From Oscillospiraceae bacterium (lineage in GTDB: Bacteria; Bacillota; Clostridia; Oscillospirales; Ruminococcaceae), in contig JAJQHJ010000004.1 in assembly GCA_021199795.1 (NCBI GenBank), positions 124,001 to 188,000 of the forward strand: a stretch of DNA of 64,000 bases, written 5' to 3'. Below are positions 1 through 64,000 of this stretch, piece after piece. How positions within the stretch are numbered: position 1 is the first letter of the stretch; every line of letters begins with the position of its first letter. Below the pieces are notes generated by a model. It had not been told where the DNA came from. It made no database searches and worked only from the letters and a program-made list of their open reading frames with translations. Both the position numbers and the translations under genes were made by a program.

Positions 1-217
1 TTGAGTTGACTATTCCTGAGGTGGTCTCGGCAATTCTCGGAGTCGGGTTGCCGAATCTCTCCTCAATTGTTGTGCCCTTGAACGAGAACGTTCCGAGCTC
101 ATTTATATCGTAAAGCTCTGCAAACTCCCAGCCATAGCCGAAAGTGCCGCTTGTCGGGATAACAGGGTTGTCAAGCTCTATCCCGCAGAGTGTAGTCTTA
201 AGTCTTGAGTCAGCCAT
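1..217 (-). CDS. pyrD: Dihydroorotate dehydrogenase, type 1B catalytic subunit (partial)
   Basis: Only the N-terminal 72 residues lie in the window; the gene runs off the left edge. The translation begins MADSRLKTTLCGIELDNP and contains TSGTFGYGWEF, FKGTT and RFGNPTPRIAETTSG. These are the FMN- and substrate-binding start of type 1 dihydroorotate dehydrogenases. The ATG overlaps the pyrK stop codon (TGATG), and GGGAGG lies just upstream, so the two are translationally coupled. The enzyme oxidises dihydroorotate to orotate in pyrimidine synthesis. The adjoining PyrK supplies the NAD-linked electron-transfer half, which makes this the 1B form. Confidence 0.95.
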   Translation of the reverse strand, partial: MADSRLKTTLCGIELDNPVIPTSGTFGYGWEFAELYDINELGTFSFKGTTIEERFGNPTPRIAETTSGIVNS

Positions 218-957
218 CACATTTCCTCCCAGATAATTTCTTCGCTCGAAAGAACAGGTCCCTCGCGGCAGATTCTCTTGAAGCCGTTCTTTGTCTTGCA
301 GGAACATCCCATGCAGGCTCCGAAGCCGCAGCCCATCCTCTGCTCAAAGCTGTATTCGCCCTCTGACTTCATTATCTTAGCCATAGCCTTGAGCATAGCC
401 ATAGGTCCGCAGGCGTAGAAGTAGGAATAACTTAGGCTCGGGATAACGTCGGTGACCATTCCCTTTTCGCCCTTTGAGCCGTCCTCGGTTACTACTATGA
501 CATTCGCCCCAAGTGCCGAAAACTCCTCTTCATAGAAGACTTCGTCCTGAGTTTTGAAGCCAAGAATGACAGTCGGCCTCTTTCCAGCCTCGACAAGCTT
601 CTTGCAGAGATTATACATCGGCGGCAGACCAACTCCTCCGCCCACGAGAAGCGGGGTCTCCCCACTCTTCGAGACGTCAAAGCCGTTTCCTAACCCAACA
701 AGTATGTCAAGTTCACTTCCGACAGGAAGTGTGGACATAAACTCGGTTCCGTTTCCGACGGTCTTGTAGATAAGAGTCAGGGTTTTCTCGTCATAATCGC
801 AGACGGAAATAGGACGCCTTAAATAGAACCCCTCCAGCCTGATGTTGACAAACTGCCCGCAGTTTTTAATGCCGCCAGTGTCCCCGCCCAAGACCATCCG
901 ATAGGTCTTCGAGGCGATCTTTTCATTTTCGAGAATTTTGTAGATGTTGTCGGTCAT
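217..957 (-). CDS. pyrK: Dihydroorotate dehydrogenase electron transfer subunit
   Basis: This is the 246-residue FAD and 2Fe-2S subunit that passes electrons from dihydroorotate dehydrogenase to NAD. The flavodoxin-reductase-like part includes GFYLRRPISVCDYD (FAD binding) and LVGGGVGLPPMY (NAD binding). The C-terminus holds GCGFGACMGCSCKTKNG and a later ICREGP cysteine, matching the four-Cys 2Fe-2S site of PyrK. I chose the start at 957 (MTDNIYKIL) because GAAAGGAT sits about 8 bases upstream; a longer reading begins at 984. The start overlaps the extended 3' end of pyrC by 35 bases, so translation is probably coupled. It overlaps pyrD by one base. Confidence 0.95.
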   Translation of the reverse strand: MTDNIYKILENEKIASKTYRMVLGGDTGGIKNCGQFVNIRLEGFYLRRPISVCDYDEKTLTLIYKTVGNGTEFMSTLPVGSELDILVGLGNGFDVSKSGETPLLVGGGVGLPPMYNLCKKLVEAGKRPTVILGFKTQDEVFYEEEFSALGANVIVVTEDGSKGEKGMVTDVIPSLSYSYFYACGPMAMLKAMAKIMKSEGEYSFEQRMGCGFGACMGCSCKTKNGFKRICREGPVLSSEEIIWEEM

Positions 958-2293
958 ATTTATATCCTTTCGTATAGTAATCACGCTCGCCCTGCGGGCT
1001 CGCGAACCTCTCAGTCAGCCTGACGGCTGCCAGCTCCCCTAAATTAGGGGAGCCTTGTTGCGAAGCCACTACTGGCTCCCCCTTGCTAAGGGGAGCTGTC
1101 GCCGCAGGCGACTGAGAGGTTTCCGCAAGTATGCACTTCCCATAAACCATTCTCCCCGCAAACGGCGTTGCCCTGCCCATGGTTTTGAATTCATCCGGGT
1201 TGATGGTGTAGGGTGTTGCTATTTCAAACACCGAGAATCCTGGGTCTTCGTCAATTCCGAAGCGTTTTCTTGGGTTTATCGACATCAGTTCAACAAGCTT
1301 TTCTATGGTGATGATGCCGGGGCGAACCAGTTCTGTATAGAGGACTGGGAAAGCAGTTTCGAGCCCGACTATTCCCATGGCACTCCCGGCTAAGCCTCTT
1401 GACTTCTCCTCAGCTGAGTGCGGGGCATGATCTGTTGCTATCATGTCGATGGTGCCGTCGAGGATTCCCTCTATCAGGGCTTCTTTATCTGCTTTTGACC
1501 GCAGTGGCGGGTTCATCTTGAATCTGCCGTCCTCCTCAAGATCCTCGTCGCAAAGAACCAGGTAGTGCGGTCCTGTTTCGCAGGTTACGTCCACTCCGCG
1601 CTTCTTGGCATCCCTGATAAGCTGAACGCTTTCTTTCGTGGATATATGGCAGACGTGATACGACGCACCCGTCTTCTCGGCTAAGGCTATATCCCGCTCA
1701 ATCTGCCTGTATTCGCTTTCGCTTGAAATGCCTTTGTGGTTGTGCTCTCTGCAATAGACCCCATCATGGATGTAGCCGCCATTCAGAAGCGAATTGTCCT
1801 CGCAGTGGGCGGCGATAATTTTCCCAAGGCTTTTAGCTCGTAGCATAGCCTCTTCCATCATATCAGATTCTTGGACTCCATGCCCGTCGTCGGAAAACGC
1901 GCAGACATATGGGCTCATAGAATCCATGTCCGAAAACTCTTTTCCAAGCTCGCCCTTGGTGATTGCGCCATAGGGAATCACCCTGACTGCGGCGTCACGG
2001 TCAATTATATCAAGCTGAACCCTGAGATTTTCAAGGCTGTCCGGCACAGGATTCAGGTTCGGCATGGTGCAGACGGTCGTGTAGCCGCCGGCTTTTGCTG
2101 CCAGACTTCCAGATTTAATAGTTTCTTTATATGAAAAGCCCGGCTCTCTGAAATGCACGTGGACATCACAAAGACCCGGGACAATTATGTAGTTTTCAAT
2201 ATATGACGGCGCGAAGCCAGAGGAACAGAGATACTCCTCGGCAAAAAGACGCTTTTTCTCGTTCAAGCAAACCGCCCTCAACGAAGCTCCCAT
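923..2293 (-). CDS. pyrC: Dihydroorotase with repeat-derived C-terminal extension
   Basis: Class I dihydroorotase closes N-carbamoyl-aspartate to dihydroorotate. The amidohydrolase signatures are present in order: DVHVHFREPG (metal), GGYTTVCTMPN, HCEDN, CHISTKES, TCETGPHY and ATDHAPHS (catalytic Asp). The start at 2293 has AAGGAGGAG eight bases upstream. The domain appears to end near residue 390 (TPFAGRMVYGKCILA). The last 66 or so residues read through a dispersed repeat (1005-1122) and then into the pyrK leader. This tail is low-complexity-like and unrelated to the family, and it probably replaced the native stop. The gene heads pyrC-pyrK-pyrD. Confidence 0.94.
   Translation of the reverse strand: MGASLRAVCLNEKKRLFAEEYLCSSGFAPSYIENYIIVPGLCDVHVHFREPGFSYKETIKSGSLAAKAGGYTTVCTMPNLNPVPDSLENLRVQLDIIDRDAAVRVIPYGAITKGELGKEFSDMDSMSPYVCAFSDDGHGVQESDMMEEAMLRAKSLGKIIAAHCEDNSLLNGGYIHDGVYCREHNHKGISSESEYRQIERDIALAEKTGASYHVCHISTKESVQLIRDAKKRGVDVTCETGPHYLVLCDEDLEEDGRFKMNPPLRSKADKEALIEGILDGTIDMIATDHAPHSAEEKSRGLAGSAMGIVGLETAFPVLYTELVRPGIITIEKLVELMSINPRKRFGIDEDPGFSVFEIATPYTINPDEFKTMGRATPFAGRMVYGKCILAETSQSPAATAPLSKGEPVVASQQGSPNLGELAAVRLTERFASPQGERDYYTKGYKYDRQHLQNSRK
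1005..1122. repeat. Dispersed palindromic repeat, family R, copy 1
   Basis: A 118-bp element bounded by the inverted termini AACCTCTCAGTC and GACTGAGAGGTT. It has two inner hairpins, each with a CTCCCCT/AGGGGAG stem. It lies inside the pyrC reading frame and encodes part of its C-terminal tail. Related copies are at 29041, 30551, 43752 and 50922. Confidence 0.9.
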
Positions 2294-2328
2294 AACGCCG
2301 ACTCCTCCTTGTTCCGAAAGTTACTTTA

Positions 2329-2357
2329 AGTATAGCAGAAAGTCAAGAGAAAGTCAA
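2329..2357 (-). promoter_or_regulatory. Promoter of pyrCKD
   Basis: TTGACT (2357-2352) and TATACT (2334-2329) are spaced by 17 bases, 36 bases upstream of the pyrC start. A second TTGACT copy lies in the spacer as part of a tandem CTTGACTTTCT repeat. Confidence 0.75.
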
Positions 2358-2360
2358 GAG

Positions 2361-2384
2361 TAGGGGCGGATATTATCCGCCCGA
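2361..2384. repeat. Dispersed repeat, family U, copy 1
   Basis: A 24-bp unit, TAGGGGCGGATATTATCCGC followed by CCG, containing the palindrome GCGGATA-T-TATCCGC. The same unit recurs at 48354, 48401 (inverted) and 52945. Confidence 0.85.
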
Positions 2385-2436
2385 AAACTGCCGTCGAGAA
2401 TTACCGTCCAAAAAGTGCTGCCAGAAGTACTACATT

Positions 2437-2580
2437 TTATCTATCATTATACTCTTCATATGAAGCCGTCGACGGTTCGATTTTCATGTCAGACCCGCTT
2501 GTAGTGAACACCCAAGCGTCATTTTCAAACAGGATGATATCCATCTTCGGGCTTTCGTAATTCTGATTTGTCTTCATCAT
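2437..2580 (-). CDS. Short peptide of 47 residues, unknown role
   Basis: A small open frame, MMKTNQNYESPKMDIILF onwards, that contains VFTTSGSD and ends EEYNDR. GAGGAGG lies eight bases before the first ATG, a better start than an in-frame codon at 2631. It begins 19 bases after the stop of the secreted transglutaminase-like gene and is probably co-transcribed. It has no signal peptide and no cysteines and is acidic. Short peptides with a YESPKMEII...ITTSG pattern are common hypothetical genes in gut Clostridia. I do not know a proven function. A substrate or partner of the neighbouring transglutaminase-like protein is possible but is inference only. Confidence 0.6.
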   Translation of the reverse strand: MMKTNQNYESPKMDIILFENDAWVFTTSGSDMKIEPSTASYEEYNDR

Positions 2581-2599
2581 GTCATTTTCCTCCTCGGGG

Positions 2600-4585
2600 T
2601 CATTGCCAGTTGCCGTAGGCTGCTGCTTCAACGCCGTAGTAATAGATGGCTTTGCAGAGGTCTACTGCTTCCTGTGTTATGTTATATTCACTTGAAACGC
2701 CGGTTTCAACTATGTGGGCGACATATGTATACACGCTGTAGGTTGTGTAAGCCTCGCCGTCCTTATAAACAGTATATGCTGTGCCCATCTTTCTTGCGGG
2801 AACCTTGAATTCAACATAGTAGCCGGTTGAATCTGTGTTCACCTCAAGTGTTTCACCGTCAACGGTGTAGGTGCTTGTGTTGTCCCCGACATAGACCACA
2901 ACATAGATTCCGTCCCTGTTAAGTGCAAGCGACTTTGAAATGCCGTCAGACTCGCACACATTGCTTATCGTCTCGTCCCATGCCGCAACCGGGTCAGTCC
3001 AGTCTGCATCAAGGCTTGCGATGCTGTCCTGCAAGCTGCTTTCACCGCCAACATAAAGCTGTGCATAATAAGCATAGTTCAGCACGGCTTCGCAGAGGGC
3101 TCTTTCATCCTCCCAGCCGTCGGTGGTCAGGGCGTATTCGCAGTAATCATAAGCCGAGAATGTTCCGGCATCGATTTCATTTGTGCCATCTGTGAGAGTA
3201 GCAACTATTTCGGAGCTAACGTCGGTCGGACTGACATATACAGTGTAGCGATAATAGGTCACGCCGCTTATTGTCTTGGTTTCGGCGGTTACTGTGTCCG
3301 CGGAGGTTCCGCCAACTGTGGCAACCAGGGAATACTCATCGGGGTTAGTCACACCGCTCATGACAAAGTAATATGTAACTCCTATCTCGCCGTCCAGGGT
3401 CAGGGCTCTGCCATAGAACCTTGTGCCCAGTGTGAGGTAGTCCTCCGGGTACAAAGCTGTGGTGTTGCTGTCATAGATATAATAGATATACTGGTTTCCG
3501 GCATAGAAGATATAGTCCCAGCCGTTATAGTCGGTTGCATATGCATCATCCGCGCAGACCATGAATAGCTCGCCATCCTGCCCGGCAGAACCCGAGTCAC
3601 TGTTGGTTACGTCTACAAGATAGTTGATTCCGTCCATATAGACGATATTCCACATATGGGCTCCTGCTCCGGTGGCACCCTGCATATAGCCGGTGACGGT
3701 TATGCAGTCAAGACCGCCGTCGAGGTCGCAGAGATACTGGAACGCTTTCGAGTAGCCCTCGCAGACGACGTCAGTACTCTCGTCCCCGTCAAATACATAA
3801 ACCAGCTGCCAGATATCGCCATAGTCGGTGTCATCGTCAGTAGTGTCATCATAGGAAACAAGTGCGCATATTTCGTCCTTATACGCAGTCAGCCTTTCAA
3901 TGTCCGAGTAGCCGGCATACTTATCCACTATGGTCTGAGCAGCCGCAGCAGCAGTCTTGGCAGCTTCAACCTTTGAAGAGTTGACTGTAGTTTCTGAGCC
4001 ATCAAGCTGGTAATCAACAGAAACGCAGAAAGAAAACGTGAGCGTAAGAGCTATGTATGTTGAATATGCGCCGCCGCTAATGTTCGTGGTACATCCTGTG
4101 TCCTTGTCAAACCAATACAGCTCGTAAGGGCAATCACTGAGAAGATAATATAAAACCGTGTTGGACGAAAAAGCATACTGGAAAGCTGTCCAGGCTTCAC
4201 TGCCCGTAGATGCGCCAAAATACGAAGCGTCATAGGTCACAGCCAGGTCAATTACTGACGACGATGTCTCACCGGATGCGATTTTTGCTATAGCGGTTTT
4301 CAGTGCGGAGTATATGTCATAGTTGACCCCGCTCAGTGCATCTTCACCTGTATAGGTGGCGGTGAGCATGATGCCGCTGTTATCGCTGAATCCCAGGAGC
4401 TCTGAAACATAGCTCTCAAGGAGCTCGTCATTGTCGGCAAGGGAGGAAGAATCCACCTCAACCGTCTCAGTTATAGAATAAATCTCTGTTGCCTCCTCCG
4501 CATCGCCGGCAAACAGCGACAGCGGCAGAACCTGGATCGCCATCACCAGGGCAACAACCAAAGATAAAACGCTTCGTAATTTCAT
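2600..4585 (-). CDS. Secreted transglutaminase-like superfamily protein
   Basis: A 661-residue exported protein. It starts with a signal peptide (MKLRSVLSLVVALVMAIQ, then LPLSLFAGDA). A transglutaminase/protease-like core lies near residues 270-340. Its Cys-His-Asp elements are visible: VVCEGYSKAFQYLC, AGAHMWNIV and YLVDVTNSD. The rest is acidic and rich in Ser, Thr, Tyr and Asp, as in extracellular proteins. The start at 4585 is preceded by GAAAGGA; an earlier in-frame codon at 4618 lacks a ribosome site. Family members act as cysteine peptidases or amidases on peptides or the cell wall; the substrate here is unknown. A TTGACA-18-TATACT promoter lies upstream. Confidence 0.82.
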   Translation of the reverse strand: MKLRSVLSLVVALVMAIQVLPLSLFAGDAEEATEIYSITETVEVDSSSLADNDELLESYVSELLGFSDNSGIMLTATYTGEDALSGVNYDIYSALKTAIAKIASGETSSSVIDLAVTYDASYFGASTGSEAWTAFQYAFSSNTVLYYLLSDCPYELYWFDKDTGCTTNISGGAYSTYIALTLTFSFCVSVDYQLDGSETTVNSSKVEAAKTAAAAAQTIVDKYAGYSDIERLTAYKDEICALVSYDDTTDDDTDYGDIWQLVYVFDGDESTDVVCEGYSKAFQYLCDLDGGLDCITVTGYMQGATGAGAHMWNIVYMDGINYLVDVTNSDSGSAGQDGELFMVCADDAYATDYNGWDYIFYAGNQYIYYIYDSNTTALYPEDYLTLGTRFYGRALTLDGEIGVTYYFVMSGVTNPDEYSLVATVGGTSADTVTAETKTISGVTYYRYTVYVSPTDVSSEIVATLTDGTNEIDAGTFSAYDYCEYALTTDGWEDERALCEAVLNYAYYAQLYVGGESSLQDSIASLDADWTDPVAAWDETISNVCESDGISKSLALNRDGIYVVVYVGDNTSTYTVDGETLEVNTDSTGYYVEFKVPARKMGTAYTVYKDGEAYTTYSVYTYVAHIVETGVSSEYNITQEAVDLCKAIYYYGVEAAAYGNWQ

Positions 4586-4636
4586 AATCTGAATCCTTTC
4601 AATAAATCGCAGGTTCACAAACTTCTATATACGTAA

Positions 4637-4666
4637 AGTATACCATGCACCCGCCGTATTTGTCAA
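4637..4666 (-). promoter_or_regulatory. Promoter of the secreted transglutaminase gene
   Basis: TTGACA (4666-4661) and TATACT (4642-4637) with an 18-base spacer, about 52 bases upstream of the start codon. Confidence 0.75.
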
Positions 4667-4693
4667 CTATTATTTTGTGATTATGCATAAAAA

Positions 4694-4735
4694 GCAACCC
4701 CCTCCGCCGCCGCAAGGCAGTAGTAGAGGGGAAAT
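4694..4735 (-). terminator. Terminator of the ATP-grasp/M14 operon
   Basis: On the minus strand a GC-rich hairpin (CCCCTC ... GAGGGG with an inner GCC/GGC) is followed by TTGCTTTTTATG. It lies just after the stop at 4745. Confidence 0.65.
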
Positions 4736-4744
4736 TGTGGATGC

Positions 4745-5671
4745 TCACGCTTTGATTATCTTATAAATCACCGCTTCCGCAAAGACAAGCGGGCGGTTGT
4801 ATCTGAAGAAGACTATTCCGTCGGTCGGGGCAGTGATCTTTTCGACTACATTTCCCTCGAGCGGATCGAGGATTTCGCAGAGGAGGTCGCCTTTTTCAAA
4901 GCGGTCGCCGGTCTGGGCGTAAGGACGGTAGATGCCCGACTTGACAGAGTGAATCTGGACGAGTTCACTCTCGGAAATAATCTCGGTTAGGCTTCCTCCC
5001 GGGATTTTTTGCGTTATGATGCCGCGATTAAAGGCAAACCTGAGCACCGCTTCAATCGCTATTTTTGCAGACGGCAAATCTATCTGGTCTGTAGCGTTCG
5101 TGTAGAGCGAAAACGCCTTGGTCTCCCATATCTGCCAGTTGTAGTTAAGTGTAGTGGTGTCATACGGTCTCGGGGTGCGGATGAATGCATACGGAAGCCC
5201 GAAATCAAGCATGTAGTTATGGTCGGTAAATCCCGTCTCCATCAGCTTTACATGCGAGAGGAAGTCGCCCTGCTGATAGAAGCTTGCAAACTGGACGCCG
5301 AATTTGTAGCCCTGGATTTCCTCGAAGAGACCGTCCGCAATCCTCTGGGTAGTCTCGCCCATGTCATAGCCGGGGAACATGCGGTTGATGTCGGTATTGT
5401 CCATCGTCCAGAAACGCTTGCCGATGTTCATAGAATAGTAGTTGACGCATGGGATAATTAAAATCTCGTGATTCGGAGCTATCTTCCCCTCTTTTTCAAG
5501 CCGCTTGAACTTCTGGACAAGCTGAGAGCACACATACATCTGCTGCACTTCGTTTCCTCTCATCGAGCCAACTATGCAGAGTGCCCTCTCTCCGCTTCCG
5601 AAGCGGTAGCCGACAATGTCCATAGGCTCTCTGTAGGGGGAGGTTATCGAGTAAATAGTCTCTTTACGCAT
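4745..5671 (-). CDS. M14 deacylase-like paralogue with lost active site
   Basis: A 308-residue homologue of the succinylglutamate desuccinylase/aspartoacylase branch of M14. It aligns along its length with the upstream neighbour (for example INRMFPGYDMGETTQRIADG against MNRIFPGTPDGTMAEHIAYD). The zinc site is gone. The G-x-H-G-D-E motif reads SMRGNE, so His is Arg38, and the second His position is Phe128 (VQFAS against DIHAS). The catalytic Glu region VVEMG is replaced by SLYTN. It is therefore likely a non-catalytic partner or binding protein. The start at 5671 follows GGGAGGTG, and it overlaps the upstream gene by 8 bases. It is the last gene of a five-gene operon. Confidence 0.85.
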   Translation of the reverse strand: MRKETIYSITSPYREPMDIVGYRFGSGERALCIVGSMRGNEVQQMYVCSQLVQKFKRLEKEGKIAPNHEILIIPCVNYYSMNIGKRFWTMDNTDINRMFPGYDMGETTQRIADGLFEEIQGYKFGVQFASFYQQGDFLSHVKLMETGFTDHNYMLDFGLPYAFIRTPRPYDTTTLNYNWQIWETKAFSLYTNATDQIDLPSAKIAIEAVLRFAFNRGIITQKIPGGSLTEIISESELVQIHSVKSGIYRPYAQTGDRFEKGDLLCEILDPLEGNVVEKITAPTDGIVFFRYNRPLVFAEAVIYKIIKA

Positions 5672-6608
5672 TATGGACACCTCCCAGGATTCTTGCAATA
5701 AGCGAGCCGCCATAGACGACGGGATATTCTCTTAAAGTAAATATTCTTCCGTCGCAGGGGGATGTGACATACTCTTCAACCCTGCCGGTGGACGGGTCTA
5801 AAACGTCTCCGATATGGTCGCCACTCCTGATGTCGACCCAGTGCTCAACACTCGGGATGAATATTCCGGCAGCCGACGAATTCACGAACGCGACGTCGTG
5901 GTCAGTCGAGAGGATAGCCTTTCTCACGGGCTCAGTCTCCCCTGTCCAAATGCCGAGGTTTTTGAGCAAGTTAAGGATTCCCGCAACAAGCTGGTCGCAA
6001 TATTCTTTTGTGATTCTCATGCCGACGCCCATTTCAACAACAAGGGTTTTCGTGCCGATAGAGTTCAGGCTATATGCAAGGGTCGATTCAAGGACTGTTG
6101 CCGAGCTGTGAACCCAGATAAAGTCGGTGCCGAGCATTTCGGCATAGGGGACGAGCTCATCGGCAGTAATCTCGTTGATTCTGACCTGAGGGATTTCTCT
6201 TAAATAAATGTTGCTGGCGTGGATATCGATGCAGATGTCGGCACCCTTGATATCATTAATGATATCATATGCGATATGCTCCGCCATGGTGCCGTCGGGA
6301 GTGCCGGGGAAGATTCTGTTCATGTCGAGGTCAAACATCGGCATACCTCTCTGGATAGAATCAACGCCAAGGGGGTTCAGTGCCGGATAAATATCGACAA
6401 TTCCCTCAAGCTTGGAAGCATTTTTTGTTAAGATGTCCGCAAGCCTGGCGCATACAAGCTGACCCTCCAGCTCGTCGCCATGTGTTCCCGTGACAATGCA
6501 AGCGCGCTTCTTTCTTTTCGTGGAGCGCGCCATATTTGAAATCCGATTCTTGCGGATAACAAGATTCTCATTAACCGCTAACGCCGCCTGGGCGATTGTT
6601 TCTATCAT
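5664..6608 (-). CDS. M14-family succinylglutamate desuccinylase/aspartoacylase-like enzyme
   Basis: A 314-residue zinc deacylase homologue with an intact site: TGTHGDELEG gives zinc ligands His43 and Glu46, CIDIHAS gives His130, and LVVEMGVG holds the probable catalytic Glu192. Enzymes of this branch hydrolyse N-acyl amino acids or small amide conjugates; the substrate cannot be read from sequence. AGAAGGGAA precedes the ATG. It sits between the transglutaminase and a degenerate paralogue, so both probably act in the amidoligase pathway encoded by the operon. Confidence 0.87.
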   Translation of the reverse strand: MIETIAQAALAVNENLVIRKNRISNMARSTKRKKRACIVTGTHGDELEGQLVCARLADILTKNASKLEGIVDIYPALNPLGVDSIQRGMPMFDLDMNRIFPGTPDGTMAEHIAYDIINDIKGADICIDIHASNIYLREIPQVRINEITADELVPYAEMLGTDFIWVHSSATVLESTLAYSLNSIGTKTLVVEMGVGMRITKEYCDQLVAGILNLLKNLGIWTGETEPVRKAILSTDHDVAFVNSSAAGIFIPSVEHWVDIRSGDHIGDVLDPSTGRVEEYVTSPCDGRIFTLREYPVVYGGSLIARILGGVHNA

Positions 6609-6624
6609 AGGTTGTTATTCCCTT

Positions 6625-7398
6625 CTACTGTACTATCTGTGATTTCACCGTCTGCGTGGACTCCGTTATTCCCACATAGCACCCGGATTCAATCGGGCAG
6701 TCGGCATAATCCCTGCCGTGGCAGAGTTTTAAGTAGTGCGTGCTTATAAGGCAGTTGTTCACGGGGTCTATTCCATACCAGCGGGAGCCGTCGTTTACCT
6801 CCACCCATGCGTGGGTTTCACCCTCGTCGCAGGCAAGCCCGGCAACATATCGGCAAGGGATTCCTCCCATTCGGCAGAGCGCGAGCATGATGTGTGCATA
6901 GTCCTGGCAGACGCCTTTTCCGAGGGCAAGTGCCTCCTCGGCAGTTGTGTGGACATCAGTGACGCCTTTTTCATAGGTCATGTATTCATATAAGCTGTCC
7001 GCAAGGGCGAGTGAACGGTATAAGACATTCGATTCGGTAGGCTGATGGGCTTCATAAAACGCCGCCAGAGCTTCTCCCGGATGGGTTAAAGGCGACTGAT
7101 AGGCATACATAACAGGAGCCTTGCCGGAAACGGTGTAGCTTGATGTTATGGACGCCGTGCCCTTGACGGAGAACGAGAACTTACTGTGCGGCTTCTCAAT
7201 TCTCCCGCAGAGGAGCGAGTTTCCGAAGCTGTCCCGCGAGTTCCAGATCACTCCGCCCGACGGCTGGATAATATATCTCGGCTCGCTTATAATCTGCCGG
7301 TCATCAGAAAGCGGCAGACACCGTAGTGTGAAGCAGTGGGAGCTTATCGGATCCCCAAACTCAAACTCGGTGCTGTATTCAAAACTCAGCTTCTTCAT
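6625..7398 (-). CDS. Transglutaminase-like cysteine peptidase of the ATP-grasp operon
   Basis: A 257-residue cytoplasmic protein with no signal peptide. Residues 1-100 form the beta-rich N-terminal domain typical of bacterial transglutaminase-like proteins. The core has Cys164 (GKGVCQDYAH), His196 (ETHAWVEV) and Asp211 (GIDPVNN), a complete catalytic triad. Proteins of this type are conserved neighbours of circularly permuted ATP-grasp and alpha-E proteins, and comparative work on amidoligase systems predicts that they cleave or process the amide made by the ATP-grasp enzyme. It overlaps the alpha-E gene by 20 bases and is followed 16 bases later by the active M14 gene. Confidence 0.9.
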   Translation of the reverse strand: MKKLSFEYSTEFEFGDPISSHCFTLRCLPLSDDRQIISEPRYIIQPSGGVIWNSRDSFGNSLLCGRIEKPHSKFSFSVKGTASITSSYTVSGKAPVMYAYQSPLTHPGEALAAFYEAHQPTESNVLYRSLALADSLYEYMTYEKGVTDVHTTAEEALALGKGVCQDYAHIMLALCRMGGIPCRYVAGLACDEGETHAWVEVNDGSRWYGIDPVNNCLISTHYLKLCHGRDYADCPIESGCYVGITESTQTVKSQIVQ

Positions 7399-8092
7399 CA
7401 GTCTTCACCTCAATAAGTCTCCCGATCAGGCTCAAAGCCTCTCCCCGGCAGCTCTCAATTCCCTTTCCTCGCGTCAGAAGCTTCTCCAAGCCCTCATATG
7501 CCTCAACATTCAGAACAGGATTATAAACATTCTCATAAGAATGCACCAGAACGGTCATATAGTCGAACACTCTTCTTATGTCCTCGTCCTTATATGACAG
7601 CCTGACATAGAGGTCGAGACGCTCAACAGCCTTTCCTATGTAGATAAGATCCCGTCCCTCAAGGTCTTCCATATTGTCCTCAACGCTTCCCCAGAATGCA
7701 TATAGGTCATCCTTTACGGGAAGTAAATCATATCTGACTTTTCTTGTGCCCCGGACGGATTTGAACTTATTTAGTGCCAGCTGCAAGTATGAAAGCGAAG
7801 ACGACTTGATGGCTTCTCTTAAGACAATTCCGTTGTCCATAGCCCGCTCAAGGTTAGATCTGAGCGAGTTCGGGTCGGTCTTGTCGAACAAGTATCTGTC
7901 GAAGAAATCGTTATCGTCGGTGTAGATGTTAGGCGCACCTATTTTCTCTAAGTATTTGACATAGGAATCCTTGTCTACGTCGATCATCAGGTCGAAATAG
8001 TTGAAAAATGAATCTAAGGTTGTGAAAACCCTTTCTGTATATCTGCCCAGCCAATAGAGGTTTGAGCCGTTTAATCTTGTGATAGTACCCAT
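7379..8092 (-). CDS. Alpha-E domain-containing protein (DUF403)
   Basis: A 237-residue, mainly helical protein starting MGTITRLNGSNLYWLGRYTE, the typical alpha-E opening (NLYWMGRYLER in the family). It is somewhat shorter than the usual 300 or so residues. Alpha-E proteins have no proven catalytic activity and almost always sit beside a circularly permuted ATP-grasp ligase. It overlaps the ATP-grasp gene by 22 bases and the transglutaminase by 20, indicating strict co-translation. Confidence 0.88.
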   Translation of the reverse strand: MGTITRLNGSNLYWLGRYTERVFTTLDSFFNYFDLMIDVDKDSYVKYLEKIGAPNIYTDDNDFFDRYLFDKTDPNSLRSNLERAMDNGIVLREAIKSSSLSYLQLALNKFKSVRGTRKVRYDLLPVKDDLYAFWGSVEDNMEDLEGRDLIYIGKAVERLDLYVRLSYKDEDIRRVFDYMTVLVHSYENVYNPVLNVEAYEGLEKLLTRGKGIESCRGEALSLIGRLIEVKTDEEAEF

Positions 8093-9399
8093 GTGTCCTT
8101 GAAGCCTCCTCCTTGAGATGAATTTACTACGAACGAATCGGGATTACGCGAGAATCTTGTAAGACCGCTAGCCCAGACCTTGGTGGTTTCGCCTGAGAGG
8201 ACGAATGCTCGGAGGTCTGCCTTTCTCGGAACGGTTGAGCCGTCCTCGCTCAAGATGTCGAGGTCTATGAAGTCGATAACCTCCTGAGCTATGAAGCGTC
8301 TTGATTGCTCGGTGATAAGAGTACGCCACTCTGAAAGCTGCTCTTTCGTCATGTCTCTTCCGAATACAACTCCGTATCCTCCCGCTTCGGAAACGTCCTT
8401 GACTACAAGGGTTTCGAGGTGGTCGAGTACGTACTTTCTGTCCTCTTCATAGAACGGCAGGTACGTTGGGGCATTCTTTAAGATTGGCTCTTCGCCAAGG
8501 TAGTACTTAATCATCTTCGGGACGAAATAGTAAATTCCCTTGTCGTCCGCAACGCCGTTGCCGGGTGCGTTCATGATGGCGACATTTCCGGCTCTGTAGG
8601 CGTCCATTATATGTGGCACACCTATCAATGACTCCGGCACAAAGGTCATAGGATCGAGGTATTCGTCGGAAATTCTCCTGTAGACCGTTCCTACTCTCGT
8701 CCTGCCACCCTGATAGTCGCGCATGTAGAGGATATTGTTCTCGACAAAGAGGTCGCTGTTCTGAACCAATACCGCACCGGTTCTCTCAGCTAAGTATGAA
8801 TGCTCAAAGTAGGCGGCATTATATCGACCGGGAGTTAAGATAACGTTGATTCCTCCGCAGTTGACGCTGTCCATGGTGTCCTTTAAGAGCGAAGCATAGT
8901 TTCTGTTGTCGACGACAGATACGTCGTGGAACACATCCGGGCTGGTCATTCTGCATAATTCCCTCGCTATGAGCGGATATGATGCGCCAGACGGGATTCT
9001 CAGGTTGTCCTCTAAGATATACCAGGTTCCGTCCTTAGCCTGAACCAAATCGATTTCGGAAATATGGCTGTAAACGCCGTGAGCGGGAGTGACCCCCTCG
9101 CACTGCGGCAGATAGCCTTTTGATATGTAGACAAAGTCGGCAGGGATAATGCCATCCTTAATAATCTTCTTCTCGGAATAGATGTCTTTTAAGAAGAGAT
9201 TCAAGGCGTCAACACGCTGGATAAGACCCTTTTCCATGTCGGCAAAATCCGACTTGGTTATGATTCTGGGGATTGCGTCAAAGGGGAAGAGCTGTTCCTT
9301 GAAGACGCCGTTTTTATAGATTCCGAACTTGACGCCATACCTGGCAAGAAGCTCATTGATTTCGCGGGTATTGGCAACGGGTGTGTTCATTTCAGTCAT
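8071..9399 (-). CDS. Circularly permuted ATP-grasp protein (DUF407, type 2)
   Basis: A 442-residue predicted peptide or amide ligase. Characteristic stretches are FPFDAIPRIITKSDF, RVDALNLFLKDIY, YILEDNLRIPSGASY (nucleotide and magnesium site of the permuted fold), VVKDVSEAGGYGVVFG and QEVIDFIDLDIL. ATP-grasp enzymes make an acyl-phosphate and join it to an amine. This permuted family was proposed to add amino acids or amines to proteins or peptides, but its substrates are not established. The start could be 9399 or the ATG at 9390; the ribosome site is weak for both. It is the first gene of the five-gene operon, with a promoter and terminator-like hairpin directly upstream. Confidence 0.9.
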   Translation of the reverse strand: MTEMNTPVANTREINELLARYGVKFGIYKNGVFKEQLFPFDAIPRIITKSDFADMEKGLIQRVDALNLFLKDIYSEKKIIKDGIIPADFVYISKGYLPQCEGVTPAHGVYSHISEIDLVQAKDGTWYILEDNLRIPSGASYPLIARELCRMTSPDVFHDVSVVDNRNYASLLKDTMDSVNCGGINVILTPGRYNAAYFEHSYLAERTGAVLVQNSDLFVENNILYMRDYQGGRTRVGTVYRRISDEYLDPMTFVPESLIGVPHIMDAYRAGNVAIMNAPGNGVADDKGIYYFVPKMIKYYLGEEPILKNAPTYLPFYEEDRKYVLDHLETLVVKDVSEAGGYGVVFGRDMTKEQLSEWRTLITEQSRRFIAQEVIDFIDLDILSEDGSTVPRKADLRAFVLSGETTKVWASGLTRFSRNPDSFVVNSSQGGGFKDTWVLSQD

Positions 9400-9416
9400 C
9401 TCACTTTAAAAAATGC

Positions 9417-9451
9417 AAAAAGACGCCCAAGAAACCTTGGACGTCTTTGCC
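9417..9451 (-). terminator. Terminator-like hairpin in the leader of the ATP-grasp operon
   Basis: On the minus strand AAAGACGTCCAAG pairs with CTTGGGCGTCTTT across a short TTTC-type loop and is followed by TTTTTGCATTTTTT. It lies 18 bases before the ATP-grasp start and downstream of the predicted promoter at 9461-9489. It could stop read-through from the activase gene, or it could act as a 5' attenuator or stabiliser of the operon. Confidence 0.65.
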
Positions 9452-9460
9452 ACTGTATTA

Positions 9461-9489
9461 AGGATAACACACTAAACCGAAAAATTCAA
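9461..9489 (-). promoter_or_regulatory. Promoter of the ATP-grasp/alpha-E/transglutaminase/M14 operon
   Basis: TTGAAT (9489-9484) and TATCCT (9466-9461) with a 17-base spacer. Transcription would start near 9454, leaving the terminator-like hairpin within the first 40 bases of the RNA. Confidence 0.6.
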
Positions 9490-9559
9490 TGGTGAATTTT
9501 GGACAAAGATTTTATTTCCGAAGTTCGGTTCTTTGTACGGTTTGGCTCACGTTGGGGGT

Positions 9560-9583
9560 GGAAGTTCGCCTTTGGCGAACTTT
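9560..9583 (-). terminator. Hairpin directly after the activase stop codon
   Basis: AAGTTCGCC and GGCGAACTT form a 9-bp stem with a 3-base loop, starting immediately after the TAG at 9584. There is no T run, so it is either an RNA 3' stabiliser or a weak terminator. Confidence 0.45.
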
Positions 9584-12500
9584 CTAGCTGCCAGAGGCAG
9601 CTGTGTTCATAATGAGCATTTGCAGACGATTTTCAACATTTGTCAGGCTCGTGTCAGGGTCAAGGTCGAGCGGCAATATCGATATATCCGGATGCTTGTC
9701 TTTGAGGCTCTTGATGACTCCTCTGCCGCAGATGTGGTTCGGGAGGCAGCCAAAGGGCTGGAGGATTATGAACGACTTCACGCCCTTTTCGGCGTAGTGG
9801 TCAATCTCCGCCGCCATCAGCCAGCCCTCGCCGCAGCTTAAAGTCTTAGGTATTATGTCGCTGACCGAGTCGTAGAGCTTGTTCGGGGACAGAACTTTCT
9901 CATAGAGCGGGTGCTTAACAGCGACTTTTTCAAGCTTATCCTGGACGGTATTGAAGAGGAAATCTACCGCGAACGGATAGGGGAAGATGTTCGCCTTATA
10001 GTCGCTTATCTCGCTCATGGTGGCGAGGAAGTCTTTCCTTAACTGGTCTGTGACCCTCGGGAAGACCGCTTCCATGCCGTTCGACTCAAGATACCTTTCA
10101 ATATGGAAGTTTGAGCCGGGATGGTATGTAACTAGTAGCTCACCGGTGACGAACACCCTTGGCTTAAGATGGCTCCGGTCATACGAAATATTCGCCATGT
10201 CGTCTATCGTTTCCGGGAAGACTCGCCTTGCCTCTTTGATGCTCTTCTTGATTCCGTCAGCAAGCTTATTGATGCAAGCCATATAGACCCTGTCCGTCTC
10301 GCCCGGGTTGATTTCGTAGGGACGAATCTTCCTTGCCAGGTCTGTTAAGATATCCATCATCATGAACACCCATACGGCTTCGAGGACTGCACTGACTCCT
10401 AAAAGGAACACTCCCGGGTGCATGTCCTTTGAATCCCCGCCGTCGGTTGTGAGAATCGGAACTTCGGTGAAGCCTGCACTGTCCAAGCCCTTTCTCAGGA
10501 GCCCGGCATAGTGGGACATTCTGCAATCGCACTGGAACTTGACCATGCCTACTGCAACCTCATCCTGCTTGTAGTTGCCCTTTTGGAGCTCGCCTATCAG
10601 CTCGCCTATTACCATCTGGCAGGGGAAGCAGATGTCGTTGTGGACATACTTCTTGCCAAGGGCGATTTCATTCGGTCCGCCAATGGGGATGGTCTTCACC
10701 ATGAAGCCCTCTTTTTCGCAGATGGCTTGGAGGAGAATTGAGACCTCCTCCGAAATGTTCGGAATTAAAAGTGTGCGGATCTTCTTGTCTTTTTTATAGA
10801 ACTTAGCCGGGCTCGGCTCGGGGATCGGCTTCGGCGGGTTGTCAAGACCCAGATTTCTCCTGATTTCGACCGTCTCGATAAACGACTGAACCCTGATTCC
10901 TAAGGAACCTGAAGCATCGCTCTCGTCAATTTTTAAGATCAGCGGCGGCTTGTCGCTCGTCGTGGTCATGATTCTTATAATCTCGTCTGAGAGGATAGCA
11001 TCGTGCCCGCAGCCGAAGCTGACGAGCTGAACATATTCGAGCTCCGGCTCCCTCGCCGCGATCACGGCTGATGCAAGCATACGGGTGTGGAAGTCGTTTG
11101 TAATCTCGGCACGGGTGTTGTGCAGGTCGACTTCATTGAGTCCCGGCAGGCTGTCAGCAGTGAGAACAGGGACGCCTTTTTCGGTGAACTTCTTCGAGAT
11201 ATCGTGGCTGATGAACCGGTCTGTATGGTATGGTCTTCCCGCCAGAACTACTGCGAACTTGCCCTCTTTCTTTGCGTCCTCCATAATTTCGGTTGCACGG
11301 TCGGTAAGAGTCTTCCGGAAGAGCTTGATCGCGGCTTCAGCCTGAGTGAAAGCCTGCTCAGCTTCCTTTTCTGAAGCACCCAATTCTTTTACGGCATATT
11401 CGCAAATCTGCGTGTGGCGGTTCTTCTCTGAGAACCAGTGGAAAATGGGCGTGTCGAATGTGACGCCGTACCGCTCAGCCGGGTTCTGCGAATTCTTCAC
11501 GACCATCGGGTAGCCCTGGACTACTGAGCAGACATATGGGCTCTGCTTGTCGACTCCCTCCGGCGGCATGTGCATGACATATGGCATGAATATCCGGTCG
11601 ACGCCCTTGTTTGCCAGGTCGGCGATGTGCCCGTGCGCAAGCTTCGCAGGGAAACAGATTGTGTCCGAAGCAACAAACGAAATGCCGCTTTCATATATGC
11701 CTCGTGAACTGGGCGAGGAGAATTTGACCTTATAGCCAAGAGCCTTGAAGAAAGTGCTCCAGAAAGGCATACTGTCCCAGAATTCAAGTACTCTCGGCAG
11801 TCCCACGGTTAGATCGACCGGCTCGCGGACTGGCGTGAAATCATAATCCTTGAACAGAAGCTTTTCGCGCTCAAGGAACATGTCGGGAGCCTTTTTCGGC
11901 TTCTCAAGAGGAACTGAGCCCTCGAGCTCTGCTCCCCTCTCGCACCTGTTTCCTGTGACCCAGGCTCTGCCGGAGGAGAAACGGGTAATAGTTCTCTTGC
12001 AGTGGTTCGCGCAATGCGGGCAGGCAACGCCAGTTTCGGTTGTATAGTCAAAATTCCTGACGGCATCAAGACCGATGAAGTGGGTTTCGCCTTTCATCTT
12101 TCTTCTCGTTAAGATGGCGGCACCGACAGCTCCCATTTCGCCTGGATACGGAGAAAGGGTGACATTCTTCCCGAGATAGTCTTCAATAGCCTTTAAGACT
12201 GCGAAATTCCGGAAAGTGCCGCCCTGGACTACAACACGCTTGCCAAGCTCGTCTGTATTCGAGATTCTGACAACCTTTGTGAAGACGTTTTCGATGATAG
12301 ACCGGCAGAGACCAGCCATGATGTCATCAGGGAGTTTTCCGTTTCTCTGCTCGTTGATAATAGTGCTGTTCATGAAGACGGTGCACCGGCTCCCGAGGTG
12401 GGCGGGATGCTCTGAGCGGAAAGCAGCTTCCGCAATGTCCTCAACCTTTATACCTAAAGATGACGCGAAGTTCTCTAGGAACGACCCACAGCCAGAGGAG

Positions 12501-13900
12501 CAAGCTTCATTAAGCGTCATATTCGTGATGACGCCGTTTTTGAGCCATATAGCTTTCATGTCCTGCCCGCCGATATCGAGGAGGAAGTCTGCATCCGGGA
12601 AGTATTTAAGGCAGCCCTGAGAATGGGCGACCGTTTCAACAATGTGATAGTCTGCATTGAACGCGCTCGCGAATAGCTGCTCGCCATAGCCGGTTGTGCC
12701 GACGCCGAGGACTTCAAGCCTGATTCCCTGCTCGGCATATTTGTCCTCAAGATCTGATAAGCCCTTGCAGATGACCCTTAAAGGCTCGCCGTTGTTATTA
12801 GAATAGAACCGGTCGACAATCCGCTCGTGCTCATCCATGAGGACAAGCTTTGATGTGGTGCTTCCCGAGTCTATTCCTATGTAGACCTTGAGAACTCCGT
12901 TTTCGGTTATCGGCTCTTCAAGCTCACGAAGCTCTGCCATATGCCTTGATTCAAACTCATTTCTCTCTTCCTCATTCCTGAAGAACGGCGGTGCGGATTC
13001 GCCGTCACCCATATTATCCTTTGCCGATTCGAGACGGGAAATGAGCTCGTCTGCTGTGTAGGATTCGTCCCCCGAGAGCTTTTCCGCGGCAATCGCAGTA
13101 CCATAGGCGACAATGGTCTCCGGGTGCTCGGGGATTACTATGTCAGATTCCGAAAGATTCAGCCTTTCGGCGAAAACTCTTATGAGGGTCGGGTTGAATG
13201 TTAAGGGTCCGCCCTCGAAAATTATGGGTGCTTTCAGCTCAAGTCCCTGTGAAAGCCCGCCTATAGTCTGCTTCGCGATGGCGTGAAAGCTTGAAAGGGC
13301 GATGTCCTCCCTCTTTGCGCCCTGGATGAGAAGCGGCTGGATGTCCGTCTTCGCAAAAACGCCGCAGCGTCCGGAAATGTCGAAAATTGTTCTCCCTTTT
13401 TCGGCAAGCGATTCAAACTCCTCGGTTTTTACTCCAAGAAGCTTTGCTATTTCGTCGATGAATGCTCCCGTTCCGCCGGCGCAGCTGCCGTTCATTCTCA
13501 TGTCGGAGGTCATGAGTTCTCCCGTGTGCTCGTCCTTGTGGAAGAAGACGACCTTTGCGTCCTGACCGCCTAGCTCGATTGCAGTTCTCACATTCGGGTA
13601 GAGCTTCTTGACTGCCGCAGCGTTCGCGACAACCTCCTGGATGAACTGGATTCCAGCCGCCTCCGCAACCGGTTTTCCTCCCGAACCGCACACAGCCGCA
13701 CGGAACTTGGTTCCGGGAAACCCCTTAGAAACCTCTTTCAGAAGCCCTATAGCAGTCTCGCGCTGGCGGGCATTGTGCCTTGTATATCGCGAGAACAGAA
13801 CCTCATCCGAATCAGGCTTTTTAATTGCGACCTTGACCGTCGTCGACCCGACATCGATTCCTAAGAGAAGCGTGCCTGTGTTTATATCTCTATCTGTCAA
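9584..13900 (-). CDS. 2-hydroxyacyl-CoA dehydratase activase-related giant protein
   Basis: A 1,438-residue protein with two BadF/BcrA-type ATPase domains. The first has GIDVGSTTVKVAI and an Fe-S ligand region (NGSCAGGTGAFID); the second has GIDSGSTTSKLVL and NEACSSGCGSFLEN. Then follow a DUF2229-type region (VGLPRVLEFWDSMPFW) and a dehydratase-like C-terminal part (CFPCQMVIGEL). Activases of this type use ATP to drive electrons into radical dehydratases, but this fused form has no settled substrate. I chose a TTG start at 13900 because GGAGGAG sits just upstream; an in-frame ATG at 13927 lies upstream of that ribosome site. It is followed by a hairpin, not by an operon partner. Confidence 0.88.
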   Translation of the reverse strand: MTDRDINTGTLLLGIDVGSTTVKVAIKKPDSDEVLFSRYTRHNARQRETAIGLLKEVSKGFPGTKFRAAVCGSGGKPVAEAAGIQFIQEVVANAAAVKKLYPNVRTAIELGGQDAKVVFFHKDEHTGELMTSDMRMNGSCAGGTGAFIDEIAKLLGVKTEEFESLAEKGRTIFDISGRCGVFAKTDIQPLLIQGAKREDIALSSFHAIAKQTIGGLSQGLELKAPIIFEGGPLTFNPTLIRVFAERLNLSESDIVIPEHPETIVAYGTAIAAEKLSGDESYTADELISRLESAKDNMGDGESAPPFFRNEEERNEFESRHMAELRELEEPITENGVLKVYIGIDSGSTTSKLVLMDEHERIVDRFYSNNNGEPLRVICKGLSDLEDKYAEQGIRLEVLGVGTTGYGEQLFASAFNADYHIVETVAHSQGCLKYFPDADFLLDIGGQDMKAIWLKNGVITNMTLNEACSSGCGSFLENFASSLGIKVEDIAEAAFRSEHPAHLGSRCTVFMNSTIINEQRNGKLPDDIMAGLCRSIIENVFTKVVRISNTDELGKRVVVQGGTFRNFAVLKAIEDYLGKNVTLSPYPGEMGAVGAAILTRRKMKGETHFIGLDAVRNFDYTTETGVACPHCANHCKRTITRFSSGRAWVTGNRCERGAELEGSVPLEKPKKAPDMFLEREKLLFKDYDFTPVREPVDLTVGLPRVLEFWDSMPFWSTFFKALGYKVKFSSPSSRGIYESGISFVASDTICFPAKLAHGHIADLANKGVDRIFMPYVMHMPPEGVDKQSPYVCSVVQGYPMVVKNSQNPAERYGVTFDTPIFHWFSEKNRHTQICEYAVKELGASEKEAEQAFTQAEAAIKLFRKTLTDRATEIMEDAKKEGKFAVVLAGRPYHTDRFISHDISKKFTEKGVPVLTADSLPGLNEVDLHNTRAEITNDFHTRMLASAVIAAREPELEYVQLVSFGCGHDAILSDEIIRIMTTTSDKPPLILKIDESDASGSLGIRVQSFIETVEIRRNLGLDNPPKPIPEPSPAKFYKKDKKIRTLLIPNISEEVSILLQAICEKEGFMVKTIPIGGPNEIALGKKYVHNDICFPCQMVIGELIGELQKGNYKQDEVAVGMVKFQCDCRMSHYAGLLRKGLDSAGFTEVPILTTDGGDSKDMHPGVFLLGVSAVLEAVWVFMMMDILTDLARKIRPYEINPGETDRVYMACINKLADGIKKSIKEARRVFPETIDDMANISYDRSHLKPRVFVTGELLVTYHPGSNFHIERYLESNGMEAVFPRVTDQLRKDFLATMSEISDYKANIFPYPFAVDFLFNTVQDKLEKVAVKHPLYEKVLSPNKLYDSVSDIIPKTLSCGEGWLMAAEIDHYAEKGVKSFIILQPFGCLPNHICGRGVIKSLKDKHPDISILPLDLDPDTSLTNVENRLQMLIMNTAASGS

Positions 13901-13955
13901 CTTTACTCCTCCAAAAAAATGCCCCATGGGCAGAAAAACAACGTATTTTGAAACA

Positions 13956-13994
13956 GTGTCGGATAATATTAGCTATTATCGACACTATCCGACA
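13956..13994. promoter_or_regulatory. Overlapping inverted repeats in the activase leader
   Basis: TGTCGGATA (13957-13965) is mirrored by TATCCGACA (13986-13994). Nested inside, GTGTCGGATAATA (13956-13968) pairs with TATTATCGACAC (13974-13985). The two pairings share one arm and exclude each other. This lies just after the activase promoter, so it may be an operator or a switching leader. Further TGTCGGGG copies lie at 14052-14070. Confidence 0.5.
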
Positions 13995-14003
13995 TTAGGG
14001 ATT

Positions 14004-14032
14004 ATTTTATCACATGAGAACAGGAAAGTCAA
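14004..14032 (-). promoter_or_regulatory. Promoter of the activase gene
   Basis: TTGACT (14032-14027) and TAAAAT (14009-14004), 17-base spacer, minus strand. The 340-bp stretch 13901-14240 holds this promoter, the leader inverted repeats and the divergent promoter at 14105, and no gene. Confidence 0.7.
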
Positions 14033-14104
14033 CAGATGATGATGGGGACAATGTCGGGGAAGTGTCGGGGTTTCAGAAAATCATAATTTTCACCTCCTCC
14101 CCAC

Positions 14105-14133
14105 TTGACAAAATCTTCTTTCGGATTTAATAT
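14105..14133 (+). promoter_or_regulatory. Promoter of the acyltransferase/pgi/ABC/nag operon
   Basis: TTGACA (14105-14110) and TAATAT (14128-14133), 17-base spacer. The 100-base leader contains a CCGGATT/AATCCGG hairpin (14163-14184) and the palindrome GTATAC...GTATAC (14202-14216), a possible operator. Confidence 0.8.
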
Positions 14134-14240
14134 AGTATAGTGCAGATTTATACTCCAATTTTCCGGATTGGGGCAAAAATCCGGGACAGGTTCGGAATTT
14201 TGTATACGGAGTATACATACTTCGTGGAAGGAAAGCCATT

Positions 14241-15407
14241 ATGAGCAGCTCTGACAGTAATAATTTAAAACGGGATCGGGCTATCTTTACGATAGCGTCT
14301 CCTGTCTTATATCTGATTGCAAAAAAGAAGTGCAGTTTTCCAGGGAAGCCTCTTAAGCCCAAGGAGCAATTTATCCTGGTTTCCAACCACCTGACCGAAA
14401 CAGACCTGTTCATCGCTTACAACATCGTCCACAAGCATGTGTACATAGTTGCCAGTGAGCATCTGTCACGCGGAAATTTTTTGAAGAAGATCGAAATGAG
14501 ACTGCTCAATCCCATCTACCGGGCGAAAGGCATGACAGACATTGGCTCTGTCAAGGAAATGCTTCGCCGGATAAGGAATGGGGGCAGCCTTTTATTGTTT
14601 CCGGAGGGTCACAGAAGTGCCGACGGCGTCACCATGCCCACAACTCCTGCCCTCGGAAAGCTTATCAAGCAGAGTAAATGCACCCTGATCACAATGAAAA
14701 TAACCGGCGGCTACTTTGCCGAGCCAAGATGGGCGAAAACCATCCGCAGGGGCAAAATTTCAGCCGGAGTAGTCGGAACATATTCAGCGGAAGAACTTAA
14801 AGGCATGTCGGCTGAAGAGGTAGCCCGGCTTGTTGACCGGGACATCTATGAAGACGCCTATGAGCGTCAGCGCGAGAACCCCGAGAAATACACCGGTGAG
14901 CGGCTTGCCGAGGGGCTTGAGAACCACTTATTCTTATGTCCAAAGTGCGGCAGGGTCTCTACTCTTCATACTGAGGACAACAGATTCTTCTGCGACTGCG
15001 GACTCAGAGGCATATATGACGAGTATGCCTGGCTCCACAGCTCTGATGAATCCTATCAGCTCCCGTTCGACAACGTCCGCGACTGGACACGCTGGCAGGA
15101 GGACGAATTCAACCGCAGGTACGACTCGGGCGACATTGAATTCACAGACGACAACGTGAAACTATACAAAATTACCCCCGACCACGTAAGAACAGAGATT
15201 GAGTCGGGGACGCTCACAGGCGACAAAGAGGGCATAACCATAGGCGGTCACAGGCTGCTCTATTCCGACATGCCGTCCACCGCGTTTATGGACAGAGGAA
15301 ACACCCTCTATTTCGAGACGCCAGGAAACTACTGGCAGCTCTATGGCGACGGAGTATGTATGCTGAAATACCAGCTCCTCTGGAAGAGGGCAAAAGGGGA
15401 AATATAA
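14241..15407 (+). CDS. Lysophospholipid acyltransferase-family protein with zinc ribbon
   Basis: A 388-residue protein with the PlsC acyltransferase signatures NHLTETD (H-x4-D), FPEGHRSADG and PTTPALGKL in its first 160 residues. After about residue 230 there is a zinc-ribbon motif, CPKCGR ... CDCGL, and a further domain of about 130 residues. PlsC proteins acylate lysophosphatidic acid at the membrane; the added ribbon domain suggests a specialised or regulatory role. GGAAGG lies upstream of the ATG. It is the first gene after a strong promoter and ends 3 bases before pgi. Confidence 0.8.
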   Translation: MSSSDSNNLKRDRAIFTIASPVLYLIAKKKCSFPGKPLKPKEQFILVSNHLTETDLFIAYNIVHKHVYIVASEHLSRGNFLKKIEMRLLNPIYRAKGMTDIGSVKEMLRRIRNGGSLLLFPEGHRSADGVTMPTTPALGKLIKQSKCTLITMKITGGYFAEPRWAKTIRRGKISAGVVGTYSAEELKGMSAEEVARLVDRDIYEDAYERQRENPEKYTGERLAEGLENHLFLCPKCGRVSTLHTEDNRFFCDCGLRGIYDEYAWLHSSDESYQLPFDNVRDWTRWQEDEFNRRYDSGDIEFTDDNVKLYKITPDHVRTEIESGTLTGDKEGITIGGHRLLYSDMPSTAFMDRGNTLYFETPGNYWQLYGDGVCMLKYQLLWKRAKGEI

Positions 15408-15409
15408 TC

Positions 15410-16630
15410 ATGACACTTACACTTCACGACAACTCCGGGCTTCTGGGCGAAGAAAAGCTTGATGAACTTTGTAAGAAAAATCTCGAGTATCTTGATTTCG
15501 GGAATACTCTTGACTGGTTGCTGCCCGAGGACAGCGAAATGCTTGACGGCTGCGAATGGCTTGGCAAAATTATAGGTCGGGATGCCGACGTTCTGGTGGT
15601 AATCGGCGTCGGCGGCTCAAACAGAGCTGCAAGAGCTGTTTACGAAGCACTCGGGAGCAGATCAAGAACCCAGATTGAGTGGGTCGGGCTCAACTATTCA
15701 GCCAAGGAAATGAACGCGCTTTTAGAGTGGCTGAAATATAAAGAGGTCTATATCAACGTAATTGCGAAGAACTTCAAAACCCTCGAACCGGGACTGTGGT
15801 TCAGGGTTCTCAGAAACTGGCTTATAGAAGAGTATGGCGAGGAGGAATATTCCTCCCACATCATCTGCACCGGCACCCCGGGCAGCGATCTGCATCAGCT
15901 TGCTGAGGGTAACGGCTACTACTTCCTCGACTTTCCCGTCGATACTTGCGGGAGATATTCGGCTTTCACACCTGTTGCACTCTTTCCCCTTGCAGTTGCA
16001 GGCTTAAATATCCGCGAAATGATAAACGGCGCAAAGGTTATGCGCATGATGCTAGAAAAACCCGACCATAACCCGGCACTCATGCTTGCATCCGCAAGAA
16101 ACTATCTCTATGAGAATGGCTACAAGCTTGAAATGCTCTCGTTCTTCGAGCCGTCACTTGAACGGTTCTCGAAATGGTGGACACAGCTTTTTGCGGAATC
16201 CGAGGGCAAGGACGGAAAAGGTCTTTATCCGATTGTCGGCTCATTCACGGAGGATTTGCACTCAATAGGTCAGTATATCCAGCAGGGTGAGCCGATTCTC
16301 TTTGAAACATTCTTAAATATCCTTGACACCGAGGACAGGCAGATTGATTTAACCGACATTCCGGACGGATTTGAGTACTTGGATGGCAAGACCTTTAACG
16401 ACGTCAACAAGGCGGCGTTCAAGGCGACTCTTGAAGCCCATTCAAAGCGTTTCCCCTGCTTTAAGATTGATATTGTGTCGCTTGACGAATTCACATTTGG
16501 CGAGCTCTTCTACTTCTTCATGTTCACCTGCTGTCTTTCGGCTAGAATCCTGGGAGTGAACCCATTCGATCAGCCGGGAGTTGAGGGCTACAAGGAAAAG
16601 ACAATCGCTAGTCTCAAGGCGAATATATAA
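15410..16630 (+). CDS. pgi: Glucose-6-phosphate isomerase
   Basis: A 406-residue isomerase interconverting glucose-6-phosphate and fructose-6-phosphate. Diagnostic stretches are VVIGVGGSNRAARA, CGRYSAFTPVALFPLA, KWWTQLFAESEGKDGKG (catalytic Glu region) and DLHSIGQYIQQG. It is shorter than the usual 440-450 residues, mostly in the N-terminal part. The start at 15410 follows GGGGAAA; an overlapping in-frame codon at 15356 would lie inside the acyltransferase gene. Because nagB and nagA lie downstream, it probably serves to direct fructose-6-phosphate from amino sugars. Confidence 0.93.
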   Translation: MTLTLHDNSGLLGEEKLDELCKKNLEYLDFGNTLDWLLPEDSEMLDGCEWLGKIIGRDADVLVVIGVGGSNRAARAVYEALGSRSRTQIEWVGLNYSAKEMNALLEWLKYKEVYINVIAKNFKTLEPGLWFRVLRNWLIEEYGEEEYSSHIICTGTPGSDLHQLAEGNGYYFLDFPVDTCGRYSAFTPVALFPLAVAGLNIREMINGAKVMRMMLEKPDHNPALMLASARNYLYENGYKLEMLSFFEPSLERFSKWWTQLFAESEGKDGKGLYPIVGSFTEDLHSIGQYIQQGEPILFETFLNILDTEDRQIDLTDIPDGFEYLDGKTFNDVNKAAFKATLEAHSKRFPCFKIDIVSLDEFTFGELFYFFMFTCCLSARILGVNPFDQPGVEGYKEKTIASLKANI

Positions 16631-16644
16631 CCGAGGTATATTTC

Positions 16645-17457
16645 ATGTCAAAAAAAGAAAAAACAAAAAAGAAAGACAAGCGGCTTCATAACTTTCTTCT
16701 GAAGATTCCGGGGAAAGTGTGGCTTCTCATTTCCCTGATACTCGCGATGATATTCTGGTATGTTTTATCCATCATACCGGCAACGTCACGTGCATTTCCG
16801 AATGTTGTCACAACGATTTCAAGCCTTAAGACTATGATTGATCGGGGTGTTTTCTTCAAGGATCTTGCGAGCAGTCTTATCTCTGTGGGGCTTGGATTTC
16901 TCTTTGCGTTCCTGCTGGCACTGCCGGTGGCTATTCTCATGGCGTGGTATCTGCCTGTCAGAAAGATTCTGAACCCTTGGATTCAGTTTATCCGTAACAT
17001 CCCGCCTCTTGCCTATGTTCCGCTTATCGTAATCTGCGCAGGAGTAGGAAGAAGACCTCAGGTTATAGTCATCACCCTTGCCTGCTTCTTAACCATGTGC
17101 GTGACCATCTATCAAGGAGTCATGAACGTAGATGAAACCCTCATCAAGGCGGCAAAAGTATTAGGCGCAAGCGACAGGGACATCTTCATAAAAGTAATCA
17201 CCCCGGCAACGCTGCCATTTATCATGACGGCAGTCCGGCTTGGAGCGTCTGTCGCACTTACAACACTTATCGCCGCCGAATCGACGGGAGCTGTGGCGGG
17301 TCTCGGAATGAGAATCCGGTCGCTAAGCAACAGCTTTGAGCCCGCTCCCATGCTTCTATACATAATCATCATAGGAATCATAGGAATGCTTATTGAAACG
17401 GGTATCAGACATCTGGAAAGGAGGCTGACCAGGTGGCAGGACAAGAGAGAAATGTAA
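16645..17457 (+). CDS. ABC transporter permease, NitT/TauT (SsuC-like) family
   Basis: A 270-residue integral membrane protein of the BPD_transp_1 type. It has about six hydrophobic segments and the EAA-type loop (KAAKVLGASDRDIFIKVITP). The N-terminus is strongly basic (KKEKTKKKDKR). Related permeases carry nitrate, sulfonates, taurine or thiamine precursors. Its ATP-binding and solute-binding partners follow directly. It starts 15 bases after pgi with GAGG upstream. Confidence 0.92.
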   Translation: MSKKEKTKKKDKRLHNFLLKIPGKVWLLISLILAMIFWYVLSIIPATSRAFPNVVTTISSLKTMIDRGVFFKDLASSLISVGLGFLFAFLLALPVAILMAWYLPVRKILNPWIQFIRNIPPLAYVPLIVICAGVGRRPQVIVITLACFLTMCVTIYQGVMNVDETLIKAAKVLGASDRDIFIKVITPATLPFIMTAVRLGASVALTTLIAAESTGAVAGLGMRIRSLSNSFEPAPMLLYIIIIGIIGMLIETGIRHLERRLTRWQDKREM

Positions 17458-18212
17458 AGCTCCGGCTTGAAAACATCTGCAAGACATTCAAAAACCGCGA
17501 CGGCGAAAGCCTGGTTTTAGATAATATAAACCTTGACATCTATGACAATGAGTTTCTGTGCGTTGTCGGTCCCTCCGGCTGCGGAAAGTCGACTCTTCTG
17601 AATATCTTAGCCGGTCTTACAGACGCAACCTCCGGAACTGCCTACTGCAACGGCGTCCCCATCGACGGGACGGGAACGGAGCGAGGAGTAGTTTTCCAGC
17701 AATACGCGCTCTTCCCCTGGCTGACGGTGAAGAAAAACGTCATGTTCGCTCTCGAAATGAGGGGAATCAAGGGAAAAGAGGCGGAAGACCAGGCTATACA
17801 GTATCTTGAGGGAGTCCACCTTTCTGATTATGCCAACCACTACTCGAAAGAGCTATCCGGAGGCATGAAGCAGAGAGTTGCAATTGCCCGTGCCTATGCC
17901 GCCGAGCCGGAAGTGCTTCTTATGGATGAGCCTTTCGGAGCCTTGGATGCTCAGACCAGGATGGTCTTGCAGAGCGACCTGCTTGAGACCTGGAACAAGG
18001 ACCGCAAAACCTGCTTTTTCATCACGCATGATGTCGAGGAGGCAGTATTTCTCTCGCAGAGAATAGTCGTCATGAGCACCCATCCGGGAAGAATTGCCGA
18101 CATTATCGACGTAAATCTCCCCTATCCGAGAACCCAGGATTTGAAGATGAGCCCGGAGTTCAACGAGATAAGAAAGAACGTCTGGACACAGGTCTATTCG
18201 GACATACTCTAG
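17433..18212 (+). CDS. ABC transporter ATP-binding protein, NitT/TauT family
   Basis: A 259-residue ATPase with Walker A GPSGCGKST, the Q-loop VVFQQYALFPWL, the signature LSGGMKQRVAIARA, Walker B VLLMDEPFGALD and switch His in FITHDVEEA. The start is GTG at 17433 with AAAGGAGG eight bases upstream. It overlaps the permease gene by 25 bases, so the two are translationally coupled. It energises the importer formed with the adjacent permease and lipoprotein. Confidence 0.95.
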   Translation: MAGQERNVKLRLENICKTFKNRDGESLVLDNINLDIYDNEFLCVVGPSGCGKSTLLNILAGLTDATSGTAYCNGVPIDGTGTERGVVFQQYALFPWLTVKKNVMFALEMRGIKGKEAEDQAIQYLEGVHLSDYANHYSKELSGGMKQRVAIARAYAAEPEVLLMDEPFGALDAQTRMVLQSDLLETWNKDRKTCFFITHDVEEAVFLSQRIVVMSTHPGRIADIIDVNLPYPRTQDLKMSPEFNEIRKNVWTQVYSDIL

Positions 18213-18267
18213 TTTATTAGTCGCGTTTGCGGCTGAAATAAAAAACCTATTTAAGGAGTATACACTT

Positions 18268-19326
18268 ATGAAAAGAATAAACAAACTGCTGAGCCTGTTA
18301 CTGGCAGTACTCATGCTGGCAACTTTATTCACAGCGTGCGGCGACACTGCTGTTGACGACGACTCAACAACCGACGACACCGTAACGGGCACCGATTCCG
18401 AGGAAGAGGAAGTCGAGCTTATAGAGCTCAATGTCGCCTACATGCCGAACTATGCTTCCCTCTGGAGCGTTCTGACAGCTATTGATCAGGGCTACTTTGA
18501 GGAAGAGGGTCTTGAAGTCAACTTAATCGAATTTGCAGACGGACCTACAATCATCGCAGCTATGGAGGGCGGCTCGGTCGACTTCGGCTATATCGGTCAG
18601 GGAGCTCACAAGCTCTGTGTCCAGGGCAACGCAACCATAATCTTAATGTCCCACATCGGCAATGCTGATGCAGTTATCGGCGGAGCTAATGTAACAAGTC
18701 TAGAAGACCTTGCAGGAAAGACAGTTGCATATTCAAGCGGAACCTCATCCGAGACTATTCTCCTTTCCGCACTTAGTAGCGTTGGACTTACCATGGACGA
18801 CATCACAGCTATGGACATGGATTCAACCTCTATGGTCACTGCAATGCTCTCAGGCTCTGTCGACGCCTGCGCAGTATGGTCTCCTGCATCCTTAACAATC
18901 CTTGAAGAGGACGAGACCTGCACACTTCTCTGCGACAATTCGACATTTTCCGACACCACCGTCTCAATCGCTTCCTGGATCGCTACTCCCGAATATCTTG
19001 AGGAGAACGAGGAAGTAGCAGTCAAGTTCGTAAGAGCACTTCTTAAGGGCATGACCTATGGAGCTGACGAGGCTAATTATGAATACGTATCAAACCTGGT
19101 TGCCACTCAGTGCGCAGTCGACTATGAGACCGCTTATGAGCAGCGCGGCGACGGCGAATGGTACACAGCCGACATGATTTCCGAGGCTATTTCCGACGGC
19201 ACAATGGAAGCCTACTATCAGCTCCAGCAGGACAACTTCTTATCAGCAGGCTCTATTGAAGAGAGCGACGTCTGCGACGTATCAACCTATGTCGCATATG
19301 ACATAATGACCGAGGCACTTTCCTAA
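18268..19326 (+). CDS. ABC transporter substrate-binding lipoprotein, SsuA/NMT1-like
   Basis: A 352-residue lipoprotein. The signal peptide ends in a lipobox (LFTAC) and is followed by an acidic linker rich in Asp and Thr. The mature part is a periplasmic-binding fold of the SsuA/TauA/ThiY group, with NVAYMPNYASLWSVL, GSVDFGYIGQG and AGKTVAYSSGTSSETILL. It binds the substrate for the neighbouring permease and ATPase. The ligand is unknown. Its stop is 1 base from nagB, which hints that the imported compound may feed amino-sugar catabolism. Confidence 0.92.
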   Translation: MKRINKLLSLLLAVLMLATLFTACGDTAVDDDSTTDDTVTGTDSEEEEVELIELNVAYMPNYASLWSVLTAIDQGYFEEEGLEVNLIEFADGPTIIAAMEGGSVDFGYIGQGAHKLCVQGNATIILMSHIGNADAVIGGANVTSLEDLAGKTVAYSSGTSSETILLSALSSVGLTMDDITAMDMDSTSMVTAMLSGSVDACAVWSPASLTILEEDETCTLLCDNSTFSDTTVSIASWIATPEYLEENEEVAVKFVRALLKGMTYGADEANYEYVSNLVATQCAVDYETAYEQRGDGEWYTADMISEAISDGTMEAYYQLQQDNFLSAGSIEESDVCDVSTYVAYDIMTEALS

Positions 19327-19327
19327 A

Positions 19328-20167
19328 ATGATCCCACGCGAATACTACTCTATCCCAAAAGACAATCTCGGAACAGATTCAAAGATTCCTATGGAAATCC
19401 TGAGCTCTTCCGAGGAAGTCTACAGCAAAATGGCACTTGAAATGGTGGAGACGATTGAGGAGCATAATGAAGCCGGCGAAAAGACCGTCTTCATCCTCCC
19501 CGTCGGTCCCATGGGGCAATACCCGATATTTGTCGAAGAGGTAAACAAACGTAATCTCTCCCTCAAGGACTGCTGGTTCATAAATATGGACGAGTATCTC
19601 GGCGACAATAACACCTACATAAGCATCGATTCGCCCCTTTCGTTCAGGGGCTTCATGCAAAGAGAGGTCTATGATAAAATAGACAATGATCTTCTCATGC
19701 CGGAAAAGCAGAGAATCTTCCCCGACCCTGTGAACATCGAACATGTCGACCTGCTGCTTAAGGAGCTTGGCGGAGCCGACATCTGCTTCGGCGGAATCGG
19801 GCTTGACGGGCATATTGCATTCAACGAGCCGAGTCCCAAGCTAAAGCTAAAGAAATACATGGCTCTTCCGACAAGGATTGTGGAACTTTCTCTTGAATCA
19901 AGAGTGACAAATGGTCTAAGCGACCTCGGCGGAGCTATTGACATGATGCCGAAAAAGGCTATAACCCTCGGCATGAAGAGCATTCTTGCTTCAAAGAAAA
20001 TCCGCCTAGGAGTCTTCAGAGACTGGCACAAGGCGGTTGTCCGCCATGCCGGATACGGCGAAATGAGTCCTGAATTCCCGGCTACAATCCTCCAGAAGCA
20101 CATGGACGCAAAAATCTATGTGGGTGGTGTTGCAGCTGAACTGCCATATGAGGATGGAACAGTATGA
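19328..20167 (+). CDS. nagB: Glucosamine-6-phosphate deaminase
   Basis: A 279-residue NagB-type isomerase/deaminase making fructose-6-phosphate and ammonia from glucosamine-6-phosphate. It shows FINMDEYLG (catalytic Asp) and FGGIGLDGHIAFNEP (the family has GIGxDGHIAFNEP, including the ring-opening His). The start follows the binding-protein gene by one base, and the end overlaps nagA by 4 bases (ATGA). Divergence from standard NagB is moderate, so specificity for a related amino-sugar phosphate is possible. Confidence 0.88.
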   Translation: MIPREYYSIPKDNLGTDSKIPMEILSSSEEVYSKMALEMVETIEEHNEAGEKTVFILPVGPMGQYPIFVEEVNKRNLSLKDCWFINMDEYLGDNNTYISIDSPLSFRGFMQREVYDKIDNDLLMPEKQRIFPDPVNIEHVDLLLKELGGADICFGGIGLDGHIAFNEPSPKLKLKKYMALPTRIVELSLESRVTNGLSDLGGAIDMMPKKAITLGMKSILASKKIRLGVFRDWHKAVVRHAGYGEMSPEFPATILQKHMDAKIYVGGVAAELPYEDGTV

Positions 20168-21291
20168 AAATCAGCGGCGGTCTTGTCCTCAAGCCAAACG
20201 GCGGCTGGTCAAGAGAGGATGTCTCAATCGAAAACGGTCGGTTTTCAGAAACTGAAAATTCGGGCGAAACTATAAACGCCGGCGGGCTCTATGCCCTGCC
20301 GGGGTTTGTTGACTTACACACCCACGGAGCTGTTGGAGTTGACGTCAACGGCGCAGATGAAAACGGCTTCCGTAAGATTTCAAGCTTCTTCGCCACCCAG
20401 GGAGTTACCAGCTGGCAGTGCTCAATCTTAACCGACACGGTCGAAACGACACTTGAAACCATTTCCGAGGCTGTGAAAGTCATCGAAAGTGAGCCAGATG
20501 GCGCAAAACTGATTGGAATCCATCTTGAGGGTCCCTGCCTGTCATCAGAATATAAGGGCGCGATGCCGGAGCAGCTTCTCATGAAAAAAGCTGACATCGG
20601 GCTCTTTGAGAAGTATATCGAGGCTGCAAACGGGCACATAACCTATGTGACACTCTCCCCTGAAATAGAGGGAGCAGATGAACTTACATCCTGGCTCACA
20701 TCCCGGGGAATCCGGGTTGCTCTCGGGCACAGCGGGGCTACCTATGAGGAGACCATCAGGTGCATCAATGCAGGAGCGGTTTCGGGAACCCATGTCGGCA
20801 ACGCTATGCGGCTTTTCCACCAGCATGAACCGGCTATTTTCGGAGCTATTCTCGAAAGCGACGCCTACTGTGAAGCAATCTGCGACGGCAGGCACTTAAG
20901 CCCAGCATCCGTTCGCCTTTTCCGCAAGACAAAGGGCGACGGGAAAATGATTGCCATCACCGACAGCATCATGGCGGCAGGTATGCCTGACGGGAAATAT
21001 AAGCTCGGAGTCAACGATGTCATAGTCGAAAACGGCGACACCAAACTCATGGACGGAACCCGTGCCGGAAGCACTCTGACGATGGCTGGGGCTCTTAAAA
21101 ACATAATAAAATTCACCGGGATTCCCCTTGAAAACGCTGCAAGATGGCTTTCAAAGAACCCGGCAGACATGATGGGTCGCAAGGACTTGGGCAGGATTAA
21201 ATCGGGTGCCTGCGCTGACCTTGCAATCCTCGACAAAAATCTCAATGTTATTTGCACCGTCGCAGGAGGACGGGTAGTTTATCAAAAGTAA
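20164..21291 (+). CDS. nagA: N-acetylglucosamine-6-phosphate deacetylase
   Basis: A 375-residue amidohydrolase. Visible are the metal motif DLHTHGAVGVDV, GIHLEGPCLSSEYKGAM (metal-binding Glu), RVALGHSGATYEE, THVGNAMRLFHQHEP, AICDGRHLSP and AITDSIMAAG (catalytic Asp). It removes acetate from GlcNAc-6-phosphate to give the NagB substrate. It overlaps nagB by 4 bases. With pgi upstream, the operon encodes a full route from GlcNAc-6-phosphate to glycolysis. Confidence 0.95.
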   Translation: MKISGGLVLKPNGGWSREDVSIENGRFSETENSGETINAGGLYALPGFVDLHTHGAVGVDVNGADENGFRKISSFFATQGVTSWQCSILTDTVETTLETISEAVKVIESEPDGAKLIGIHLEGPCLSSEYKGAMPEQLLMKKADIGLFEKYIEAANGHITYVTLSPEIEGADELTSWLTSRGIRVALGHSGATYEETIRCINAGAVSGTHVGNAMRLFHQHEPAIFGAILESDAYCEAICDGRHLSPASVRLFRKTKGDGKMIAITDSIMAAGMPDGKYKLGVNDVIVENGDTKLMDGTRAGSTLTMAGALKNIIKFTGIPLENAARWLSKNPADMMGRKDLGRIKSGACADLAILDKNLNVICTVAGGRVVYQK

Positions 21292-21307
21292 AAGGCAGTG
21301 AAAGAAT

Positions 21308-22459
21308 ATGGAAGAGCATTCAAAGGTCTCAGTTGTCGTGTGTTCCACATACGACGAGGAGATAGTTTATGATGCAGTCTGTAAGGGAATAGACGCATTA
21401 GGCGGCATCGGAAAATTTGTGAGCAAGAACGAAAGCATCCTTGTAAACCCGAATTTCTTGAAGACAGCAGATGTCAGCAGCGCGGTTGCCACCCATCCGG
21501 CGGTTTTAAAGGCAGTCTTAAGACTTCTCTGGGAATACGGCTGCAGAAAGACGGTTTATGGGGACAGTCCCGGAAATGGAACCGGTGCCAGAGTTGCCGA
21601 CAAGCTGGAAATAGACCGTAGCGAGCCCATCTATGGGGCAGAGTTTGTCCCGATGACAAAGGAAGTCAGGACAGAATTCCCTGACGGAATGACCGAGAAA
21701 GAGTTCTATTTTGCGGAGGAGGTCACAAAGGCTGACTCAATCATCAACGTCTGCAAGATGAAGACCCATGCACTGATGCTCATCACCGGTGCCGTCAAGA
21801 ACCCGTTCGGGCTCATCTGCGGACATCGTAAAGCCATGCAGCATGTGAAGTACCCGAATGCTTCTCTGTTTGCCCGGATGCTCGTTGACATCCACCGCTG
21901 CGTGCCTCTGAGGCTGCATATAATGGACGGAATTGTCGCTATGGAGGGCAACGGTCCCGGTGCCGGAACCCCAAGACCGATGAATCTTCTTCTCTTCTCA
22001 ACTGATCCGGTCGCCATCGACACCATCTTCTGCCATCTTATTGGAATAGATCCCGCAGACGTTCCGACCAATTTCCAGGGCGACGCAATGGGAATAGGGA
22101 CTATGGATAAGTCTAAGATTGACATCCTCCTCACCGATGAATCCGGAACCCATCCGGAGGATTTTGACCAGTTCTGTGAGAAATATGAGGCACCCGACTT
22201 CAACACCATCTGCACAAAAGCCCACCCGGAATTCAAGGGCTTGAAGCTTATCGACAAGCTCTCTTCGAGACCGGTCATAAACAAGAAAAAGTGTGTCCTC
22301 TGCGGCGTCTGCGTCGACCACTGCCCCGTCCCGGGCAAAGCGGTGACATTTGCAGATGGCAGAGACAAGCCGCCAGTGTATGATTACTCAAAGTGTATCG
22401 GCTGCTTCTGCTGCCAGGAGCTCTGCCCCCAAAAGGCAATTGAGGTTGGGAGAAGATAG
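21308..22459 (+). CDS. DUF362 protein with C-terminal 2[4Fe-4S] ferredoxin domain
   Basis: A 383-residue protein. Residues 1 to about 300 are a DUF362 domain (VNPNFLKTAD, YGDSPGNGTGA, KMKTHALMLITGAVKNPFG). The C-terminus has two clusters, CVLCGVCVDHCPVPG and CIGCFCCQELCPQ. DUF362 proteins are common in anaerobes and are presumed redox enzymes or electron carriers; none of this subtype has a settled reaction. It begins 16 bases after nagA and probably ends the long operon from 14.1 kb. Confidence 0.9.
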   Translation: MEEHSKVSVVVCSTYDEEIVYDAVCKGIDALGGIGKFVSKNESILVNPNFLKTADVSSAVATHPAVLKAVLRLLWEYGCRKTVYGDSPGNGTGARVADKLEIDRSEPIYGAEFVPMTKEVRTEFPDGMTEKEFYFAEEVTKADSIINVCKMKTHALMLITGAVKNPFGLICGHRKAMQHVKYPNASLFARMLVDIHRCVPLRLHIMDGIVAMEGNGPGAGTPRPMNLLLFSTDPVAIDTIFCHLIGIDPADVPTNFQGDAMGIGTMDKSKIDILLTDESGTHPEDFDQFCEKYEAPDFNTICTKAHPEFKGLKLIDKLSSRPVINKKKCVLCGVCVDHCPVPGKAVTFADGRDKPPVYDYSKCIGCFCCQELCPQKAIEVGRR

Positions 22460-22514
22460 ACCTGGAATAACCAAGTCAAGCGATATAATCCCCTTAAACT
22501 TAAAACAGACATAC

Positions 22515-22544
22515 AAAAAGAGCACCCTGAATCAGGATGCTCTT
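22515..22544 (-). terminator. Terminator of the tRNA-Met/tRNA-Glu transcript
   Basis: On the minus strand AAGAGCATCCTGA pairs with TCAGGGTGCTCTT (one mismatch) and is followed by TTTTTG. It lies just after the tRNA-Glu 3' end. Confidence 0.8.
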
Positions 22545-22553
22545 AAAATATTG

Positions 22554-22628
22554 TGGTGACCCGTACGAGAATTGAACTCATATCTCCGCCGTGAAAGGGC
22601 GGTGTCTTAACCTTTTGACCAACGGGCC
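22554..22628 (-). tRNA. tRNA-Glu(TTC)
   Basis: A full cloverleaf is readable. The acceptor stem is GGCCCGT/ACGGGTC, the anticodon arm is CCGCC-CTTTCAC-GGCGG with anticodon TTC, and the T arm is ATGAG-TTCAATT-CTCGT. CCA is encoded (22556-22554). Its first base directly follows the CCA of the upstream tRNA-Met, so the spacer is zero. Confidence 0.97.
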
Positions 22629-22705
22629 TGGTGGCTGTAACTGGATTCGAACCGGTGACAACTCGGGTATGAACCGAGTGCTCTAGCCAGCTGAGCTATA
22701 CAGCC
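22629..22705 (-). tRNA. tRNA-Met(CAT)
   Basis: The acceptor stem is GGCTGTA/TACAGCC, the anticodon arm is CTCGG-TTCATAC-CCGAG with anticodon CAT, and CCA is encoded. The GGTTCATACCC anticodon region resembles elongator tRNA-Met of Firmicutes rather than lysidine-type tRNA-Ile, so I prefer Met. The T stem ACCGG/CCAGT has a C-A mismatch. Confidence 0.92.
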
Positions 22706-22722
22706 ATATTTGCGACTTGTCT

Positions 22723-22751
22723 ATTATAATAAAAAGTTTCGGGTTTGTCAA
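22723..22751 (-). promoter_or_regulatory. Promoter of the tRNA pair
   Basis: Consensus TTGACA (22751-22746) and TATAAT (22728-22723) with a 17-base spacer, 18 bases before the tRNA-Met 5' end. Confidence 0.9.
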
Positions 22752-22810
22752 TACCTAAAATCGAAAAAGTTTTGATTTTCCCGCCCAAAATTTTTTGGCT
22801 CCTATCAGAC

Positions 22811-23527
22811 TCACCCTAGAATACTTTTTATATAATCCGACAATTCGGCAAAGCTTCCGTGAGGATAGTCGTCAAGTGACTTTCCAGACTTATTGATAAG
22901 ACTGTCTGTAAGAATAAACACACGCATTCCAAGAGCAGCCGCCGGTGTATCCTCATCCATGTCGTTTCCGACCATGAGGCATTCCTGGGGGTCGACAGAA
23001 AGAGTCTTACAGACCTCCTCGAAATACTTCGGGTTCGGCTTGCAGAAGCTTGAATTTTCGTATGTAGTGTAGTTCTCGAAATCCTCCGGCTCAAGACCAG
23101 CCCATCTGATTCTTGATTCGGTCGCAATGGCGGGGAAGATGGGGTTGGTAGCAAGTGAGACCCGGAGTCCCATAGCCTTTATCTCGTCAACAGTTTTCTT
23201 TGCATCAGGGCTGAAGCCGCATGAAGCCTTTGCCTGCTGGAAATCGTTCCGGTAGAAGTCCTCGAAAACAGGCATGTCGTCCATGGCATCGGGGCGGGTG
23301 ATCGCAGTAAATGTCTCCCAGAAAGCCGCTTCGTTAGGTTTCGAGCCATCATTTTTGACCATTGCGCCTGTCCCTTTCCAGATAGCAGCAACGAGGCTTT
23401 CTTTTTCGTACCCCAAAGGTGCCAGCTTCCGTGCAAGCAGTCCAAAATAACATTTAGTAAACACATCCTGATCCATCGGCAGAAGTGTGCCGTCAAGGTC
23501 AAAGAGGACGGTGGTTAATGGTTTCAT
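22811..23527 (-). CDS. HAD-family hydrolase
   Basis: A 238-residue phosphatase-like protein. Motif I is VLFDLDGTLLP, motif II is SLATNP, the motif III Lys is in FCKPNPKYFEE, and motif IV is MVGNDMDEDTPAA. A helical cap lies between motifs I and II, so it is subclass I. It would remove phosphate from a small metabolite; the substrate cannot be deduced. It overlaps the end of nth by 4 bases (ATGA). Confidence 0.9.
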   Translation of the reverse strand: MKPLTTVLFDLDGTLLPMDQDVFTKCYFGLLARKLAPLGYEKESLVAAIWKGTGAMVKNDGSKPNEAAFWETFTAITRPDAMDDMPVFEDFYRNDFQQAKASCGFSPDAKKTVDEIKAMGLRVSLATNPIFPAIATESRIRWAGLEPEDFENYTTYENSSFCKPNPKYFEEVCKTLSVDPQECLMVGNDMDEDTPAAALGMRVFILTDSLINKSGKSLDDYPHGSFAELSDYIKSILG

Positions 23528-24156
23528 AATTCATTCTCCTTACATAAATCTCTGAGTTTACAGTTTTCACATTTCGGCTTCCTCGCCGTGCAGGTGTCTC
23601 TGCCGAAATTCACGAGCCTGTGGCAGAAATCGCTTGCCCTGTCCATCGGGAGGATGGCACGAAGTTCCATTTCGGTTTTGAGCGGGTTGTCAGTAGTGGT
23701 GAGACCCAGGCGTTTACATATCCTTATACAATGCGTATCGGTGACGACGGCGGGTTGATGATAGACATCGCCCATGATGAGGTTTGCAGTCTTCCTGCCG
23801 ACACCGGGCAGGGAAGTGAGCTCTTCTAAAGTGTCTGGCACTTCGCCACCGTAGTTTTCCATAAGTGCTTTCGCAAGGGCGACTATGTCCCTGGCTTTCG
23901 TGTGGTATAAGCCGCAGGAGCGTATGTAGGGCTCGACCTCCTCGGGAGTAGTTTCCGCAAAGGCTTCAACGCTTGGAAACCTCTCAAAAAGCGCACCCGT
24001 GACCATGTTGACCCGTTTGTCTGTGCACTGCGCCGAAAGTCTTGTAGCTATAAGCAGCTCATGAGGCTTTGTGTATTCAAGAGAGCACTGCGCCCCGGGA
24101 TAGATCTCCTCTAAAATCTCAACTATTTTAAGGGCTTTTTCCTGCAAATCCATCAT
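23524..24156 (-). CDS. nth: Endonuclease III
   Basis: A 210-residue DNA glycosylase/AP lyase for oxidised pyrimidines. The helix-hairpin-helix LPGVGRKTANLI contains the catalytic Lys, and VTDTHCIRIC contains the catalytic Asp. The C-terminal 4Fe-4S motif is CTARKPKCENCKLRDLC. GAGGTG precedes two adjacent ATGs; either 24156 or 24153 could start translation. It is divergent from the M28 peptidase, with overlapping promoters, and co-transcribed with the HAD gene. Confidence 0.96.
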   Translation of the reverse strand: MMDLQEKALKIVEILEEIYPGAQCSLEYTKPHELLIATRLSAQCTDKRVNMVTGALFERFPSVEAFAETTPEEVEPYIRSCGLYHTKARDIVALAKALMENYGGEVPDTLEELTSLPGVGRKTANLIMGDVYHQPAVVTDTHCIRICKRLGLTTTDNPLKTEMELRAILPMDRASDFCHRLVNFGRDTCTARKPKCENCKLRDLCKENEL

Positions 24157-24178
24157 ATCACCTCGTTTGATCTAGGAT

Positions 24179-24208
24179 AGTATAACACACTTGGGGTTGC
24201 AAAATCAA
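24179..24208 (-). promoter_or_regulatory. Promoter of nth-HAD
   Basis: TTGATT (24208-24203) and TATACT (24184-24179), 18-base spacer. It overlaps the divergent M28 promoter. Confidence 0.65.
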
Positions 24209-24225
24209 GTGGCGGGGTGTATAAT
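24197..24225 (+). promoter_or_regulatory. Promoter of the M28 peptidase gene
   Basis: TTGCAA (24197-24202) and TATAAT (24220-24225), 17-base spacer, 23 bases before the start codon. Confidence 0.75.
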
Positions 24226-24248
24226 TGTGGTGAAAGGAGATCACAATT

Positions 24249-25484
24249 ATGACCAAACGTGAAATCATGAAAATGTTTAAGGACACGGAGTATATCCGTG
24301 TTGGAGGTTCGGCTGAGGAGCTTAAGTGCGCCGAGTATATCAAGGACAAGTGCGCCTCGTTCGGATGCGAGGCTCATATTGAGCCGTTCAAGAGCGAGTT
24401 CGGAGACGTTCATTCTGCATCCCTGTCAATCGACGGCAAGGAGATTCCCTGCACCGGCTATGCTATGTGCGGAAGCGGCAGTGTGACCGCACCGTTCGTC
24501 TATCTTCCTGTTCTCGACCGGGCAACACTTTCCACTGTCAAGGGCAAGATCGTCATGGTAGACGGCGGCATGGGCTATTGGACTTATCAGGACATCTTCG
24601 ATAACGGCGCAGTCGGCTTCATTACATATTCCGGCGACGTCCACTATGCCGACCACGATATCGACAAAAAAGAGCTCCGCTCTTTCGTTTCCAAGGGCAG
24701 GAAGATTTTAGGCGTAACTATCAATGCCAAGGACGCTGTCAAGCTGATGAAAGGCGACCCCAAGGAGGCTACCATCACTGTTGATCAGACCGAATATGAG
24801 GGCGAGAGCAGAAACGTTGTCCTCGATCTCCCCGGAAGCGGCGAGTCTGACAGAACCATCATCTTCACCGCTCACTACGATTCAGTCATTCTTTCCAAGG
24901 GTGCATATGACAATATGTCTGGCTCTGTTGGAATTATGGCTATGGCTGAGCACTTTGCAAAGACTCCGCATCGTAACAATCTTCGTTTCGTATGGTGCGG
25001 AAGCGAGGAGAGGGGACTCTTCGGCTCGAAAGCATACTGCGAGGCACATGAAGATGAGCTTGAGAAGATCGACCTCTGCATAAATCTGGATATGATCGGC
25101 TCAACGATGGGCAAGTTCATCGCATGTTGCACTACTGAAGAGAAGCTGGTCGGCTATATCGAGTATCTCGGCTTGGAGTCCGGCTTCGGAATAAAAGTCA
25201 AGCAGGACGTTTATTCAAGCGATTCCACCCCGTTCGCCGACAAGGGTGTTCCGTCGGTAAGCTTTGCCCGTCTCTGCAGCAACTCCACCGCAACCATCCA
25301 CAACCGTTACGATACCATCGATATCATCAAGCCGGAGAACATGGTGAGAGATATCGAATTCATAACTAAGTTCGCCGAAAGAATGGCAAACGCCGTCGTC
25401 TGCCCCGTAGACAGAAAGATTCCCGACAACGTCAAGGAAAAAATCGACATCTACCAGTGCAGAAAGAGAGATCCGAAGAGATAA
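24249..25484 (+). CDS. M28-family zinc peptidase with inserted PA-like domain
   Basis: A 411-residue aminopeptidase-type enzyme. The co-catalytic zinc site is visible: FTAHYDSV (His), GAYDNMSGSVG (bridging Asp), WCGSEERGLFGS (Glu pair), NLDMIGS (Asp) and TIHNRYDT (His). A PA-like region lies at about residues 70-150. There is no signal peptide, so it probably trims peptides in the cytoplasm or leaves by a non-classical route. AAAGGAG precedes the ATG. Confidence 0.92.
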   Translation: MTKREIMKMFKDTEYIRVGGSAEELKCAEYIKDKCASFGCEAHIEPFKSEFGDVHSASLSIDGKEIPCTGYAMCGSGSVTAPFVYLPVLDRATLSTVKGKIVMVDGGMGYWTYQDIFDNGAVGFITYSGDVHYADHDIDKKELRSFVSKGRKILGVTINAKDAVKLMKGDPKEATITVDQTEYEGESRNVVLDLPGSGESDRTIIFTAHYDSVILSKGAYDNMSGSVGIMAMAEHFAKTPHRNNLRFVWCGSEERGLFGSKAYCEAHEDELEKIDLCINLDMIGSTMGKFIACCTTEEKLVGYIEYLGLESGFGIKVKQDVYSSDSTPFADKGVPSVSFARLCSNSTATIHNRYDTIDIIKPENMVRDIEFITKFAERMANAVVCPVDRKIPDNVKEKIDIYQCRKRDPKR

Positions 25485-25559
25485 TTTTTTCATTCCATGC
25501 AATAATCCTTGCCTGAAATTTGTATTATAAGTAGAAATATATTTCAAGGAGGAATCTAC

Positions 25560-26297
25560 ATGAAAAAATTATTGGCATTGGTCTTAGCAGCACTTCTTAT
25601 GGTGAGTAGCCTGAGTCTGGCTGTTTTCGCAGATGAGGAAGAGCAGGCGAAGCTCTCCTGCACCTCAGGCGACGGCAAGGTCACCCTTTCGTGGGAGGAC
25701 ACCGACGACGAAAGCTACGACGTCTACTGGAAGCGTTACAGCTCGGACGAATGGAAGCTTGCCGGGACGGTCACCGGGCACAAGGTCAACATCATCGGAC
25801 TCCAGAACGGCATTACATACCAGTTCAAGGTCGAAATCGGCGGAGAATTCTCGGAGACGGTGTACGGTTTTCCGTTTGTAGACCCGTATCCGTATATCGC
25901 GAGCGTTCTCAGCGAAACCGATTTTGAACAGCCCTACTCCGCGGCTGAACTGGCTGAATCAGAGAAATCATACGTCGTCGAGACGAATTCTACTGAGGAA
26001 TGTTCCGTGGAAGAATGGGGCATCATGACAAACGAGAAAGACATCGAAGCTCTTCTCGAGATGTACTGCGCCCTCCCCGAACTCATCGAGCCAACTGATG
26101 AGGAGATTGCCAGGGATACTACCCGTGGAATCACCTTCTTCGTTGACGAAGTCAAGCACAGTCTCACAGTTGACTCGAATAACATTCTCAAATGGGACGG
26201 GGCAGACGGGTACTATAGGTTCACCGACGACGCCATCGACTACTTCACCACTCTCGGAAACTTCAACCGGGGATATAGTGTTGACACCGCAAACTGA
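25560..26297 (+). CDS. Secreted fibronectin type III-like protein
   Basis: A 245-residue exported protein. The signal peptide MKKLLALVLAALLMVSSLSL is followed by a cleavage-like site (AVFADEE). Residues about 30-100 form an FN3-like beta domain (GDGKVTLSWEDTDDESYDVY ... ITYQFKVEI). The C-terminal 140 residues are acidic and unrecognised. AAGGAGG precedes the start. It lies 39 bases upstream of a PBP2 gene, so a cell-surface or cell-wall role is plausible but unproven. Confidence 0.78.
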   Translation: MKKLLALVLAALLMVSSLSLAVFADEEEQAKLSCTSGDGKVTLSWEDTDDESYDVYWKRYSSDEWKLAGTVTGHKVNIIGLQNGITYQFKVEIGGEFSETVYGFPFVDPYPYIASVLSETDFEQPYSAAELAESEKSYVVETNSTEECSVEEWGIMTNEKDIEALLEMYCALPELIEPTDEEIARDTTRGITFFVDEVKHSLTVDSNNILKWDGADGYYRFTDDAIDYFTTLGNFNRGYSVDTAN

Positions 26298-26336
26298 TTG
26301 CAGCATTCCTGCTGCGTAACTCTGGGGAGGACTCCC

Positions 26337-28439
26337 ATGCTCAAACGTACTCTTGAAATTCTCCGCGTTGTTTTCACCATCGCATTGGTTGTGGTGGCTT
26401 GCGTTTATGCGGGGATCAAGCTCATGAAGATTCAGATTGTCGACGGCGAAATGTATCTTTCAATGTCAAAGTCGTCGACAACTGCCGAAAAGACTGTCTA
26501 TGCCGCACGCGGCGAGATTGTCGACCGTAACGGCGTCGCTCTTGTTGAAAACGAGGTCTCATATAGCATCATAATCGAGTACTCTTTCTTCCCGAGCGAC
26601 ACCGAAACCCAGAACGAGATTATTCTCAAGGTTGCAAAGCTTTTGCAGGAGGACGGGTTTGAGTGGATAGACGAGACTCCCATCACATTCGATGCGCCAT
26701 ATGAATGGCTTGATGACGCCACCGACTCGGAGATATCGAAGATCAAAGAAGAGCTCAGGCTCAACAGCTACGCCACGGCGGAAAACTGCATCGACAGGCT
26801 CATCGAGAACTACGAGATTTCGGATGACTATACCGAGGAAGAGAAGAGAATCATCGCAGGAATCCGCTATATGATGCTCATCGGCGACTTCTCCACCTCG
26901 ATCGACTACACCATAATCACAGGCGTCCCGATTGAAACGGTCTCTAAGATAAGGGAGCTCTCGGGCGAACTCGACGGAATTGACATAGCCGAGAGCTATG
27001 AGCGGGTCTACATCCAGGGAGACGTTGCCCCGCATATCGTCGGATATGTGGGACCTGTCTATGCCGAGGAGTATGAAGAGCTCAAGGAGGACGGCTACCT
27101 TATCAGCGACACCATCGGAAAAAGTGGCATAGAAAAAGCCATGGAGAGCATTCTCCGTGGCACAAACGGCACTAATCTTGTTACTGTTGACAGCGAGGGA
27201 ACGGTCACCGAATCGGTTTCCGAGGAGGTTGAGCCGGGCAACACAGTCATGCTCACGATAGATTCTGAGCTACAGCAGGCTTGCCAGGAGATTCTTGACA
27301 ACCACATAAGCTACCTGAGGGACGGAATCTTAACGAAAACGGATTCCTCCACCAAGCAGGAGCTCGACTTTTCCGACTGCGAAGCGGGAGCTATAGTTGT
27401 CCTGGATGTAAAGACGGGTGCTGTCCTCGCGGCAGCCACTTCTCCGTCGTATGATATAAATGATCTGCTCGAAGATTATTCTTCCGTCCTGAATGCCGAC
27501 GGCTCGCCTCTTTATAATCGTGCCTTTGACGGGCTCTACCGCCCGGGCTCGGTCATGAAAACGGTCACAGCAACTGCTGCACTCGCGGAGGGAATCATCG
27601 ACATAACCACAAAATACACCTGCTCCAAACGCTATAACTATCTCGACATCACCGTCAACTGCACCGGCTCGCACGGGTCTATCAACGTCGTCACCGCCAT
27701 CCAGAAGAGCTGCAACATTTTCTTCTATCAGGTGATTCAGGAGGTCGGGCTGGATTTGTTCTTAGAATATGAGTCAGCCTATGGCTTGGGAGAAGACCCC
27801 GGGCTTGAAATAAGTGCTTCCTCAGGATATCTTGCCAGCCCCGACACGTTCGCCGACCTTGGACTCAGCTGGACATCAGGGCAGCTTCTCCAGGCTGCAA
27901 TAGGGCAGTCGGAGGTCGCAGTAACCCCGCTGCAGATGGCTGTAATTGCGCTTACAATTGCGAACGGGGGAGTAAGATACAAGCCATATCTCGTCGACTC
28001 CATCTGGGACTACAACATGACCGAATGCCTTGAAGAAACCGAGCCGGAAATCGCATACGTAATAGATGCAGACTATGACGAGGTTTTCGCACCCATTATT
28101 GAGGGAATGATTCTAGCAGGAGAGAGCACCACCTCCGCAACCTACTATGCTTCTAACGAGGAGAACGCTTTCCTGGCGCAGTTCTCGACTGACGCTCTTC
28201 CCGACAAAGTAGCCATCAAGACAGGAACCCCTCAGGCGAGTAACACCGCCACCCAGAATTCAACAGTAATCGGCTTCTATCCCGCCAACGACCCGGAAAT
28301 AGCGTTCGCGGTGGTGATAGAAAACGGCGAATATGCAAAATACACCGCCCGCAAAATAATAGAAGCCTACTACGGCTGGACAACCGAAGAGGTTGAGCTG
28401 GAAAATGGGATGATGGAGAGCGTGATAATCACAGAATAA
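26337..28439 (+). CDS. Class B penicillin-binding protein (PBP2-like transpeptidase)
   Basis: A 700-residue membrane-anchored D,D-transpeptidase. One N-terminal transmembrane helix (VVFTIALVVVACVYAGI) is followed by the dimerisation domain (AARGEIVDRNGVALVENE). The transpeptidase motifs are SVMK with Ser405, SCN with Ser458 and KTGT with Lys628. It cross-links peptidoglycan during elongation, division or sporulation; which one cannot be told. The ATG at 26337 follows GGGGAGG. It ends in a perfect hairpin shared with the convergent gene. Confidence 0.92.
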   Translation: MLKRTLEILRVVFTIALVVVACVYAGIKLMKIQIVDGEMYLSMSKSSTTAEKTVYAARGEIVDRNGVALVENEVSYSIIIEYSFFPSDTETQNEIILKVAKLLQEDGFEWIDETPITFDAPYEWLDDATDSEISKIKEELRLNSYATAENCIDRLIENYEISDDYTEEEKRIIAGIRYMMLIGDFSTSIDYTIITGVPIETVSKIRELSGELDGIDIAESYERVYIQGDVAPHIVGYVGPVYAEEYEELKEDGYLISDTIGKSGIEKAMESILRGTNGTNLVTVDSEGTVTESVSEEVEPGNTVMLTIDSELQQACQEILDNHISYLRDGILTKTDSSTKQELDFSDCEAGAIVVLDVKTGAVLAAATSPSYDINDLLEDYSSVLNADGSPLYNRAFDGLYRPGSVMKTVTATAALAEGIIDITTKYTCSKRYNYLDITVNCTGSHGSINVVTAIQKSCNIFFYQVIQEVGLDLFLEYESAYGLGEDPGLEISASSGYLASPDTFADLGLSWTSGQLLQAAIGQSEVAVTPLQMAVIALTIANGGVRYKPYLVDSIWDYNMTECLEETEPEIAYVIDADYDEVFAPIIEGMILAGESTTSATYYASNEENAFLAQFSTDALPDKVAIKTGTPQASNTATQNSTVIGFYPANDPEIAFAVVIENGEYAKYTARKIIEAYYGWTTEEVELENGMMESVIITE

Positions 28440-28478
28440 AAGTTGAGGCTTGGTAAAACCAAGCCTCAACTTTTATTC
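28434..28478. terminator. Bidirectional terminator enclosing both stop codons
   Basis: A perfect 21-bp inverted repeat with a 3-base loop. Each arm begins GAATAAAAG, so both the PBP2 TAA (28437-28439) and the opposite gene's TAA (28475-28473) lie in the arms. Confidence 0.88.
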
Positions 28479-29018
28479 TTCTTCACTCCAAAAATCACAC
28501 CCGACCATATACCATCTTCCTCCGGTTTTCAGGACGAAGCATTCAAATTCGATGTCGCTTTCTGAAAGGGAGCCGGCGAAGTTAGCGTTGACGTAGACGC
28601 CATAGACATTGGTCGTGTTTAGGCTACTGCCATATATCTCTTCATAGCTCTCGACGAAGTAGTCGATATACTCGTCGTCGGGACGGGTGGCTTCTCCAAA
28701 AGTAAGGGTGACAGCGACATCCTCTCCGAATTCGTCGAAGACATCGTAATAGAGCTCATCCATGTACTGGTATTCGGAATACTCAAGGTCAGCTCTTTCA
28801 TCTTCATAGTCGGAGGCAATCTCCGTCAGCATGGTGCCGGTGTAGGAGGAGAAATCCCTGTCGCAGATGGCGGTGAAGTACTGGCTGATGACGTCCTGAT
28901 ACCCCGTCCCCGTTCCGAAAATCGAATCCCTGAACACAAACAGAAGCAGAAGCACTATCACAACAATAATCGCAATGAGGGCATAGACCTCTTTTTTTAT
29001 GGATTTTTTCTGTTCCAT
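28473..29018 (-). CDS. Membrane-anchored protein of unknown function
   Basis: A 181-residue protein that I do not recognise. It has a short basic N-terminus (MEQKKSIKKEV), one transmembrane helix (IAIIVVIVLLLLFVF) and a very acidic extracellular part rich in Asp, Glu and Tyr. The C-terminal VLKTGGRWYMVGCDFW resembles the end of NTF2-like lipoprotein domains. GAAAGGAG lies before the ATG. It converges on PBP2 and follows glyQS on the same strand, separated by a family R half-repeat. Confidence 0.7.
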   Translation of the reverse strand: MEQKKSIKKEVYALIAIIVVIVLLLLFVFRDSIFGTGTGYQDVISQYFTAICDRDFSSYTGTMLTEIASDYEDERADLEYSEYQYMDELYYDVFDEFGEDVAVTLTFGEATRPDDEYIDYFVESYEEIYGSSLNTTNVYGVYVNANFAGSLSESDIEFECFVLKTGGRWYMVGCDFWSEEE

Positions 29019-29040
29019 TATCTGCTCCTTTCTTGCTCAT

Positions 29041-29087
29041 GGCTCCCCTTGATAAGGGGAGCTGTCGCCGCAGGCGACTGAGAGGTT
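29041..29087. repeat. Dispersed palindromic repeat, family R, half copy 2
   Basis: A single half element: a GGCTCCCCTT/AAGGGGAGC hairpin, a GTCGCCGCAGGCGAC hairpin, then the terminal GACTGAGAGGTT. It begins six bases after the glyQS stop codon on the minus strand. Confidence 0.88.
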
Positions 29088-29092
29088 CTTCC

Positions 29093-30475
29093 TCAGAATA
29101 CAATCTTCTCCGAAATATAACTCTCAAGCTCACTGATCGGCATCCTTACCTGCTCCATTGTGTCTCTGTCTCTGACAGCTACGCAGCCATCGGTCTGGGA
29201 ATCGAAGTCGTAGGTTATGCACCAGGGAGTTCCGATTTCGTCTTCGCGGCGGTATCTCTTGCCGATTGAACCGGTTTCGTCGAAATCGATCATCAGCTTC
29301 TTTGAAAGCTCTGCATATACCTTGTCATAAGCCTCTTCCGAAAGCTTCTTTGAGAGCGGCAGAACAGTTGCCTTATAAGGAGCAACAACCGGGCTGAGGT
29401 GGAGAACTGTTCTCACATCGTTCTTCTCAGCGTCGATGACTTCCTCGTCGTAAGCCTCACACAGGAGTGCAAGAACAGTTCTGTCAAGACCATAGGTCGA
29501 TTCGATGATGTATGGGATGAACTTCTCGTTTGTCTCGGGATCGAGGTACTCAAGCTTGGTGCCGGAGTATTCCTGGTGACGGGTGAGGTCGTAGTCGGTT
29601 CTGTTATGGGTGCCGTTGATCTCGCCCCAGCCGAACGGGAAGAGGAACTCGATGTCGCAAGCTGCCTTGGCATAGTGCGCAAGCTTCTCATGGTCGTGGA
29701 ATCTCAAGTGGTCTGCCGGGATGCCGAGGTCTTCAAAGTACTGCTTGCCGAAAGCCTTGAAGTACTCATAAAGGTCGCCGTCTGTGCCCTCCTTGCAGAA
29801 AGTCTGGAATTCCATCTGCTCAAACTCGATGGTTCTGAAAGTGAAGTTACCGGGGGTGATCTCATTTCTGAAAGCCTTGCCAATCTGACCTATGGAGAAC
29901 GGGAGCTTTGCGCGCATGGTTCTCTGGACATTTAAGAAGTTGACATATTCGCCCTGGGCGTTTTCGGGACGAAGATAGATGATGTTCTTTGCGTCCTCGG
30001 TAACGCCTCTGTAGGTCTGGAACATGAGGTTGAATTCGCGGATGTCGGTGAAGTTGTGCTTGCCGCAGTGAGGGCAGGGGATATGGTGCTCCTTGATGTA
30101 GTCAAACATCTCCGACTTGGTCATTCCGTCGGCATGAGCTTCAGGGTCGAAGTCGTCGATGAGGTTATCAGCACGGAATCTCATCTTGCACTCCTTGCAG
30201 TCAAGAAGCGGGTCGGAGAAGCTGGCAACATGTCCGCTAGCCTCCCACACTCTCGGGTGCATAAGGATGTCCGCATCCACTTCATAGCTGTTTCTTCTCT
30301 CCTGGATGAATCTCTTGCGCCATGTGTCCTTGACATTGTTCTTCATTCTGGTTCCCAGAGGACCGTAGTCCCAGGTGTTAGCCAAGCCGCCATAAATATC
30401 GCTTCCCGCGAATATAAACCCTCTGCCCTTGCAGAGAGCAACAATTTTATCCATAGTCTTTTCAGTATTGTCCAT
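29093..30475 (-). CDS. glyQS: Glycyl-tRNA synthetase, single-chain type
   Basis: A 460-residue class II synthetase of the dimeric type found in Bacillus and eukaryotes. Diagnostic stretches are [40 protein letters not shown] (motif 2 region), [20 protein letters not shown] and [13 protein letters not shown] (motif 3). A zinc-binding element, CKECKMRF with CPHCG, is present. It charges tRNA-Gly. I find no T-box leader. GAAAGGGCAG precedes the ATG. Confidence 0.96.
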
Positions 30476-30516
30476 ATTAATCTGCCCTTTCGATGAGGTG
30501 ATATTTTTCAGAGACT

Positions 30517-30545
30517 ATTGTAGCGCATTTTATGGCGGTTGTCAA
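30517..30545 (-). promoter_or_regulatory. Promoter of glyQS
   Basis: TTGACA (30545-30540) and TACAAT (30522-30517), 17-base spacer, about 40 bases upstream of the start. Confidence 0.8.
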
Positions 30546-30550
30546 GGGTG

Positions 30551-30678
30551 AACCTCTCAGTCAGCTTCGCTGACAGCTCCCCTTATCAAGGGGAGCCAAT
30601 AGCAACCTCCCAAAGAACGCAAAAAGGCTCCCCTTCTTAAGGGGAGCTGGCTGTGCCGCAGGCGCAGACTGAGAGGTT
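30551..30678. repeat. Dispersed palindromic repeat, family R, copy 3
   Basis: A 128-bp full element with termini AACCTCTCAGTC and GACTGAGAGGTT. It overlaps the last 13 codons and the stop of the ROK-like regulator and ends six bases from the glyQS promoter. Confidence 0.9.
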
Positions 30679-31254
30679 CCTCACCACTTTCCCGCACCCG
30701 AACACATACATCCCATCCGGGTCTATGGGCATACCGGTGACCTGGGAGTAGGCGATTATACGGTCGGCGGGCTCGAAGATGACGGGAAGTGTTCCGAAAT
30801 GGGTTTTCGATATCCCGAGCTTCTCAAAATCGCTTCTTGTCATGCAGAAGCCGACTCCGAAGAGCTTGTTTTCGGAAATGCAGCAGTCCCTAAGAATCTC
30901 TTTACCGGCATCAAGGATATACTCCCCGGTTGCATCCCTGGGGAGCTCTATAATTCTGTGCGAAAGGGTGTCGCCCTTGATGGTGCAAAGCCCGACGCTC
31001 AGGATATTTTCATACAGCCCCGCCCCAAGAGCAAAGCCACAGGATATGTCGACGTCGAGAAGACGGTTTCTTCTGCCCTTGCCGGAGGTGTTCCTGTAGC
31101 CGCATTTCCTGAGGATTCCCTTGTCGATGAGGTCGACCGTTATCTCAGTTATCAAGGACGAGGAGACCGAAAGCCTCCTCGCCAGTTCAGAGCGGGACAT
31201 CGCACCCTCCGAGAGTATAAGTTCAATCAGTTTTGCCTGAGTATTAGGCTTCAT
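30637..31254 (-). CDS. Winged-helix regulator with short ROK-like domain, possibly truncated
   Basis: A 205-residue protein. Residues 1-60 form a winged helix (GAMSRSELARRLSVSSSLIT) as in ROK/NagC-type repressors. The remaining 140 residues resemble only the first half of a ROK sugar-kinase fold (GFALGAGLYENILSVGL). The usual ROK regulator is about 380 residues, and the zinc and sugar-binding region is absent. The last 13 residues are encoded by a family R repeat, so the native end may have been lost. It overlaps the histidine-kinase gene by 11 bases. Confidence 0.65.
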   Translation of the reverse strand: MKPNTQAKLIELILSEGAMSRSELARRLSVSSSLITEITVDLIDKGILRKCGYRNTSGKGRRNRLLDVDISCGFALGAGLYENILSVGLCTIKGDTLSHRIIELPRDATGEYILDAGKEILRDCCISENKLFGVGFCMTRSDFEKLGISKTHFGTLPVIFEPADRIIAYSQVTGMPIDPDGMYVFGCGKVVRNLSVCACGTASSP

Positions 31255-32818
31255 CTTTTGCTTCCTTTGGTGGCTTCTTCTGCTCCTTGGGCTTCTCCTC
31301 CGGCTTCTGTTCCGCCTTTTTGGGCAGTGCGCGCTTTATCTCAAACCAGAATGTTGAGCCCTTGCCAACCTCGCTCATGGCTCCGAATCTATAGCCGTGG
31401 AGCTCAAGGATTTCCTTTACAATGGAAAGTCCCAAGCCGGTTCCGATGACGTCACGCTTGGTGCGTTCACCTCTGTAGTAGCGGTCGAATACCTTTGAGA
31501 GCTTGTCCTTTTCGATTCCGACTCCGAAGTCCTGAACCTCGATTCTGACCGTTTCCTCCTGGTTTATCTGCCGGATGATAATCTTTTTCGAGTCGCCAGA
31601 GTAGTTGACGGCGTTGTTGATGAAGTTATACATAACCTGCCCGAGCTTCTGCGGGTCGCCCCAAAGGCTTACGTCCTCATCCTCCTCGAAAACGAAATCA
31701 TAGCCCTGCTTTTCGGAGAATATCTGGTATTTCGAGAGGATTTCGTCTAAGAATTCCTTTGACAAGAATTCGGTGCGGTTTATATTTGCGCTGCCGCTCT
31801 GAAGCTTTGAGAGCTCCATGAGGCTGGAAACGAGGAGCGAAAGCCGGTCGGTCTCCTCTATAATTACATTCAAGTGCTCCTCGCGCTTTTCGGGGTTGTC
31901 GCCGGACAAATCCCGAATCATTTCGGCATAAGCCTTGATCATCGTTAGAGGAGTCCTCAGGTCGTGGGAGACGTTCGCGATGAGGTCGTTTCTGAGCTCT
32001 TCCGTTTTCGACATTTCCGACGCCGCATAATTGAGCGTTTCCGCAAGCTCGTTTACCTCCGCATATGAGCCCTCCGGGAATCTTACAGAATAGTCCCCGG
32101 CAGCAAGCCTGTGCGCAAGAGACGTTATATTCGTGAACGGTCTTGACAGTCTCGACGAGAGCATGAGCGTTATAATCAGAGCTATAAAGAACGTGATGAG
32201 AGCTATGATTACAAACTGCTCCTTGATTATCTCAACGGTTGAGCTGATAGGCTCGAGGGACGCATTTATAAAAAGAAGATAGCCGCTTGAGCCAACTGCC
32301 GGCTTCTCAAGCACCTCGCCATAGACAAGCTCGGTAGTGCCGAATCTCTCGTTATTATTAGTGATTATAATCTTCTGGGTGTCGGAATTAAGGAGCTCGT
32401 TTTTATACTGGAACAAAAGGATATTTGTGCTCGCTGTGAGTACAGAAGAGCCCATATAGTCGCTCTGGGCGATGACATTTCCCGACCAGTCGGTGATTAT
32501 GATAGCCATGCCGTTCTCGTAGGCAAGCTCCTCGATAAGGTCATCAGACGAGTCGGGGTCTTCGGAATCGAAGCTTGCCGCAATCTGCGACGCAGAGGAG
32601 ATTATTTTGCGCTTCTTCGAGATTTCGTAATAGTCGGAGAGCGAAACCACCTGGAACAGCCAGATGAGTATAAGGATAACGGCTGTAAATACAGAGAAAT
32701 ACAGCCATATCGTTGACCGAAGAGTCGGTGCATTCTTATTCGGGTTTACAGACTTGGCAGCTTTGGTTGCCTTGGCGGAATCATTCGTCGCTTTCGTCTC
32801 TCTTGTTGATGTTGTCAA
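31244..32818 (-). CDS. Sensor histidine kinase
   Basis: A 524-residue membrane kinase. There are two transmembrane helices (IWLYFSVFTAVILILIWLF and VIIALITFFIALIITLML) flanking an extracellular sensor of about 130 residues. Then come HAMP, HisKA with NVSHDLRTPL (His285), and the HATPase N box (NFINNAVNYS) and G boxes (DFGVGIEKD, GTGLGLSIVKE). The tail is Lys-, Glu- and Pro-rich. No ATG is in frame near the start. The TTG at 32818 gives this length but its ribosome site is poor. The gene overlaps its response regulator by 38 bases. Confidence 0.93.
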   Translation of the reverse strand: MTTSTRETKATNDSAKATKAAKSVNPNKNAPTLRSTIWLYFSVFTAVILILIWLFQVVSLSDYYEISKKRKIISSASQIAASFDSEDPDSSDDLIEELAYENGMAIIITDWSGNVIAQSDYMGSSVLTASTNILLFQYKNELLNSDTQKIIITNNNERFGTTELVYGEVLEKPAVGSSGYLLFINASLEPISSTVEIIKEQFVIIALITFFIALIITLMLSSRLSRPFTNITSLAHRLAAGDYSVRFPEGSYAEVNELAETLNYAASEMSKTEELRNDLIANVSHDLRTPLTMIKAYAEMIRDLSGDNPEKREEHLNVIIEETDRLSLLVSSLMELSKLQSGSANINRTEFLSKEFLDEILSKYQIFSEKQGYDFVFEEDEDVSLWGDPQKLGQVMYNFINNAVNYSGDSKKIIIRQINQEETVRIEVQDFGVGIEKDKLSKVFDRYYRGERTKRDVIGTGLGLSIVKEILELHGYRFGAMSEVGKGSTFWFEIKRALPKKAEQKPEEKPKEQKKPPKEAKDEA

Positions 32819-33488
32819 ACTTGTATCCCATTCCTCTCAAGGTGACAATCAGGTCTCTGTATGGACCAAGGCTGTTTCTGAGCATCTTTATGTGGGTGTC
32901 GACCGTTCTGTCGTCGCCATAGAAATCATATCCCCAGACCTCTTCAAGAAGCTTCTCGCGGGACATTGCTATATTCATATTCTTTGCAAGATAGAAGAGG
33001 ATGTCATATTCTTTCGGGGTCATCTGAGCCTTTTTGCCGTCGATGATGACTTCACGTGCAGCAAAGTTGATTTCAAGACCCTTGTATTTCAGGATATCGA
33101 CCGAGTCGGGGCTCTTCCTGCGCTTTATAGCGACCTTGACTCTTGCCATAAGCTCTTTCGGAGAGAAAGGCTTCACAACATAGTCGTCGATTCCCACTTC
33201 AAAGCCGAAAAGCTTGTCATATTCCTCACCACGGGCGGAAAGCATGATGACGGGGGCGTTTGAATATTTCTTTATTTCCTTACATGCAGAATAGCCGTCG
33301 AGGCGGGGCATCATAATGTCCATGATAATGCAGTCGTAGCCCTTTTTGGCGTTCTTGACCTTTTCGATGGCTTCCATGCCATCAGCGGCTTCATCGACCT
33401 CGTAACCCTCAAACAGGGCGTATTCCTTGACGACCTCGCGAATTTTCTGTTCGTCGTCAACAATTAAGATTCTTGATACATCAGCCAT
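32781..33488 (-). CDS. Response regulator, OmpR/PhoB family
   Basis: A 235-residue regulator. The receiver has the acidic pair in VDDE, the phospho-acceptor Asp57 (IIMDIMMPRLDG) and VVKPFSPKEL. The C-terminus is a winged helix (MTPKEYDILFYLAKNMN, TVDTHIKMLRNSLG). The start at 33488 (MADVSRILIVDD) has GAAAGGACG upstream; an earlier in-frame codon at 33524 would cover that site. A TATAAT at 33543-33538 may be the promoter, with a weak -35. It pairs with the overlapping kinase. Confidence 0.95.
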   Translation of the reverse strand: MADVSRILIVDDEQKIREVVKEYALFEGYEVDEAADGMEAIEKVKNAKKGYDCIIMDIMMPRLDGYSACKEIKKYSNAPVIMLSARGEEYDKLFGFEVGIDDYVVKPFSPKELMARVKVAIKRRKSPDSVDILKYKGLEINFAAREVIIDGKKAQMTPKEYDILFYLAKNMNIAMSREKLLEEVWGYDFYGDDRTVDTHIKMLRNSLGPYRDLIVTLRGMGYKFDNINKRDESDE

Positions 33489-33618
33489 TTTAAAAAACGT
33501 CCTTTCAGGTTTTAGCAGACCCAATACGTCCGCTGCTATTATAATAGCTTATAAATGTGTCGAAAGTATGAAATTTTACGGATAGTTCAATGTTTTATAT
33601 ATCAAATCTAATCTCCTA

Positions 33619-33647
33619 TTGACAAGATTCAGAAATTCTGATATAAT
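33619..33647 (+). promoter_or_regulatory. Toxin-antitoxin promoter with operator in the spacer
   Basis: Consensus TTGACA (33619-33624) and TATAAT (33642-33647), 17-base spacer. The perfect palindrome TCAGAA-A-TTCTGA (33629-33641) fills the spacer, as expected for autorepression by the antitoxin or toxin-antitoxin complex. Confidence 0.85.
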
Positions 33648-33669
33648 TTCTTTAGAAAGAGGTGATATT

Positions 33670-33933
33670 ATGCCAACAATCAGATCTAGCACAGATCTCC
33701 GGAACCACTATAACGAAATCTCAACCTTATGCCATGAAACAATGGAGCCTGTCTTCATCACTAAGAATGGTCGTGGAGACATTGTCACCATGAGCATGGA
33801 ATCCTATGAACAGCTTACCGGTCGCTATGAACTCTACGGACTTATTCAGGAGGGTCTTGATGACATTGAGGCAGGGAGAACCCGCCCTGCGGGTGAAGTA
33901 ATGGATGAATTAATAAGGAAGTATAAAGTATGA
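33670..33933 (+). CDS. Antitoxin, Phd/YefM family
   Basis: An 87-residue Phd/YefM-type antitoxin. The N-terminal DNA-binding part is MPTIRSSTDLRNHYNEIS, with PVFITKNGRGDIVTMSMESY typical of the family. The C-terminal half would bind the toxin. AGAGGTGAT precedes the ATG at 33670. Its last base pairs overlap the toxin start (ATGA). Confidence 0.9.
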   Translation: MPTIRSSTDLRNHYNEISTLCHETMEPVFITKNGRGDIVTMSMESYEQLTGRYELYGLIQEGLDDIEAGRTRPAGEVMDELIRKYKV

Positions 33934-34256
33934 GATATAGCGTTCATGTGACGAAGAAAGCACAAACAGATATGGACAACACTGCCGAATATATAAGGAC
34001 AACACTTTCTAATCCTCAGGCAGCATATAATCTTGTTTTAAAAACAAGTCAGGTTTTGGACACTTTAGCTGCATTTCCCGAAAGCAACCGCATTGTTGAC
34101 GATGCTCTTCTCAGGTCGTGGGGAATTCGCTTTGCGATGGTAAATAATTACCTTGCTTTCTACGTTATAATCGATGACACGGTTCATATCGTAAGATTCC
34201 TCTACAGCCGCCGTAATTGGGCGTATATTTTGAAGCAGGGAATTGATTTGGAATAA
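33930..34256 (+). CDS. Toxin, RelE/ParE family
   Basis: A 108-residue toxin of the RelE/ParE superfamily, with KKAQTDMDNTAEYIRTTL and the closing VRFLYSRRNWAYIL. RelE members cut mRNA on the ribosome and ParE members poison gyrase; sequence alone does not decide. It overlaps its antitoxin by 4 bases. mtnN follows 17 bases later and may be co-transcribed. Confidence 0.9.
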   Translation: MRYSVHVTKKAQTDMDNTAEYIRTTLSNPQAAYNLVLKTSQVLDTLAAFPESNRIVDDALLRSWGIRFAMVNNYLAFYVIIDDTVHIVRFLYSRRNWAYILKQGIDLE

Positions 34257-34273
34257 ATGGAGGGTAATACAAA

Positions 34274-34957
34274 ATGAAAATCGGTCTTATCGTCGCCGTT
34301 GCTCGGGAGATTGAGGCTATGCTCGCTGAGATGGGCGAGCCTCGGAAGAGTGAGACGGTGGCGGGGATTGCTATCCGTGAATATTCGGTTAATGGTCATG
34401 AGCTTTATGTCGCAAACAGCGGTGCTGGGGAGATTTATGCTGCCGGGGCTGCGCAGCTGCTTATCACCCACTTCGGAGCGGAAATGCTCCTCAATTTCGG
34501 AATCTGCGGGGGATTGACTGAGGAAATGTCCCTTTGTAACACCGTTATTGTCGATAAAGTGGTGCATTATGATTACGACGTAACTGAGCTCGACCCGGTG
34601 GAAATCGGGCAATATCCCGGATATCCGGACTGCTTCATCCCGGCTGACAGGAAGCTTATTTCTCTTGCAAAAGAGGTTTCCCCGGAGCTTCGGGAAGTTA
34701 TATGTGCTTCTGCCGACAAGTTTGTCGGGAATCCCGAGCGGAAAGCAGAGCTCCACAAGCTCTATAATGCTGAGATATGCGAAATGGAATCGGCGGGAAT
34801 ACTCCTTACCGCAAACCGCTGCGGGGTGCCTGCTCTTCTGATAAAAGCGGTATCCGACAGCGCAACCGGCGGAGCGGAGGAGTTCACCGAAATGGCAAAC
34901 AAAGCGGCACGGACGGCAGTCACAACGCTCTTAAAAATCATAGATAAATTAGACTGA
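34274..34957 (+). CDS. mtnN: 5'-methylthioadenosine/S-adenosylhomocysteine nucleosidase
   Basis: A 227-residue nucleosidase that splits methylthioadenosine and S-adenosylhomocysteine. Key stretches are NSGAGEIYAAGAAQLL, FGICGGL, CEMESAGILL (purine and ribose binding) and KAVSDSATGG (catalytic Asp). A good GGAGGG site precedes the ATG. It lies downstream of the toxin-antitoxin pair and 14 bases before the HTH-M18 gene. Confidence 0.9.
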   Translation: MKIGLIVAVAREIEAMLAEMGEPRKSETVAGIAIREYSVNGHELYVANSGAGEIYAAGAAQLLITHFGAEMLLNFGICGGLTEEMSLCNTVIVDKVVHYDYDVTELDPVEIGQYPGYPDCFIPADRKLISLAKEVSPELREVICASADKFVGNPERKAELHKLYNAEICEMESAGILLTANRCGVPALLIKAVSDSATGGAEEFTEMANKAARTAVTTLLKIIDKLD

Positions 34958-34971
34958 CAGGAGGATTTAAC

Positions 34972-36540
34972 ATGTTGACACTGGGTGACCGCTTGAAAGC
35001 GGCAAGGAAAAAGACAGGACTTTCACAGATGGCGGCGGCTGAAGCCACCGGAATCGGCAACAAGTCCCTTTCGAGGTATGAAAAAGGGGATTCTGCCCCC
35101 AGCCCGGAGGCTATCCAGAAGCTTTCAAGGCTCTATAACGTCTCGACCGAATATGTCCTTGGGCTTACAGATGTGATGGGCACGTCTTCCGACAGCTCCT
35201 CTGTTGCCGGCTACAGCGAGACCATTGTCGGCATGACCGACCACCAGACCTCCGCCCGCAAGCTCCTCGACTTCATCGGTACCAGCCCGTCTAGGTACCA
35301 TGCGATTGCAAATATCACAAGGCGTCTTTCAAACGAGGGCTTCACCGAGCTTTTCGAGGGCGAAAAGTGGAACCTTGAGAAAGGCGGGAAGTACTTTGTC
35401 GTCAGGAATCTCTCGACCGTTGCGGCGTTTAAAGTTGGCTCCGGGAATCCCAATAGCTTCAACATCATCAGCTCCCACTGCGATTCGCCGACTTTCAAGA
35501 TAAAACCAAATGCAGAAATGGAAACCCTCGGGCACTATATCCGCCTGAACACCGAAAAATACGGCGGAATGATCATGTCCACATGGATGGACAGACCGCT
35601 TTCAGTTGCCGGGCGAGTAATCGTTTCGGAGGGGAACAGCCTCAAGACCAAGCTTGTCAGCATCGACAAGGATCTCCTCATCATCCCGAACGTCGCAATC
35701 CACATGCAGCGTAAGATCAACGACGGCTTCACATTCAATCCGGCCGTCGACATGGTGCCTCTTATGGGAAGCCTTGCTTCAAAGGGCGAGCTCATGAAGC
35801 TTATCTCCGAAAATGCCGGAGTCAAGGCTAAGGACATCATCGGAAGCGACCTGTTCCTGTATAATCGCACCAAGGGCACAGTCTGGGGAAGCGACGGGGA
35901 ATATGTCTCCAGCCCTCAGCTGGATGACCTCCAGTGTGCATACTCATCAATGCAGGGCTTCCTGATTGGCGAGAACCCGGATACTATCTCAGTACTCAGC
36001 GTTTTCGACAACGAAGAGGTCGGAAGCGGAACCAAGCAGGGCGCACGGTCTAATTTCTTAAGAACCGTCTGCGAGAGAATCGCTGTAAGTCTTGGACAAG
36101 ACCTGAACGAAATGCTCCCGTCGAGCTTCGTGATTTCGGCTGACAATGCCCATGCAGTCCACCCGAACCATCCGGAATATGCCGACCCGTCCAATCGTCC
36201 TTTCATGAACCAGGGCATCGTCATCAAATACAACGGCAACGAGTCCTACGCCACCGACGGCATGAGCGAAGCGGTCTTCAAACGCGTCTGCAAGGCATCG
36301 GGAGTCCCGACCCAGACATTCTCGAACCGCTCAGACCTTATGGGCGGCTCAACGCTCGGAAACCTCTCAACCAGCCAGCTTTCAGTGAGCACGGTCGACA
36401 TCGGTCTCCCGCAGCTCGCAATGCACTCAAGCTACGAAACCGCCGGCTCAATGGACACCCTCTACTTTGAAAGAGCCTCAGCAGAGTTCTATAGGACAAA
36501 GCTGATTGCAAATGGTGTGGGGGAAGTAATTATAAAATAA
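34972..36540 (+). CDS. Fusion of XRE-type HTH domain and M18 aminopeptidase
   Basis: A 522-residue protein in one uninterrupted frame. Residues 1-68 are an XRE/Cro helix-turn-helix (DRLKAARKKTGLSQMAAAEA ... SLSRYEKGDSAPSPEAIQKL). After a short Ser-rich linker, residues 85-522 are an M18 metallo-aminopeptidase: SSHCDSPTFKI (zinc His), FDNEEVGSGTKQGA (Glu), SADNAHAVHPNHPEY and AMHSSYETAG (His). AGGAGG lies before the ATG at 34972, and no ribosome site precedes an internal start. M18 enzymes are normally stand-alone proteins of about 430 residues, so the added DNA-binding head is notable. Confidence 0.92.
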   Translation: MLTLGDRLKAARKKTGLSQMAAAEATGIGNKSLSRYEKGDSAPSPEAIQKLSRLYNVSTEYVLGLTDVMGTSSDSSSVAGYSETIVGMTDHQTSARKLLDFIGTSPSRYHAIANITRRLSNEGFTELFEGEKWNLEKGGKYFVVRNLSTVAAFKVGSGNPNSFNIISSHCDSPTFKIKPNAEMETLGHYIRLNTEKYGGMIMSTWMDRPLSVAGRVIVSEGNSLKTKLVSIDKDLLIIPNVAIHMQRKINDGFTFNPAVDMVPLMGSLASKGELMKLISENAGVKAKDIIGSDLFLYNRTKGTVWGSDGEYVSSPQLDDLQCAYSSMQGFLIGENPDTISVLSVFDNEEVGSGTKQGARSNFLRTVCERIAVSLGQDLNEMLPSSFVISADNAHAVHPNHPEYADPSNRPFMNQGIVIKYNGNESYATDGMSEAVFKRVCKASGVPTQTFSNRSDLMGGSTLGNLSTSQLSVSTVDIGLPQLAMHSSYETAGSMDTLYFERASAEFYRTKLIANGVGEVIIK

Positions 36541-36577
36541 AAAAATGAGGTGCCAGTCAGGCACCTCAATTTTTTTA
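36541..36577. terminator. Bidirectional terminator
   Basis: TGAGGTGCC and GGCACCTCA form a 9-bp stem with a 5-base loop and A/T tracts on both sides. It lies between the convergent HTH-M18 and solute-binding genes. Confidence 0.88.
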
Positions 36578-38020
36578 TTAATACTCAATACTATACGGAT
36601 CATACTCCGCTATCGTCTGATTCAGCTGATCGACATAGTAGTCAATCTGCTCGGAATAGGTTTCCTTGAGCTGAGCCCAGGTTGTCGGGTCTTCGCTTTC
36701 GCCGAAGCCCTCGAGAGCGGAAACTACGTTGTTCAATTTGTCGCCCAAGCCCTCATAGTAGGAAACGATAACCTTTGAGCCGTTATTGGCAAGGTCATAG
36801 CACTCGTCCCACATTTCAAGCATGTCCTCAGTCCAGAGGTATGTGGTCTCAAGCTGCTGACGGTCGATGTTGACAACTGTCGGGTCGATGACCTTGAATC
36901 TCATGCAGGCTGCCAGGAGCGCGACTCCCTCGGGGTTCTTTGCACCCTGAACAAGTGCGTATGCAGACGGGGTTGTCTCGGCATAGTAGATGCCGTCGCC
37001 GTCATCGTCTCTGGGAAGCGGAACGAACATGAGCTCGTCAAGGTCGCCCCAGACGGAGGTTATCGAGTCAACAGGACCTGTGAACATGTAGGTGCCACCG
37101 ATGTAGAAGAGGCAGAGTCCCTCTTTCATACCGCCGCCGTCAACGCCGTTTCTTATAGACCAGCTGTTGTTCCAGACGGGGTACTGGCAATCGTTCTTGG
37201 CAAGTTCATACATCAGGTTCGCCGCACGCTCAATAGCCGGCGCATCAATGTTAGACTCAAACTCCATGGTCTCAGTGTTGTAAACTACAACCAGCTCGCC
37301 GCAGGAGCGCATGATAGCTTCGCCGTAGCCCCAGCCATCCAATGCATATCTGTCCTCATCGGCATCGGTGAAGTCGATGCACATTTCATAGAATGTATCC
37401 CAAGTCCACTCGTCATTATAATAGAGCTCGACCGGGTCGTCATAGCCGTATTCGCTTACAACTCTTCTGTTATATGCGCAGACGTTTCCGAATGTGACGT
37501 CATAAATCATGGTGTAGTGCAGACCCTTGATCGAATAGTAGCTGTCAGCATAGTCCTGCATGTCAGCCCACAACGGGTCGCTATAGTCGATATAGTCATC
37601 AACCGGCATGAATACGCCTTTCATGCACATCATCGGGAAGATTCCGTCATGTCCGGGATAGAAGTCGGGGGAGTTGGATGCCAGGACATAGTTCGCAATC
37701 TCGTCAAAACGGGTGTCCCATGTGACCTCGACCCACTCAACCGAGCAGCCGTATTTTTCCTGGAAAGTCCAGTAGCCGGAGTTGATAATCTCATCTTCAG
37801 AATAGTTCTGGATGTCGTCATACCACGCACACCACTTGACTGTGGTGCCGGCAGCAGAGGTCTCATTGACATCGGGTAAGAGAATTCCCGCCGCCGCAAG
37901 GATAGCCTCGGCATCCTGGGTTGCAAATGTAAGCTGGACAACCTCTCTTGAAGAGCTTCCGCAGCCTACAAGTGCTATAATCATAATTCCTGCAAGCAGT
38001 AGTGCAAATATTTTTCTCAT
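36578..38020 (-). CDS. Solute-binding lipoprotein, paralogue 1
   Basis: A 480-residue extracellular solute-binding protein of the family 1 type. Lipobox LVGC with Cys20 is followed by GSSSREVVQLTF. Features shared with the two paralogues nearby are NSGYWTFQEKYGC, SNSPDFYPG, YYNDEWTWDTFYEMC, DEDRYALDGW, GGGMKEGLCLFYIGG and FVPLPRDDDG. Such proteins deliver sugars to ABC permeases, but no permease gene is in the window. AGGAGG precedes the ATG, and a promoter lies at 38050-38078. Confidence 0.88.
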   Translation of the reverse strand: MRKIFALLLAGIMIIALVGCGSSSREVVQLTFATQDAEAILAAAGILLPDVNETSAAGTTVKWCAWYDDIQNYSEDEIINSGYWTFQEKYGCSVEWVEVTWDTRFDEIANYVLASNSPDFYPGHDGIFPMMCMKGVFMPVDDYIDYSDPLWADMQDYADSYYSIKGLHYTMIYDVTFGNVCAYNRRVVSEYGYDDPVELYYNDEWTWDTFYEMCIDFTDADEDRYALDGWGYGEAIMRSCGELVVVYNTETMEFESNIDAPAIERAANLMYELAKNDCQYPVWNNSWSIRNGVDGGGMKEGLCLFYIGGTYMFTGPVDSITSVWGDLDELMFVPLPRDDDGDGIYYAETTPSAYALVQGAKNPEGVALLAACMRFKVIDPTVVNIDRQQLETTYLWTEDMLEMWDECYDLANNGSKVIVSYYEGLGDKLNNVVSALEGFGESEDPTTWAQLKETYSEQIDYYVDQLNQTIAEYDPYSIEY

Positions 38021-38049
38021 AGAATACCTCCTGGTAATTTGTTGTTTCT

Positions 38050-38078
38050 ATTATACAGTAAATAGCTAAAAATAGCAA
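38050..38078 (-). promoter_or_regulatory. Promoter of solute-binding paralogue 1
   Basis: TTGCTA (38078-38073) and TATAAT (38055-38050), 17-base spacer. Confidence 0.75.
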
Positions 38079-38100
38079 GCATAAACGCACCGAATCACGC

Positions 38101-38127
38101 AAAAAGCCGGCAGCAAGCCGACCTTTT
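38101..38127 (-). terminator. Terminator of solute-binding paralogue 2
   Basis: On the minus strand AAAAGGTCGGC and GCCGGCTTTTT form a hairpin ending in a T run, about 30 bases after the stop at 38159. Confidence 0.75.
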
Positions 38128-38158
38128 GCTTTGATTATATTATATCAGGATATCAGGA

Positions 38159-39592
38159 TTACACCGGTTCAAACTCATCAATCTGCTTGTTCAGTTCGTC
38201 GATGTAGTAGTCGAGCATTTCGTTATAGCTCTCCTTGAGCTGCGCCCAGGTCGAAACCTCTTCATAGTGGTAGCCGGCTATGTAGTAGTTGATGACCGAG
38301 CTTAGCTTGTCGCTGACTCCGTCTATGCCTACAAGAATGCTGTCCGGATCTGTGCAGAGACCATAAACAGTCTCATACATGTCGAGCATTTCATCTGTCC
38401 AGAGATATGTATCGCGGAGCTGCATTTCGTCAACGCTGATGACAGTCGGGTCAAGAACCTTGAATCGGTCGCAAGCCGCCAGGAGCGCGACTGCTTCAGG
38501 ATTTGCAGCATTGGTGACAATGCAATAGTCTGACGGATAGCTCTCGGTGTAGTAGTTTCCGTTGCCGTCGTCGTCACGTGGGAGCGGTGCAAACATGACT
38601 TCGCCCTCGGTTATGTCTCCCCAGACAGCACTGACTTCCGAAACGGTTCCGGTTATTTCATCGATTCCGCCGACGTAGAACAGAAGAAGTCCCTCTTTCA
38701 TGCCGCTTCCCTCGATGTCATTACGGAGTTTCCAGCCGTTACTCCACCAGGGATAGACGCAGTCGTTCTTCGAGATGTCGTAGAGAAGATTTGCCGCTCT
38801 TTCGAGTCTCGGGTCGTCGATATTTGACTCATAGTGCTTTGTTTCGGTGTTGTAGATTACGGGAGTGGTTCCGCTTGAATAGAAGATTCCGGTGAAATAG
38901 AACCAGCCGTCAAGGGCGTATCTGTCTTCATCGGGGTCGGTAAAGTCTACGCACATTTCATAGAAGACATCCCATGTCCACTCATCATTATAATAGAGCT
39001 CTGCCGGGTCGTCATAGCCGAATTCCTCCATGACACGGCGGTTGTAGATAACCACGTCGCCTGTTGCGTTGTCATAGCAGAGGATATAGGGTCTGTCCTT
39101 TAGAGAGTAGTAGGAATAGGTGTAGTCTTTCATACCTGCCCAGAGCGGATCGTCATAGTCAACATAGGTGTCGACCGGCTGGAACATACCCTTTAAGACA
39201 CGGATAGGGAATGTGTTCGAGTTTCCGGGATAGAAGTCGGGAGACTTCGAGGACAGAACTAAGTTTGCAAGCTCGTCAAAACGGGTGCTCCATGTGCACT
39301 CAATCCATTTGACCTCGCAGCCGTATTTTTCGGTGAATGTCCAGTAACCGGTGTTCACTATTTCCTCGGATGAATAGTTGTGGAAGTTGTCATACCAGGA
39401 GAACCACTGGATGGTTGTCCCTGCAGCTGCTGTCTCGCTGACGTCCGGAAGCATGATTCCGGCGGCGGCAAGTATCTTTGCAGAGTCCTCAGACGAAAGC
39501 GTCAATTGGACTATTTCTCTTGATGTGCTTCCACAGCCGACAAGTGCCAATATCATGACAGTTGCCAGGGCTAATGCAATTATTTTCTTCAC
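38159..39592 (-). CDS. Solute-binding lipoprotein, paralogue 2
   Basis: A 477-residue lipoprotein (LVGC, then GSTSREIVQLTL) closely related to paralogues 1 and 3, with the same FYPG, YYNDEWTWDVFYEMC and DPDEDRYALDGW blocks. The start is GTG at 39592: GGGGGTATTAAA lies directly upstream, and a longer reading from 39670 would include the promoter. It is divergent from the GH5 gene, and a palindromic operator lies between them. Confidence 0.88.
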   Translation of the reverse strand: MKKIIALALATVMILALVGCGSTSREIVQLTLSSEDSAKILAAAGIMLPDVSETAAAGTTIQWFSWYDNFHNYSSEEIVNTGYWTFTEKYGCEVKWIECTWSTRFDELANLVLSSKSPDFYPGNSNTFPIRVLKGMFQPVDTYVDYDDPLWAGMKDYTYSYYSLKDRPYILCYDNATGDVVIYNRRVMEEFGYDDPAELYYNDEWTWDVFYEMCVDFTDPDEDRYALDGWFYFTGIFYSSGTTPVIYNTETKHYESNIDDPRLERAANLLYDISKNDCVYPWWSNGWKLRNDIEGSGMKEGLLLFYVGGIDEITGTVSEVSAVWGDITEGEVMFAPLPRDDDGNGNYYTESYPSDYCIVTNAANPEAVALLAACDRFKVLDPTVISVDEMQLRDTYLWTDEMLDMYETVYGLCTDPDSILVGIDGVSDKLSSVINYYIAGYHYEEVSTWAQLKESYNEMLDYYIDELNKQIDEFEPV

Positions 39593-39625
39593 TTTAATAC
39601 CCCCAATTTGGATTTCGATTTTTCC

Positions 39626-39654
39626 ATTATACTCGATATAGTTTAAATTTTCAA
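39626..39654 (-). promoter_or_regulatory. Promoter of solute-binding paralogue 2
   Basis: TTGAAA (39654-39649) and TATAAT (39631-39626), 17-base spacer. The 312-bp region 39593-39904 holds this promoter, the operators at 39730 and 39827, and the GH5 promoter, with no gene. Confidence 0.8.
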
Positions 39655-39729
39655 TTGACACTATCCACAAATTTATCCGTACTGTTTTGTATAGTTTTCA
39701 CAAGAATATAAATATTTTTCGTGGGTATT

Positions 39730-39742
39730 TGAAACGGTTTCA
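39730..39742. promoter_or_regulatory. LacI/GalR-type operator-like palindrome 1
   Basis: TGAAAC-G-GTTTCA, a perfect palindrome between the divergent promoters of paralogue 2 and GH5. A related half site, TGAAACCG, lies at 39793-39801. Confidence 0.65.
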
Positions 39743-39826
39743 GATAAATTAACGCAAATTTTCTCATTATATAATTTTATTCTCTGGAAAGTATGAAACC
39801 GTGTAATTTTAAAATGTATAATTTTT

Positions 39827-39840
39827 TGAAACCGGTTTTA
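39827..39840. promoter_or_regulatory. LacI/GalR-type operator-like palindrome 2
   Basis: TGAAACCGGTTTTA, 13 of 14 positions fitting TGAAACCGGTTTCA. It ends two bases before the GH5 -35 box, where a bound repressor or activator would control that promoter. Confidence 0.7.
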
Positions 39841-39842
39841 TC

Positions 39843-39872
39843 TTGACATGCTGACAGCTGCAATGGTATAAT
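39843..39872 (+). promoter_or_regulatory. Promoter of the GH5 gene
   Basis: TTGACA (39843-39848) and TATAAT (39867-39872), 18-base spacer. Confidence 0.8.
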
Positions 39873-39904
39873 AAAAATAAACTTACTCCTAGGGGGATAT
39901 TTTT

Positions 39905-41050
39905 ATGATCAAAAAAGCTTTGTGCCTGCTCATTGCGGCAATGATTCTTGCGACAGCTTTCACCGGCTGCTCTTCTGTGCCTGCGTCCTCGACGCCCGAC
40001 GACATGAGCACTATGGACTTTGTATTGAGCATGGGCTTGGGAATCAACCTTGGCAACACAATGGAATGTTCATGGATGGAGGGCGAAACGGTCACCGACT
40101 TTGAGACCGCATGGGGAAGCCCGGTCATCACAAAAGAGATAATCCAAGGCTATGCCGACGCCGGCTTCGGGGTTATCAGAATTCCCGTCTCCTGGTCGAA
40201 CCTGATGGACGAGGACTATACTATTGATAAAGACTACATGAAGCGAGTCAAGCAGATTGTCAACTGGGTCTTGGAGTGCGGGATGAAAGCCATTGTCAAC
40301 CTCCACGCCGACGGCGGCTGGATTTCAAACTTCCCGACCGACACTGAAGAGTGCATGAAGAAGTATGAAGTGATATGGACTCAGGTGGCGGAGGAGTTCA
40401 AGGACTATCCACTTGATCTGATGTTTGAGTCTTTGAATGAAGAGGGCGGCTGGGACTCGCTCTGGAGCCACTATTCCGGCTCCGATGAGGGCAAAGCGGA
40501 ATCCTACGGCATCTTAGGCGATATCAATCAGACCTTTGTCGACATCGTCCGTGCTTCGGGAGGAAACAACGAGCTCCGGCATCTTCTCATCGCCGGATAT
40601 CAGACAAATATTGAGCTCACCTGTGACGAGGCGTTCATACTTCCGGACGACCCTGCCGGCAGATATGCAATTTCCGTCCACTATTATGCTCCGTCAACAT
40701 TCGCAATCATCACTCAGGACGCCTCCTGGGGCGAAGCCAGAAGCACCTGGGGAACGGATGAGGACTATGAGTATCTGAACTGGGCGTTTGACTACCTCTA
40801 TGACACCTACGTCGCAAACGGAATTCCTGTTATAGTAGGTGAATACGGCTGCGCCACCGGCAACAAGATCCCTCCTCAATATGAAAACTATCTCTCCTCC
40901 GTCTGCGAAGCCATCTACACAAGAGGCATGTGCCCCGTCCTCTGGGACACCCCCGGCGGCTTCTACGACAGGGATGAATGCGTCTTCACCGAAGAAGTCC
41001 TCCTCGAAGAATTTGAGAGGATAAAGACGCTGGATAGGGTGACGGATTGA
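39905..41050 (+). CDS. GH5 glycoside hydrolase lipoprotein (endoglucanase-like)
   Basis: A 381-residue surface lipoprotein (lipobox FTGC). The GH5 fold is indicated by LGINLGNTMECSW, GFGVIRIPVSW and AIVNLHADGGW. The acid/base Glu179 is in FESLNEEG and the nucleophile Glu313 is in VIVGEYGC. GH5 enzymes cut beta-1,4-glucans, xyloglucan, mannan or related polysaccharides; specificity is not clear here. No carbohydrate-binding or dockerin domain is present. It is surrounded by three solute-binding proteins that may capture the released oligosaccharides. Confidence 0.9.
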   Translation: MIKKALCLLIAAMILATAFTGCSSVPASSTPDDMSTMDFVLSMGLGINLGNTMECSWMEGETVTDFETAWGSPVITKEIIQGYADAGFGVIRIPVSWSNLMDEDYTIDKDYMKRVKQIVNWVLECGMKAIVNLHADGGWISNFPTDTEECMKKYEVIWTQVAEEFKDYPLDLMFESLNEEGGWDSLWSHYSGSDEGKAESYGILGDINQTFVDIVRASGGNNELRHLLIAGYQTNIELTCDEAFILPDDPAGRYAISVHYYAPSTFAIITQDASWGEARSTWGTDEDYEYLNWAFDYLYDTYVANGIPVIVGEYGCATGNKIPPQYENYLSSVCEAIYTRGMCPVLWDTPGGFYDRDECVFTEEVLLEEFERIKTLDRVTD

Positions 41051-41083
41051 GAAATTCTGCCACAAAAGTCTCCAGTGAAAAGC

Positions 41084-41112
41084 AAAAGCCATCCGAAAGG
41101 GTGGCTTTTTGT
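41084..41112 (+). terminator. Terminator of the GH5 gene
   Basis: AAAGCCATCC and GGGTGGCTTT with a GAAA loop, followed by TTG. Confidence 0.8.
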
Positions 41113-41161
41113 TCGTCATTCTGCACAATTTCCGACCACGCTTATTGTACATTATGTCCAA

Positions 41162-41190
41162 TTGAAATCAAGGCGAAAAAGTTGTATAAT
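41162..41190 (+). promoter_or_regulatory. Promoter of solute-binding paralogue 3
   Basis: TTGAAA (41162-41167) and TATAAT (41185-41190), 17-base spacer. Confidence 0.8.
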
Positions 41191-41222
41191 ATTAGAATCA
41201 AATATGTCTAGGAGGGCATACG

Positions 41223-42677
41223 ATGAAGAAAATTATTGCATTACTTCTGGCTTCTGTCATGATTCTTGCGTTGGTCGGATGCGGAAGCTCAAGCCGTGAA
41301 GTTGTACAGCTTACATTCGCCACCCAGGACGCCGAGGCTATTCTGAATGCGGCGGGAATTATGCTTCCCGATGCTGAGGACACCGAGGTTTCCGGAACTT
41401 CAATAACCTGGTTCGCATGGTATGACGACATGCAGAACTACTCAGAAGACGAGATAATAAATTCCGGCTACTGGACTTTCCAGGAAAAGTACGGCTGCTC
41501 AATCAACTGGTATGAGTGCACATGGGACACAAGATATGACGAGCTTGCGAACCTGATTCTTTCCTCCAATTCGCCCGACTTCTACCCTGGCGACAACGAG
41601 GTCTTCCCGGCTAGCTGCTTAAAAGGCATCTTCGTCCCCGTCGACGACTATATCGACTATGACGATCCCCTCTGGGAGGGCGAAAAGGAATACGCCTACA
41701 CCTACTTTTCCATCAAGGACAGACCTTACATAATCGTTTACGACAACACTTTCGGAAATGTCGTTGCCTATAACAGAAGAGTTATGGAAGAAAACGGCTT
41801 CGACGACCCCGCAGAGCTCTATTATAATGATGAGTGGACTTGGGATGTCTTCTACGAAATGTGCGTTGAATTCTCCGATGCAGATGAAGACAAGTACGCT
41901 CTCGACGGCTTCTGGTACAGTGCAGGACTCATGCACTCCTGCGGCGAGACGATAATCGTCTACAACACCGAGACAAAGCAGTTTGAGGACAACTCCGACT
42001 CCGCAGCTATTGAAAGAGCGGCTTCGCTTCTCTATGACCTCTCGAAGAACGGCTGCATCTATCCAAGATGGAACAACGAAAACTGGAATACACGTAACAA
42101 CTCCACCACCGGCGGCGGCATGAAAGAGGGTCTCTGCCTCTTCTACATCGGCGGCTCATGGATGTTCACCGACACGGTTGAGAACATCGAGGCTGTCTGG
42201 GGAGACATGTCCGAGGGTGAATTGATGTTCGTTCCGCTTCCGCGTGACGATGACGGCAACGGCTACTACTACACCGAATCCGCTTCCTCCGGTTACTGCA
42301 TAGTTCAGGGTGCTTCGAACCCTGAGGGCGTTGCGCTCCTGGCATCCTGCATGAGATTCAAGGTCTTGGATCCGACTGTTGTATCAATCGACAGGCTCCA
42401 GCTCGAGGAAACATATCTCTGGACTGAGGACATGCTCGACATGTATGACGAGTGCTATGAGCTCTCCACCTCAACCGACAGCGTTCTGGTCGTCTATGGC
42501 GCAGGCTACGGCACAAAGCTTGAATCTGTAGTTTCCTCCTACGAGGGAATCGCTGACTCGGCAGACCCGACAACCTGGGCTCAGCTCAAGGAAACCTATT
42601 CCGAACAGCTCGAATACTACATCGCCCAGCTCAACAGCCAGATTGAAGAGTATGACCCGTATAGCCTGAACGGATAA
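41223..42677 (+). CDS. Solute-binding lipoprotein, paralogue 3
   Basis: A 484-residue lipoprotein (LVGC, then GSSSREVVQLTFAT). It matches paralogue 1 almost exactly at the N-terminus and through most conserved blocks (ATQDAEAIL, YYNDEWTWDVFYEMC, DEDKYALDGFW, GGGMKEGLCLFYIGG). A TAGGAGG site lies before the ATG. It has its own promoter and terminator, so the three paralogues are separate transcription units. The ligand is unknown; an oligosaccharide is likely from context. Confidence 0.88.
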   Translation: MKKIIALLLASVMILALVGCGSSSREVVQLTFATQDAEAILNAAGIMLPDAEDTEVSGTSITWFAWYDDMQNYSEDEIINSGYWTFQEKYGCSINWYECTWDTRYDELANLILSSNSPDFYPGDNEVFPASCLKGIFVPVDDYIDYDDPLWEGEKEYAYTYFSIKDRPYIIVYDNTFGNVVAYNRRVMEENGFDDPAELYYNDEWTWDVFYEMCVEFSDADEDKYALDGFWYSAGLMHSCGETIIVYNTETKQFEDNSDSAAIERAASLLYDLSKNGCIYPRWNNENWNTRNNSTTGGGMKEGLCLFYIGGSWMFTDTVENIEAVWGDMSEGELMFVPLPRDDDGNGYYYTESASSGYCIVQGASNPEGVALLASCMRFKVLDPTVVSIDRLQLEETYLWTEDMLDMYDECYELSTSTDSVLVVYGAGYGTKLESVVSSYEGIADSADPTTWAQLKETYSEQLEYYIAQLNSQIEEYDPYSLNG

Positions 42678-42700
42678 GTTCTGAAATTTTAGGCATTATA

Positions 42701-42732
42701 GAAGCCGCTCCACTATGGGGCGGCTTTTTTTG
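42701..42732 (+). terminator. Terminator of solute-binding paralogue 3
   Basis: AAGCCGCTCC and GGGGCGGCTT with a short loop, followed by TTTTTT. Confidence 0.88.
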
Positions 42733-42799
42733 ACATTTTCCGACCCGCCAGAATCTACCATTTCCCGCCGGTTTTTGTGTAAACAGCCGAAATTCAGCG

Positions 42800-42813
42800 T
42801 GAAACCGGTTTAT
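42800..42813. promoter_or_regulatory. LacI/GalR-type operator-like palindrome 3
   Basis: TGAAACCGGTTTAT, the same core as the GH5-proximal site, 15 bases before the -35 box of the spo0A promoter. It may control spo0A, or it may be a leftover of the GH5 cluster. Confidence 0.6.
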
Positions 42814-42827
42814 TCGCTGGAAAAGTC

Positions 42828-42857
42828 TTGCAATTATGTCACCATTTATGGTAGAAT
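42828..42857 (+). promoter_or_regulatory. Promoter of the spo0A homologue
   Basis: TTGCAA (42828-42833) and TAGAAT (42852-42857), 18-base spacer. Confidence 0.6.
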
Positions 42858-42919
42858 ATGGCAAGAGTTAAGGCATCTGCGCAGGGTCTTCTCCAAAAAT
42901 ATTATGGAGGAAACGAAAA

Positions 42920-43753
42920 ATGTCAATAGATAAATCTACAGATAAATCAATAGACAATTCTAAGAAAATAAAGGTACTCATCGGCGACGACAGCGAGGAA
43001 TATGGGCAGAAGTGCGCATCAGCACTCAGGGAGGCGGGATTTTTCTGCATCCTGCGCCCAAAGGACGGAAGCATAATCCTGGAAGCGATCAGGGACGAGG
43101 TTCCGGACGTGGCGGTTATAGACATGTGGATGCCGGGGCTGGATGCGGTTGAGCTGATGAGAAAGCTCAGGAAATCGGGTGCTCCGAGCCCTGTATTCAT
43201 CGTCACAACCCCCTGCGACAGCGAATTCGCCCTGAGGCAGGCGATGACCGAGGGTGCACGGTACTGCATGGTGAAGCCGTTCGACTACTCGGTCTTAGGG
43301 GACAGAATCAAGGAGCTCATGGGCTACGAGGTTGCCGGAGCCGCGGACAGCGGAGGGGTCTCCTATAGCGTAAACTCCGCCGTCACAGCTGGAACGCAGG
43401 ACATCGACATCGTTGTGACCGAAATGATCCACATGCTCGGCGTCCCGGCGCACATCAAGGGCTATCACTATCTGAGGGCGGCAATTATCTATTCGATCAA
43501 AGACCCGCAGATGCTTGAAAGCGTCACGAAGATTATGTACCCGACTGTCGCGCACGATTTTCAGACCACTCCGTCCCGGGTTGAGCGCGCCATTCGCCAC
43601 GCCATAGAGATAGCCTGGGACAGAGGCGACGTTGAGACCCTGAATTCATTCTTCGGCTACACCGTCAACACCGGCAAAGGCAAACCCACCAATTCGGAAT
43701 TCATCGCCCTGGTGACGGACAGGATAAAACTTCGATACAGACAGTTTGCGTAA
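42920..43753 (+). CDS. spo0A: Sporulation transcription factor Spo0A
   Basis: A 277-residue response regulator, the master switch of sporulation. The receiver has the acidic pair Asp23-Asp24 (IGDDSEE), phospho-acceptor Asp68 (VIDMWMPGLD) and Lys in MVKPFD. The C-terminal sigma-interacting and DNA-binding domain is nearly canonical: EMIHMLGVPAHIKGYHYLR, TTPSRVERAIRHAIEIAW and GYTVNTGKGKPTNSEFIA. An extra N-terminal segment (SIDKSTDKSIDNSKK) precedes the receiver. GGAGGAAAC lies before the ATG. The first bases of a family R repeat overlap its TAA. The usual neighbour spoIVB is absent. Confidence 0.96.
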   Translation: MSIDKSTDKSIDNSKKIKVLIGDDSEEYGQKCASALREAGFFCILRPKDGSIILEAIRDEVPDVAVIDMWMPGLDAVELMRKLRKSGAPSPVFIVTTPCDSEFALRQAMTEGARYCMVKPFDYSVLGDRIKELMGYEVAGAADSGGVSYSVNSAVTAGTQDIDIVVTEMIHMLGVPAHIKGYHYLRAAIIYSIKDPQMLESVTKIMYPTVAHDFQTTPSRVERAIRHAIEIAWDRGDVETLNSFFGYTVNTGKGKPTNSEFIALVTDRIKLRYRQFA

Positions 43754-43855
43754 ACCCCTCCACCATGCTTCGCATGATCCCCTCCCCTTTCAGGGGAGGC
43801 TAAAAAAGGCTCCCCTGAAAGGGGAGCTGGCGCACGAAGTGCGACTGAGGGGTTT
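43752..43855. repeat. Dispersed palindromic repeat, family R variant, copy 4
   Basis: A 104-bp element with AAACCCCTC... and ...GAGGGGTTT termini and inner CTCCCCT/AGGGGAG hairpins. It starts inside the spo0A stop codon. Confidence 0.85.
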
Positions 43856-43858
43856 CTA

Positions 43859-43893
43859 CAAAAAAATCCCGCCATACGGCGGGCATTTTTTTA
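43859..43893. terminator. Bidirectional terminator between spo0A and ptsH
   Basis: ATCCCGCC and GGCGGGCAT with an ATAC loop, flanked by seven A and seven T residues. Confidence 0.88.
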
Positions 43894-43900
43894 CCAAGTG

Positions 43901-44173
43901 TTATCTTGCCTCTTCAGCGAATTCACTTTCAACAAGTTCTACGAGACCGGCTACTGCCTCTTCCTCGTCAACGCCGTCGGCAATTATTCTTATTGACGTG
44001 CCGCTGATTATACCGAGGGAAAGCACGCCGAGCAAGCTCTTGCCGTTGACTCTGCGCTCTTCCTTTTCAACCCAGATGGACGACTTGAATTCGTTAGCTT
44101 TCTGGATGAAGAAAGTTGCAGGACGGGCGTGAAGACCAACCTGATTCTTAACAACAACATCTTTTACGAACAT
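43901..44173 (-). CDS. ptsH: HPr phosphocarrier protein
   Basis: A 90-residue HPr. His15 in VGLHARPA is the phosphoenolpyruvate-dependent site, and Ser46 in NGKSLLGVLSLG is the HPr-kinase site, so it can serve both transport and CcpA-type repression. I start it at 44173 because GGAGAG lies eight bases upstream. No enzyme I or II genes are adjacent except a PTS-IIC-like membrane protein upstream with its own start. A promoter lies at 44282-44310, leaving a leader of about 100 bases. Confidence 0.93.
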   Translation of the reverse strand: MFVKDVVVKNQVGLHARPATFFIQKANEFKSSIWVEKEERRVNGKSLLGVLSLGIISGTSIRIIADGVDEEEAVAGLVELVESEFAEEAR

Positions 44174-44281
44174 ATAGATAACTCTCCATTTCAATTATAG
44201 ACAAAGCCTTTTGCACAGCACCAGAGCCACAGCTCTTAAAGCCAGTACCTGCTATAGCTTTCTTTCTGATGCTACGATACC

Positions 44282-44310
44282 AGTATACAAATTCATTTTC
44301 GGAAAGTCAA
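44282..44310 (-). promoter_or_regulatory. Promoter of ptsH
   Basis: TTGACT (44310-44305) and TATACT (44287-44282), 17-base spacer. The leader contains an AGAGC...GCTCT hairpin. Confidence 0.7.
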
Positions 44311-44412
44311 CGGATAAATATCACCAAAACTTCATTTTAGCTTGATTTTCTGCTTTATGCCCGTTTCAAAAGGGTCGGCAATTTCGCTTTTTGGTGAAGT
44401 TGACGAACGGAA

Positions 44413-45540
44413 TCAGTCCAGCTTAAGGTCTCCCTCTTTGATCCACCCAATCTTCCTGAGCAGCATTCCCAGGAGCCAGCATATTACCGCCGGGAGGACT
44501 ATGCAGACTAAGAACAGTCCTATCCAGTCAAATGCCGTCGGGGTTACGGCAACGGCACCGTTCGCAATTGCGGCGTCGCTCGGGGAGACCCAGCCGGTCC
44601 AGACGCCGATAAGTCCGCAAAGACCGCAGGTTCCCATGCCGCTGTTGACCGGTGCGCCGTTCATCGTCAAGCCGAAAACGCAGGTTGCTATAGGTCCTGT
44701 GATGGCACTGGCGACTATCGGGGGAATCCAGATACGAGGATTCTTTATAATATTGCCCATCTGGAGCATACTTGTGCCGAGTCCCTGGCTGACGAGTCCA
44801 CCCCAGCGGTTCTCTTTGAACGAGAGGACAGCGAAGCCAACCATATTGGCACAGCAGCCAGCCACTGCCGCTCCTCCGGCAAGACCTGTAAGCGACAATG
44901 CCGCGCAGATAGCCGCAGAGGAAATGGGGAGAGTAAGGCAGATTCCGACTACAACCGAGACGACAATTCCCATCACAAACGGCTGCTGCTCGGTCGCCCA
45001 GACGATGAGTCGTCCTACTGCACTTGCGGCAGTTCCAATCGGAGCCGCGACGAGTGCCGCCAAGCCCACTCCCACAAGCACGGTCACAAGCGGCGTGACG
45101 AGTATATCAATTTTTGTCTTCTTCGAGACGAGTTTTCCTATTTCACATGCGATGCAGGCTGTTACGAATACTGCAAGTGGTCCTCCTGCGCCGCCAATCT
45201 GGTTGGTTGCAAATCCTACGGGAATGAGCGAGAACAGCACCAGCGGCGGAGCTTTCAGACTGTTTCCGATAGCGACCGCCATAGCAGGTCCCGCCAGAAG
45301 CGAACAGCACTTTCCGACAGTGTAGCCGACGTCGTTGAGCGTGAAGACCGTTGCCGTCAGCGCAGTTATTCCAAGCTGAGAGCCCAAGGTATCAAGGATT
45401 GTGCCGATTAAAAGCGAGCAGAAAAGCCCCTGCGCCATCGCGCCCAAGGCGTCCACAAAATAGACCCTTGCCGAAAGGGACACGCCATTATTCCGACAAA
45501 ATCCCAGAAACTTCAGCCATAGATTTTTGATTTTCTTCAT
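44413..45540 (-). CDS. PTS-IIC-like membrane protein (PTS_EIIC_2 family)
   Basis: A 375-residue polytopic membrane protein with about nine to ten hydrophobic segments. It has FVDALGAMAQGLFCSLLIGT, IPVGFATNQIGGAGGP and NSGMGTCGLCG, which match the PTS_EIIC_2 family. These proteins are annotated as sugar-PTS IIC but usually lack neighbouring IIA and IIB domains, so substrate and mechanism are unsettled. The ATG at 45540 follows AAAGGGG; a GTG at 45549 is also in frame. Confidence 0.85.
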   Translation of the reverse strand: MKKIKNLWLKFLGFCRNNGVSLSARVYFVDALGAMAQGLFCSLLIGTILDTLGSQLGITALTATVFTLNDVGYTVGKCCSLLAGPAMAVAIGNSLKAPPLVLFSLIPVGFATNQIGGAGGPLAVFVTACIACEIGKLVSKKTKIDILVTPLVTVLVGVGLAALVAAPIGTAASAVGRLIVWATEQQPFVMGIVVSVVVGICLTLPISSAAICAALSLTGLAGGAAVAGCCANMVGFAVLSFKENRWGGLVSQGLGTSMLQMGNIIKNPRIWIPPIVASAITGPIATCVFGLTMNGAPVNSGMGTCGLCGLIGVWTGWVSPSDAAIANGAVAVTPTAFDWIGLFLVCIVLPAVICWLLGMLLRKIGWIKEGDLKLD

Positions 45541-45648
45541 TACAAACACCCCTTTAAAGTTAAGTCAGAGTTAAATGTTTGGAGACTAATATACGCTGAT
45601 TTTCGGGATTTGTCAAGACATATTAAGAGCTTATTTAATCAAAAAACA

Positions 45649-45677
45649 TTGACAGGGGTTGGATTATGTGTTATAAT
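45649..45677 (+). promoter_or_regulatory. Promoter of the type I toxin mRNA
   Basis: Consensus TTGACA (45649-45654) and TATAAT (45672-45677), 17-base spacer; start near 45684. Confidence 0.85.
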
Positions 45678-45725
45678 GCGGATGATGAGAGGTGGTCGCT
45701 CTTACCTGAAAAGGGGGTGACGCTG

Positions 45726-45821
45726 ATGGAATTTGAAATTATTACGATAATTTTAGCAGTCTTGGGCTTGCTCATGACAGCCTTTTCTATCGGTTACACC
45801 GTAGGCTCAAACCGAAAATAG
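45726..45821 (+). CDS. Small hydrophobic peptide, putative holin-like type I toxin
   Basis: A 31-residue peptide, MEFEIITIILAVLGLLMTAF followed by SIGYTVGSNRK. It has one transmembrane helix and a basic C-terminus, like Fst and putative holin-like (Hol-Tox) toxins. AAAGGGGGTGACGCTG before the ATG matches the leader usual for these genes. A perfect promoter drives it, and a convergent promoter of equal quality drives an antisense RNA towards its 3' end. Such peptides damage the membrane when not silenced. The locus lies in the gap between the PTS-IIC-like gene and spoIIP. Confidence 0.8.
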   Translation: MEFEIITIILAVLGLLMTAFSIGYTVGSNRK

Positions 45822-45926
45822 AATAAACCGCACCTGATTTTCTAATCGAGTGCGGTCGCGTATCCATTAATCTTGATTATAGGAGAGTGACCGTACCTGA
45901 ACTAGCACTTCAGGTACCCTCTCATC
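45822..45926 (-). ncRNA. Putative antisense antitoxin RNA of the type I locus
   Basis: An RNA of about 105 bases is predicted from the promoter at 45933-45961 to the hairpin at 45828-45855. It contains a stem made by GAGAGGGTACCTGAA and TTCAGGTACGGTCACTCTC. On the plus strand GAGAGTGACCGTACCTGAA (45883-45901) partly repeats the toxin leader (45687-45710), so the antisense RNA can pair with that leader. This matches the layout of the par/fst loci. Confidence 0.7.
45828..45855 (-). terminator. Shared hairpin at the convergence point of the type I locus
   Basis: CCGCAC and GTGCGG with inner GATT/AATC pairing. The T-rich side (TTTATTC) follows on the minus strand. Confidence 0.7.
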
Positions 45927-45932
45927 ACTTAT

Positions 45933-45961
45933 ATTATACCCTATCTGAGCCGCTTTGTCAA
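45933..45961 (-). promoter_or_regulatory. Promoter of the antisense antitoxin RNA
   Basis: Consensus TTGACA (45961-45956) and TATAAT (45938-45933), 17-base spacer. Confidence 0.88.
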
Positions 45962-45976
45962 CGGCTTTTTTATTTT

Positions 45977-47071
45977 TTATTCGAGACTCCCCAACAATTC
46001 CGCCAGCCCCATCCCGACAAGCTTTCCGGCATAGATGGCTTCGTCGATCGAGTTGGCACTGGAGCCGACTTCTATCAGGATGCTGGCGTGGGTGAGTTCC
46101 TGGTTATAATTCCTCTCTGTGAAGAGAATCGGGCGGGTGAGACCGGGGTAGTCGGTTTCGAGCTTGCTTTGAAGTTTCGCGGCGAATCTCAGGTTATAGC
46201 GGTAGTTCGGCACATTCAGGCAGCCGACAATTATCATCACCTGTGCGGCAGTCTCGCCATCTATCTCGCAGATGGGAGCATACCTCACCCCGTCCGACTC
46301 GATGGCGTCCCTATGTATATCTATCACTATTTTAATAGACGGGTACTCCTCAAGATACGCTTCAATCGCATCGGAGGAGCGGTCGTAGGCTCCGGTATAC
46401 TGCGGGTAGTCATAGAGTTCAGCATTGTGGATAACGGCTATCCCCGCGGCTTCAAGAGCTTCCGCTACTTCGTCCCCAACTGCCACGACGCTCTTGTCTA
46501 GGTCAGTGGTTCTCGAATTGAAAGTATCATCATAGCTGGTTCTCGCATACGGCTCATAGCTCTCGGTGGTGTGGGTGTGGATGATGAGTACCTGCGGCTC
46601 GGATGAATCAATGTCGATGGTGAAATCGACGTCTTTTTCAGCCTCGGAAAGAAGATATTCCGTGTCGGTTTCTGTCGAATTGCGGAGCATCCCGCCGCCG
46701 GAAAGGCTCACGATGGTCGAGGTCTCGCTGTATGAATAGGTTTTTCTGACAATCTCCCCGCCAAGGGTGTTGAAATCTTCGGGATATGGCAGCGGCGAGG
46801 AGGGCTCCTCCGAATCATCCACAGGCGTTTCAATCTCCTCAGGTGCCTCATCAATCGCCCAGGTTCCCTCAAGCCCAATCAGGTCTTCGACAATTTTCGA
46901 CAATTCAACCTTATTGGCGGCTTCTTCGGGCACTGCTGCCACTTCAAGCTGTTCACTTTCTTTTGCAAGCAAAAGACAAAATCCGACACCCACAAAAACG
47001 GTGATGCCGAGAACAATTCCGGCAAGGAATTCAGTGAGGGCAGATTTACGATTGGTGAGGTCGGGTTTCAT
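45977..47071 (-). CDS. spoIIP: Stage II sporulation protein P
   Basis: A 364-residue membrane-anchored peptidoglycan amidase/endopeptidase needed for engulfment. One N-terminal transmembrane helix is followed by an acidic linker and the SpoIIP domain with VLIIHTHTTESYEPY (His ligands), IVIDIHRDAIES and ASILIEVGSSANSIDEA (catalytic Glu region). I start it at 47071 because GAAAGGATG lies upstream. With spo0A, it indicates a sporulating lineage. SpoIID and SpoIIM are not in the window. Confidence 0.94.
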   Translation of the reverse strand: MKPDLTNRKSALTEFLAGIVLGITVFVGVGFCLLLAKESEQLEVAAVPEEAANKVELSKIVEDLIGLEGTWAIDEAPEEIETPVDDSEEPSSPLPYPEDFNTLGGEIVRKTYSYSETSTIVSLSGGGMLRNSTETDTEYLLSEAEKDVDFTIDIDSSEPQVLIIHTHTTESYEPYARTSYDDTFNSRTTDLDKSVVAVGDEVAEALEAAGIAVIHNAELYDYPQYTGAYDRSSDAIEAYLEEYPSIKIVIDIHRDAIESDGVRYAPICEIDGETAAQVMIIVGCLNVPNYRYNLRFAAKLQSKLETDYPGLTRPILFTERNYNQELTHASILIEVGSSANSIDEAIYAGKLVGMGLAELLGSLE

Positions 47072-47162
47072 TTGTATCATCCTTTCACCATCCACTATAC
47101 ATCACTTATCCGAAGCAAAATGTCGAACCGGTTACAATTTCATTAAGATTTAACCTAAGTTA

Positions 47163-47191
47163 TGGACAACCGGGCGAGGACGTGCTATAAT
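47163..47191 (+). promoter_or_regulatory. Promoter of the VanY-type peptidase gene
   Basis: TGGACA (47163-47168) and TATAAT (47186-47191), 17-base spacer. Confidence 0.75.
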
Positions 47192-47241
47192 GATAGCATA
47201 ATCTGGAACTTAACATAGTAATATAGAGAGGCATGATTGCA

Positions 47242-48348
47242 ATGAAAAGATTTTTGTCCGCCCTGACTGCGGCGGTGCTGTTATTGACATTAGTTGCGTG
47301 TTCCAATGAAGCAAACGATGATGAGCTTGTTTCGGGGGATATCACCACCGAAGCACCCGTCACCGAGGCTACTGTTCCCGAAGAAGAGGTAACCGAGGCT
47401 CCGGAAGAGACCGAGATTTCCGAGGATGTTTCCGAGGATACCGGAAGCGTTGATGAATCAGAAGAGGAACCCGAAGAGGAGGAGACCGAAACCACCTTGT
47501 TCGAGGTCACCGAAATCGAGGCTACTACCATGTACGCTACAGATCCGCTCAATGTCCGCGAGGGACCTGATGCTTTATATGAAGCTATAGGTCAGCTTAT
47601 GGTCGGGGACGCTGTGACGGTCACGGGCGAAACCTCAAACGGCTGGTATCAGATTGACTATGACGGAACCACGGCCTATGTCAGCGGCGATTACTTAAGA
47701 GAGGAAGAGGTCATCACGGAGGATGAATACACCGAGGCTGTCGAATCTGACGACCAGTATTACTTCCAGACCGAGGAGGACTACCTAATACTCGTCAACA
47801 AGACCCATCTTCTGCCGGACGACTACAAGATCGAGACCGACTATATCCAGGGCAGCTATGAAATGGAGAAGACTGCGGCATACTACTGCAAGCTTATGAT
47901 AGAGGCTGCCGCCGCGGACGGAATCAACCTGAAAGTGCTGTCCGCATATCGCACCGTTGCATATCAGCAGAAGCTGTTCGATAGAAATGTCCAGTCCCGT
48001 ATTGACGACGACGGCATGACCTATGAGGAAGCCTATGCCGACACGGCTGTCAACATAGCTCCCGCAGGCGGAAGTGAGCACAATGCCGGCTTGGCAGTTG
48101 ACATCATCACCGAGAACGACTGGGACACCTACACAGGCTTTGAAGACACAGAGGAATTCGCCTGGCTCCAGGAGCACGCCGCCGAGTATGGCTTCATCAT
48201 GAGATACGCCTCAGACAAGGTCGACATCACCGGCTTCATCTACGAACCCTGGCATTATAGATTTGTAGGCGTCAAATACGCCGCAGATATCCAGGCGAGC
48301 GGACTGTGCCTTGAAGAATATCTTGAGGCAAACGGGTACTTGGATTAA
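47242..48348 (+). CDS. Lipoprotein D-alanyl-D-alanine carboxypeptidase (SH3b-VanY)
   Basis: A 368-residue lipoprotein (lipobox LVAC). An acidic Glu/Thr/Val-rich linker spans about residues 20-95. An SH3b domain (DPLNVREGPDALYEAIGQL) spans 100-150. The C-terminus is an M15B VanY-type peptidase: LKVLSAYRTVAYQ, GGSEHNAGLAVDI (zinc ligands His and Asp) and FIYEPWHYRFVG (Glu and His). It trims terminal D-Ala from wall peptides. The ATG at 47242 fits GAGAGG better than the one at 47233. Confidence 0.93.
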   Translation: MKRFLSALTAAVLLLTLVACSNEANDDELVSGDITTEAPVTEATVPEEEVTEAPEETEISEDVSEDTGSVDESEEEPEEEETETTLFEVTEIEATTMYATDPLNVREGPDALYEAIGQLMVGDAVTVTGETSNGWYQIDYDGTTAYVSGDYLREEEVITEDEYTEAVESDDQYYFQTEEDYLILVNKTHLLPDDYKIETDYIQGSYEMEKTAAYYCKLMIEAAAADGINLKVLSAYRTVAYQQKLFDRNVQSRIDDDGMTYEEAYADTAVNIAPAGGSEHNAGLAVDIITENDWDTYTGFEDTEEFAWLQEHAAEYGFIMRYASDKVDITGFIYEPWHYRFVGVKYAADIQASGLCLEEYLEANGYLD

Positions 48349-48353
48349 CATAT

Positions 48354-48424
48354 GTAGGGGCGGATATTATCCGCCCGCATCCAAAGTCGCTGAGATTTTT
48401 CGGGCGGATGATATCCGCCCCTAC
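48354..48424. repeat. Family U repeat, inverted pair (copies 2 and 3)
   Basis: Two 24-bp units, 48354-48377 and 48401-48424, face each other across a 23-base loop and could form a long hairpin. They lie after the VanY-type gene and just before the CBS-protein ribosome site, so they may also end transcription. Confidence 0.88.
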
Positions 48425-48437
48425 ACTAGGAGCACAA

Positions 48438-48887
48438 ATGAATATAGCTTTCTTCTTAACCCTAAAAAAAGACGTCGCATATCTTTATGACGACTACACC
48501 ATCCGGCAGTCGCTGGAGAAGATGAAGCGGCATGGGTATTCATCCATACCGGTTATCTCCCGTGACGGAAAATACGTCTCTACAGTGACCGAGGGGGATT
48601 TCCTCTGGTATATGCTCGACGAGTCTATTGAGGACACCGACGGCGTGTCAATCTATGATGCTGAGGAGCTGAGGCTCCGGGACATCCTCAAAAAGGATCG
48701 CTACAACGCCGTCAGGATAACCGCCTCGATGGAGGAGCTGATTGAGCTTGCGATGAATCAGAATTTCGTTCCTGTCGTCGACGACATGGGAACGTTTATC
48801 GGAATCATCACACGTAAAGTCATCATCCAGTACTTTGCAATCAAGTCTTTTGACTCGGAATCGGAGCCAAGGCTTAAGCAGCTATGA
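48438..48887 (+). CDS. CBS-domain pair protein
   Basis: A 149-residue protein made of two CBS motifs: YTIRQSLEKMKRHGYSSIPV with GKYVSTVTEGDFLWY, and ITASMEELIELAMNQNFVPV with GTFIGIITRKVII. CBS pairs sense adenosine nucleotides. No effector domain is fused, and the partner is not evident. TAGGAG precedes the ATG, seven bases after a family U repeat. Confidence 0.88.
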   Translation: MNIAFFLTLKKDVAYLYDDYTIRQSLEKMKRHGYSSIPVISRDGKYVSTVTEGDFLWYMLDESIEDTDGVSIYDAEELRLRDILKKDRYNAVRITASMEELIELAMNQNFVPVVDDMGTFIGIITRKVIIQYFAIKSFDSESEPRLKQL

Positions 48888-48981
48888 CAATTTTCGCCGA
48901 AGTTTTGGGCAAGTTGCATAGATTGGGGCGCACTTTTTGGTGCAAATCGCACAATCTTAAGGGTATATTTCAATTTTATGG

Positions 48982-49010
48982 TTGACATATCTGATCGGAA
49001 GAGTTATAAT
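48982..49010 (+). promoter_or_regulatory. Promoter of the small lipoprotein gene
   Basis: Consensus TTGACA (48982-48987) and TATAAT (49005-49010), 17-base spacer. Confidence 0.85.
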
Positions 49011-49077
49011 ACTAGAGTGAAGTCATCTTGAATAAGGTCAAGAAGACTAAAATAAATTTTATCGGGGGATAAGTTAC

Positions 49078-49434
49078 ATGAAGAAAATAATTTCTGTAGC
49101 ACTCGTAATGGTCATGGTTCTCTGCTGCTTCACCGCTTGCGGAACCATCGTTGAGCCGAATGCTGGCACATACACTGACAGCTCAGGAACCTTGGTTGTT
49201 GAGGTCGGCGCATACGACGGCGAAAGCGGAACAATGAAGACCTACAACACCTTGAACGACACAAACTCTTATGAGGGCACCTACGTTCTCGAACAGAATG
49301 AGTCCGGCGTTTCCAGCATCATCACTTTCACTGCCACTGACGGCAGCACCGTAGAGTTCGTTTACGACTCCACCATGGATGCTATGCAGGATCTCAGCTC
49401 CTCGACTGTTTACTACGGTCCTAATGCAGAGTAA
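49078..49434 (+). CDS. Small lipoprotein of unknown function
   Basis: A 118-residue lipoprotein (lipobox FTAC) with a mature part of about 95 residues. It looks like a single beta-rich domain (AGTYTDSSGTLVVEVGAYDG ... YEGTYVLEQNESGVSSIITF). I do not recognise a family with known function. It has its own consensus promoter and a strong terminator, so it is monocistronic and possibly well expressed. Confidence 0.75.
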   Translation: MKKIISVALVMVMVLCCFTACGTIVEPNAGTYTDSSGTLVVEVGAYDGESGTMKTYNTLNDTNSYEGTYVLEQNESGVSSIITFTATDGSTVEFVYDSTMDAMQDLSSSTVYYGPNAE

Positions 49435-49446
49435 TTCAAAACGAAT

Positions 49447-49483
49447 TAAAAAAGCACCGTCCAGCTGGGCGGTGTTTTTTTGC
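49447..49483. terminator. Bidirectional terminator
   Basis: GCACCGTCC and GGGCGGTGT with an AGCT loop, A run on the left and T run on the right. It ends both the small lipoprotein gene and the long Rnf-region operon. Confidence 0.88.
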
Positions 49484-49491
49484 GGAACCTC

Positions 49492-50847
49492 TCAATTCTT
49501 CAAGCTATGCAGCGGTGCCGGGATCTGTCCGCCTCTTCCGATGAAACGGGAGGGGGACTTTTTGTTTATGGGCATGATTGGAGCCCTGCCGAAGAGTCCG
49601 CCCCAGTCTAGCTCCTCGCCCTCTTTTTTACCGATGGCGGGGATGATGCGGACGGCGGTGGTCTTTGAATTGACCATGCCAATTGCGGCTTCGTCTGCAA
49701 TTATGCCGGCGATTGCGTCGGCTGTTGTGTCGCCGGGAACGGCAATCATGTCAAGACCCACCGAGCAGACGGCTGTCATCGCTTCGAGCTTCTCGATGGT
49801 TAAGCTTCCGCTTCTCGCAGCGTCAATCATTCCTGCGTCCTCGGAAACGGGGATGAACGCACCTGAAAGCCCTCCAACAGATGAGCAAGCCATAACTCCG
49901 CCTTTCTTCACGGCGTCATTGAGGAGAGCCAGTGTAGCAGTAGTTCCGGGTGCTCCGCACTGCTCCAAGCCGATTTCCTCGAGGATATGCGCGACGCTGT
50001 CTCCTACAACCGGTGTGGGTGCGAGGGACAAATCCACTATTCCGAACGGAACTCCGAGCCTTTCGGAAGCAGTCACTCCGACCAGCTGACCGACACGGGT
50101 TATCTTATATGCAGTTGTTTTTATAATATTTGCTACTTCGTTTATATTTGCGTCTGGATTCTTTGCAAGTGCAGAGCGGACAACTCCCGGTCCCGAAACG
50201 CCGACGTTGATGATGCAGTCGGGCTCGCCGACGCCGTGGTATGCTCCCGCCATGAACGGGTTGTCGTCAACCGAGTTGCAGAACACCACCAGCTTAGCCG
50301 CACCGAAACAGTCGTTATCGACGGTCAGTTCAGCAGTTTTCCGGACAATTTCGCCCATCAGCTTGCAGGCATCTAAGTTTATACCAGCCTTGGTCGAGCC
50401 GATGTTGACTGATGAGCAGACCCTTTCTGTAGAAGCCAACGCCTCCGAGATGGATTCAATAAGCTCCCTGTCCCCAGCCGCGAAGCCTTTCTGGACAAGT
50501 GCCGAATAGCCGCCGATGAGGTTTACTCCGACAGCCGCCGCAGCTTTGTCCATAGCCTTGGCAAACGGAATAGGGCTCTCATGGCAGGCAGTCGAGACCA
50601 TCGCGATAGGTGTGACGGAAATTCGCTTGTTTATAATCGGGATGCCGTACTCTTTTTCAATTTCCGTCCCGACCTTGACAAGATTTTCAGCACACCTGGT
50701 TATTTTGTCATAGACCTTTGTGCATGCCTTGTCTATATCCGAATCGATGCAGTCAAGAAGCGAGATTCCCATCGTGATGGTACGGATATCAAGGTTCTCG
50801 TCCTGAATCATCCGGATAGTTTCTAATATGTCGCTGAGATTTATCAC
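49492..50847 (-). CDS. UPF0210 (PFL family, DUF711) protein
   Basis: A 451-residue member of UPF0210. Conserved stretches include [34 protein letters not shown] and [19 protein letters not shown]. The fold is related to glycyl-radical (PFL-like) barrels, but no reaction is proven. Pairing with a small ACT-domain protein, as here, is a widespread arrangement and suggests amino-acid-linked control. A family R repeat and two hairpins separate it from the ACT gene. Confidence 0.92.
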
Positions 50848-50921
50848 TAAATATGTCTCCTTTTATGCTAATTTAAGTTTGGCTTGTGCCAAACTTGCAG
50901 TTTCGGCGTTGCCGAAACTGC

Positions 50922-51033
50922 ACCTCTCAGTCAGCTTCGCTGACAGCTCCCCTAAATTAGGGGAGCCTTTTTCACGGAGCACTACTGGCTCCCCTTACTA
51001 AGGGGAGCTGTCGCCGCAGGCGACTGAGAGGTT
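50922..51033. repeat. Dispersed palindromic repeat, family R, copy 5
   Basis: A 112-bp element with termini ACCTCTCAGTC and GACTGAGAGGTT, ending six bases from the ACT-gene stop codon. Two extra hairpins (50876-50897 and 50898-50921, GCAGTTTCGGC/GCCGAAACTGC) lie beside it. Confidence 0.88.
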
Positions 51034-51038
51034 CTTCC

Positions 51039-51308
51039 TCAGATATGATGCATCGAATTGAAAATATCCTCATGCATGACGTAGATAGAAAGCCCAAGGG
51101 ACTTTCCAAGTTCTTTCATTTTGTCGGAAAGCTCCGAGAGTGGGATGCTTAATTTCGAGATATCAACCAGCATGACCATTGCGAATACGTCTTGTAAGAC
51201 CGACTGGGTGACCTCAGTCACGTTTGCGTTATATTCGGCGCACATCGACGAGACTTTCGCCAAAATTCCAACCTCGTCCTTGCCGATAACAGATATTACA
51301 GCTTTCAT
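51039..51308 (-). CDS. ACT-domain protein (UPF0237 type)
   Basis: An 89-residue single ACT domain: MKAVISVIGKDEVGILAKVS, NVTEVTQSVLQDVFAMVMLVD and LSIYVMHEDIFNSMHHI. GAAAGGACTG precedes the ATG at 51308. ACT domains bind amino acids; this subtype is regularly paired with UPF0210. The stop codon TGA is followed by GGAAGAACCTCTCAG, the same junction as after glyQS. Confidence 0.92.
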   Translation of the reverse strand: MKAVISVIGKDEVGILAKVSSMCAEYNANVTEVTQSVLQDVFAMVMLVDISKLSIPLSELSDKMKELGKSLGLSIYVMHEDIFNSMHHI

Positions 51309-51357
51309 TTTAACAGTCCTTTCGGGTTTTGTCTTTAGTATTGTAGCACATTGCTGG

Positions 51358-52068
51358 CTATTTTGCAATCATTATTTGCCTCACAATTTCAGAAGCCATC
51401 ACAATTCCGCACGTTGCCGGTGCAAACGTCACAGATGCCGGGATGTGCCGCCCATTTTCGGTGAGACCCTCCCTCGGTTTCATGGGTTCTTCTTTTGAAT
51501 AGACAACCGTCAGTTCTTTTATGCCGTGCTTTTTGAGTTCATGCCGCATGGTTCTGGCGAGAGGGCAGACGGAGGTCTTATAGATATCCGAGACCTCAAA
51601 CCGGGTCGGGTCGAGCTTGTTTCCTGCTCCCATCGCGCTTATAATCGGGACGTTTGCCGCTTTTGCACTCGTTATCAGAAGAATTTTCGATGAAACAGTG
51701 TCGATGCAGTCGGCTATGAAGTCGAATTCGGTCAAATCTATATTACTCGCAGTTGATTCATCATAAAATATACTATTCGTATATACTTTTGCACCCGGAT
51801 TGATATCTAAAATCCTGTCCCGCATGACCTCTACTTTAGGCTTGCCTGTAGTGCTCTCAAGGGCAATAATCTGCCGATTGCGGTTGGAGACGGAGACATC
51901 GTCGCTGTCAAATAAACTGAGAGTCCCGACGCCTGTACGTGCCAGCATTTCGCAGACATAGCCGCCCACTCCACCTATGCCGAAAACGGCTATATGACTA
52001 GCTTTCAAGGCTTCAAGAGCCTCCGTGCCAAGCAGATTTTCGGTTCTTGAAAATATCTCGCTGTTCAT
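51358..52068 (-). CDS. tcdA: tRNA threonylcarbamoyladenosine dehydratase
   Basis: A 236-residue E1-like enzyme that cyclises t6A37 in tRNA. It has the ATP motif FGIGGVGGYVCEMLARTGVG, the Arg finger region SVSNRNRQ, ADCIDTV and SAMGAGNKLDPT. The late CPLARTMRHELKK is typical of TcdA. It overlaps the upstream Gx gene by 4 bases (ATGA). Confidence 0.93.
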   Translation of the reverse strand: MNSEIFSRTENLLGTEALEALKASHIAVFGIGGVGGYVCEMLARTGVGTLSLFDSDDVSVSNRNRQIIALESTTGKPKVEVMRDRILDINPGAKVYTNSIFYDESTASNIDLTEFDFIADCIDTVSSKILLITSAKAANVPIISAMGAGNKLDPTRFEVSDIYKTSVCPLARTMRHELKKHGIKELTVVYSKEEPMKPREGLTENGRHIPASVTFAPATCGIVMASEIVRQIMIAK

Positions 52069-52559
52069 GACTTCACCACTTTCCTTAGTGCGTTTATTAA
52101 GATTGCCGCGACTATTCCGATGATGGCTCCCGAAACTGCCCCTAAAATTATGAGAAGCGGAAGATACCCGAGTACCCCTGAGCCTAAGAGGAGAAATGCC
52201 GCCAGAATTTGCCCCAGGTTGTGCCCGACTCCTCCGGCTATACTGACGCCGACCGGCGAGAACCGGTCAAGCTTTTTGAGGAGAGACATTATTATGAGCG
52301 ACACTATCCCTCCCGCCAGGCTGTAGATAAGCCCCGTGAAGCTCCCGAACAAGAGCCAGGAGAGGAGGATTCTCACCCCCGACACCGCCGCTGCTTCCCG
52401 CCAGGAGAAGAGATACAGTGCCACCAACACCGCCAGGTTCGCAAGCCCCAGCTTTGCCCCGACGATTCCGGGCGTCGGCAGGAGCATTTCAATATAACTC
52501 AGCCCGAAAGCGAGCCCCGCAAGCACTCCGCAGAGGGCGATTCTACGTGTTTTCGACAT
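52065..52559 (-). CDS. Gx transporter family membrane protein
   Basis: A 164-residue membrane protein with about five helices, of the Gx transporter/heptaprenyl diphosphate synthase component I family. It has LCGVLAGLAFGLSYIE, GIVGAKLGLANLAVL and GGVGHNLGQILAAF. Its cargo is unknown. Genes of this family are often beside NusG_II and ApbE genes near Rnf operons, as here, so a role in quinone, flavin or redox-cofactor supply is suspected. Confidence 0.88.
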   Translation of the reverse strand: MSKTRRIALCGVLAGLAFGLSYIEMLLPTPGIVGAKLGLANLAVLVALYLFSWREAAAVSGVRILLSWLLFGSFTGLIYSLAGGIVSLIIMSLLKKLDRFSPVGVSIAGGVGHNLGQILAAFLLLGSGVLGYLPLLIILGAVSGAIIGIVAAILINALRKVVKS

Positions 52560-52574
52560 TTTTCGACACCGTCC

Positions 52575-52931
52575 TCAGTTTATGAAGTCATACTCCGGCT
52601 CATCTGATGTTATCTTCACAACAATCCCATTCGGCAGGCAGACGATAGATTCGCCCGAGCGTGAGATAGCCCCCATCCCCTCACAAAGCCCATCCGGGCA
52701 GGTGGAACCGGTGACCCAGACCTCGCCGTCCTCAATCACGACTGTGAGAAGCCCATCAACATCGATTTCGACATTAGCAGGCAATGAAGCTTCAGCATAT
52801 GTTGTGCCATTAAGGGTGATTATAACGGTGGAGCCGGCGGATTTTCGACAATTTCCGACAAAAATCAGAGCCGTGGCCATCAGGACGATTATGGCGAAGA
52901 GAATTACGTCGGCTTTAAATTTAGACTTCAT
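52575..52931 (-). CDS. NusG domain II-containing membrane-anchored protein
   Basis: A 118-residue protein. An N-terminal helix (VILFAIIVLMATALIFV) is followed by an extracytoplasmic beta domain of the NusG_II type (VIITLNGTTYAEASL, CPDGLCEGMGAISRSGESIVCLPNG). The CPDGLC pair of cysteines is typical. Function is unknown; it is usually linked to Rnf/ApbE genes. AGAGGAA precedes the ATG. Confidence 0.88.
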   Translation of the reverse strand: MKSKFKADVILFAIIVLMATALIFVGNCRKSAGSTVIITLNGTTYAEASLPANVEIDVDGLLTVVIEDGEVWVTGSTCPDGLCEGMGAISRSGESIVCLPNGIVVKITSDEPEYDFIN

Positions 52932-52944
52932 AGAAATTCCTCTT

Positions 52945-52989
52945 GTAGGGGCGGATATTATCCGCCCGAAAAAAACGATCGCCCCTACA
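52945..52989. repeat. Family U repeat, copy 4 with mirrored end
   Basis: A family U unit at 52945-52968 followed by GCCCCTAC at 52981-52988, so the element is bounded by GTAGGGGC and GCCCCTAC. On the minus strand the terminal GTAGGGG supplies the TAG stop codon of apbE. Confidence 0.85.
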
Positions 52990-53950
52990 TCGATTCTGTC
53001 GACCCATCAGCGTAAACCCAAAGTGCCGTAACGCCCAATTCATCCGCAAGTGCTTTTCCGTCCTCAATATCCATGCAGAAAAGCGAAGTGGAAAGTGCAT
53101 CGCCGAGGGAAGAGCTCTCGCAGATGACGGTTACGGAGCGGTAATGCCCAGCGGGGTAGAGGGTGTCGGGGTCGATTATGTGGGAATATGTCTTGCCGTC
53201 GATGACGGTATATCTTTCATAATCTCCGCTGGTGACGACGGACTGGTCTGCAACCTCGACGGTATTGAGGATGCCGCCGTCGGGGTCTTGGATGCCTATG
53301 ACCCACTTGCCGGTGGGCTTTTCGCCAACCGTTTTGACATTCCCGCCGAGATCCAGAGCAAAGCTTGTGAGCCCGTAGCTTTCGGCAACCTCAGCCGCAC
53401 AGTCGGCGGCATAGCCCTTGGCAATGGAACCGACATCTATAGACATGTCGGGGTCGGTTAGTGTGACAGTGTCGCCATCTATAACGAGATTCGAGATATC
53501 GCAGTGGAGGCTGACTTCCGTGAGCTCGTCGTCATCCGGGAGAACCCCGGTCTCCCGGGCATCGTGCCAGAGAGTTAAGACAGAGCCCATCGCGATGTTG
53601 AGCTTCCCGCCGGAAAGGTCATAGAAGAGGATGCCAAGATCCAGAAGTTCGAGAATATCGTGGTCGGCATTCTCTAAAATCCCACTCGAGTTCAGGTCTT
53701 TCAGTGACCCCTCCCCGCCGTCATAGATGTCAAAAAGGGCATCGAGCCTGGAAAGCTCGGCATAAACAGCGGCTGAGACCTCTTCAAACTCTTCATCCGA
53801 GCTGCAATAGGCAGTAAAAGTGCAGTCGGTGTCGAACAGGTCGGTGTAGACCGATTCGTATCTATTAACATTAGTCCCACAGCCGCAGAGCGACAGCAGG
53901 ACTAAAGTTGCTAAAGCAACAGCCAACAAAATGGCTAAAAATCTTTTCAT
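52985..53950 (-). CDS. apbE: FAD:protein FMN transferase
   Basis: A 321-residue lipoprotein (lipobox LCGC) that attaches FMN to Thr in RnfG and RnfD. It shows FDTDCTFTAYCSSDEEF, GSIAKGYAADCAAE, LDLGGNVKTVGEKPTGKW and YSHIIDPDTLYPAG. It starts at 53950 with an ATGA overlap on the rnfB stop. Its stop codon lies in a family U repeat, so the last residues may differ from relatives. Confidence 0.95.
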   Translation of the reverse strand: MKRFLAILLAVALATLVLLSLCGCGTNVNRYESVYTDLFDTDCTFTAYCSSDEEFEEVSAAVYAELSRLDALFDIYDGGEGSLKDLNSSGILENADHDILELLDLGILFYDLSGGKLNIAMGSVLTLWHDARETGVLPDDDELTEVSLHCDISNLVIDGDTVTLTDPDMSIDVGSIAKGYAADCAAEVAESYGLTSFALDLGGNVKTVGEKPTGKWVIGIQDPDGGILNTVEVADQSVVTSGDYERYTVIDGKTYSHIIDPDTLYPAGHYRSVTVICESSSLGDALSTSLFCMDIEDGKALADELGVTALWVYADGSTESM

Positions 53951-54732
53951 AGCTTTACTATTATCTTCGCCGGGCATTTCTCGGCGCACTTGCCGCAGCC
54001 GATACACTTCGAGTGATCTATGTGCGCAAGATTGTTTTCAACGGTGATGGCTCCGGTCTCGCAGACTCTCTGGCATAAGCCGCAGCCAAGGCACCCGACC
54101 GGGCAGACTGACTTCACGTCCTTGCCCTTAGCGTGGGATGAGCACTTGACCATGTATTTGGCACTGTAGGGGATGAGCTCTATGAGGTGCGCCGGGCAGA
54201 CATTTACGCAGCTTCCGCAGCCCTGGCAGGATTCGCGGTCTATGACAGCCACGCCGTCGATTATCTTTATGCCGCCCTCGGGGCAGACGTCCTGGCAGGA
54301 GCCGAAGCCGCAGCAGCTGAATCCGCAGCCCTTGGGACCGTGCTTCGGAGCCATGTAGCATATCCGGCAGTCTTTCTCATCGAAATAGTCGTAGAGCATT
54401 GTTGAGCTCGAATTCGTTCCTGCACATTTGACATATGCGACCATTCTTTCGCCCTGGGATAAGCTCAAGCCTAAGATTTCGCCAATCTTCACTTTGTCTG
54501 AGGCGTTGCATAGTGTCGGTTCAGCCTTTCCCTCAGCCACTGCCTTGGCGTAAGAATCGCATCCCGCATAGCCGCAAGCTCCGCAGTTACTTCCGGCAAG
54601 GCATTCACGGATCTTTTGCTCTTTCGGGTCGACTTCTACCTTGAATTTCTGGGAGAGGAAGCCTAGGGCAACTCCAACGATAACGCTTATGACGACTATG
54701 ACAGCCGCAGCGATAATGATTTCTGTTATCAT
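53947..54732 (-). CDS. rnfB: Rnf complex subunit RnfB
   Basis: A 261-residue iron-sulfur subunit. One N-terminal transmembrane helix is followed by CLAGSNCGACGYAGC with a later Cys for one 4Fe-4S cluster. After that come several ferredoxin motifs: CQGCGSCVNVCP, CLGCGLCQRVCE and CIGCGKCAEKCP. It takes electrons from reduced ferredoxin. GGAGGGTGA precedes the ATG at 54732, 16 bases after rnfA. Confidence 0.97.
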   Translation of the reverse strand: MITEIIIAAAVIVVISVIVGVALGFLSQKFKVEVDPKEQKIRECLAGSNCGACGYAGCDSYAKAVAEGKAEPTLCNASDKVKIGEILGLSLSQGERMVAYVKCAGTNSSSTMLYDYFDEKDCRICYMAPKHGPKGCGFSCCGFGSCQDVCPEGGIKIIDGVAVIDRESCQGCGSCVNVCPAHLIELIPYSAKYMVKCSSHAKGKDVKSVCPVGCLGCGLCQRVCETGAITVENNLAHIDHSKCIGCGKCAEKCPAKIIVKL

Positions 54733-54748
54733 ACGCTCACCCTCCAGT

Positions 54749-55330
54749 TCACATTGTTCCCGAGAAGCCGACAAACGCTATTGCCATGAGCCCGGCAGTC
54801 ACCAGTACTATCGGCATCCCCTTGAAAGCCTCGGGGACGTCGTTGTCCTCTATCCTCTCACGGATTCCTGACATGATGACTATAGCGATGAGGAAGCCTA
54901 TAGCCGTTCCTACAGAATAGATCATAGTCTCAGCGAAGCCGTAGCCGTTGTTTGCGGAGTCTATGGCAACGCCCAGAACTGAGCAGTTTGTAGTTATCAA
55001 AGGAAGATATACACCTAATGACTTATAGAGCGAGGGCATTTTCTTCTTCAAAATTATCTCGACCGACTGAACCAGTCCGGCGATGATGAGGATGAAGACG
55101 ATGGTGCGGAGGTAGGAGTATTTCTCGCCCAGGATATATACGTTGATGAAGTATGTAATGCAGGAAGAGACGGTGATGACCGCTATTACGGCAGTTCCCA
55201 TTCCGACTGCTGTTGAGGTCTTTCTTGAGACACCTAAGAACGGGCAGAGTCCCAGGAACCTGCTTAAGACAACGTTATTTACAAGTGCCGCAGAGATAAT
55301 TCCGACAGCCAAGGTAGTTATAGCACTCAT
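54749..55330 (-). CDS. rnfA: Rnf complex subunit RnfA
   Basis: A 193-residue membrane protein with six helices: VNNVVLSRFLGLCPFLGVSR, TNCSVLGVAI and EAFKGMPIVLVTAG. In Rnf and Nqr complexes this subunit and RnfE hold an intramembrane iron-sulfur centre through conserved Cys, here in GLCPFLG and TNCSVLG. The start overlaps the rnfE stop by 4 bases. Confidence 0.97.
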   Translation of the reverse strand: MSAITTLAVGIISAALVNNVVLSRFLGLCPFLGVSRKTSTAVGMGTAVIAVITVSSCITYFINVYILGEKYSYLRTIVFILIIAGLVQSVEIILKKKMPSLYKSLGVYLPLITTNCSVLGVAIDSANNGYGFAETMIYSVGTAIGFLIAIVIMSGIRERIEDNDVPEAFKGMPIVLVTAGLMAIAFVGFSGTM

Positions 55331-56013
55331 TTGCCGTCACCTCCCTCAGTTCTGAACGAGCATGAAGCCTGACATCCGGCACAGTTGCCGGCGCAGGAGC
55401 TTGAACTCTTCTTATTCGTGACAGATGGCGCACCCAGTTTATTCTGCAAGGCAGTGAGTACTGCCAGTACAAAGAACGCACCAGGAGCCATAATCATGAT
55501 TGAAATGGGCTCATATGAGTCGGGCATGATGCTTAGTCCAAAGAGTGTGCCTGCTCCGAGGAGCTCTCTTATAGCACCGATTATGGTCAAAGCCAGCGTG
55601 AATCCAAGCCCCATTCCCAAGCCGTCAAAGAACGATGCAACGGGAGGATTCTTTGAAGCATAGCTTTCAGCCCTGCCCATGATGATGCAGTTAACAACGA
55701 TAAGCGGGATATAGAGCCCAAGCGAAGCATAGAGGCTTCTGACATAAGCCTGCATGAGAAGTTCAACTATTGTGACGAACGATGCGATTACGACTATGTA
55801 GGCAGGCATTCTAACGCTGTCGGGGATGAACTTTCTGAGCAGCGAGATTATGAGGTTTGAAAGCATCAGTACAAAGCAGGTCGAAAGACCCATTCCTAAG
55901 CCGTTCATGGCACTTGTGGTGACCGCAAGAGTCGGGCACATGCCGAGCATGAGAACTAAGGTCGGGTTCTCTTTTATGATGCCGTTATAGAGGCGTTCTA
56001 AAGCTGTTTTCAT
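55327..56013 (-). CDS. rnfE: Rnf complex subunit RnfE with Cys-rich tail
   Basis: A 228-residue membrane protein homologous to RnfA, with NPTLVLMLGMCPTLAVTTSA and VVNCIIMGRAESYA. The C-terminal tail after the last helix adds Cys207, Cys211, Cys214 and Cys218 (C-x3-C-x2-C-x3-C), which standard RnfE lacks in characterised examples. The tail could bind metal or an extra cluster. It shares a base with the rnfG stop. Confidence 0.95.
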   Translation of the reverse strand: MKTALERLYNGIIKENPTLVLMLGMCPTLAVTTSAMNGLGMGLSTCFVLMLSNLIISLLRKFIPDSVRMPAYIVVIASFVTIVELLMQAYVRSLYASLGLYIPLIVVNCIIMGRAESYASKNPPVASFFDGLGMGLGFTLALTIIGAIRELLGAGTLFGLSIMPDSYEPISIMIMAPGAFFVLAVLTALQNKLGAPSVTNKKSSSSCAGNCAGCQASCSFRTEGGDGK

Positions 56014-56606
56014 TAAGATTCCCCTCCCTCTCCGTAGCCGAAACAGTCGGCGGCAAAATCTAGTGCCGCATTGACGGCGTTTGTTATAGCACGGGTGGTT
56101 TTCGTGGCACCGGAAATGGCGTCTATCTCATTGTCAGCTGTTGCACCGGTTTTGGTGTAGGCGACCGAGCCGCTCTTGCCGATGTACTGCGAAATCCACT
56201 CCTCATTCTGGCAGTTGGCACCGAGTCCGGAGGTCTCGCTCATTGAAGTCACAACAATTCCGGTTATGACGCCGTCCGTGTCGATTCCAATAGTGATGTC
56301 GATATCTCCGCCGTAGCCCTTGTGGGAGGTGACGGATAGGACAGCTCCTATCTCGTTTCCAGCTGAATCATAGGCGTAGAGTGCTGTATTAAGAGTATTG
56401 TCCTCGCCAAAAGCGTCCGTTTCGGGGCTTTCGATTTCGACAAATTCCGACGCCAGAGACATTACTGCCGAATAGGAATCGGTCAGCTCCTGCGCTTCAG
56501 CCGCGGCTATCGTGTCCTTTGTGAGCTGATAGACTATCGAAAGGAGCACGCCTGCGACAAGGGTTATCGCAACGAGTTTAAGGGTGTCTAAAACTATTTT
56601 TTTCAT
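56013..56606 (-). CDS. rnfG: Rnf complex subunit RnfG
   Basis: A 197-residue subunit with an N-terminal transmembrane helix and an extracytoplasmic FMN-binding domain. DAISGATKTT contains the flavinylation motif (D-x2-S-G-A-T) modified by ApbE. It passes electrons across the membrane side of the complex. It overlaps rnfD by 4 bases. Confidence 0.96.
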   Translation of the reverse strand: MKKIVLDTLKLVAITLVAGVLLSIVYQLTKDTIAAAEAQELTDSYSAVMSLASEFVEIESPETDAFGEDNTLNTALYAYDSAGNEIGAVLSVTSHKGYGGDIDITIGIDTDGVITGIVVTSMSETSGLGANCQNEEWISQYIGKSGSVAYTKTGATADNEIDAISGATKTTRAITNAVNAALDFAADCFGYGEGGES

Positions 56607-57547
56607 TTTGCCGTCTTCTCCTTTCTTATACCGAATGGAGTCGGCTTTGTTGCCTTTTCAAGAAGAGGAGTCAGTAGGTTAGCGATTATGATAGCATAGC
56701 TCATGCCCTCAGTTGAGCCGCCGAAGCATCTGATAAACGCAACTAAAAGTCCTATCAGGACTGCATATATAACCTGTCCCCACTTGGTGACCGGTGCTGT
56801 GACGTAGTCGGTAGCCATGAATACGGCACCGAATAAGAGACCACCAGCCAGAAGCTGGGTCATCATGAAGTTTACATTGACCGTCTCGCCAGCCATGTTC
56901 CCGAATATCAATAAGAACACTGCCGCAGAACCGACAGTGCAGAGGGTTATCCTCGGGCTGATTACTTTCCTGAATACCAGGTAGAGGAAACCTACCAGGA
57001 TAGCAATTACAGAAGTCTCGCCTATAGTTCCTATGTGATTTCCGAGGAGCAAGGAGCTTAAGGAAACCGTTTCCCCTGATGCAAGAGCCGTAAGAGGCGT
57101 CGCGCTTGAAACTCCGTCGAGTGTAGGATAGCTTGTCATTATCGACGGGAAAGAAATGAGCAAAAAGCACCTTGCCGCGCAGGCGGGGTTCATGAAGTTC
57201 TGACCCAAGCCGCCATATAGCATCTTGACAACGATGATGGCGAACGCTCCGCCGAGGATGGGGAGCCATATCGGCGCAGTTGAATATAGGTTGCAGGCGA
57301 GTATAAGCCCTGTGACCACTGCCGAGCAGTCTCCGATAGTGTTTGGCTTGTGCATGAGCTTGTCATAGAGAAATTCGCACAAGACGCATGAGCCGACAGA
57401 AAGGGCAACCACAAGTGCCGCCCGCCAGCCACCATAGTAGATTCCGATTATGATTGACGGAATCATAGCAATTGCGACATCGAGCATGACCGAGCGGGTT
57501 GTGTCATGTGACCTCACATGGGGCGAAATTGACATATTCAGCTTCAT
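56603..57547 (-). CDS. rnfD: Rnf complex subunit RnfD
   Basis: A 314-residue membrane subunit with about nine helices. SPHVRSHDTTRSVMLDVAIA is the typical start, QNFMNPACAARCFLL is conserved, and DGVSSATPL carries the covalent FMN Thr. It couples electron flow to sodium or proton export. It overlaps rnfC by 4 bases. Confidence 0.96.
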   Translation of the reverse strand: MKLNMSISPHVRSHDTTRSVMLDVAIAMIPSIIIGIYYGGWRAALVVALSVGSCVLCEFLYDKLMHKPNTIGDCSAVVTGLILACNLYSTAPIWLPILGGAFAIIVVKMLYGGLGQNFMNPACAARCFLLISFPSIMTSYPTLDGVSSATPLTALASGETVSLSSLLLGNHIGTIGETSVIAILVGFLYLVFRKVISPRITLCTVGSAAVFLLIFGNMAGETVNVNFMMTQLLAGGLLFGAVFMATDYVTAPVTKWGQVIYAVLIGLLVAFIRCFGGSTEGMSYAIIIANLLTPLLEKATKPTPFGIRKEKTAK

Positions 57548-58878
57548 TTCTTCGCCTTCTTTCTTGCAAGAACCTCACGTTTAGCTGCAGTGATTGATTG
57601 TGACAGCCGCCTCTTTGCGGGACAGATATATGTGCAGGAGCCGCAGCTTATGCATTCAAGCCCGCCGAGCTTCTCGAATTCTTCATATCTCCGCTTGTCA
57701 GCCAAGTCTTTCAGCTTAAGCGGCATCAGGTTTTCCGGGCAGGCGTCCATGCACCGCCCACATCTTATACATGCAGTAGCTTCAAGACTCTTTACTTCAT
57801 CGTGACTAAGACACAAAATGCATGAAGTTGTCTTTGTGACAGGGACATCGAGGTCTATGATAGACGCTCCCATCATGGGACCGCCGAAGATAATCTTTTC
57901 GGGATCAGATTTAAAGCCTCCGGCAGCTTCAACTAATTCTCTCGCACAGATTCCTATAGGAACCTCGAAATTGGAGGGATGAACAACAGCGTCGCCAGTT
58001 ACCGTCACGACACGGGTCATAAGAGGAGTTCTCAGGCAGACGGCGTCTGCGGCAGCCATTATGGTTGCAAGATTGATTACCACACACCCGGCATCGGCAG
58101 GGAGCATTTTTGAATTTATCTGCCGACCGGTGACTGCTTCTATAATGAGCCGCTCGCCGCCCTGGGGATATTTGGTTTTAAGCGGCTGGACTATCATCCT
58201 TTCGCTGCCCTCGGTCGCCTCGGCAAGGGCTTCAATCGCTTTGGGCTTGTTATTTTCGACCGCGAAAACACCCTTAGCATTGTCGAAAAGCTTTAAGACC
58301 ACTTTCAGTCCGAGAATTGCCTTTTCTGTCCTCTCAAGCATCAGCCGATAGTCGCAGGTTATGTATGGTTCGCACTCGGCGCAGTTTATTATTACGTAAT
58401 CTATTTTCGAGTCATCCTTTACAGCCAGCTTGACCGACAGCGGGAAGCCCGCTCCGCCCATTCCGACAAGACCGGCATTCCTTATGGCTTCGCGGATTTC
58501 GTCCTTTGAAAGCTTGTCATAGTCCCTTGGCTGTCCCAAGCCCTCTATAGCTTCATACTCGTAGTCGTTTTCGATTGAGATAGCGGTTATATCGTCGCCG
58601 GACGAAGTGGGAACCGGCTTGATGGATTTCACAACCCCAGAAACCGACGAGCATATATCCGCAGACACAAACGACGGAGCCTTGGCAATGGTCTGCCCGA
58701 CGAGAACTCTCTCACCGACCGCAACGCACGGCTGGGCAGGAGCCCCGATATGCTGGCTCATAAGATATGATATTTCGCCCTTGGGTGAGAGCTTCTCAAT
58801 AGCGCAGTCCATGGACATTTCTTTATTGCCTTTAGGATGCACTCCGCCCTTAAAGCTCCTGACACGACTTTCGAGCAT
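57544..58878 (-). CDS. rnfC: Rnf complex subunit RnfC
   Basis: A 444-residue soluble subunit that reduces NAD with ferredoxin electrons. It has the FMN/NADH-binding fold (GLVGMGGAGFPLSVKL, INCAECEPYI) and two C-terminal 4Fe-4S motifs, CIRCGRCMDACP and CISCGSCTYICP. The ATG at 58878 follows GAGGTG; a GTG at 58887 is also in frame. It is the first gene of the Rnf operon. Confidence 0.97.
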   Translation of the reverse strand: MLESRVRSFKGGVHPKGNKEMSMDCAIEKLSPKGEISYLMSQHIGAPAQPCVAVGERVLVGQTIAKAPSFVSADICSSVSGVVKSIKPVPTSSGDDITAISIENDYEYEAIEGLGQPRDYDKLSKDEIREAIRNAGLVGMGGAGFPLSVKLAVKDDSKIDYVIINCAECEPYITCDYRLMLERTEKAILGLKVVLKLFDNAKGVFAVENNKPKAIEALAEATEGSERMIVQPLKTKYPQGGERLIIEAVTGRQINSKMLPADAGCVVINLATIMAAADAVCLRTPLMTRVVTVTGDAVVHPSNFEVPIGICARELVEAAGGFKSDPEKIIFGGPMMGASIIDLDVPVTKTTSCILCLSHDEVKSLEATACIRCGRCMDACPENLMPLKLKDLADKRRYEEFEKLGGLECISCGSCTYICPAKRRLSQSITAAKREVLARKKAKK

Positions 58879-58918
58879 AATAAACACCTCGTTCTTTGAT
58901 TGTTGGTTACACTATATT

Positions 58919-58947
58919 ATAATATCACAGAATCTACAAAAATGCAA
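58919..58947 (-). promoter_or_regulatory. Promoter of the Rnf operon
   Basis: TTGCAT (58947-58942) and TATTAT (58924-58919), 17-base spacer; a TATAAT overlaps the latter by three bases. It lies back to back with the secA promoter. Confidence 0.65.
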
Positions 58948-58949
58948 TA

Positions 58950-58978
58950 TTGACAGCCACACTAATTCGGAGTATACT
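58950..58978 (+). promoter_or_regulatory. Promoter of secA
   Basis: TTGACA (58950-58955) and TATACT (58973-58978), 17-base spacer. Confidence 0.8.
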
Positions 58979-59016
58979 TAATCTGAATGTATTCACGCAA
59001 GAAAGGAGCCATCACA

Positions 59017-61749
59017 ATGGCATTTTTAGATAAAATATTCGGCACATACAGTGACAAAGAATTGAAGAGAATCGAACCCATAAAGCAGAAAGTCCTGAGC
59101 CTCGAGGACAAGTACAAGGCATTTTCAGATGCAGAATTGCGCGGCGAGACCGACAGATTCAAGTCGGAACTCAAAAACGGCAAGACCTTAGACGACATCA
59201 TGCCGGAGGCTCTGGCGGTATGCCGTGAAGCGGCGGCGAGAGTTTTGGGCAAGCGTGCATTTCCTGTCCAGATTGTGGGCGCAATAGTTTTGCACCAGGG
59301 CAGAATTGCCGAAATGAAAACCGGTGAGGGCAAAACCCTGACCGCCTGCCTGGCATCCTACCTGAACGCCCTTTCGGGCGAGGGCGTCCATGTCGTAACC
59401 GTAAACGACTACCTCGCTAAATTCCAGTCGGAGGAGATGGGAAGAGTCTACAGATTCCTGGGGCTTTCGATCGGCGTTATCCTCCACTCGATGAATAACG
59501 ACGAGAGAAGAGAGGCTTATGCCTGCGACATAACCTATGGAACAAACAATGAATTCGGATTTGACTACCTTAGAGACAACATGGTCATCTACAAGAAGAA
59601 CCGTGTCCAGCGTGGTCATGCATTCGCAATAGTCGACGAGGTTGACTCAATCTTAATCGATGAGGCGAGAACTCCTCTTATCATTTCCGGCAAGGGCGAC
59701 AAGTCTACCGACCTCTACCAGAGGGCTGACCGCTTCGCCAAGACCTTACAAAAGAATGTTGTTGTCGAGGTTGAAAAGAAAGTCGACACCGACGAGGCAT
59801 ATGACGGCGACTATATCGTAGATGAAAAAGCCGGAACTGCTACCCTCACAAAGAAAGGTACTGCCAAGGCGGAAGCCTATTTCGGAGTTGAGAACCTTTC
59901 GGACACAGAAAATATAACCCTATTGCACCACATCAACCAGGCAATAAAGGCTAACGGCGTCATGAAGAGAGACATAAACTATGTCGTCAAGGACGGCGAG
60001 GTCATCATAGTAGATGAGTTCACCGGTCGACTGATGTATGGCAGACGGTATAACGACGGTCTCCACCAGGCTATTGAGGCTAAGGAGGGCGTAAAGGTCG
60101 CGAATGAATCAAAGACAATTGCGACTATCACTTTCCAGAACTATTTCAGACTGTATAAAAAGCTCTCCGGTATGACTGGTACAGCCGCAACCGAAGAGAA
60201 CGAATTCAAGGAAATATATAAGCTCGATGTCATCGTAATTCCAACCAACATGCCGATGATAAGAATTGACCACCCGGACGTCGTCTACAAGACAGAGCAG
60301 GCTAAGTTCAACGCAGTTATCGACCAGGTTGTGGAGTGCCATAAGAAAGGTCAGCCGGTTCTGGTCGGCACTATTTCGATCGAGAAGTCGGAGCTTCTCT
60401 CGAAGATGCTCAAGCGTCGTGGAATCGAGCATGAGGTACTAAATGCAAAGCAGCATGAGCGCGAAGCCCAGATTGTAGCTCAGGCAGGACAGCTTGGAGC
60501 CGTAACAATTGCCACCAACATGGCCGGACGTGGTACCGACATCATGCTCGGCGGTAATGCCGAGTTCCTCGCCAAGGCAGAGCTCAGAAAGCAGGAATAC
60601 ACAGAGGAAGAGATTTACGAGATAACCGGCTTCAACGAGACCGAGGATGAAAGAATCCTCGAGGGCAGAAAGCTCTATCACGAGGAATACGACAAGTTCT
60701 CGGCAGACATCAAGGAAAAGGCGAAAGAGGTCAAGGCGGCAGGAGGACTGTTCATAATTGGCACCGAGCGTCATGAATCGAGACGTATTGACAACCAGCT
60801 CCGTGGACGTTCCGGTCGTCAGGGCGACGAGGGCGAAAGCAGGTTCTACCTCTCGCTTGAAGACGACCTGATGAGGCTCTTCGGCGGCGACAGAATCACA
60901 AACATGATGAACACAATGAATGTCGACGACAATATGCCTATCGAGTCGAAGATGCTTTCAAACACCATAGAATCCGCCCAGAAGAAGGTCGAGGGACGCA
61001 ACTTCAACATCCGTAAGAATGTCCTTAACTACGACGACGTCATGAACCAGCAAAGAGAAATCATCTATAAGGAGCGTTCTCAGGTTCTCGAGGGCGAGGA
61101 CATCCACGAAAATATCCTGAAGATGATCAGAGACTTCGTTTCAAACAGCGTGAACACCTATCTTGCAGGAGACGAGCAGGAGAACTGGAACTTCGCGGGG
61201 CTCAGGGAGCACTTTGCCGGGCTCTTCACCGTTCCGAACGACTTCAACTATTCTGTCAAAGAGCTAGGCGACCTCACCCGCGAGCAGGTCACTGAGGAAG
61301 CAACCGAGGCGGCATTAAAGGCATATGATGACAAGGAAACGGAACTCGGCACCGAAATCCTCCGCGAATGCGAGAGAGTCGCGCTACTCCGAAGCGTCGA
61401 CACCAAGTGGGAGCAGCACATCGACGACATGGACGAGCTCAAAAAGGGCATCGCACTCCGTTCCTACGGCAGCCACGACCCTGTTGTTGCCTACCGTATG
61501 GAGGGATTTGACATGTTCGACGCGATGATAGAATCCATCTGCGAGGACACCGTCAGAATCCTCTATCACACTCACTTAAGAAAAGACGCCCCCATCAAGC
61601 GCGAGCAGGTTCTTAAAGCCGACCCGACCGGCTCTTCCGACGGCTCAGTCAACGCCACCCGCAAGGTCGGGAAGAAGATAGGCAGAAACGACCCCTGCCC
61701 CTGCGGAAGCGGGAAGAAATATAAGAAGTGCTGCGGGAGGGACTTATAA
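59017..61749 (+). CDS. secA: Preprotein translocase ATPase SecA
   Basis: A 910-residue motor of the Sec pathway. Walker A is [11 protein letters not shown] and Walker B is [18 protein letters not shown]. Helicase motifs include [20 protein letters not shown] and [20 protein letters not shown]. The C-terminal zinc motif for SecB or ribosome contact is [27 protein letters not shown] precedes the ATG at 59017. Its last six bases overlap the 3' end of the convergent toxin gene. Confidence 0.98.
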
Positions 61750-62061
61750 TAAATCTTCGTACTTTCTCTTTTCGTAGATAACACGGTAGACCTTGATTTC
61801 TTTGGACTTGTGGTCAGCTCGGTAGAAAATCAGGTATTTCTTGACTTTCAACCGTCTGAAATCAGGTCTGCTGACATGCTCATTTTTGACCAAAGGGCAC
61901 ATTTCGGGATTATATCTCACCAGATCAAGAGCATCGTAGATATCTTGTATGAGATTGACAGCAGCTGTCGGGTTTTCGAGAATTCCTGAAATATATTCAA
62001 ATGCCTCGTCTAAATTCCGGGCAGCACAGGGAAGAATTTTCAATGAATATTTTTCAGGCAC
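61744..62061 (-). CDS. Toxin, RelE/ParE family (second locus)
   Basis: A 105-residue toxin-fold protein: [38 protein letters not shown] and [15 protein letters not shown]. It overlaps its antitoxin by 8 bases and the secA stop by 6 bases on the opposite strand. It is similar in size and type to the toxin at 33930 but not closely related in sequence. Confidence 0.9.
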
Positions 62062-62323
62062 CGTACTTCTCCCTCATCGACGCAAAGAATTCATCTCCAT
62101 CTATCCAGGGTGCACCGTTTTCTTCTTCCATAACTGCTTCATTGATTATTCCGGCAAGCTCAGCTTCTGCCATTTCTCGTTCGTAGAGCTCAACACTCAT
62201 AATAACCATATCACTATAGCCATTTTTGGTTATGATAATCGGTGTATCGCTTTCTTTGCAGGTTTGCGAGATTTTTGCCGTGTTCTTTAGTTCATTTATC
62301 GGGATTACTTTTGGCAATGCCAT
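62054..62323 (-). CDS. Antitoxin, Phd/YefM family (second locus)
   Basis: An 89-residue Phd/YefM-type antitoxin, MALPKVIPINELKNTAKIS with TPIIITKNGYSDMVIMSVEL, resembling the antitoxin at 33670. A good AGGTATGAATT leader precedes the ATG. Two tandem 11-bp repeats overlap its -10 box and are probably its operator. Confidence 0.9.
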   Translation of the reverse strand: MALPKVIPINELKNTAKISQTCKESDTPIIITKNGYSDMVIMSVELYEREMAEAELAGIINEAVMEEENGAPWIDGDEFFASMREKYGA

Positions 62324-62341
62324 AATTCATACCTCCATATC

Positions 62342-62363
62342 GGGATTATTATGGGATTATTAT
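62342..62363. promoter_or_regulatory. Tandem operator repeats of the second toxin-antitoxin locus
   Basis: GGGATTATTAT occurs twice in direct tandem (62342-62352 and 62353-62363), the second copy covering the -10 box. Confidence 0.75.
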
Positions 62364-62387
62364 ACCATAATTCGCCCATGATTACAA
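62359..62387 (-). promoter_or_regulatory. Promoter of the second toxin-antitoxin locus
   Basis: TTGTAA (62387-62382) and TATAAT (62364-62359), 17-base spacer. Confidence 0.8.
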
Positions 62388-62418
62388 GTGGAAATTTTAT
62401 ATTTTGAGGAGCAATTTT

Positions 62419-63642
62419 ATGCACACATCCTTCCATCCGGCGGATATTCTTCTGCCGAAAGAAAGTATTGATATGACCAAGTGGTCTGTCGTGGCTTGCG
62501 ACCAGTTTACCGGGGAGCCGGGGTATTGGGATGAGACTGAGCGTCTTGTCGGGGATAGTCCCTCGACCCTCAGGCTCACCTTGCCGGAAATTTATCTTGG
62601 CAAGCCGGACACTGATGAGCGTATCGCCAGGATAAACCAGAACATCGAAAGCTATCTCTCAGCGGGAATTTTCCGGGAGTTTAAAAACGCCATGGTCTAT
62701 GTCCGCAGGATTCAGTCGGACGGGAAGCTCAGGGAGGGCATTGTCGGGGCAGTGGATCTTGAGCATTATGACTACCATTCTGGCTCTAAGTCACAGATTC
62801 GCGCCACTGAAGCGACCGTTGCGGAAAGAATTCCCCCGAGGCTCAAAATCCGCGAGAATGCAAGGCTTGAACTTCCGCATATAATGATTCTGATTGATGA
62901 CCCGGAGCGCACCGTTATTGAGCCGCTTTCGGGGAAGACAAGTGGGCTTAAGAAGCTCTACGATTTTGAGCTGATGCAGGGCGGAGGGAGCATTTCGGGG
63001 TATCTTCTTGAAGAGAATGAGATTTCGGAAGTCGATTCCGCATTGGGGGAACTTTCAAGAAAGTGCGAGCTCCTATTTGCAATGGGCGACGGGAACCATT
63101 CTCTTGCCACCGCAAAGGAGCACTACGAGCGGCTCAAGAGGGAAAATCCGGGAGTGGACATGTCGAACCACCCGGCGAGGTATGCCCTCTGCGAGATTGT
63201 CAACCTCCATTCAGAAGCTCTTCAGTTCGAGGCGATTCACAGAATTGTCATGGGAGTTGACCCCCAGCATCTTCTTAAGAAAATGGCTGAAAAGCTTGAT
63301 ACTTCCGAATCCGGCGACGGTCAGAAAGTGACTGTTGTCACCGGCGGCACTTCGGAGACTCTCACGATTCACAATCCGCTTTCAAAGCTTGCTGTCGGAA
63401 GCTTGCAGACTTTCCTCGATGAGTATCTTAAGGAATTTGGCGGCGAAATTGACTATATCCACGGCGAAGATGTTCTCAAAAATCTAGCCAAATCCGAAAA
63501 TTCTGTCGGATTTATTCTTGACCCGATGGATAAGAAAGACCTTTTCCCTGCCGTCATCCACGATGGAGCATTGCCTAGAAAGACATTCTCGATGGGTCAT
63601 GCGGAGGACAAGAGATATTATTTGGAAGCAAGGGAAATTTGA
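62419..63642 (+). CDS. DUF1015 family protein
   Basis: A 407-residue cytoplasmic protein of DUF1015. Typical stretches are ADILLPKESIDMTKWSVVAC, CDQFTGEPGYWDE, LLFAMGDGNHSLATAK and PRKTFSMGHAEDKRYYLE. The GDGNHS motif is the most conserved part of the family and is likely catalytic or ligand-binding. I know of no settled reaction. GAGGAGC precedes the ATG at 62419. It is followed 11 bases later by a second gene. Confidence 0.9.
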   Translation: MHTSFHPADILLPKESIDMTKWSVVACDQFTGEPGYWDETERLVGDSPSTLRLTLPEIYLGKPDTDERIARINQNIESYLSAGIFREFKNAMVYVRRIQSDGKLREGIVGAVDLEHYDYHSGSKSQIRATEATVAERIPPRLKIRENARLELPHIMILIDDPERTVIEPLSGKTSGLKKLYDFELMQGGGSISGYLLEENEISEVDSALGELSRKCELLFAMGDGNHSLATAKEHYERLKRENPGVDMSNHPARYALCEIVNLHSEALQFEAIHRIVMGVDPQHLLKKMAEKLDTSESGDGQKVTVVTGGTSETLTIHNPLSKLAVGSLQTFLDEYLKEFGGEIDYIHGEDVLKNLAKSENSVGFILDPMDKKDLFPAVIHDGALPRKTFSMGHAEDKRYYLEAREI

Positions 63643-63653
63643 GAAAGGCATTT

Positions 63654-64000
63654 ATGATATACACAATCACAAAACCGATTTACATCGTCTTTTTCGCGAC
63701 CGACCTGAAAACCGGTCGCTTCATACGCACGATGACCAGGCACCGGTTCAACCATGCGGCTATCTCTCTTGACGGGATGAAGACGTTCTATTCGTTCTCC
63801 CGAATCTACATAGACCACCCGATGATTTCAGGGCTTGTCTGCGAGTCGCCGAAAAGGTATCTGATGACCGGAAAGACGGTCGTCCGGGCTTACAGGGTCG
63901 ACGTCGACCTCGAAACCTATGAACTTATAAGGTCGCACATTTCTGAAATGATCGCCTCGCGCGACGACTATGTCTACAACTTCATTTCCTGCGGGACGTA
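63654..64000 (+). CDS. Putative YiiX/NlpC-P60-like hydrolase (partial)
   Basis: The first 115 codons of a gene that runs off the right edge. It starts MIYTITKPIYIVFFATDLKT and contains RHRFNHAAISLDGMKTFYSF. The R-x3-NHAAISLD-x5-YSF pattern resembles permuted papain-like proteins of the YiiX group, where NH precedes the active-site His and later parts supply the Cys. A possible active Cys is in YNFISCGT near the edge. GAGAAAGG lies before the ATG. The family call is tentative. Confidence 0.6.
   Translation, partial: MIYTITKPIYIVFFATDLKTGRFIRTMTRHRFNHAAISLDGMKTFYSFSRIYIDHPMISGLVCESPKRYLMTGKTVVRAYRVDVDLETYELIRSHISEMIASRDDYVYNFISCGT

Follow-up and report, generated by a model that had tools for sequence, protein, structure and literature searches.

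The 64,000-nucleotide stretch of clostridial DNA analyzed here (the window) carries on its minus strand, at 4745-9399, a five-gene operon in which ATP-grasp, alpha-E and transglutaminase genes are followed by two tandem M14 homologues, M14a and M14d. The locus is a variant of an operon kind already described rather than an unprecedented pathway. The reading we lean towards is that the hydrolase slot of a known amidoligase operon is here occupied by M14a, an active zinc amidohydrolase akin to DoeB and CphZ, together with the non-catalytic M14d, which lacks the zinc site and would form a complex with it. The set is carried by gut and rumen Clostridia, and the conservation of its order and pairing across many genera is more than chance.

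Operon organization and core genes

The five ORFs and their families had been proposed in an earlier, sequence-only reading of this DNA, and Pfam matches confirmed them (Table 1). That reading also had the genes fused by overlaps of 22, 20 and 8 bases; these lengths are correct for the ligase/alpha-E (8071-8092), alpha-E/transglutaminase (7379-7398) and M14a/M14d (5664-5671) junctions, but at the fourth junction the transglutaminase and M14a genes stand 16 bases apart (6609-6624). The likely start of M14d is at 5671, the mechanical ORF list opening at an earlier ATG at 5713.

Table 1. Genes of the operon in the window, in order of transcription
Gene	Position	Strand	Product
ATP-grasp ligase	8071..9399	-	442 aa, circularly permuted, type 2; predicted amide/peptide ligase
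alpha-E protein	7379..8092	-	237 aa, C-terminally shortened
Transglutaminase-family protein	6625..7398	-	257 aa; C164, H196 and D211 intact
M14a	5664..6608	-	314 aa; intact DoeB/AstE-like M14 zinc deacylase
M14d	4745..5671	-	308 aa; dead M14 paralogue

The ligase scored far above the cut-offs of PF14403 (CP_ATPgrasp_2; 460 bits, E 5.4e-138) and PF04174 (423 bits) and matched the solved homologue 3N6X with an E value of 7.6e-119. Among nine loci of the genus its match is in one piece in eight, at 97-98% identity, and in two pieces in L039, as it also is in L052, L080 and L082; in L087 the genes from alpha-E through M14d are present and the sequence before alpha-E gave no ligase match. The alpha-E protein matched PF04168 with 64.5 bits (cut-off 20.8) over model positions 7-164 of 294 only, its C-terminus being about 50 residues short of that of the L206 alpha-E protein (307 aa), and residues E20, R21, E157 and R164 are near-invariant in 70 rows. 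The third protein matched Transglut_core (PF01841, 1.2e-20) and, in its N-terminal region, Bact_transglu_N (PF08379, 1.2e-10); C164, H196 and D211, which we take to be the catalytic triad, are each conserved in 97% or more of 73 rows.

We looked for two other kinds of element: 1) RNA regulators and 2) an Anbu-type protease. Rfam at its gathering threshold gave no match in window positions 1-20000, and in seven homologous loci it gave only tRNAs and no RNA regulators. The Anbu family (PF00227) had no match in G000, and the operon is without Anbu. In the 20 genomes taken into this search, PF00227 exceeded its cut-off in three, with two more below it; these three matches lie away from the locus, on another contig in G099 and G771 and about 1.67 Mb away in G751, in frames of 184-206 aa, presumably HslV-sized.

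M14a, an intact zinc deacylase

M14a matched AstE_AspA_cat with an E value of 3.2e-24, and alignment bore out H43, E46, H130 and E192 as given in the earlier reading, the first three being zinc ligands and the last the catalytic Glu. Once rows truncated by a contig start or no longer than 290 residues had been removed from the M14a and M14d sets, in which many sequences are closely related, each of the four residues was present in 87 of 87 M14a rows and in all six first copies of a related operon from another class (PF24827 family). The closest solved fold is the N-acetyl-L-2,4-diaminobutyrate deacetylase DoeB/EutE (6TWL, 6TWM), tied with 3CDX and 3NA6. DoeB/EutE has the same zinc and catalytic residues, yet identity over the fold is about 20%, M14a scored 64.7 bits against the DoeB model TIGR02994, under the curated cut-off of 402.7, and M14a has a dead partner gene. 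CphZ (8EIN, 8EIP), a cyanophycin dipeptide hydrolase that cleaves an isoaspartyl dipeptide, belongs to the same fold family. Both solved relatives are amide hydrolases, and the known small-molecule substrates of the family (N-acetyl-diaminobutyrate and beta-Asp-Arg) point to a soluble amino-acid amide. Cyanophycin was rejected as a general substrate because, unlike CphZ systems, the carriers mostly lack cyanophycin synthetase: TIGR02068 exceeded its cut-off in one of 25 carrier genomes (G240) and not in G000, whereas matches below the cut-off, to related ligases, occurred in all 25 carriers and in all 14 controls.

M14d, a conserved homologue without catalytic residues

Both family score and fold place M14d in the same family (AstE_AspA_cat, E 7.9e-10). 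As the sequence-only reading had it, Arg38 stands in place of the first zinc His, and Arg is found there in 88 of 88 homologues; no alignment restored this His. The third zinc ligand, Glu41, is kept (88/88). The second zinc His is lost (0/88). Its replacement, previously given as Phe128, depends on the alignment register, being Gln127 in the profile-profile alignment and Ala129 in the multi-family alignment with Phe128 between them, none of which is His. Two of the 88 homologues (L045 and L173) have His at the Gln127 place, and in these too the first His is Arg. The loss of the catalytic Glu also held: the multi-family alignment puts Tyr190 in its place, and Glu is found there in 0 of 88. The pair N96-R97 is kept, and Asn-Arg presumably binds the substrate carboxylate in relatives. 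Since the fold and the Asn-Arg are retained while the chemistry is lost, M14d is probably a helper subunit.

Five positions (R38, Y132, H140, D171 and N176) are invariant in all 88 M14d homologues and differ from M14a, and Q43-Q44 occurs where M14a has E48-G49. We considered H140 and D171, both invariant in M14d, as a replacement metal site; at the H140 position, however, His also occurs in the second M14 copy of the other class, which still has its zinc ligands, and H140 is therefore not an obvious replacement. An unconventional metal site in M14d may nevertheless be conceivable.

It is very improbable that M14d is a decaying pseudogene. Broken or partial copies do occur: that of G057 has two in-frame stops, that of G006 matches in three pieces, that of G049 is partial, and L076 has one too. 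But M14d alone is affected only in G006; in the other three, further operon genes are broken or missing as well. In 79 of the 80 named loci the protein is 295 aa or longer, 46 positions are invariant in 46 rows, and its dN/dS of 0.040, beside 0.041 for M14a and 0.040 for the neighbouring gene ACTV, indicates purifying selection. That evolution has preserved the dead copy suggests that M14a and M14d work together.

Loss of the general-base Glu has precedents, as described in PMC11266112, in the M14 pseudopeptidases AEBP1, CPXM2, CPD domain III and Ecm14, three of the four having Tyr in its place as M14d does. These are eukaryotic and of the carboxypeptidase branch, whereas M14d is a bacterial protein from the AstE/DoeB branch whose operon pairs it with an active paralogue.

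Conservation of the gene set and of the M14 pair

The earlier proposal that a known amidoligase-type core is joined here to an active and a dead M14 protein is supported by the presence of all five genes, in the order of the window, in 68 of 80 named loci from many genera, a set biased towards close relatives since it comprises the best 80 of 523 by score. The class sample gave this order in 14 of 20 carriers (13 plus the window). The M14 genes are accordingly conserved with the first three. Orthologues of M14a and M14d were found in an identical set of 20 among 393 genomes of the class, one to one. The M14a profile separated these clearly (weakest true match 7.7e-128, next match 6.5e-22); the M14d profile at E values up to 0.001 matched 33 of the 393, the 13 beyond the 20 being at 1.2e-9 or weaker and taken as other M14 proteins. 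Alpha-E was found in 15 of the 393, every one within the 20 carriers of the pair. In 68 of 79 loci the M14a and M14d genes overlap or abut, and among ten gene pairs these two have the highest partial correlation of distances (0.513), with alpha-E/transglutaminase (0.509) almost level.

In five of the 20 class carriers the pair occurs without any alpha-E match in the genome; the two modules may therefore have different targets. Pair-only loci were also found in L114 and L124. The synthesis-hydrolysis cycle inferred in the sequence-only reading would therefore fit most occurrences of the pair, but not all. In Clostridium beijerinckii HUN142, and likewise in two similar genomes, the pair lacks the ligase genes and adjoins a gene of the GABA-transaminase type, a regulator of the PucR type and an amino-acid ABC transporter, neighbours which suggest release of an amino acid or of nitrogen as the output; G240 aside, the four remaining pair-only genomes of the class showed no amino-acid catabolic neighbours. 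The pair-only loci favour another explanation, which we judge unlikely, that the pair works independently as an enzyme of amino-acid salvage (an N-acyl amino acid or isopeptide hydrolase), sharing the operon merely for common regulation. The class III aminotransferase beside the pair in L114 fits it in part, exceeding the cut-off of the GABA transaminase model TIGR00700 (547.8 against 506.65 bits) and falling below that of the narrower NF005376 (607.9 against 676). Yet M14d is present in every genome with alpha-E (15/15 in the class sample and 14/14 in the relatives sample, which partly share genomes), and the pair sits in the slot that a proteasome-type protease occupies in a Klebsiella plasmid operon.

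A FUSC-HAD gene recurs among the neighbours; in L054 the FUSC gene is downstream and the gene upstream of the ligase is ThiC. An ABC-ATPase cluster was discarded as a conserved neighbour, its place and strand being mixed.

Related operons and the origin of the pair

Operons that share the three families of the core and their order were described for predicted peptide synthesis (Iyer et al. 2009, as presented in PMC6376114, PMC5666114 and PMC3597751). Elsewhere the three-gene core stands alone or is followed by an Anbu-type protease, whereas here the active/dead M14 pair is found instead of Anbu and alpha-E lacks its C-terminal part. Thus the locus, earlier put forward as a candidate for an undescribed pathway, is a distinct variant through its M14 pair, but its operon kind was already known. 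Among the papers that literature searches listed, no title or abstract opening described such an M14 pair in an operon of this kind; an earlier mention in Iyer et al. 2009 is possible. Among plasmids, whose gene tables are incomplete, the Klebsiella operon has an alpha/beta hydrolase upstream of the core, and upstream of the three genes of a Hymenobacter plasmid, but on the opposite strand, lies a gene for a putative zinc-binding metallopeptidase. Twelve plasmid records matched M14d, at 20.7-25.9% identity.

In the related operon of the other class the second M14 protein keeps its zinc ligands and has Met instead of the catalytic Glu, which fits a loss of catalysis ahead of other changes. In a tree built once, with 10 of 48 inner branches open and a program warning that long branches meet, the second copies of the two classes grouped together (95/93), as did the first copies (94/97). 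Because of these open branches and this warning, the grouping of M14d with the other second copies also rests on common stretches seen by eye (TDINRMFPGY and GETTQRIADG).

The stem branch of M14d in this tree is long, at 2.73 changes per column, and together with the M14d-specific invariants (including Q43-Q44) this would suit a neofunctionalized enzyme or carrier that has a ligand or a zinc-independent chemistry to itself, instead of a helper of M14a. We regard this too as improbable: M14d co-occurs and overlaps with the M14a gene, the second copy in the other class has intact zinc ligands but no catalytic Glu, and no new catalytic constellation was identified at the sequence level.

Returning to the preferred reading of M14a with a non-catalytic partner, the ATP-grasp enzyme would join a carboxylate to an amine with ATP, alpha-E and the transglutaminase would pass on or trim the product, and M14a complexed with M14d would later cut an amide beside a free carboxylate, freeing an amino acid. 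M14d would most likely be a structural, substrate-binding or allosteric subunit. A similar logic is known from the trypanosome AdoMetDC prozyme, a dead paralogue that regulates its active cousin (PMC5201418), although that enzyme is unrelated to M14 and activation by M14d is hypothetical here. A link to nitrogen is also suggested, by analogy, by Anbu-type or three-gene operons of other phyla: relatives of the core show nitrogen-dependent expression in P. putida and B. cenocepacia. Against such a link, PMC5666114 describes operon expression as constant under various conditions, with some exceptions.

More tentatively, and as a possibility we would not yet bet on, an obligate bacterial M14 enzyme-pseudoenzyme heteromer, arising from a duplication after which one copy was disarmed in steps (first the catalytic Glu, then the zinc ligands), could have replaced Anbu, a relative of the proteasome, in a widespread operon for ATP-grasp-based tagging or storage, whose deconjugating hydrolase would be an exchangeable module and in which the dead subunit would set substrate or activity. 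The M14 pair and the half-way state in the other class form a natural series from metalloenzyme to pseudoenzyme partner. Moreover, the M14 version gives an assayable enzyme to an operon family whose product was unproven: as of 2017, PMC6376114 presented the published hypotheses on ATP-grasp/alpha-E/Anbu operon products as unconfirmed and Anbu as inactive on the substrates tested.

Six phage-collection records also matched M14d. Four, at 44-51.5% identity, are unannotated human faecal 'Bacteriophage sp.' entries; the one examined is marked UNVERIFIED, and we would guess them to be bacterial DNA.

Gene organization and conservation of the operon

The five-gene operon predicted from the sequence alone was found on the minus strand, running from 9399 to 4745 in the order circularly permuted ATP-grasp ligase, alpha-E protein, transglutaminase, intact M14 zinc deacylase (M14a) and dead M14 paralogue (M14d). 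The sequence-only reading had the genes fused by overlaps of 22, 20 and 8 bases; these overlaps exist, but the transglutaminase and M14a genes are separated by 16 bases (junctions in order: -22, -20, +16 and -8). M14d probably starts at 5671, an earlier ATG being present at 5713 in the ORF list. The source genome (2.16 Mb, 99.45% complete) carries a single alpha-E match and a single copy of the M14 pair. The window alpha-E protein is about 50 residues short at its C-terminus compared with the full-length protein (307 aa) of locus L206 from another class, and its Pfam match ends at position 164 of 294. An acyl-CoA dehydratase activase-type protein of 1447 aa is encoded upstream of the operon in all nine genus loci examined. 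The large transglutaminase-like protein encoded immediately downstream, which scores below the cut-off of the MAG6410 lipoprotein model, has similar matches downstream in three of those nine (L032, L034, L038); as a guess from its N-terminus alone, it might be secreted.

Positions of features in the window and in other loci
Feature	Locus	Positions	Strand
Operon	window	4745-9399	-
M14a	window	5664-6608	-
M14d	window	4745-5671	-
Alpha-E	window	7379-8092	-
Activase-type protein	window	9584-13927	
Transglutaminase-like protein	window	2600-4618	
Broken or partial M14d	L041 (genome G057)	about 5182-9407	
Broken or partial M14d	L042 (genome G006)	4948-5865	
Broken or partial M14d	L046 (genome G049)	3213-5675	
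M14d homologue	L236 (MT835471.1)	6001-6921	
Alpha-E and transglutaminase matches	L235	6561-8462	
FUSC-HAD	L054	10924-12180	
FUSC-HAD	L062	10924-12177	
FUSC-HAD	L107	10903-12207	
FUSC-HAD	L094	4804-6087	
FUSC-HAD	L078	4688-6079	
FUSC-HAD	L092	4768-6066	
FUSC-HAD	L168	11909-13147	
FUSC-HAD	L169	4809-6080	

A scan of genome contigs with an M14d alignment yielded at least 523 relatives, of which the best 80 were retained. In 68 of these 80 loci all five genes share a strand and keep this order. The M14 genes are conserved with the core three, and the proposal of a distinct variant of the amidoligase-type operon with an M14 enzyme and pseudoenzyme is partly supported. Eight of the other twelve loci are cut off by a contig end on the side of the missing genes. 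L087 is complete from alpha-E onwards, with no ligase match ahead of it; L076 combines a partial ligase and a broken M14d with no match for alpha-E; of the five genes, only the M14 pair is present in L114 (Clostridium beijerinckii HUN142) and L124 (Clostridium sp. LS). Within the same best 80, the nearest named loci belong to Oscillospiraceae MAGs (M14d identity 91-94%). Among the carriers are Ruminococcus flavefaciens FD-1, Faecalicatena contorta and numerous MAGs of the Oscillospiraceae and Lachnospiraceae. Of genomes G057, G006 and G049, whose M14d copies are broken or partial, G057 and G049 have further operon genes broken or missing. An M14d homologue (51.5% identity) also occurs in a human faecal "Bacteriophage sp." record marked UNVERIFIED, whose DNA is perhaps bacterial. 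The locus is a genuine variant of an operon kind that is itself already known; it is widespread and conserved and includes a closely paired pseudoenzyme.

Co-occurrence was also followed in samples not chosen by similarity, where counts are inflated by shared ancestry. Among 99 near relatives, M14d was matched in 16 genomes and alpha-E in 14, all within those 16. Among 393 genomes of the class Clostridia, M14d orthologues (E below 1e-100) were present in 20, spanning 14 genera. M14a orthologues occurred in the same 20 (weakest orthologue 7.7e-128 versus 6.5e-22 for the next match) and alpha-E in 15, every one of them an M14d carrier; hence, in this sample, neither M14 gene occurs alone and alpha-E never without the pair. 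The five genes are together in 14 carriers (13 and the window), five have the pair only, and in genome G296 the pair lies at a contig end with alpha-E on a separate contig.

Outside this group the core is organized differently. A Klebsiella plasmid has ligase, alpha-E and transglutaminase followed by a proteasome-type protease; the M14 pair therefore occupies the position of the protease in that operon. The Sinorhizobium and Hymenobacter plasmids opened show the three core genes with nothing more listed adjoining on the same strand, and the latter has a putative metallopeptidase upstream on the opposite strand. In a phylum sample of 159, two other alpha-E genomes have the core either as three genes or with alpha-E and transglutaminase fused, and no M14 match neighbours it. 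In L235, alpha-E and transglutaminase matches lie within one frame of 633 aa. PF00227, the family of the Anbu protease of related operons, was above cut-off in three of 20 genomes tested, and near the operon in none of the 20.

Active sites and evolution of the M14 pair

Residues were aligned for 87 M14a, 88 M14d, six first and six second copies from another class and four outgroup proteins. As read from the sequence, His43, Glu46, His130 and Glu192 are retained in 87/87 M14a rows; as is well established for M14 enzymes, His-Glu-His are the zinc ligands and Glu192 the general base. The predicted loss of the first zinc His (to Arg) and of the catalytic Glu (Tyr in 85, Phe in 3) holds in all 88 M14d rows, which all retain the ligand Glu. 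The second His, read as replaced by Phe128, is indeed lost (Ala 78, Thr 7, Pro 1, Val 1, Ser 1), but profile-profile alignment moves its place to Gln127, where two rows (L045, L173) have His. Whichever register is used, the second His is absent in at least 86 of the 88 and the first in all. Asn97 and Arg98 (M14a numbering), carboxylate binders in aspartoacylase, are retained in every group. Tyr in place of the catalytic Glu is common to M14d and to AEBP1, CPXM2 and CPD domain III, which have Tyr at 270 among the M14 key residues H69, E72, H196 and E270 given in a review (PMC11266112).

Median dN/dS within the genus was 0.021 for the ligase, 0.037 for alpha-E, 0.047 for transglutaminase, 0.041 for M14a and, for both M14d and the upstream gene ACTV, 0.040 (8 or 9 sequences per gene); with dS near 1 these values are rough. 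Partial correlation of distances over 61 loci was highest for M14a-M14d (0.513), followed by alpha-E/transglutaminase (0.509). The two M14 genes overlap or abut in 68/79 loci, with starts chosen by script.

Among 62 genomes of another class of the phylum, six, all of one family, have a second M14 copy that shares 69-100% identity with the L206 one; L205 and L206, the two loci opened, have the order ligase, alpha-E, transglutaminase, M14, M14. Here only the first copy is intact: the second retains His, Glu and His, with Met for the catalytic Glu in 6/6. Second copies of both classes group in the tree (95/93), as do first copies (94/97), with a program warning of long branches; stretches common to second copies (TDINRMFPGY, GETTQRIADG) also back this grouping. 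The simplest reading is a single old duplication, followed by loss of the catalytic Glu and then, in the Clostridial line, of the zinc ligands. In the literature searched, the founding paper aside, we found no description of an exchanged hydrolase and a dead partner whose half-way state survives.

Functional clues and neighbouring genes

One study reports phosphate release from ATP by the ATP-grasp protein of such an operon in Yersinia bercovieri, no amidase activity of Anbu on the substrates tested and no complexes among operon proteins (PMC6376114). Elsewhere, P. putida PP_2685 (proteasome beta type) and PP_2688 (ATP-grasp) are up on nitrate versus ammonium (PMC8050072), the sigma54-NtrC regulon includes B. 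cenocepacia cluster I35_5080-83 (PMC5491218), an association with urea genes is described in marine metagenomes (PMC3597751), and operon expression is constant under various conditions, exceptions apart (PMC5666114). In C. beijerinckii HUN142, Clostridium sp. LS and genome G240, an amino-acid ABC transporter, a regulator and a class III aminotransferase precede the pair; none of these neighbours was found in the four other pair-only genomes of the class. The L114 regulator has a PucR domain, its aminotransferase scores above the TIGR00700 GABA transaminase cut-off and below that of a narrower model, and a GltP-like symporter lies downstream. From this literature and these neighbours, we favour a pair that would cleave a small amide of an amino acid and thereby supply nitrogen metabolism.

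A gene joining a FUSC/aromatic-acid-exporter domain to a HAD hydrolase (FUSC-HAD) was not found in the window; of the best 80 loci (of at least 523 relatives), 17 have it close to the operon, as do L165, L168, L169 and, weakly, L172. Seven of the eight tabulated examples have Pfam matches. In 11 of the 17 it shares the operon's strand at a distance of no more than about 350 bases, either overlapping the M14d end or just upstream of the ligase, and its product is possibly a sixth partner or an exporter.
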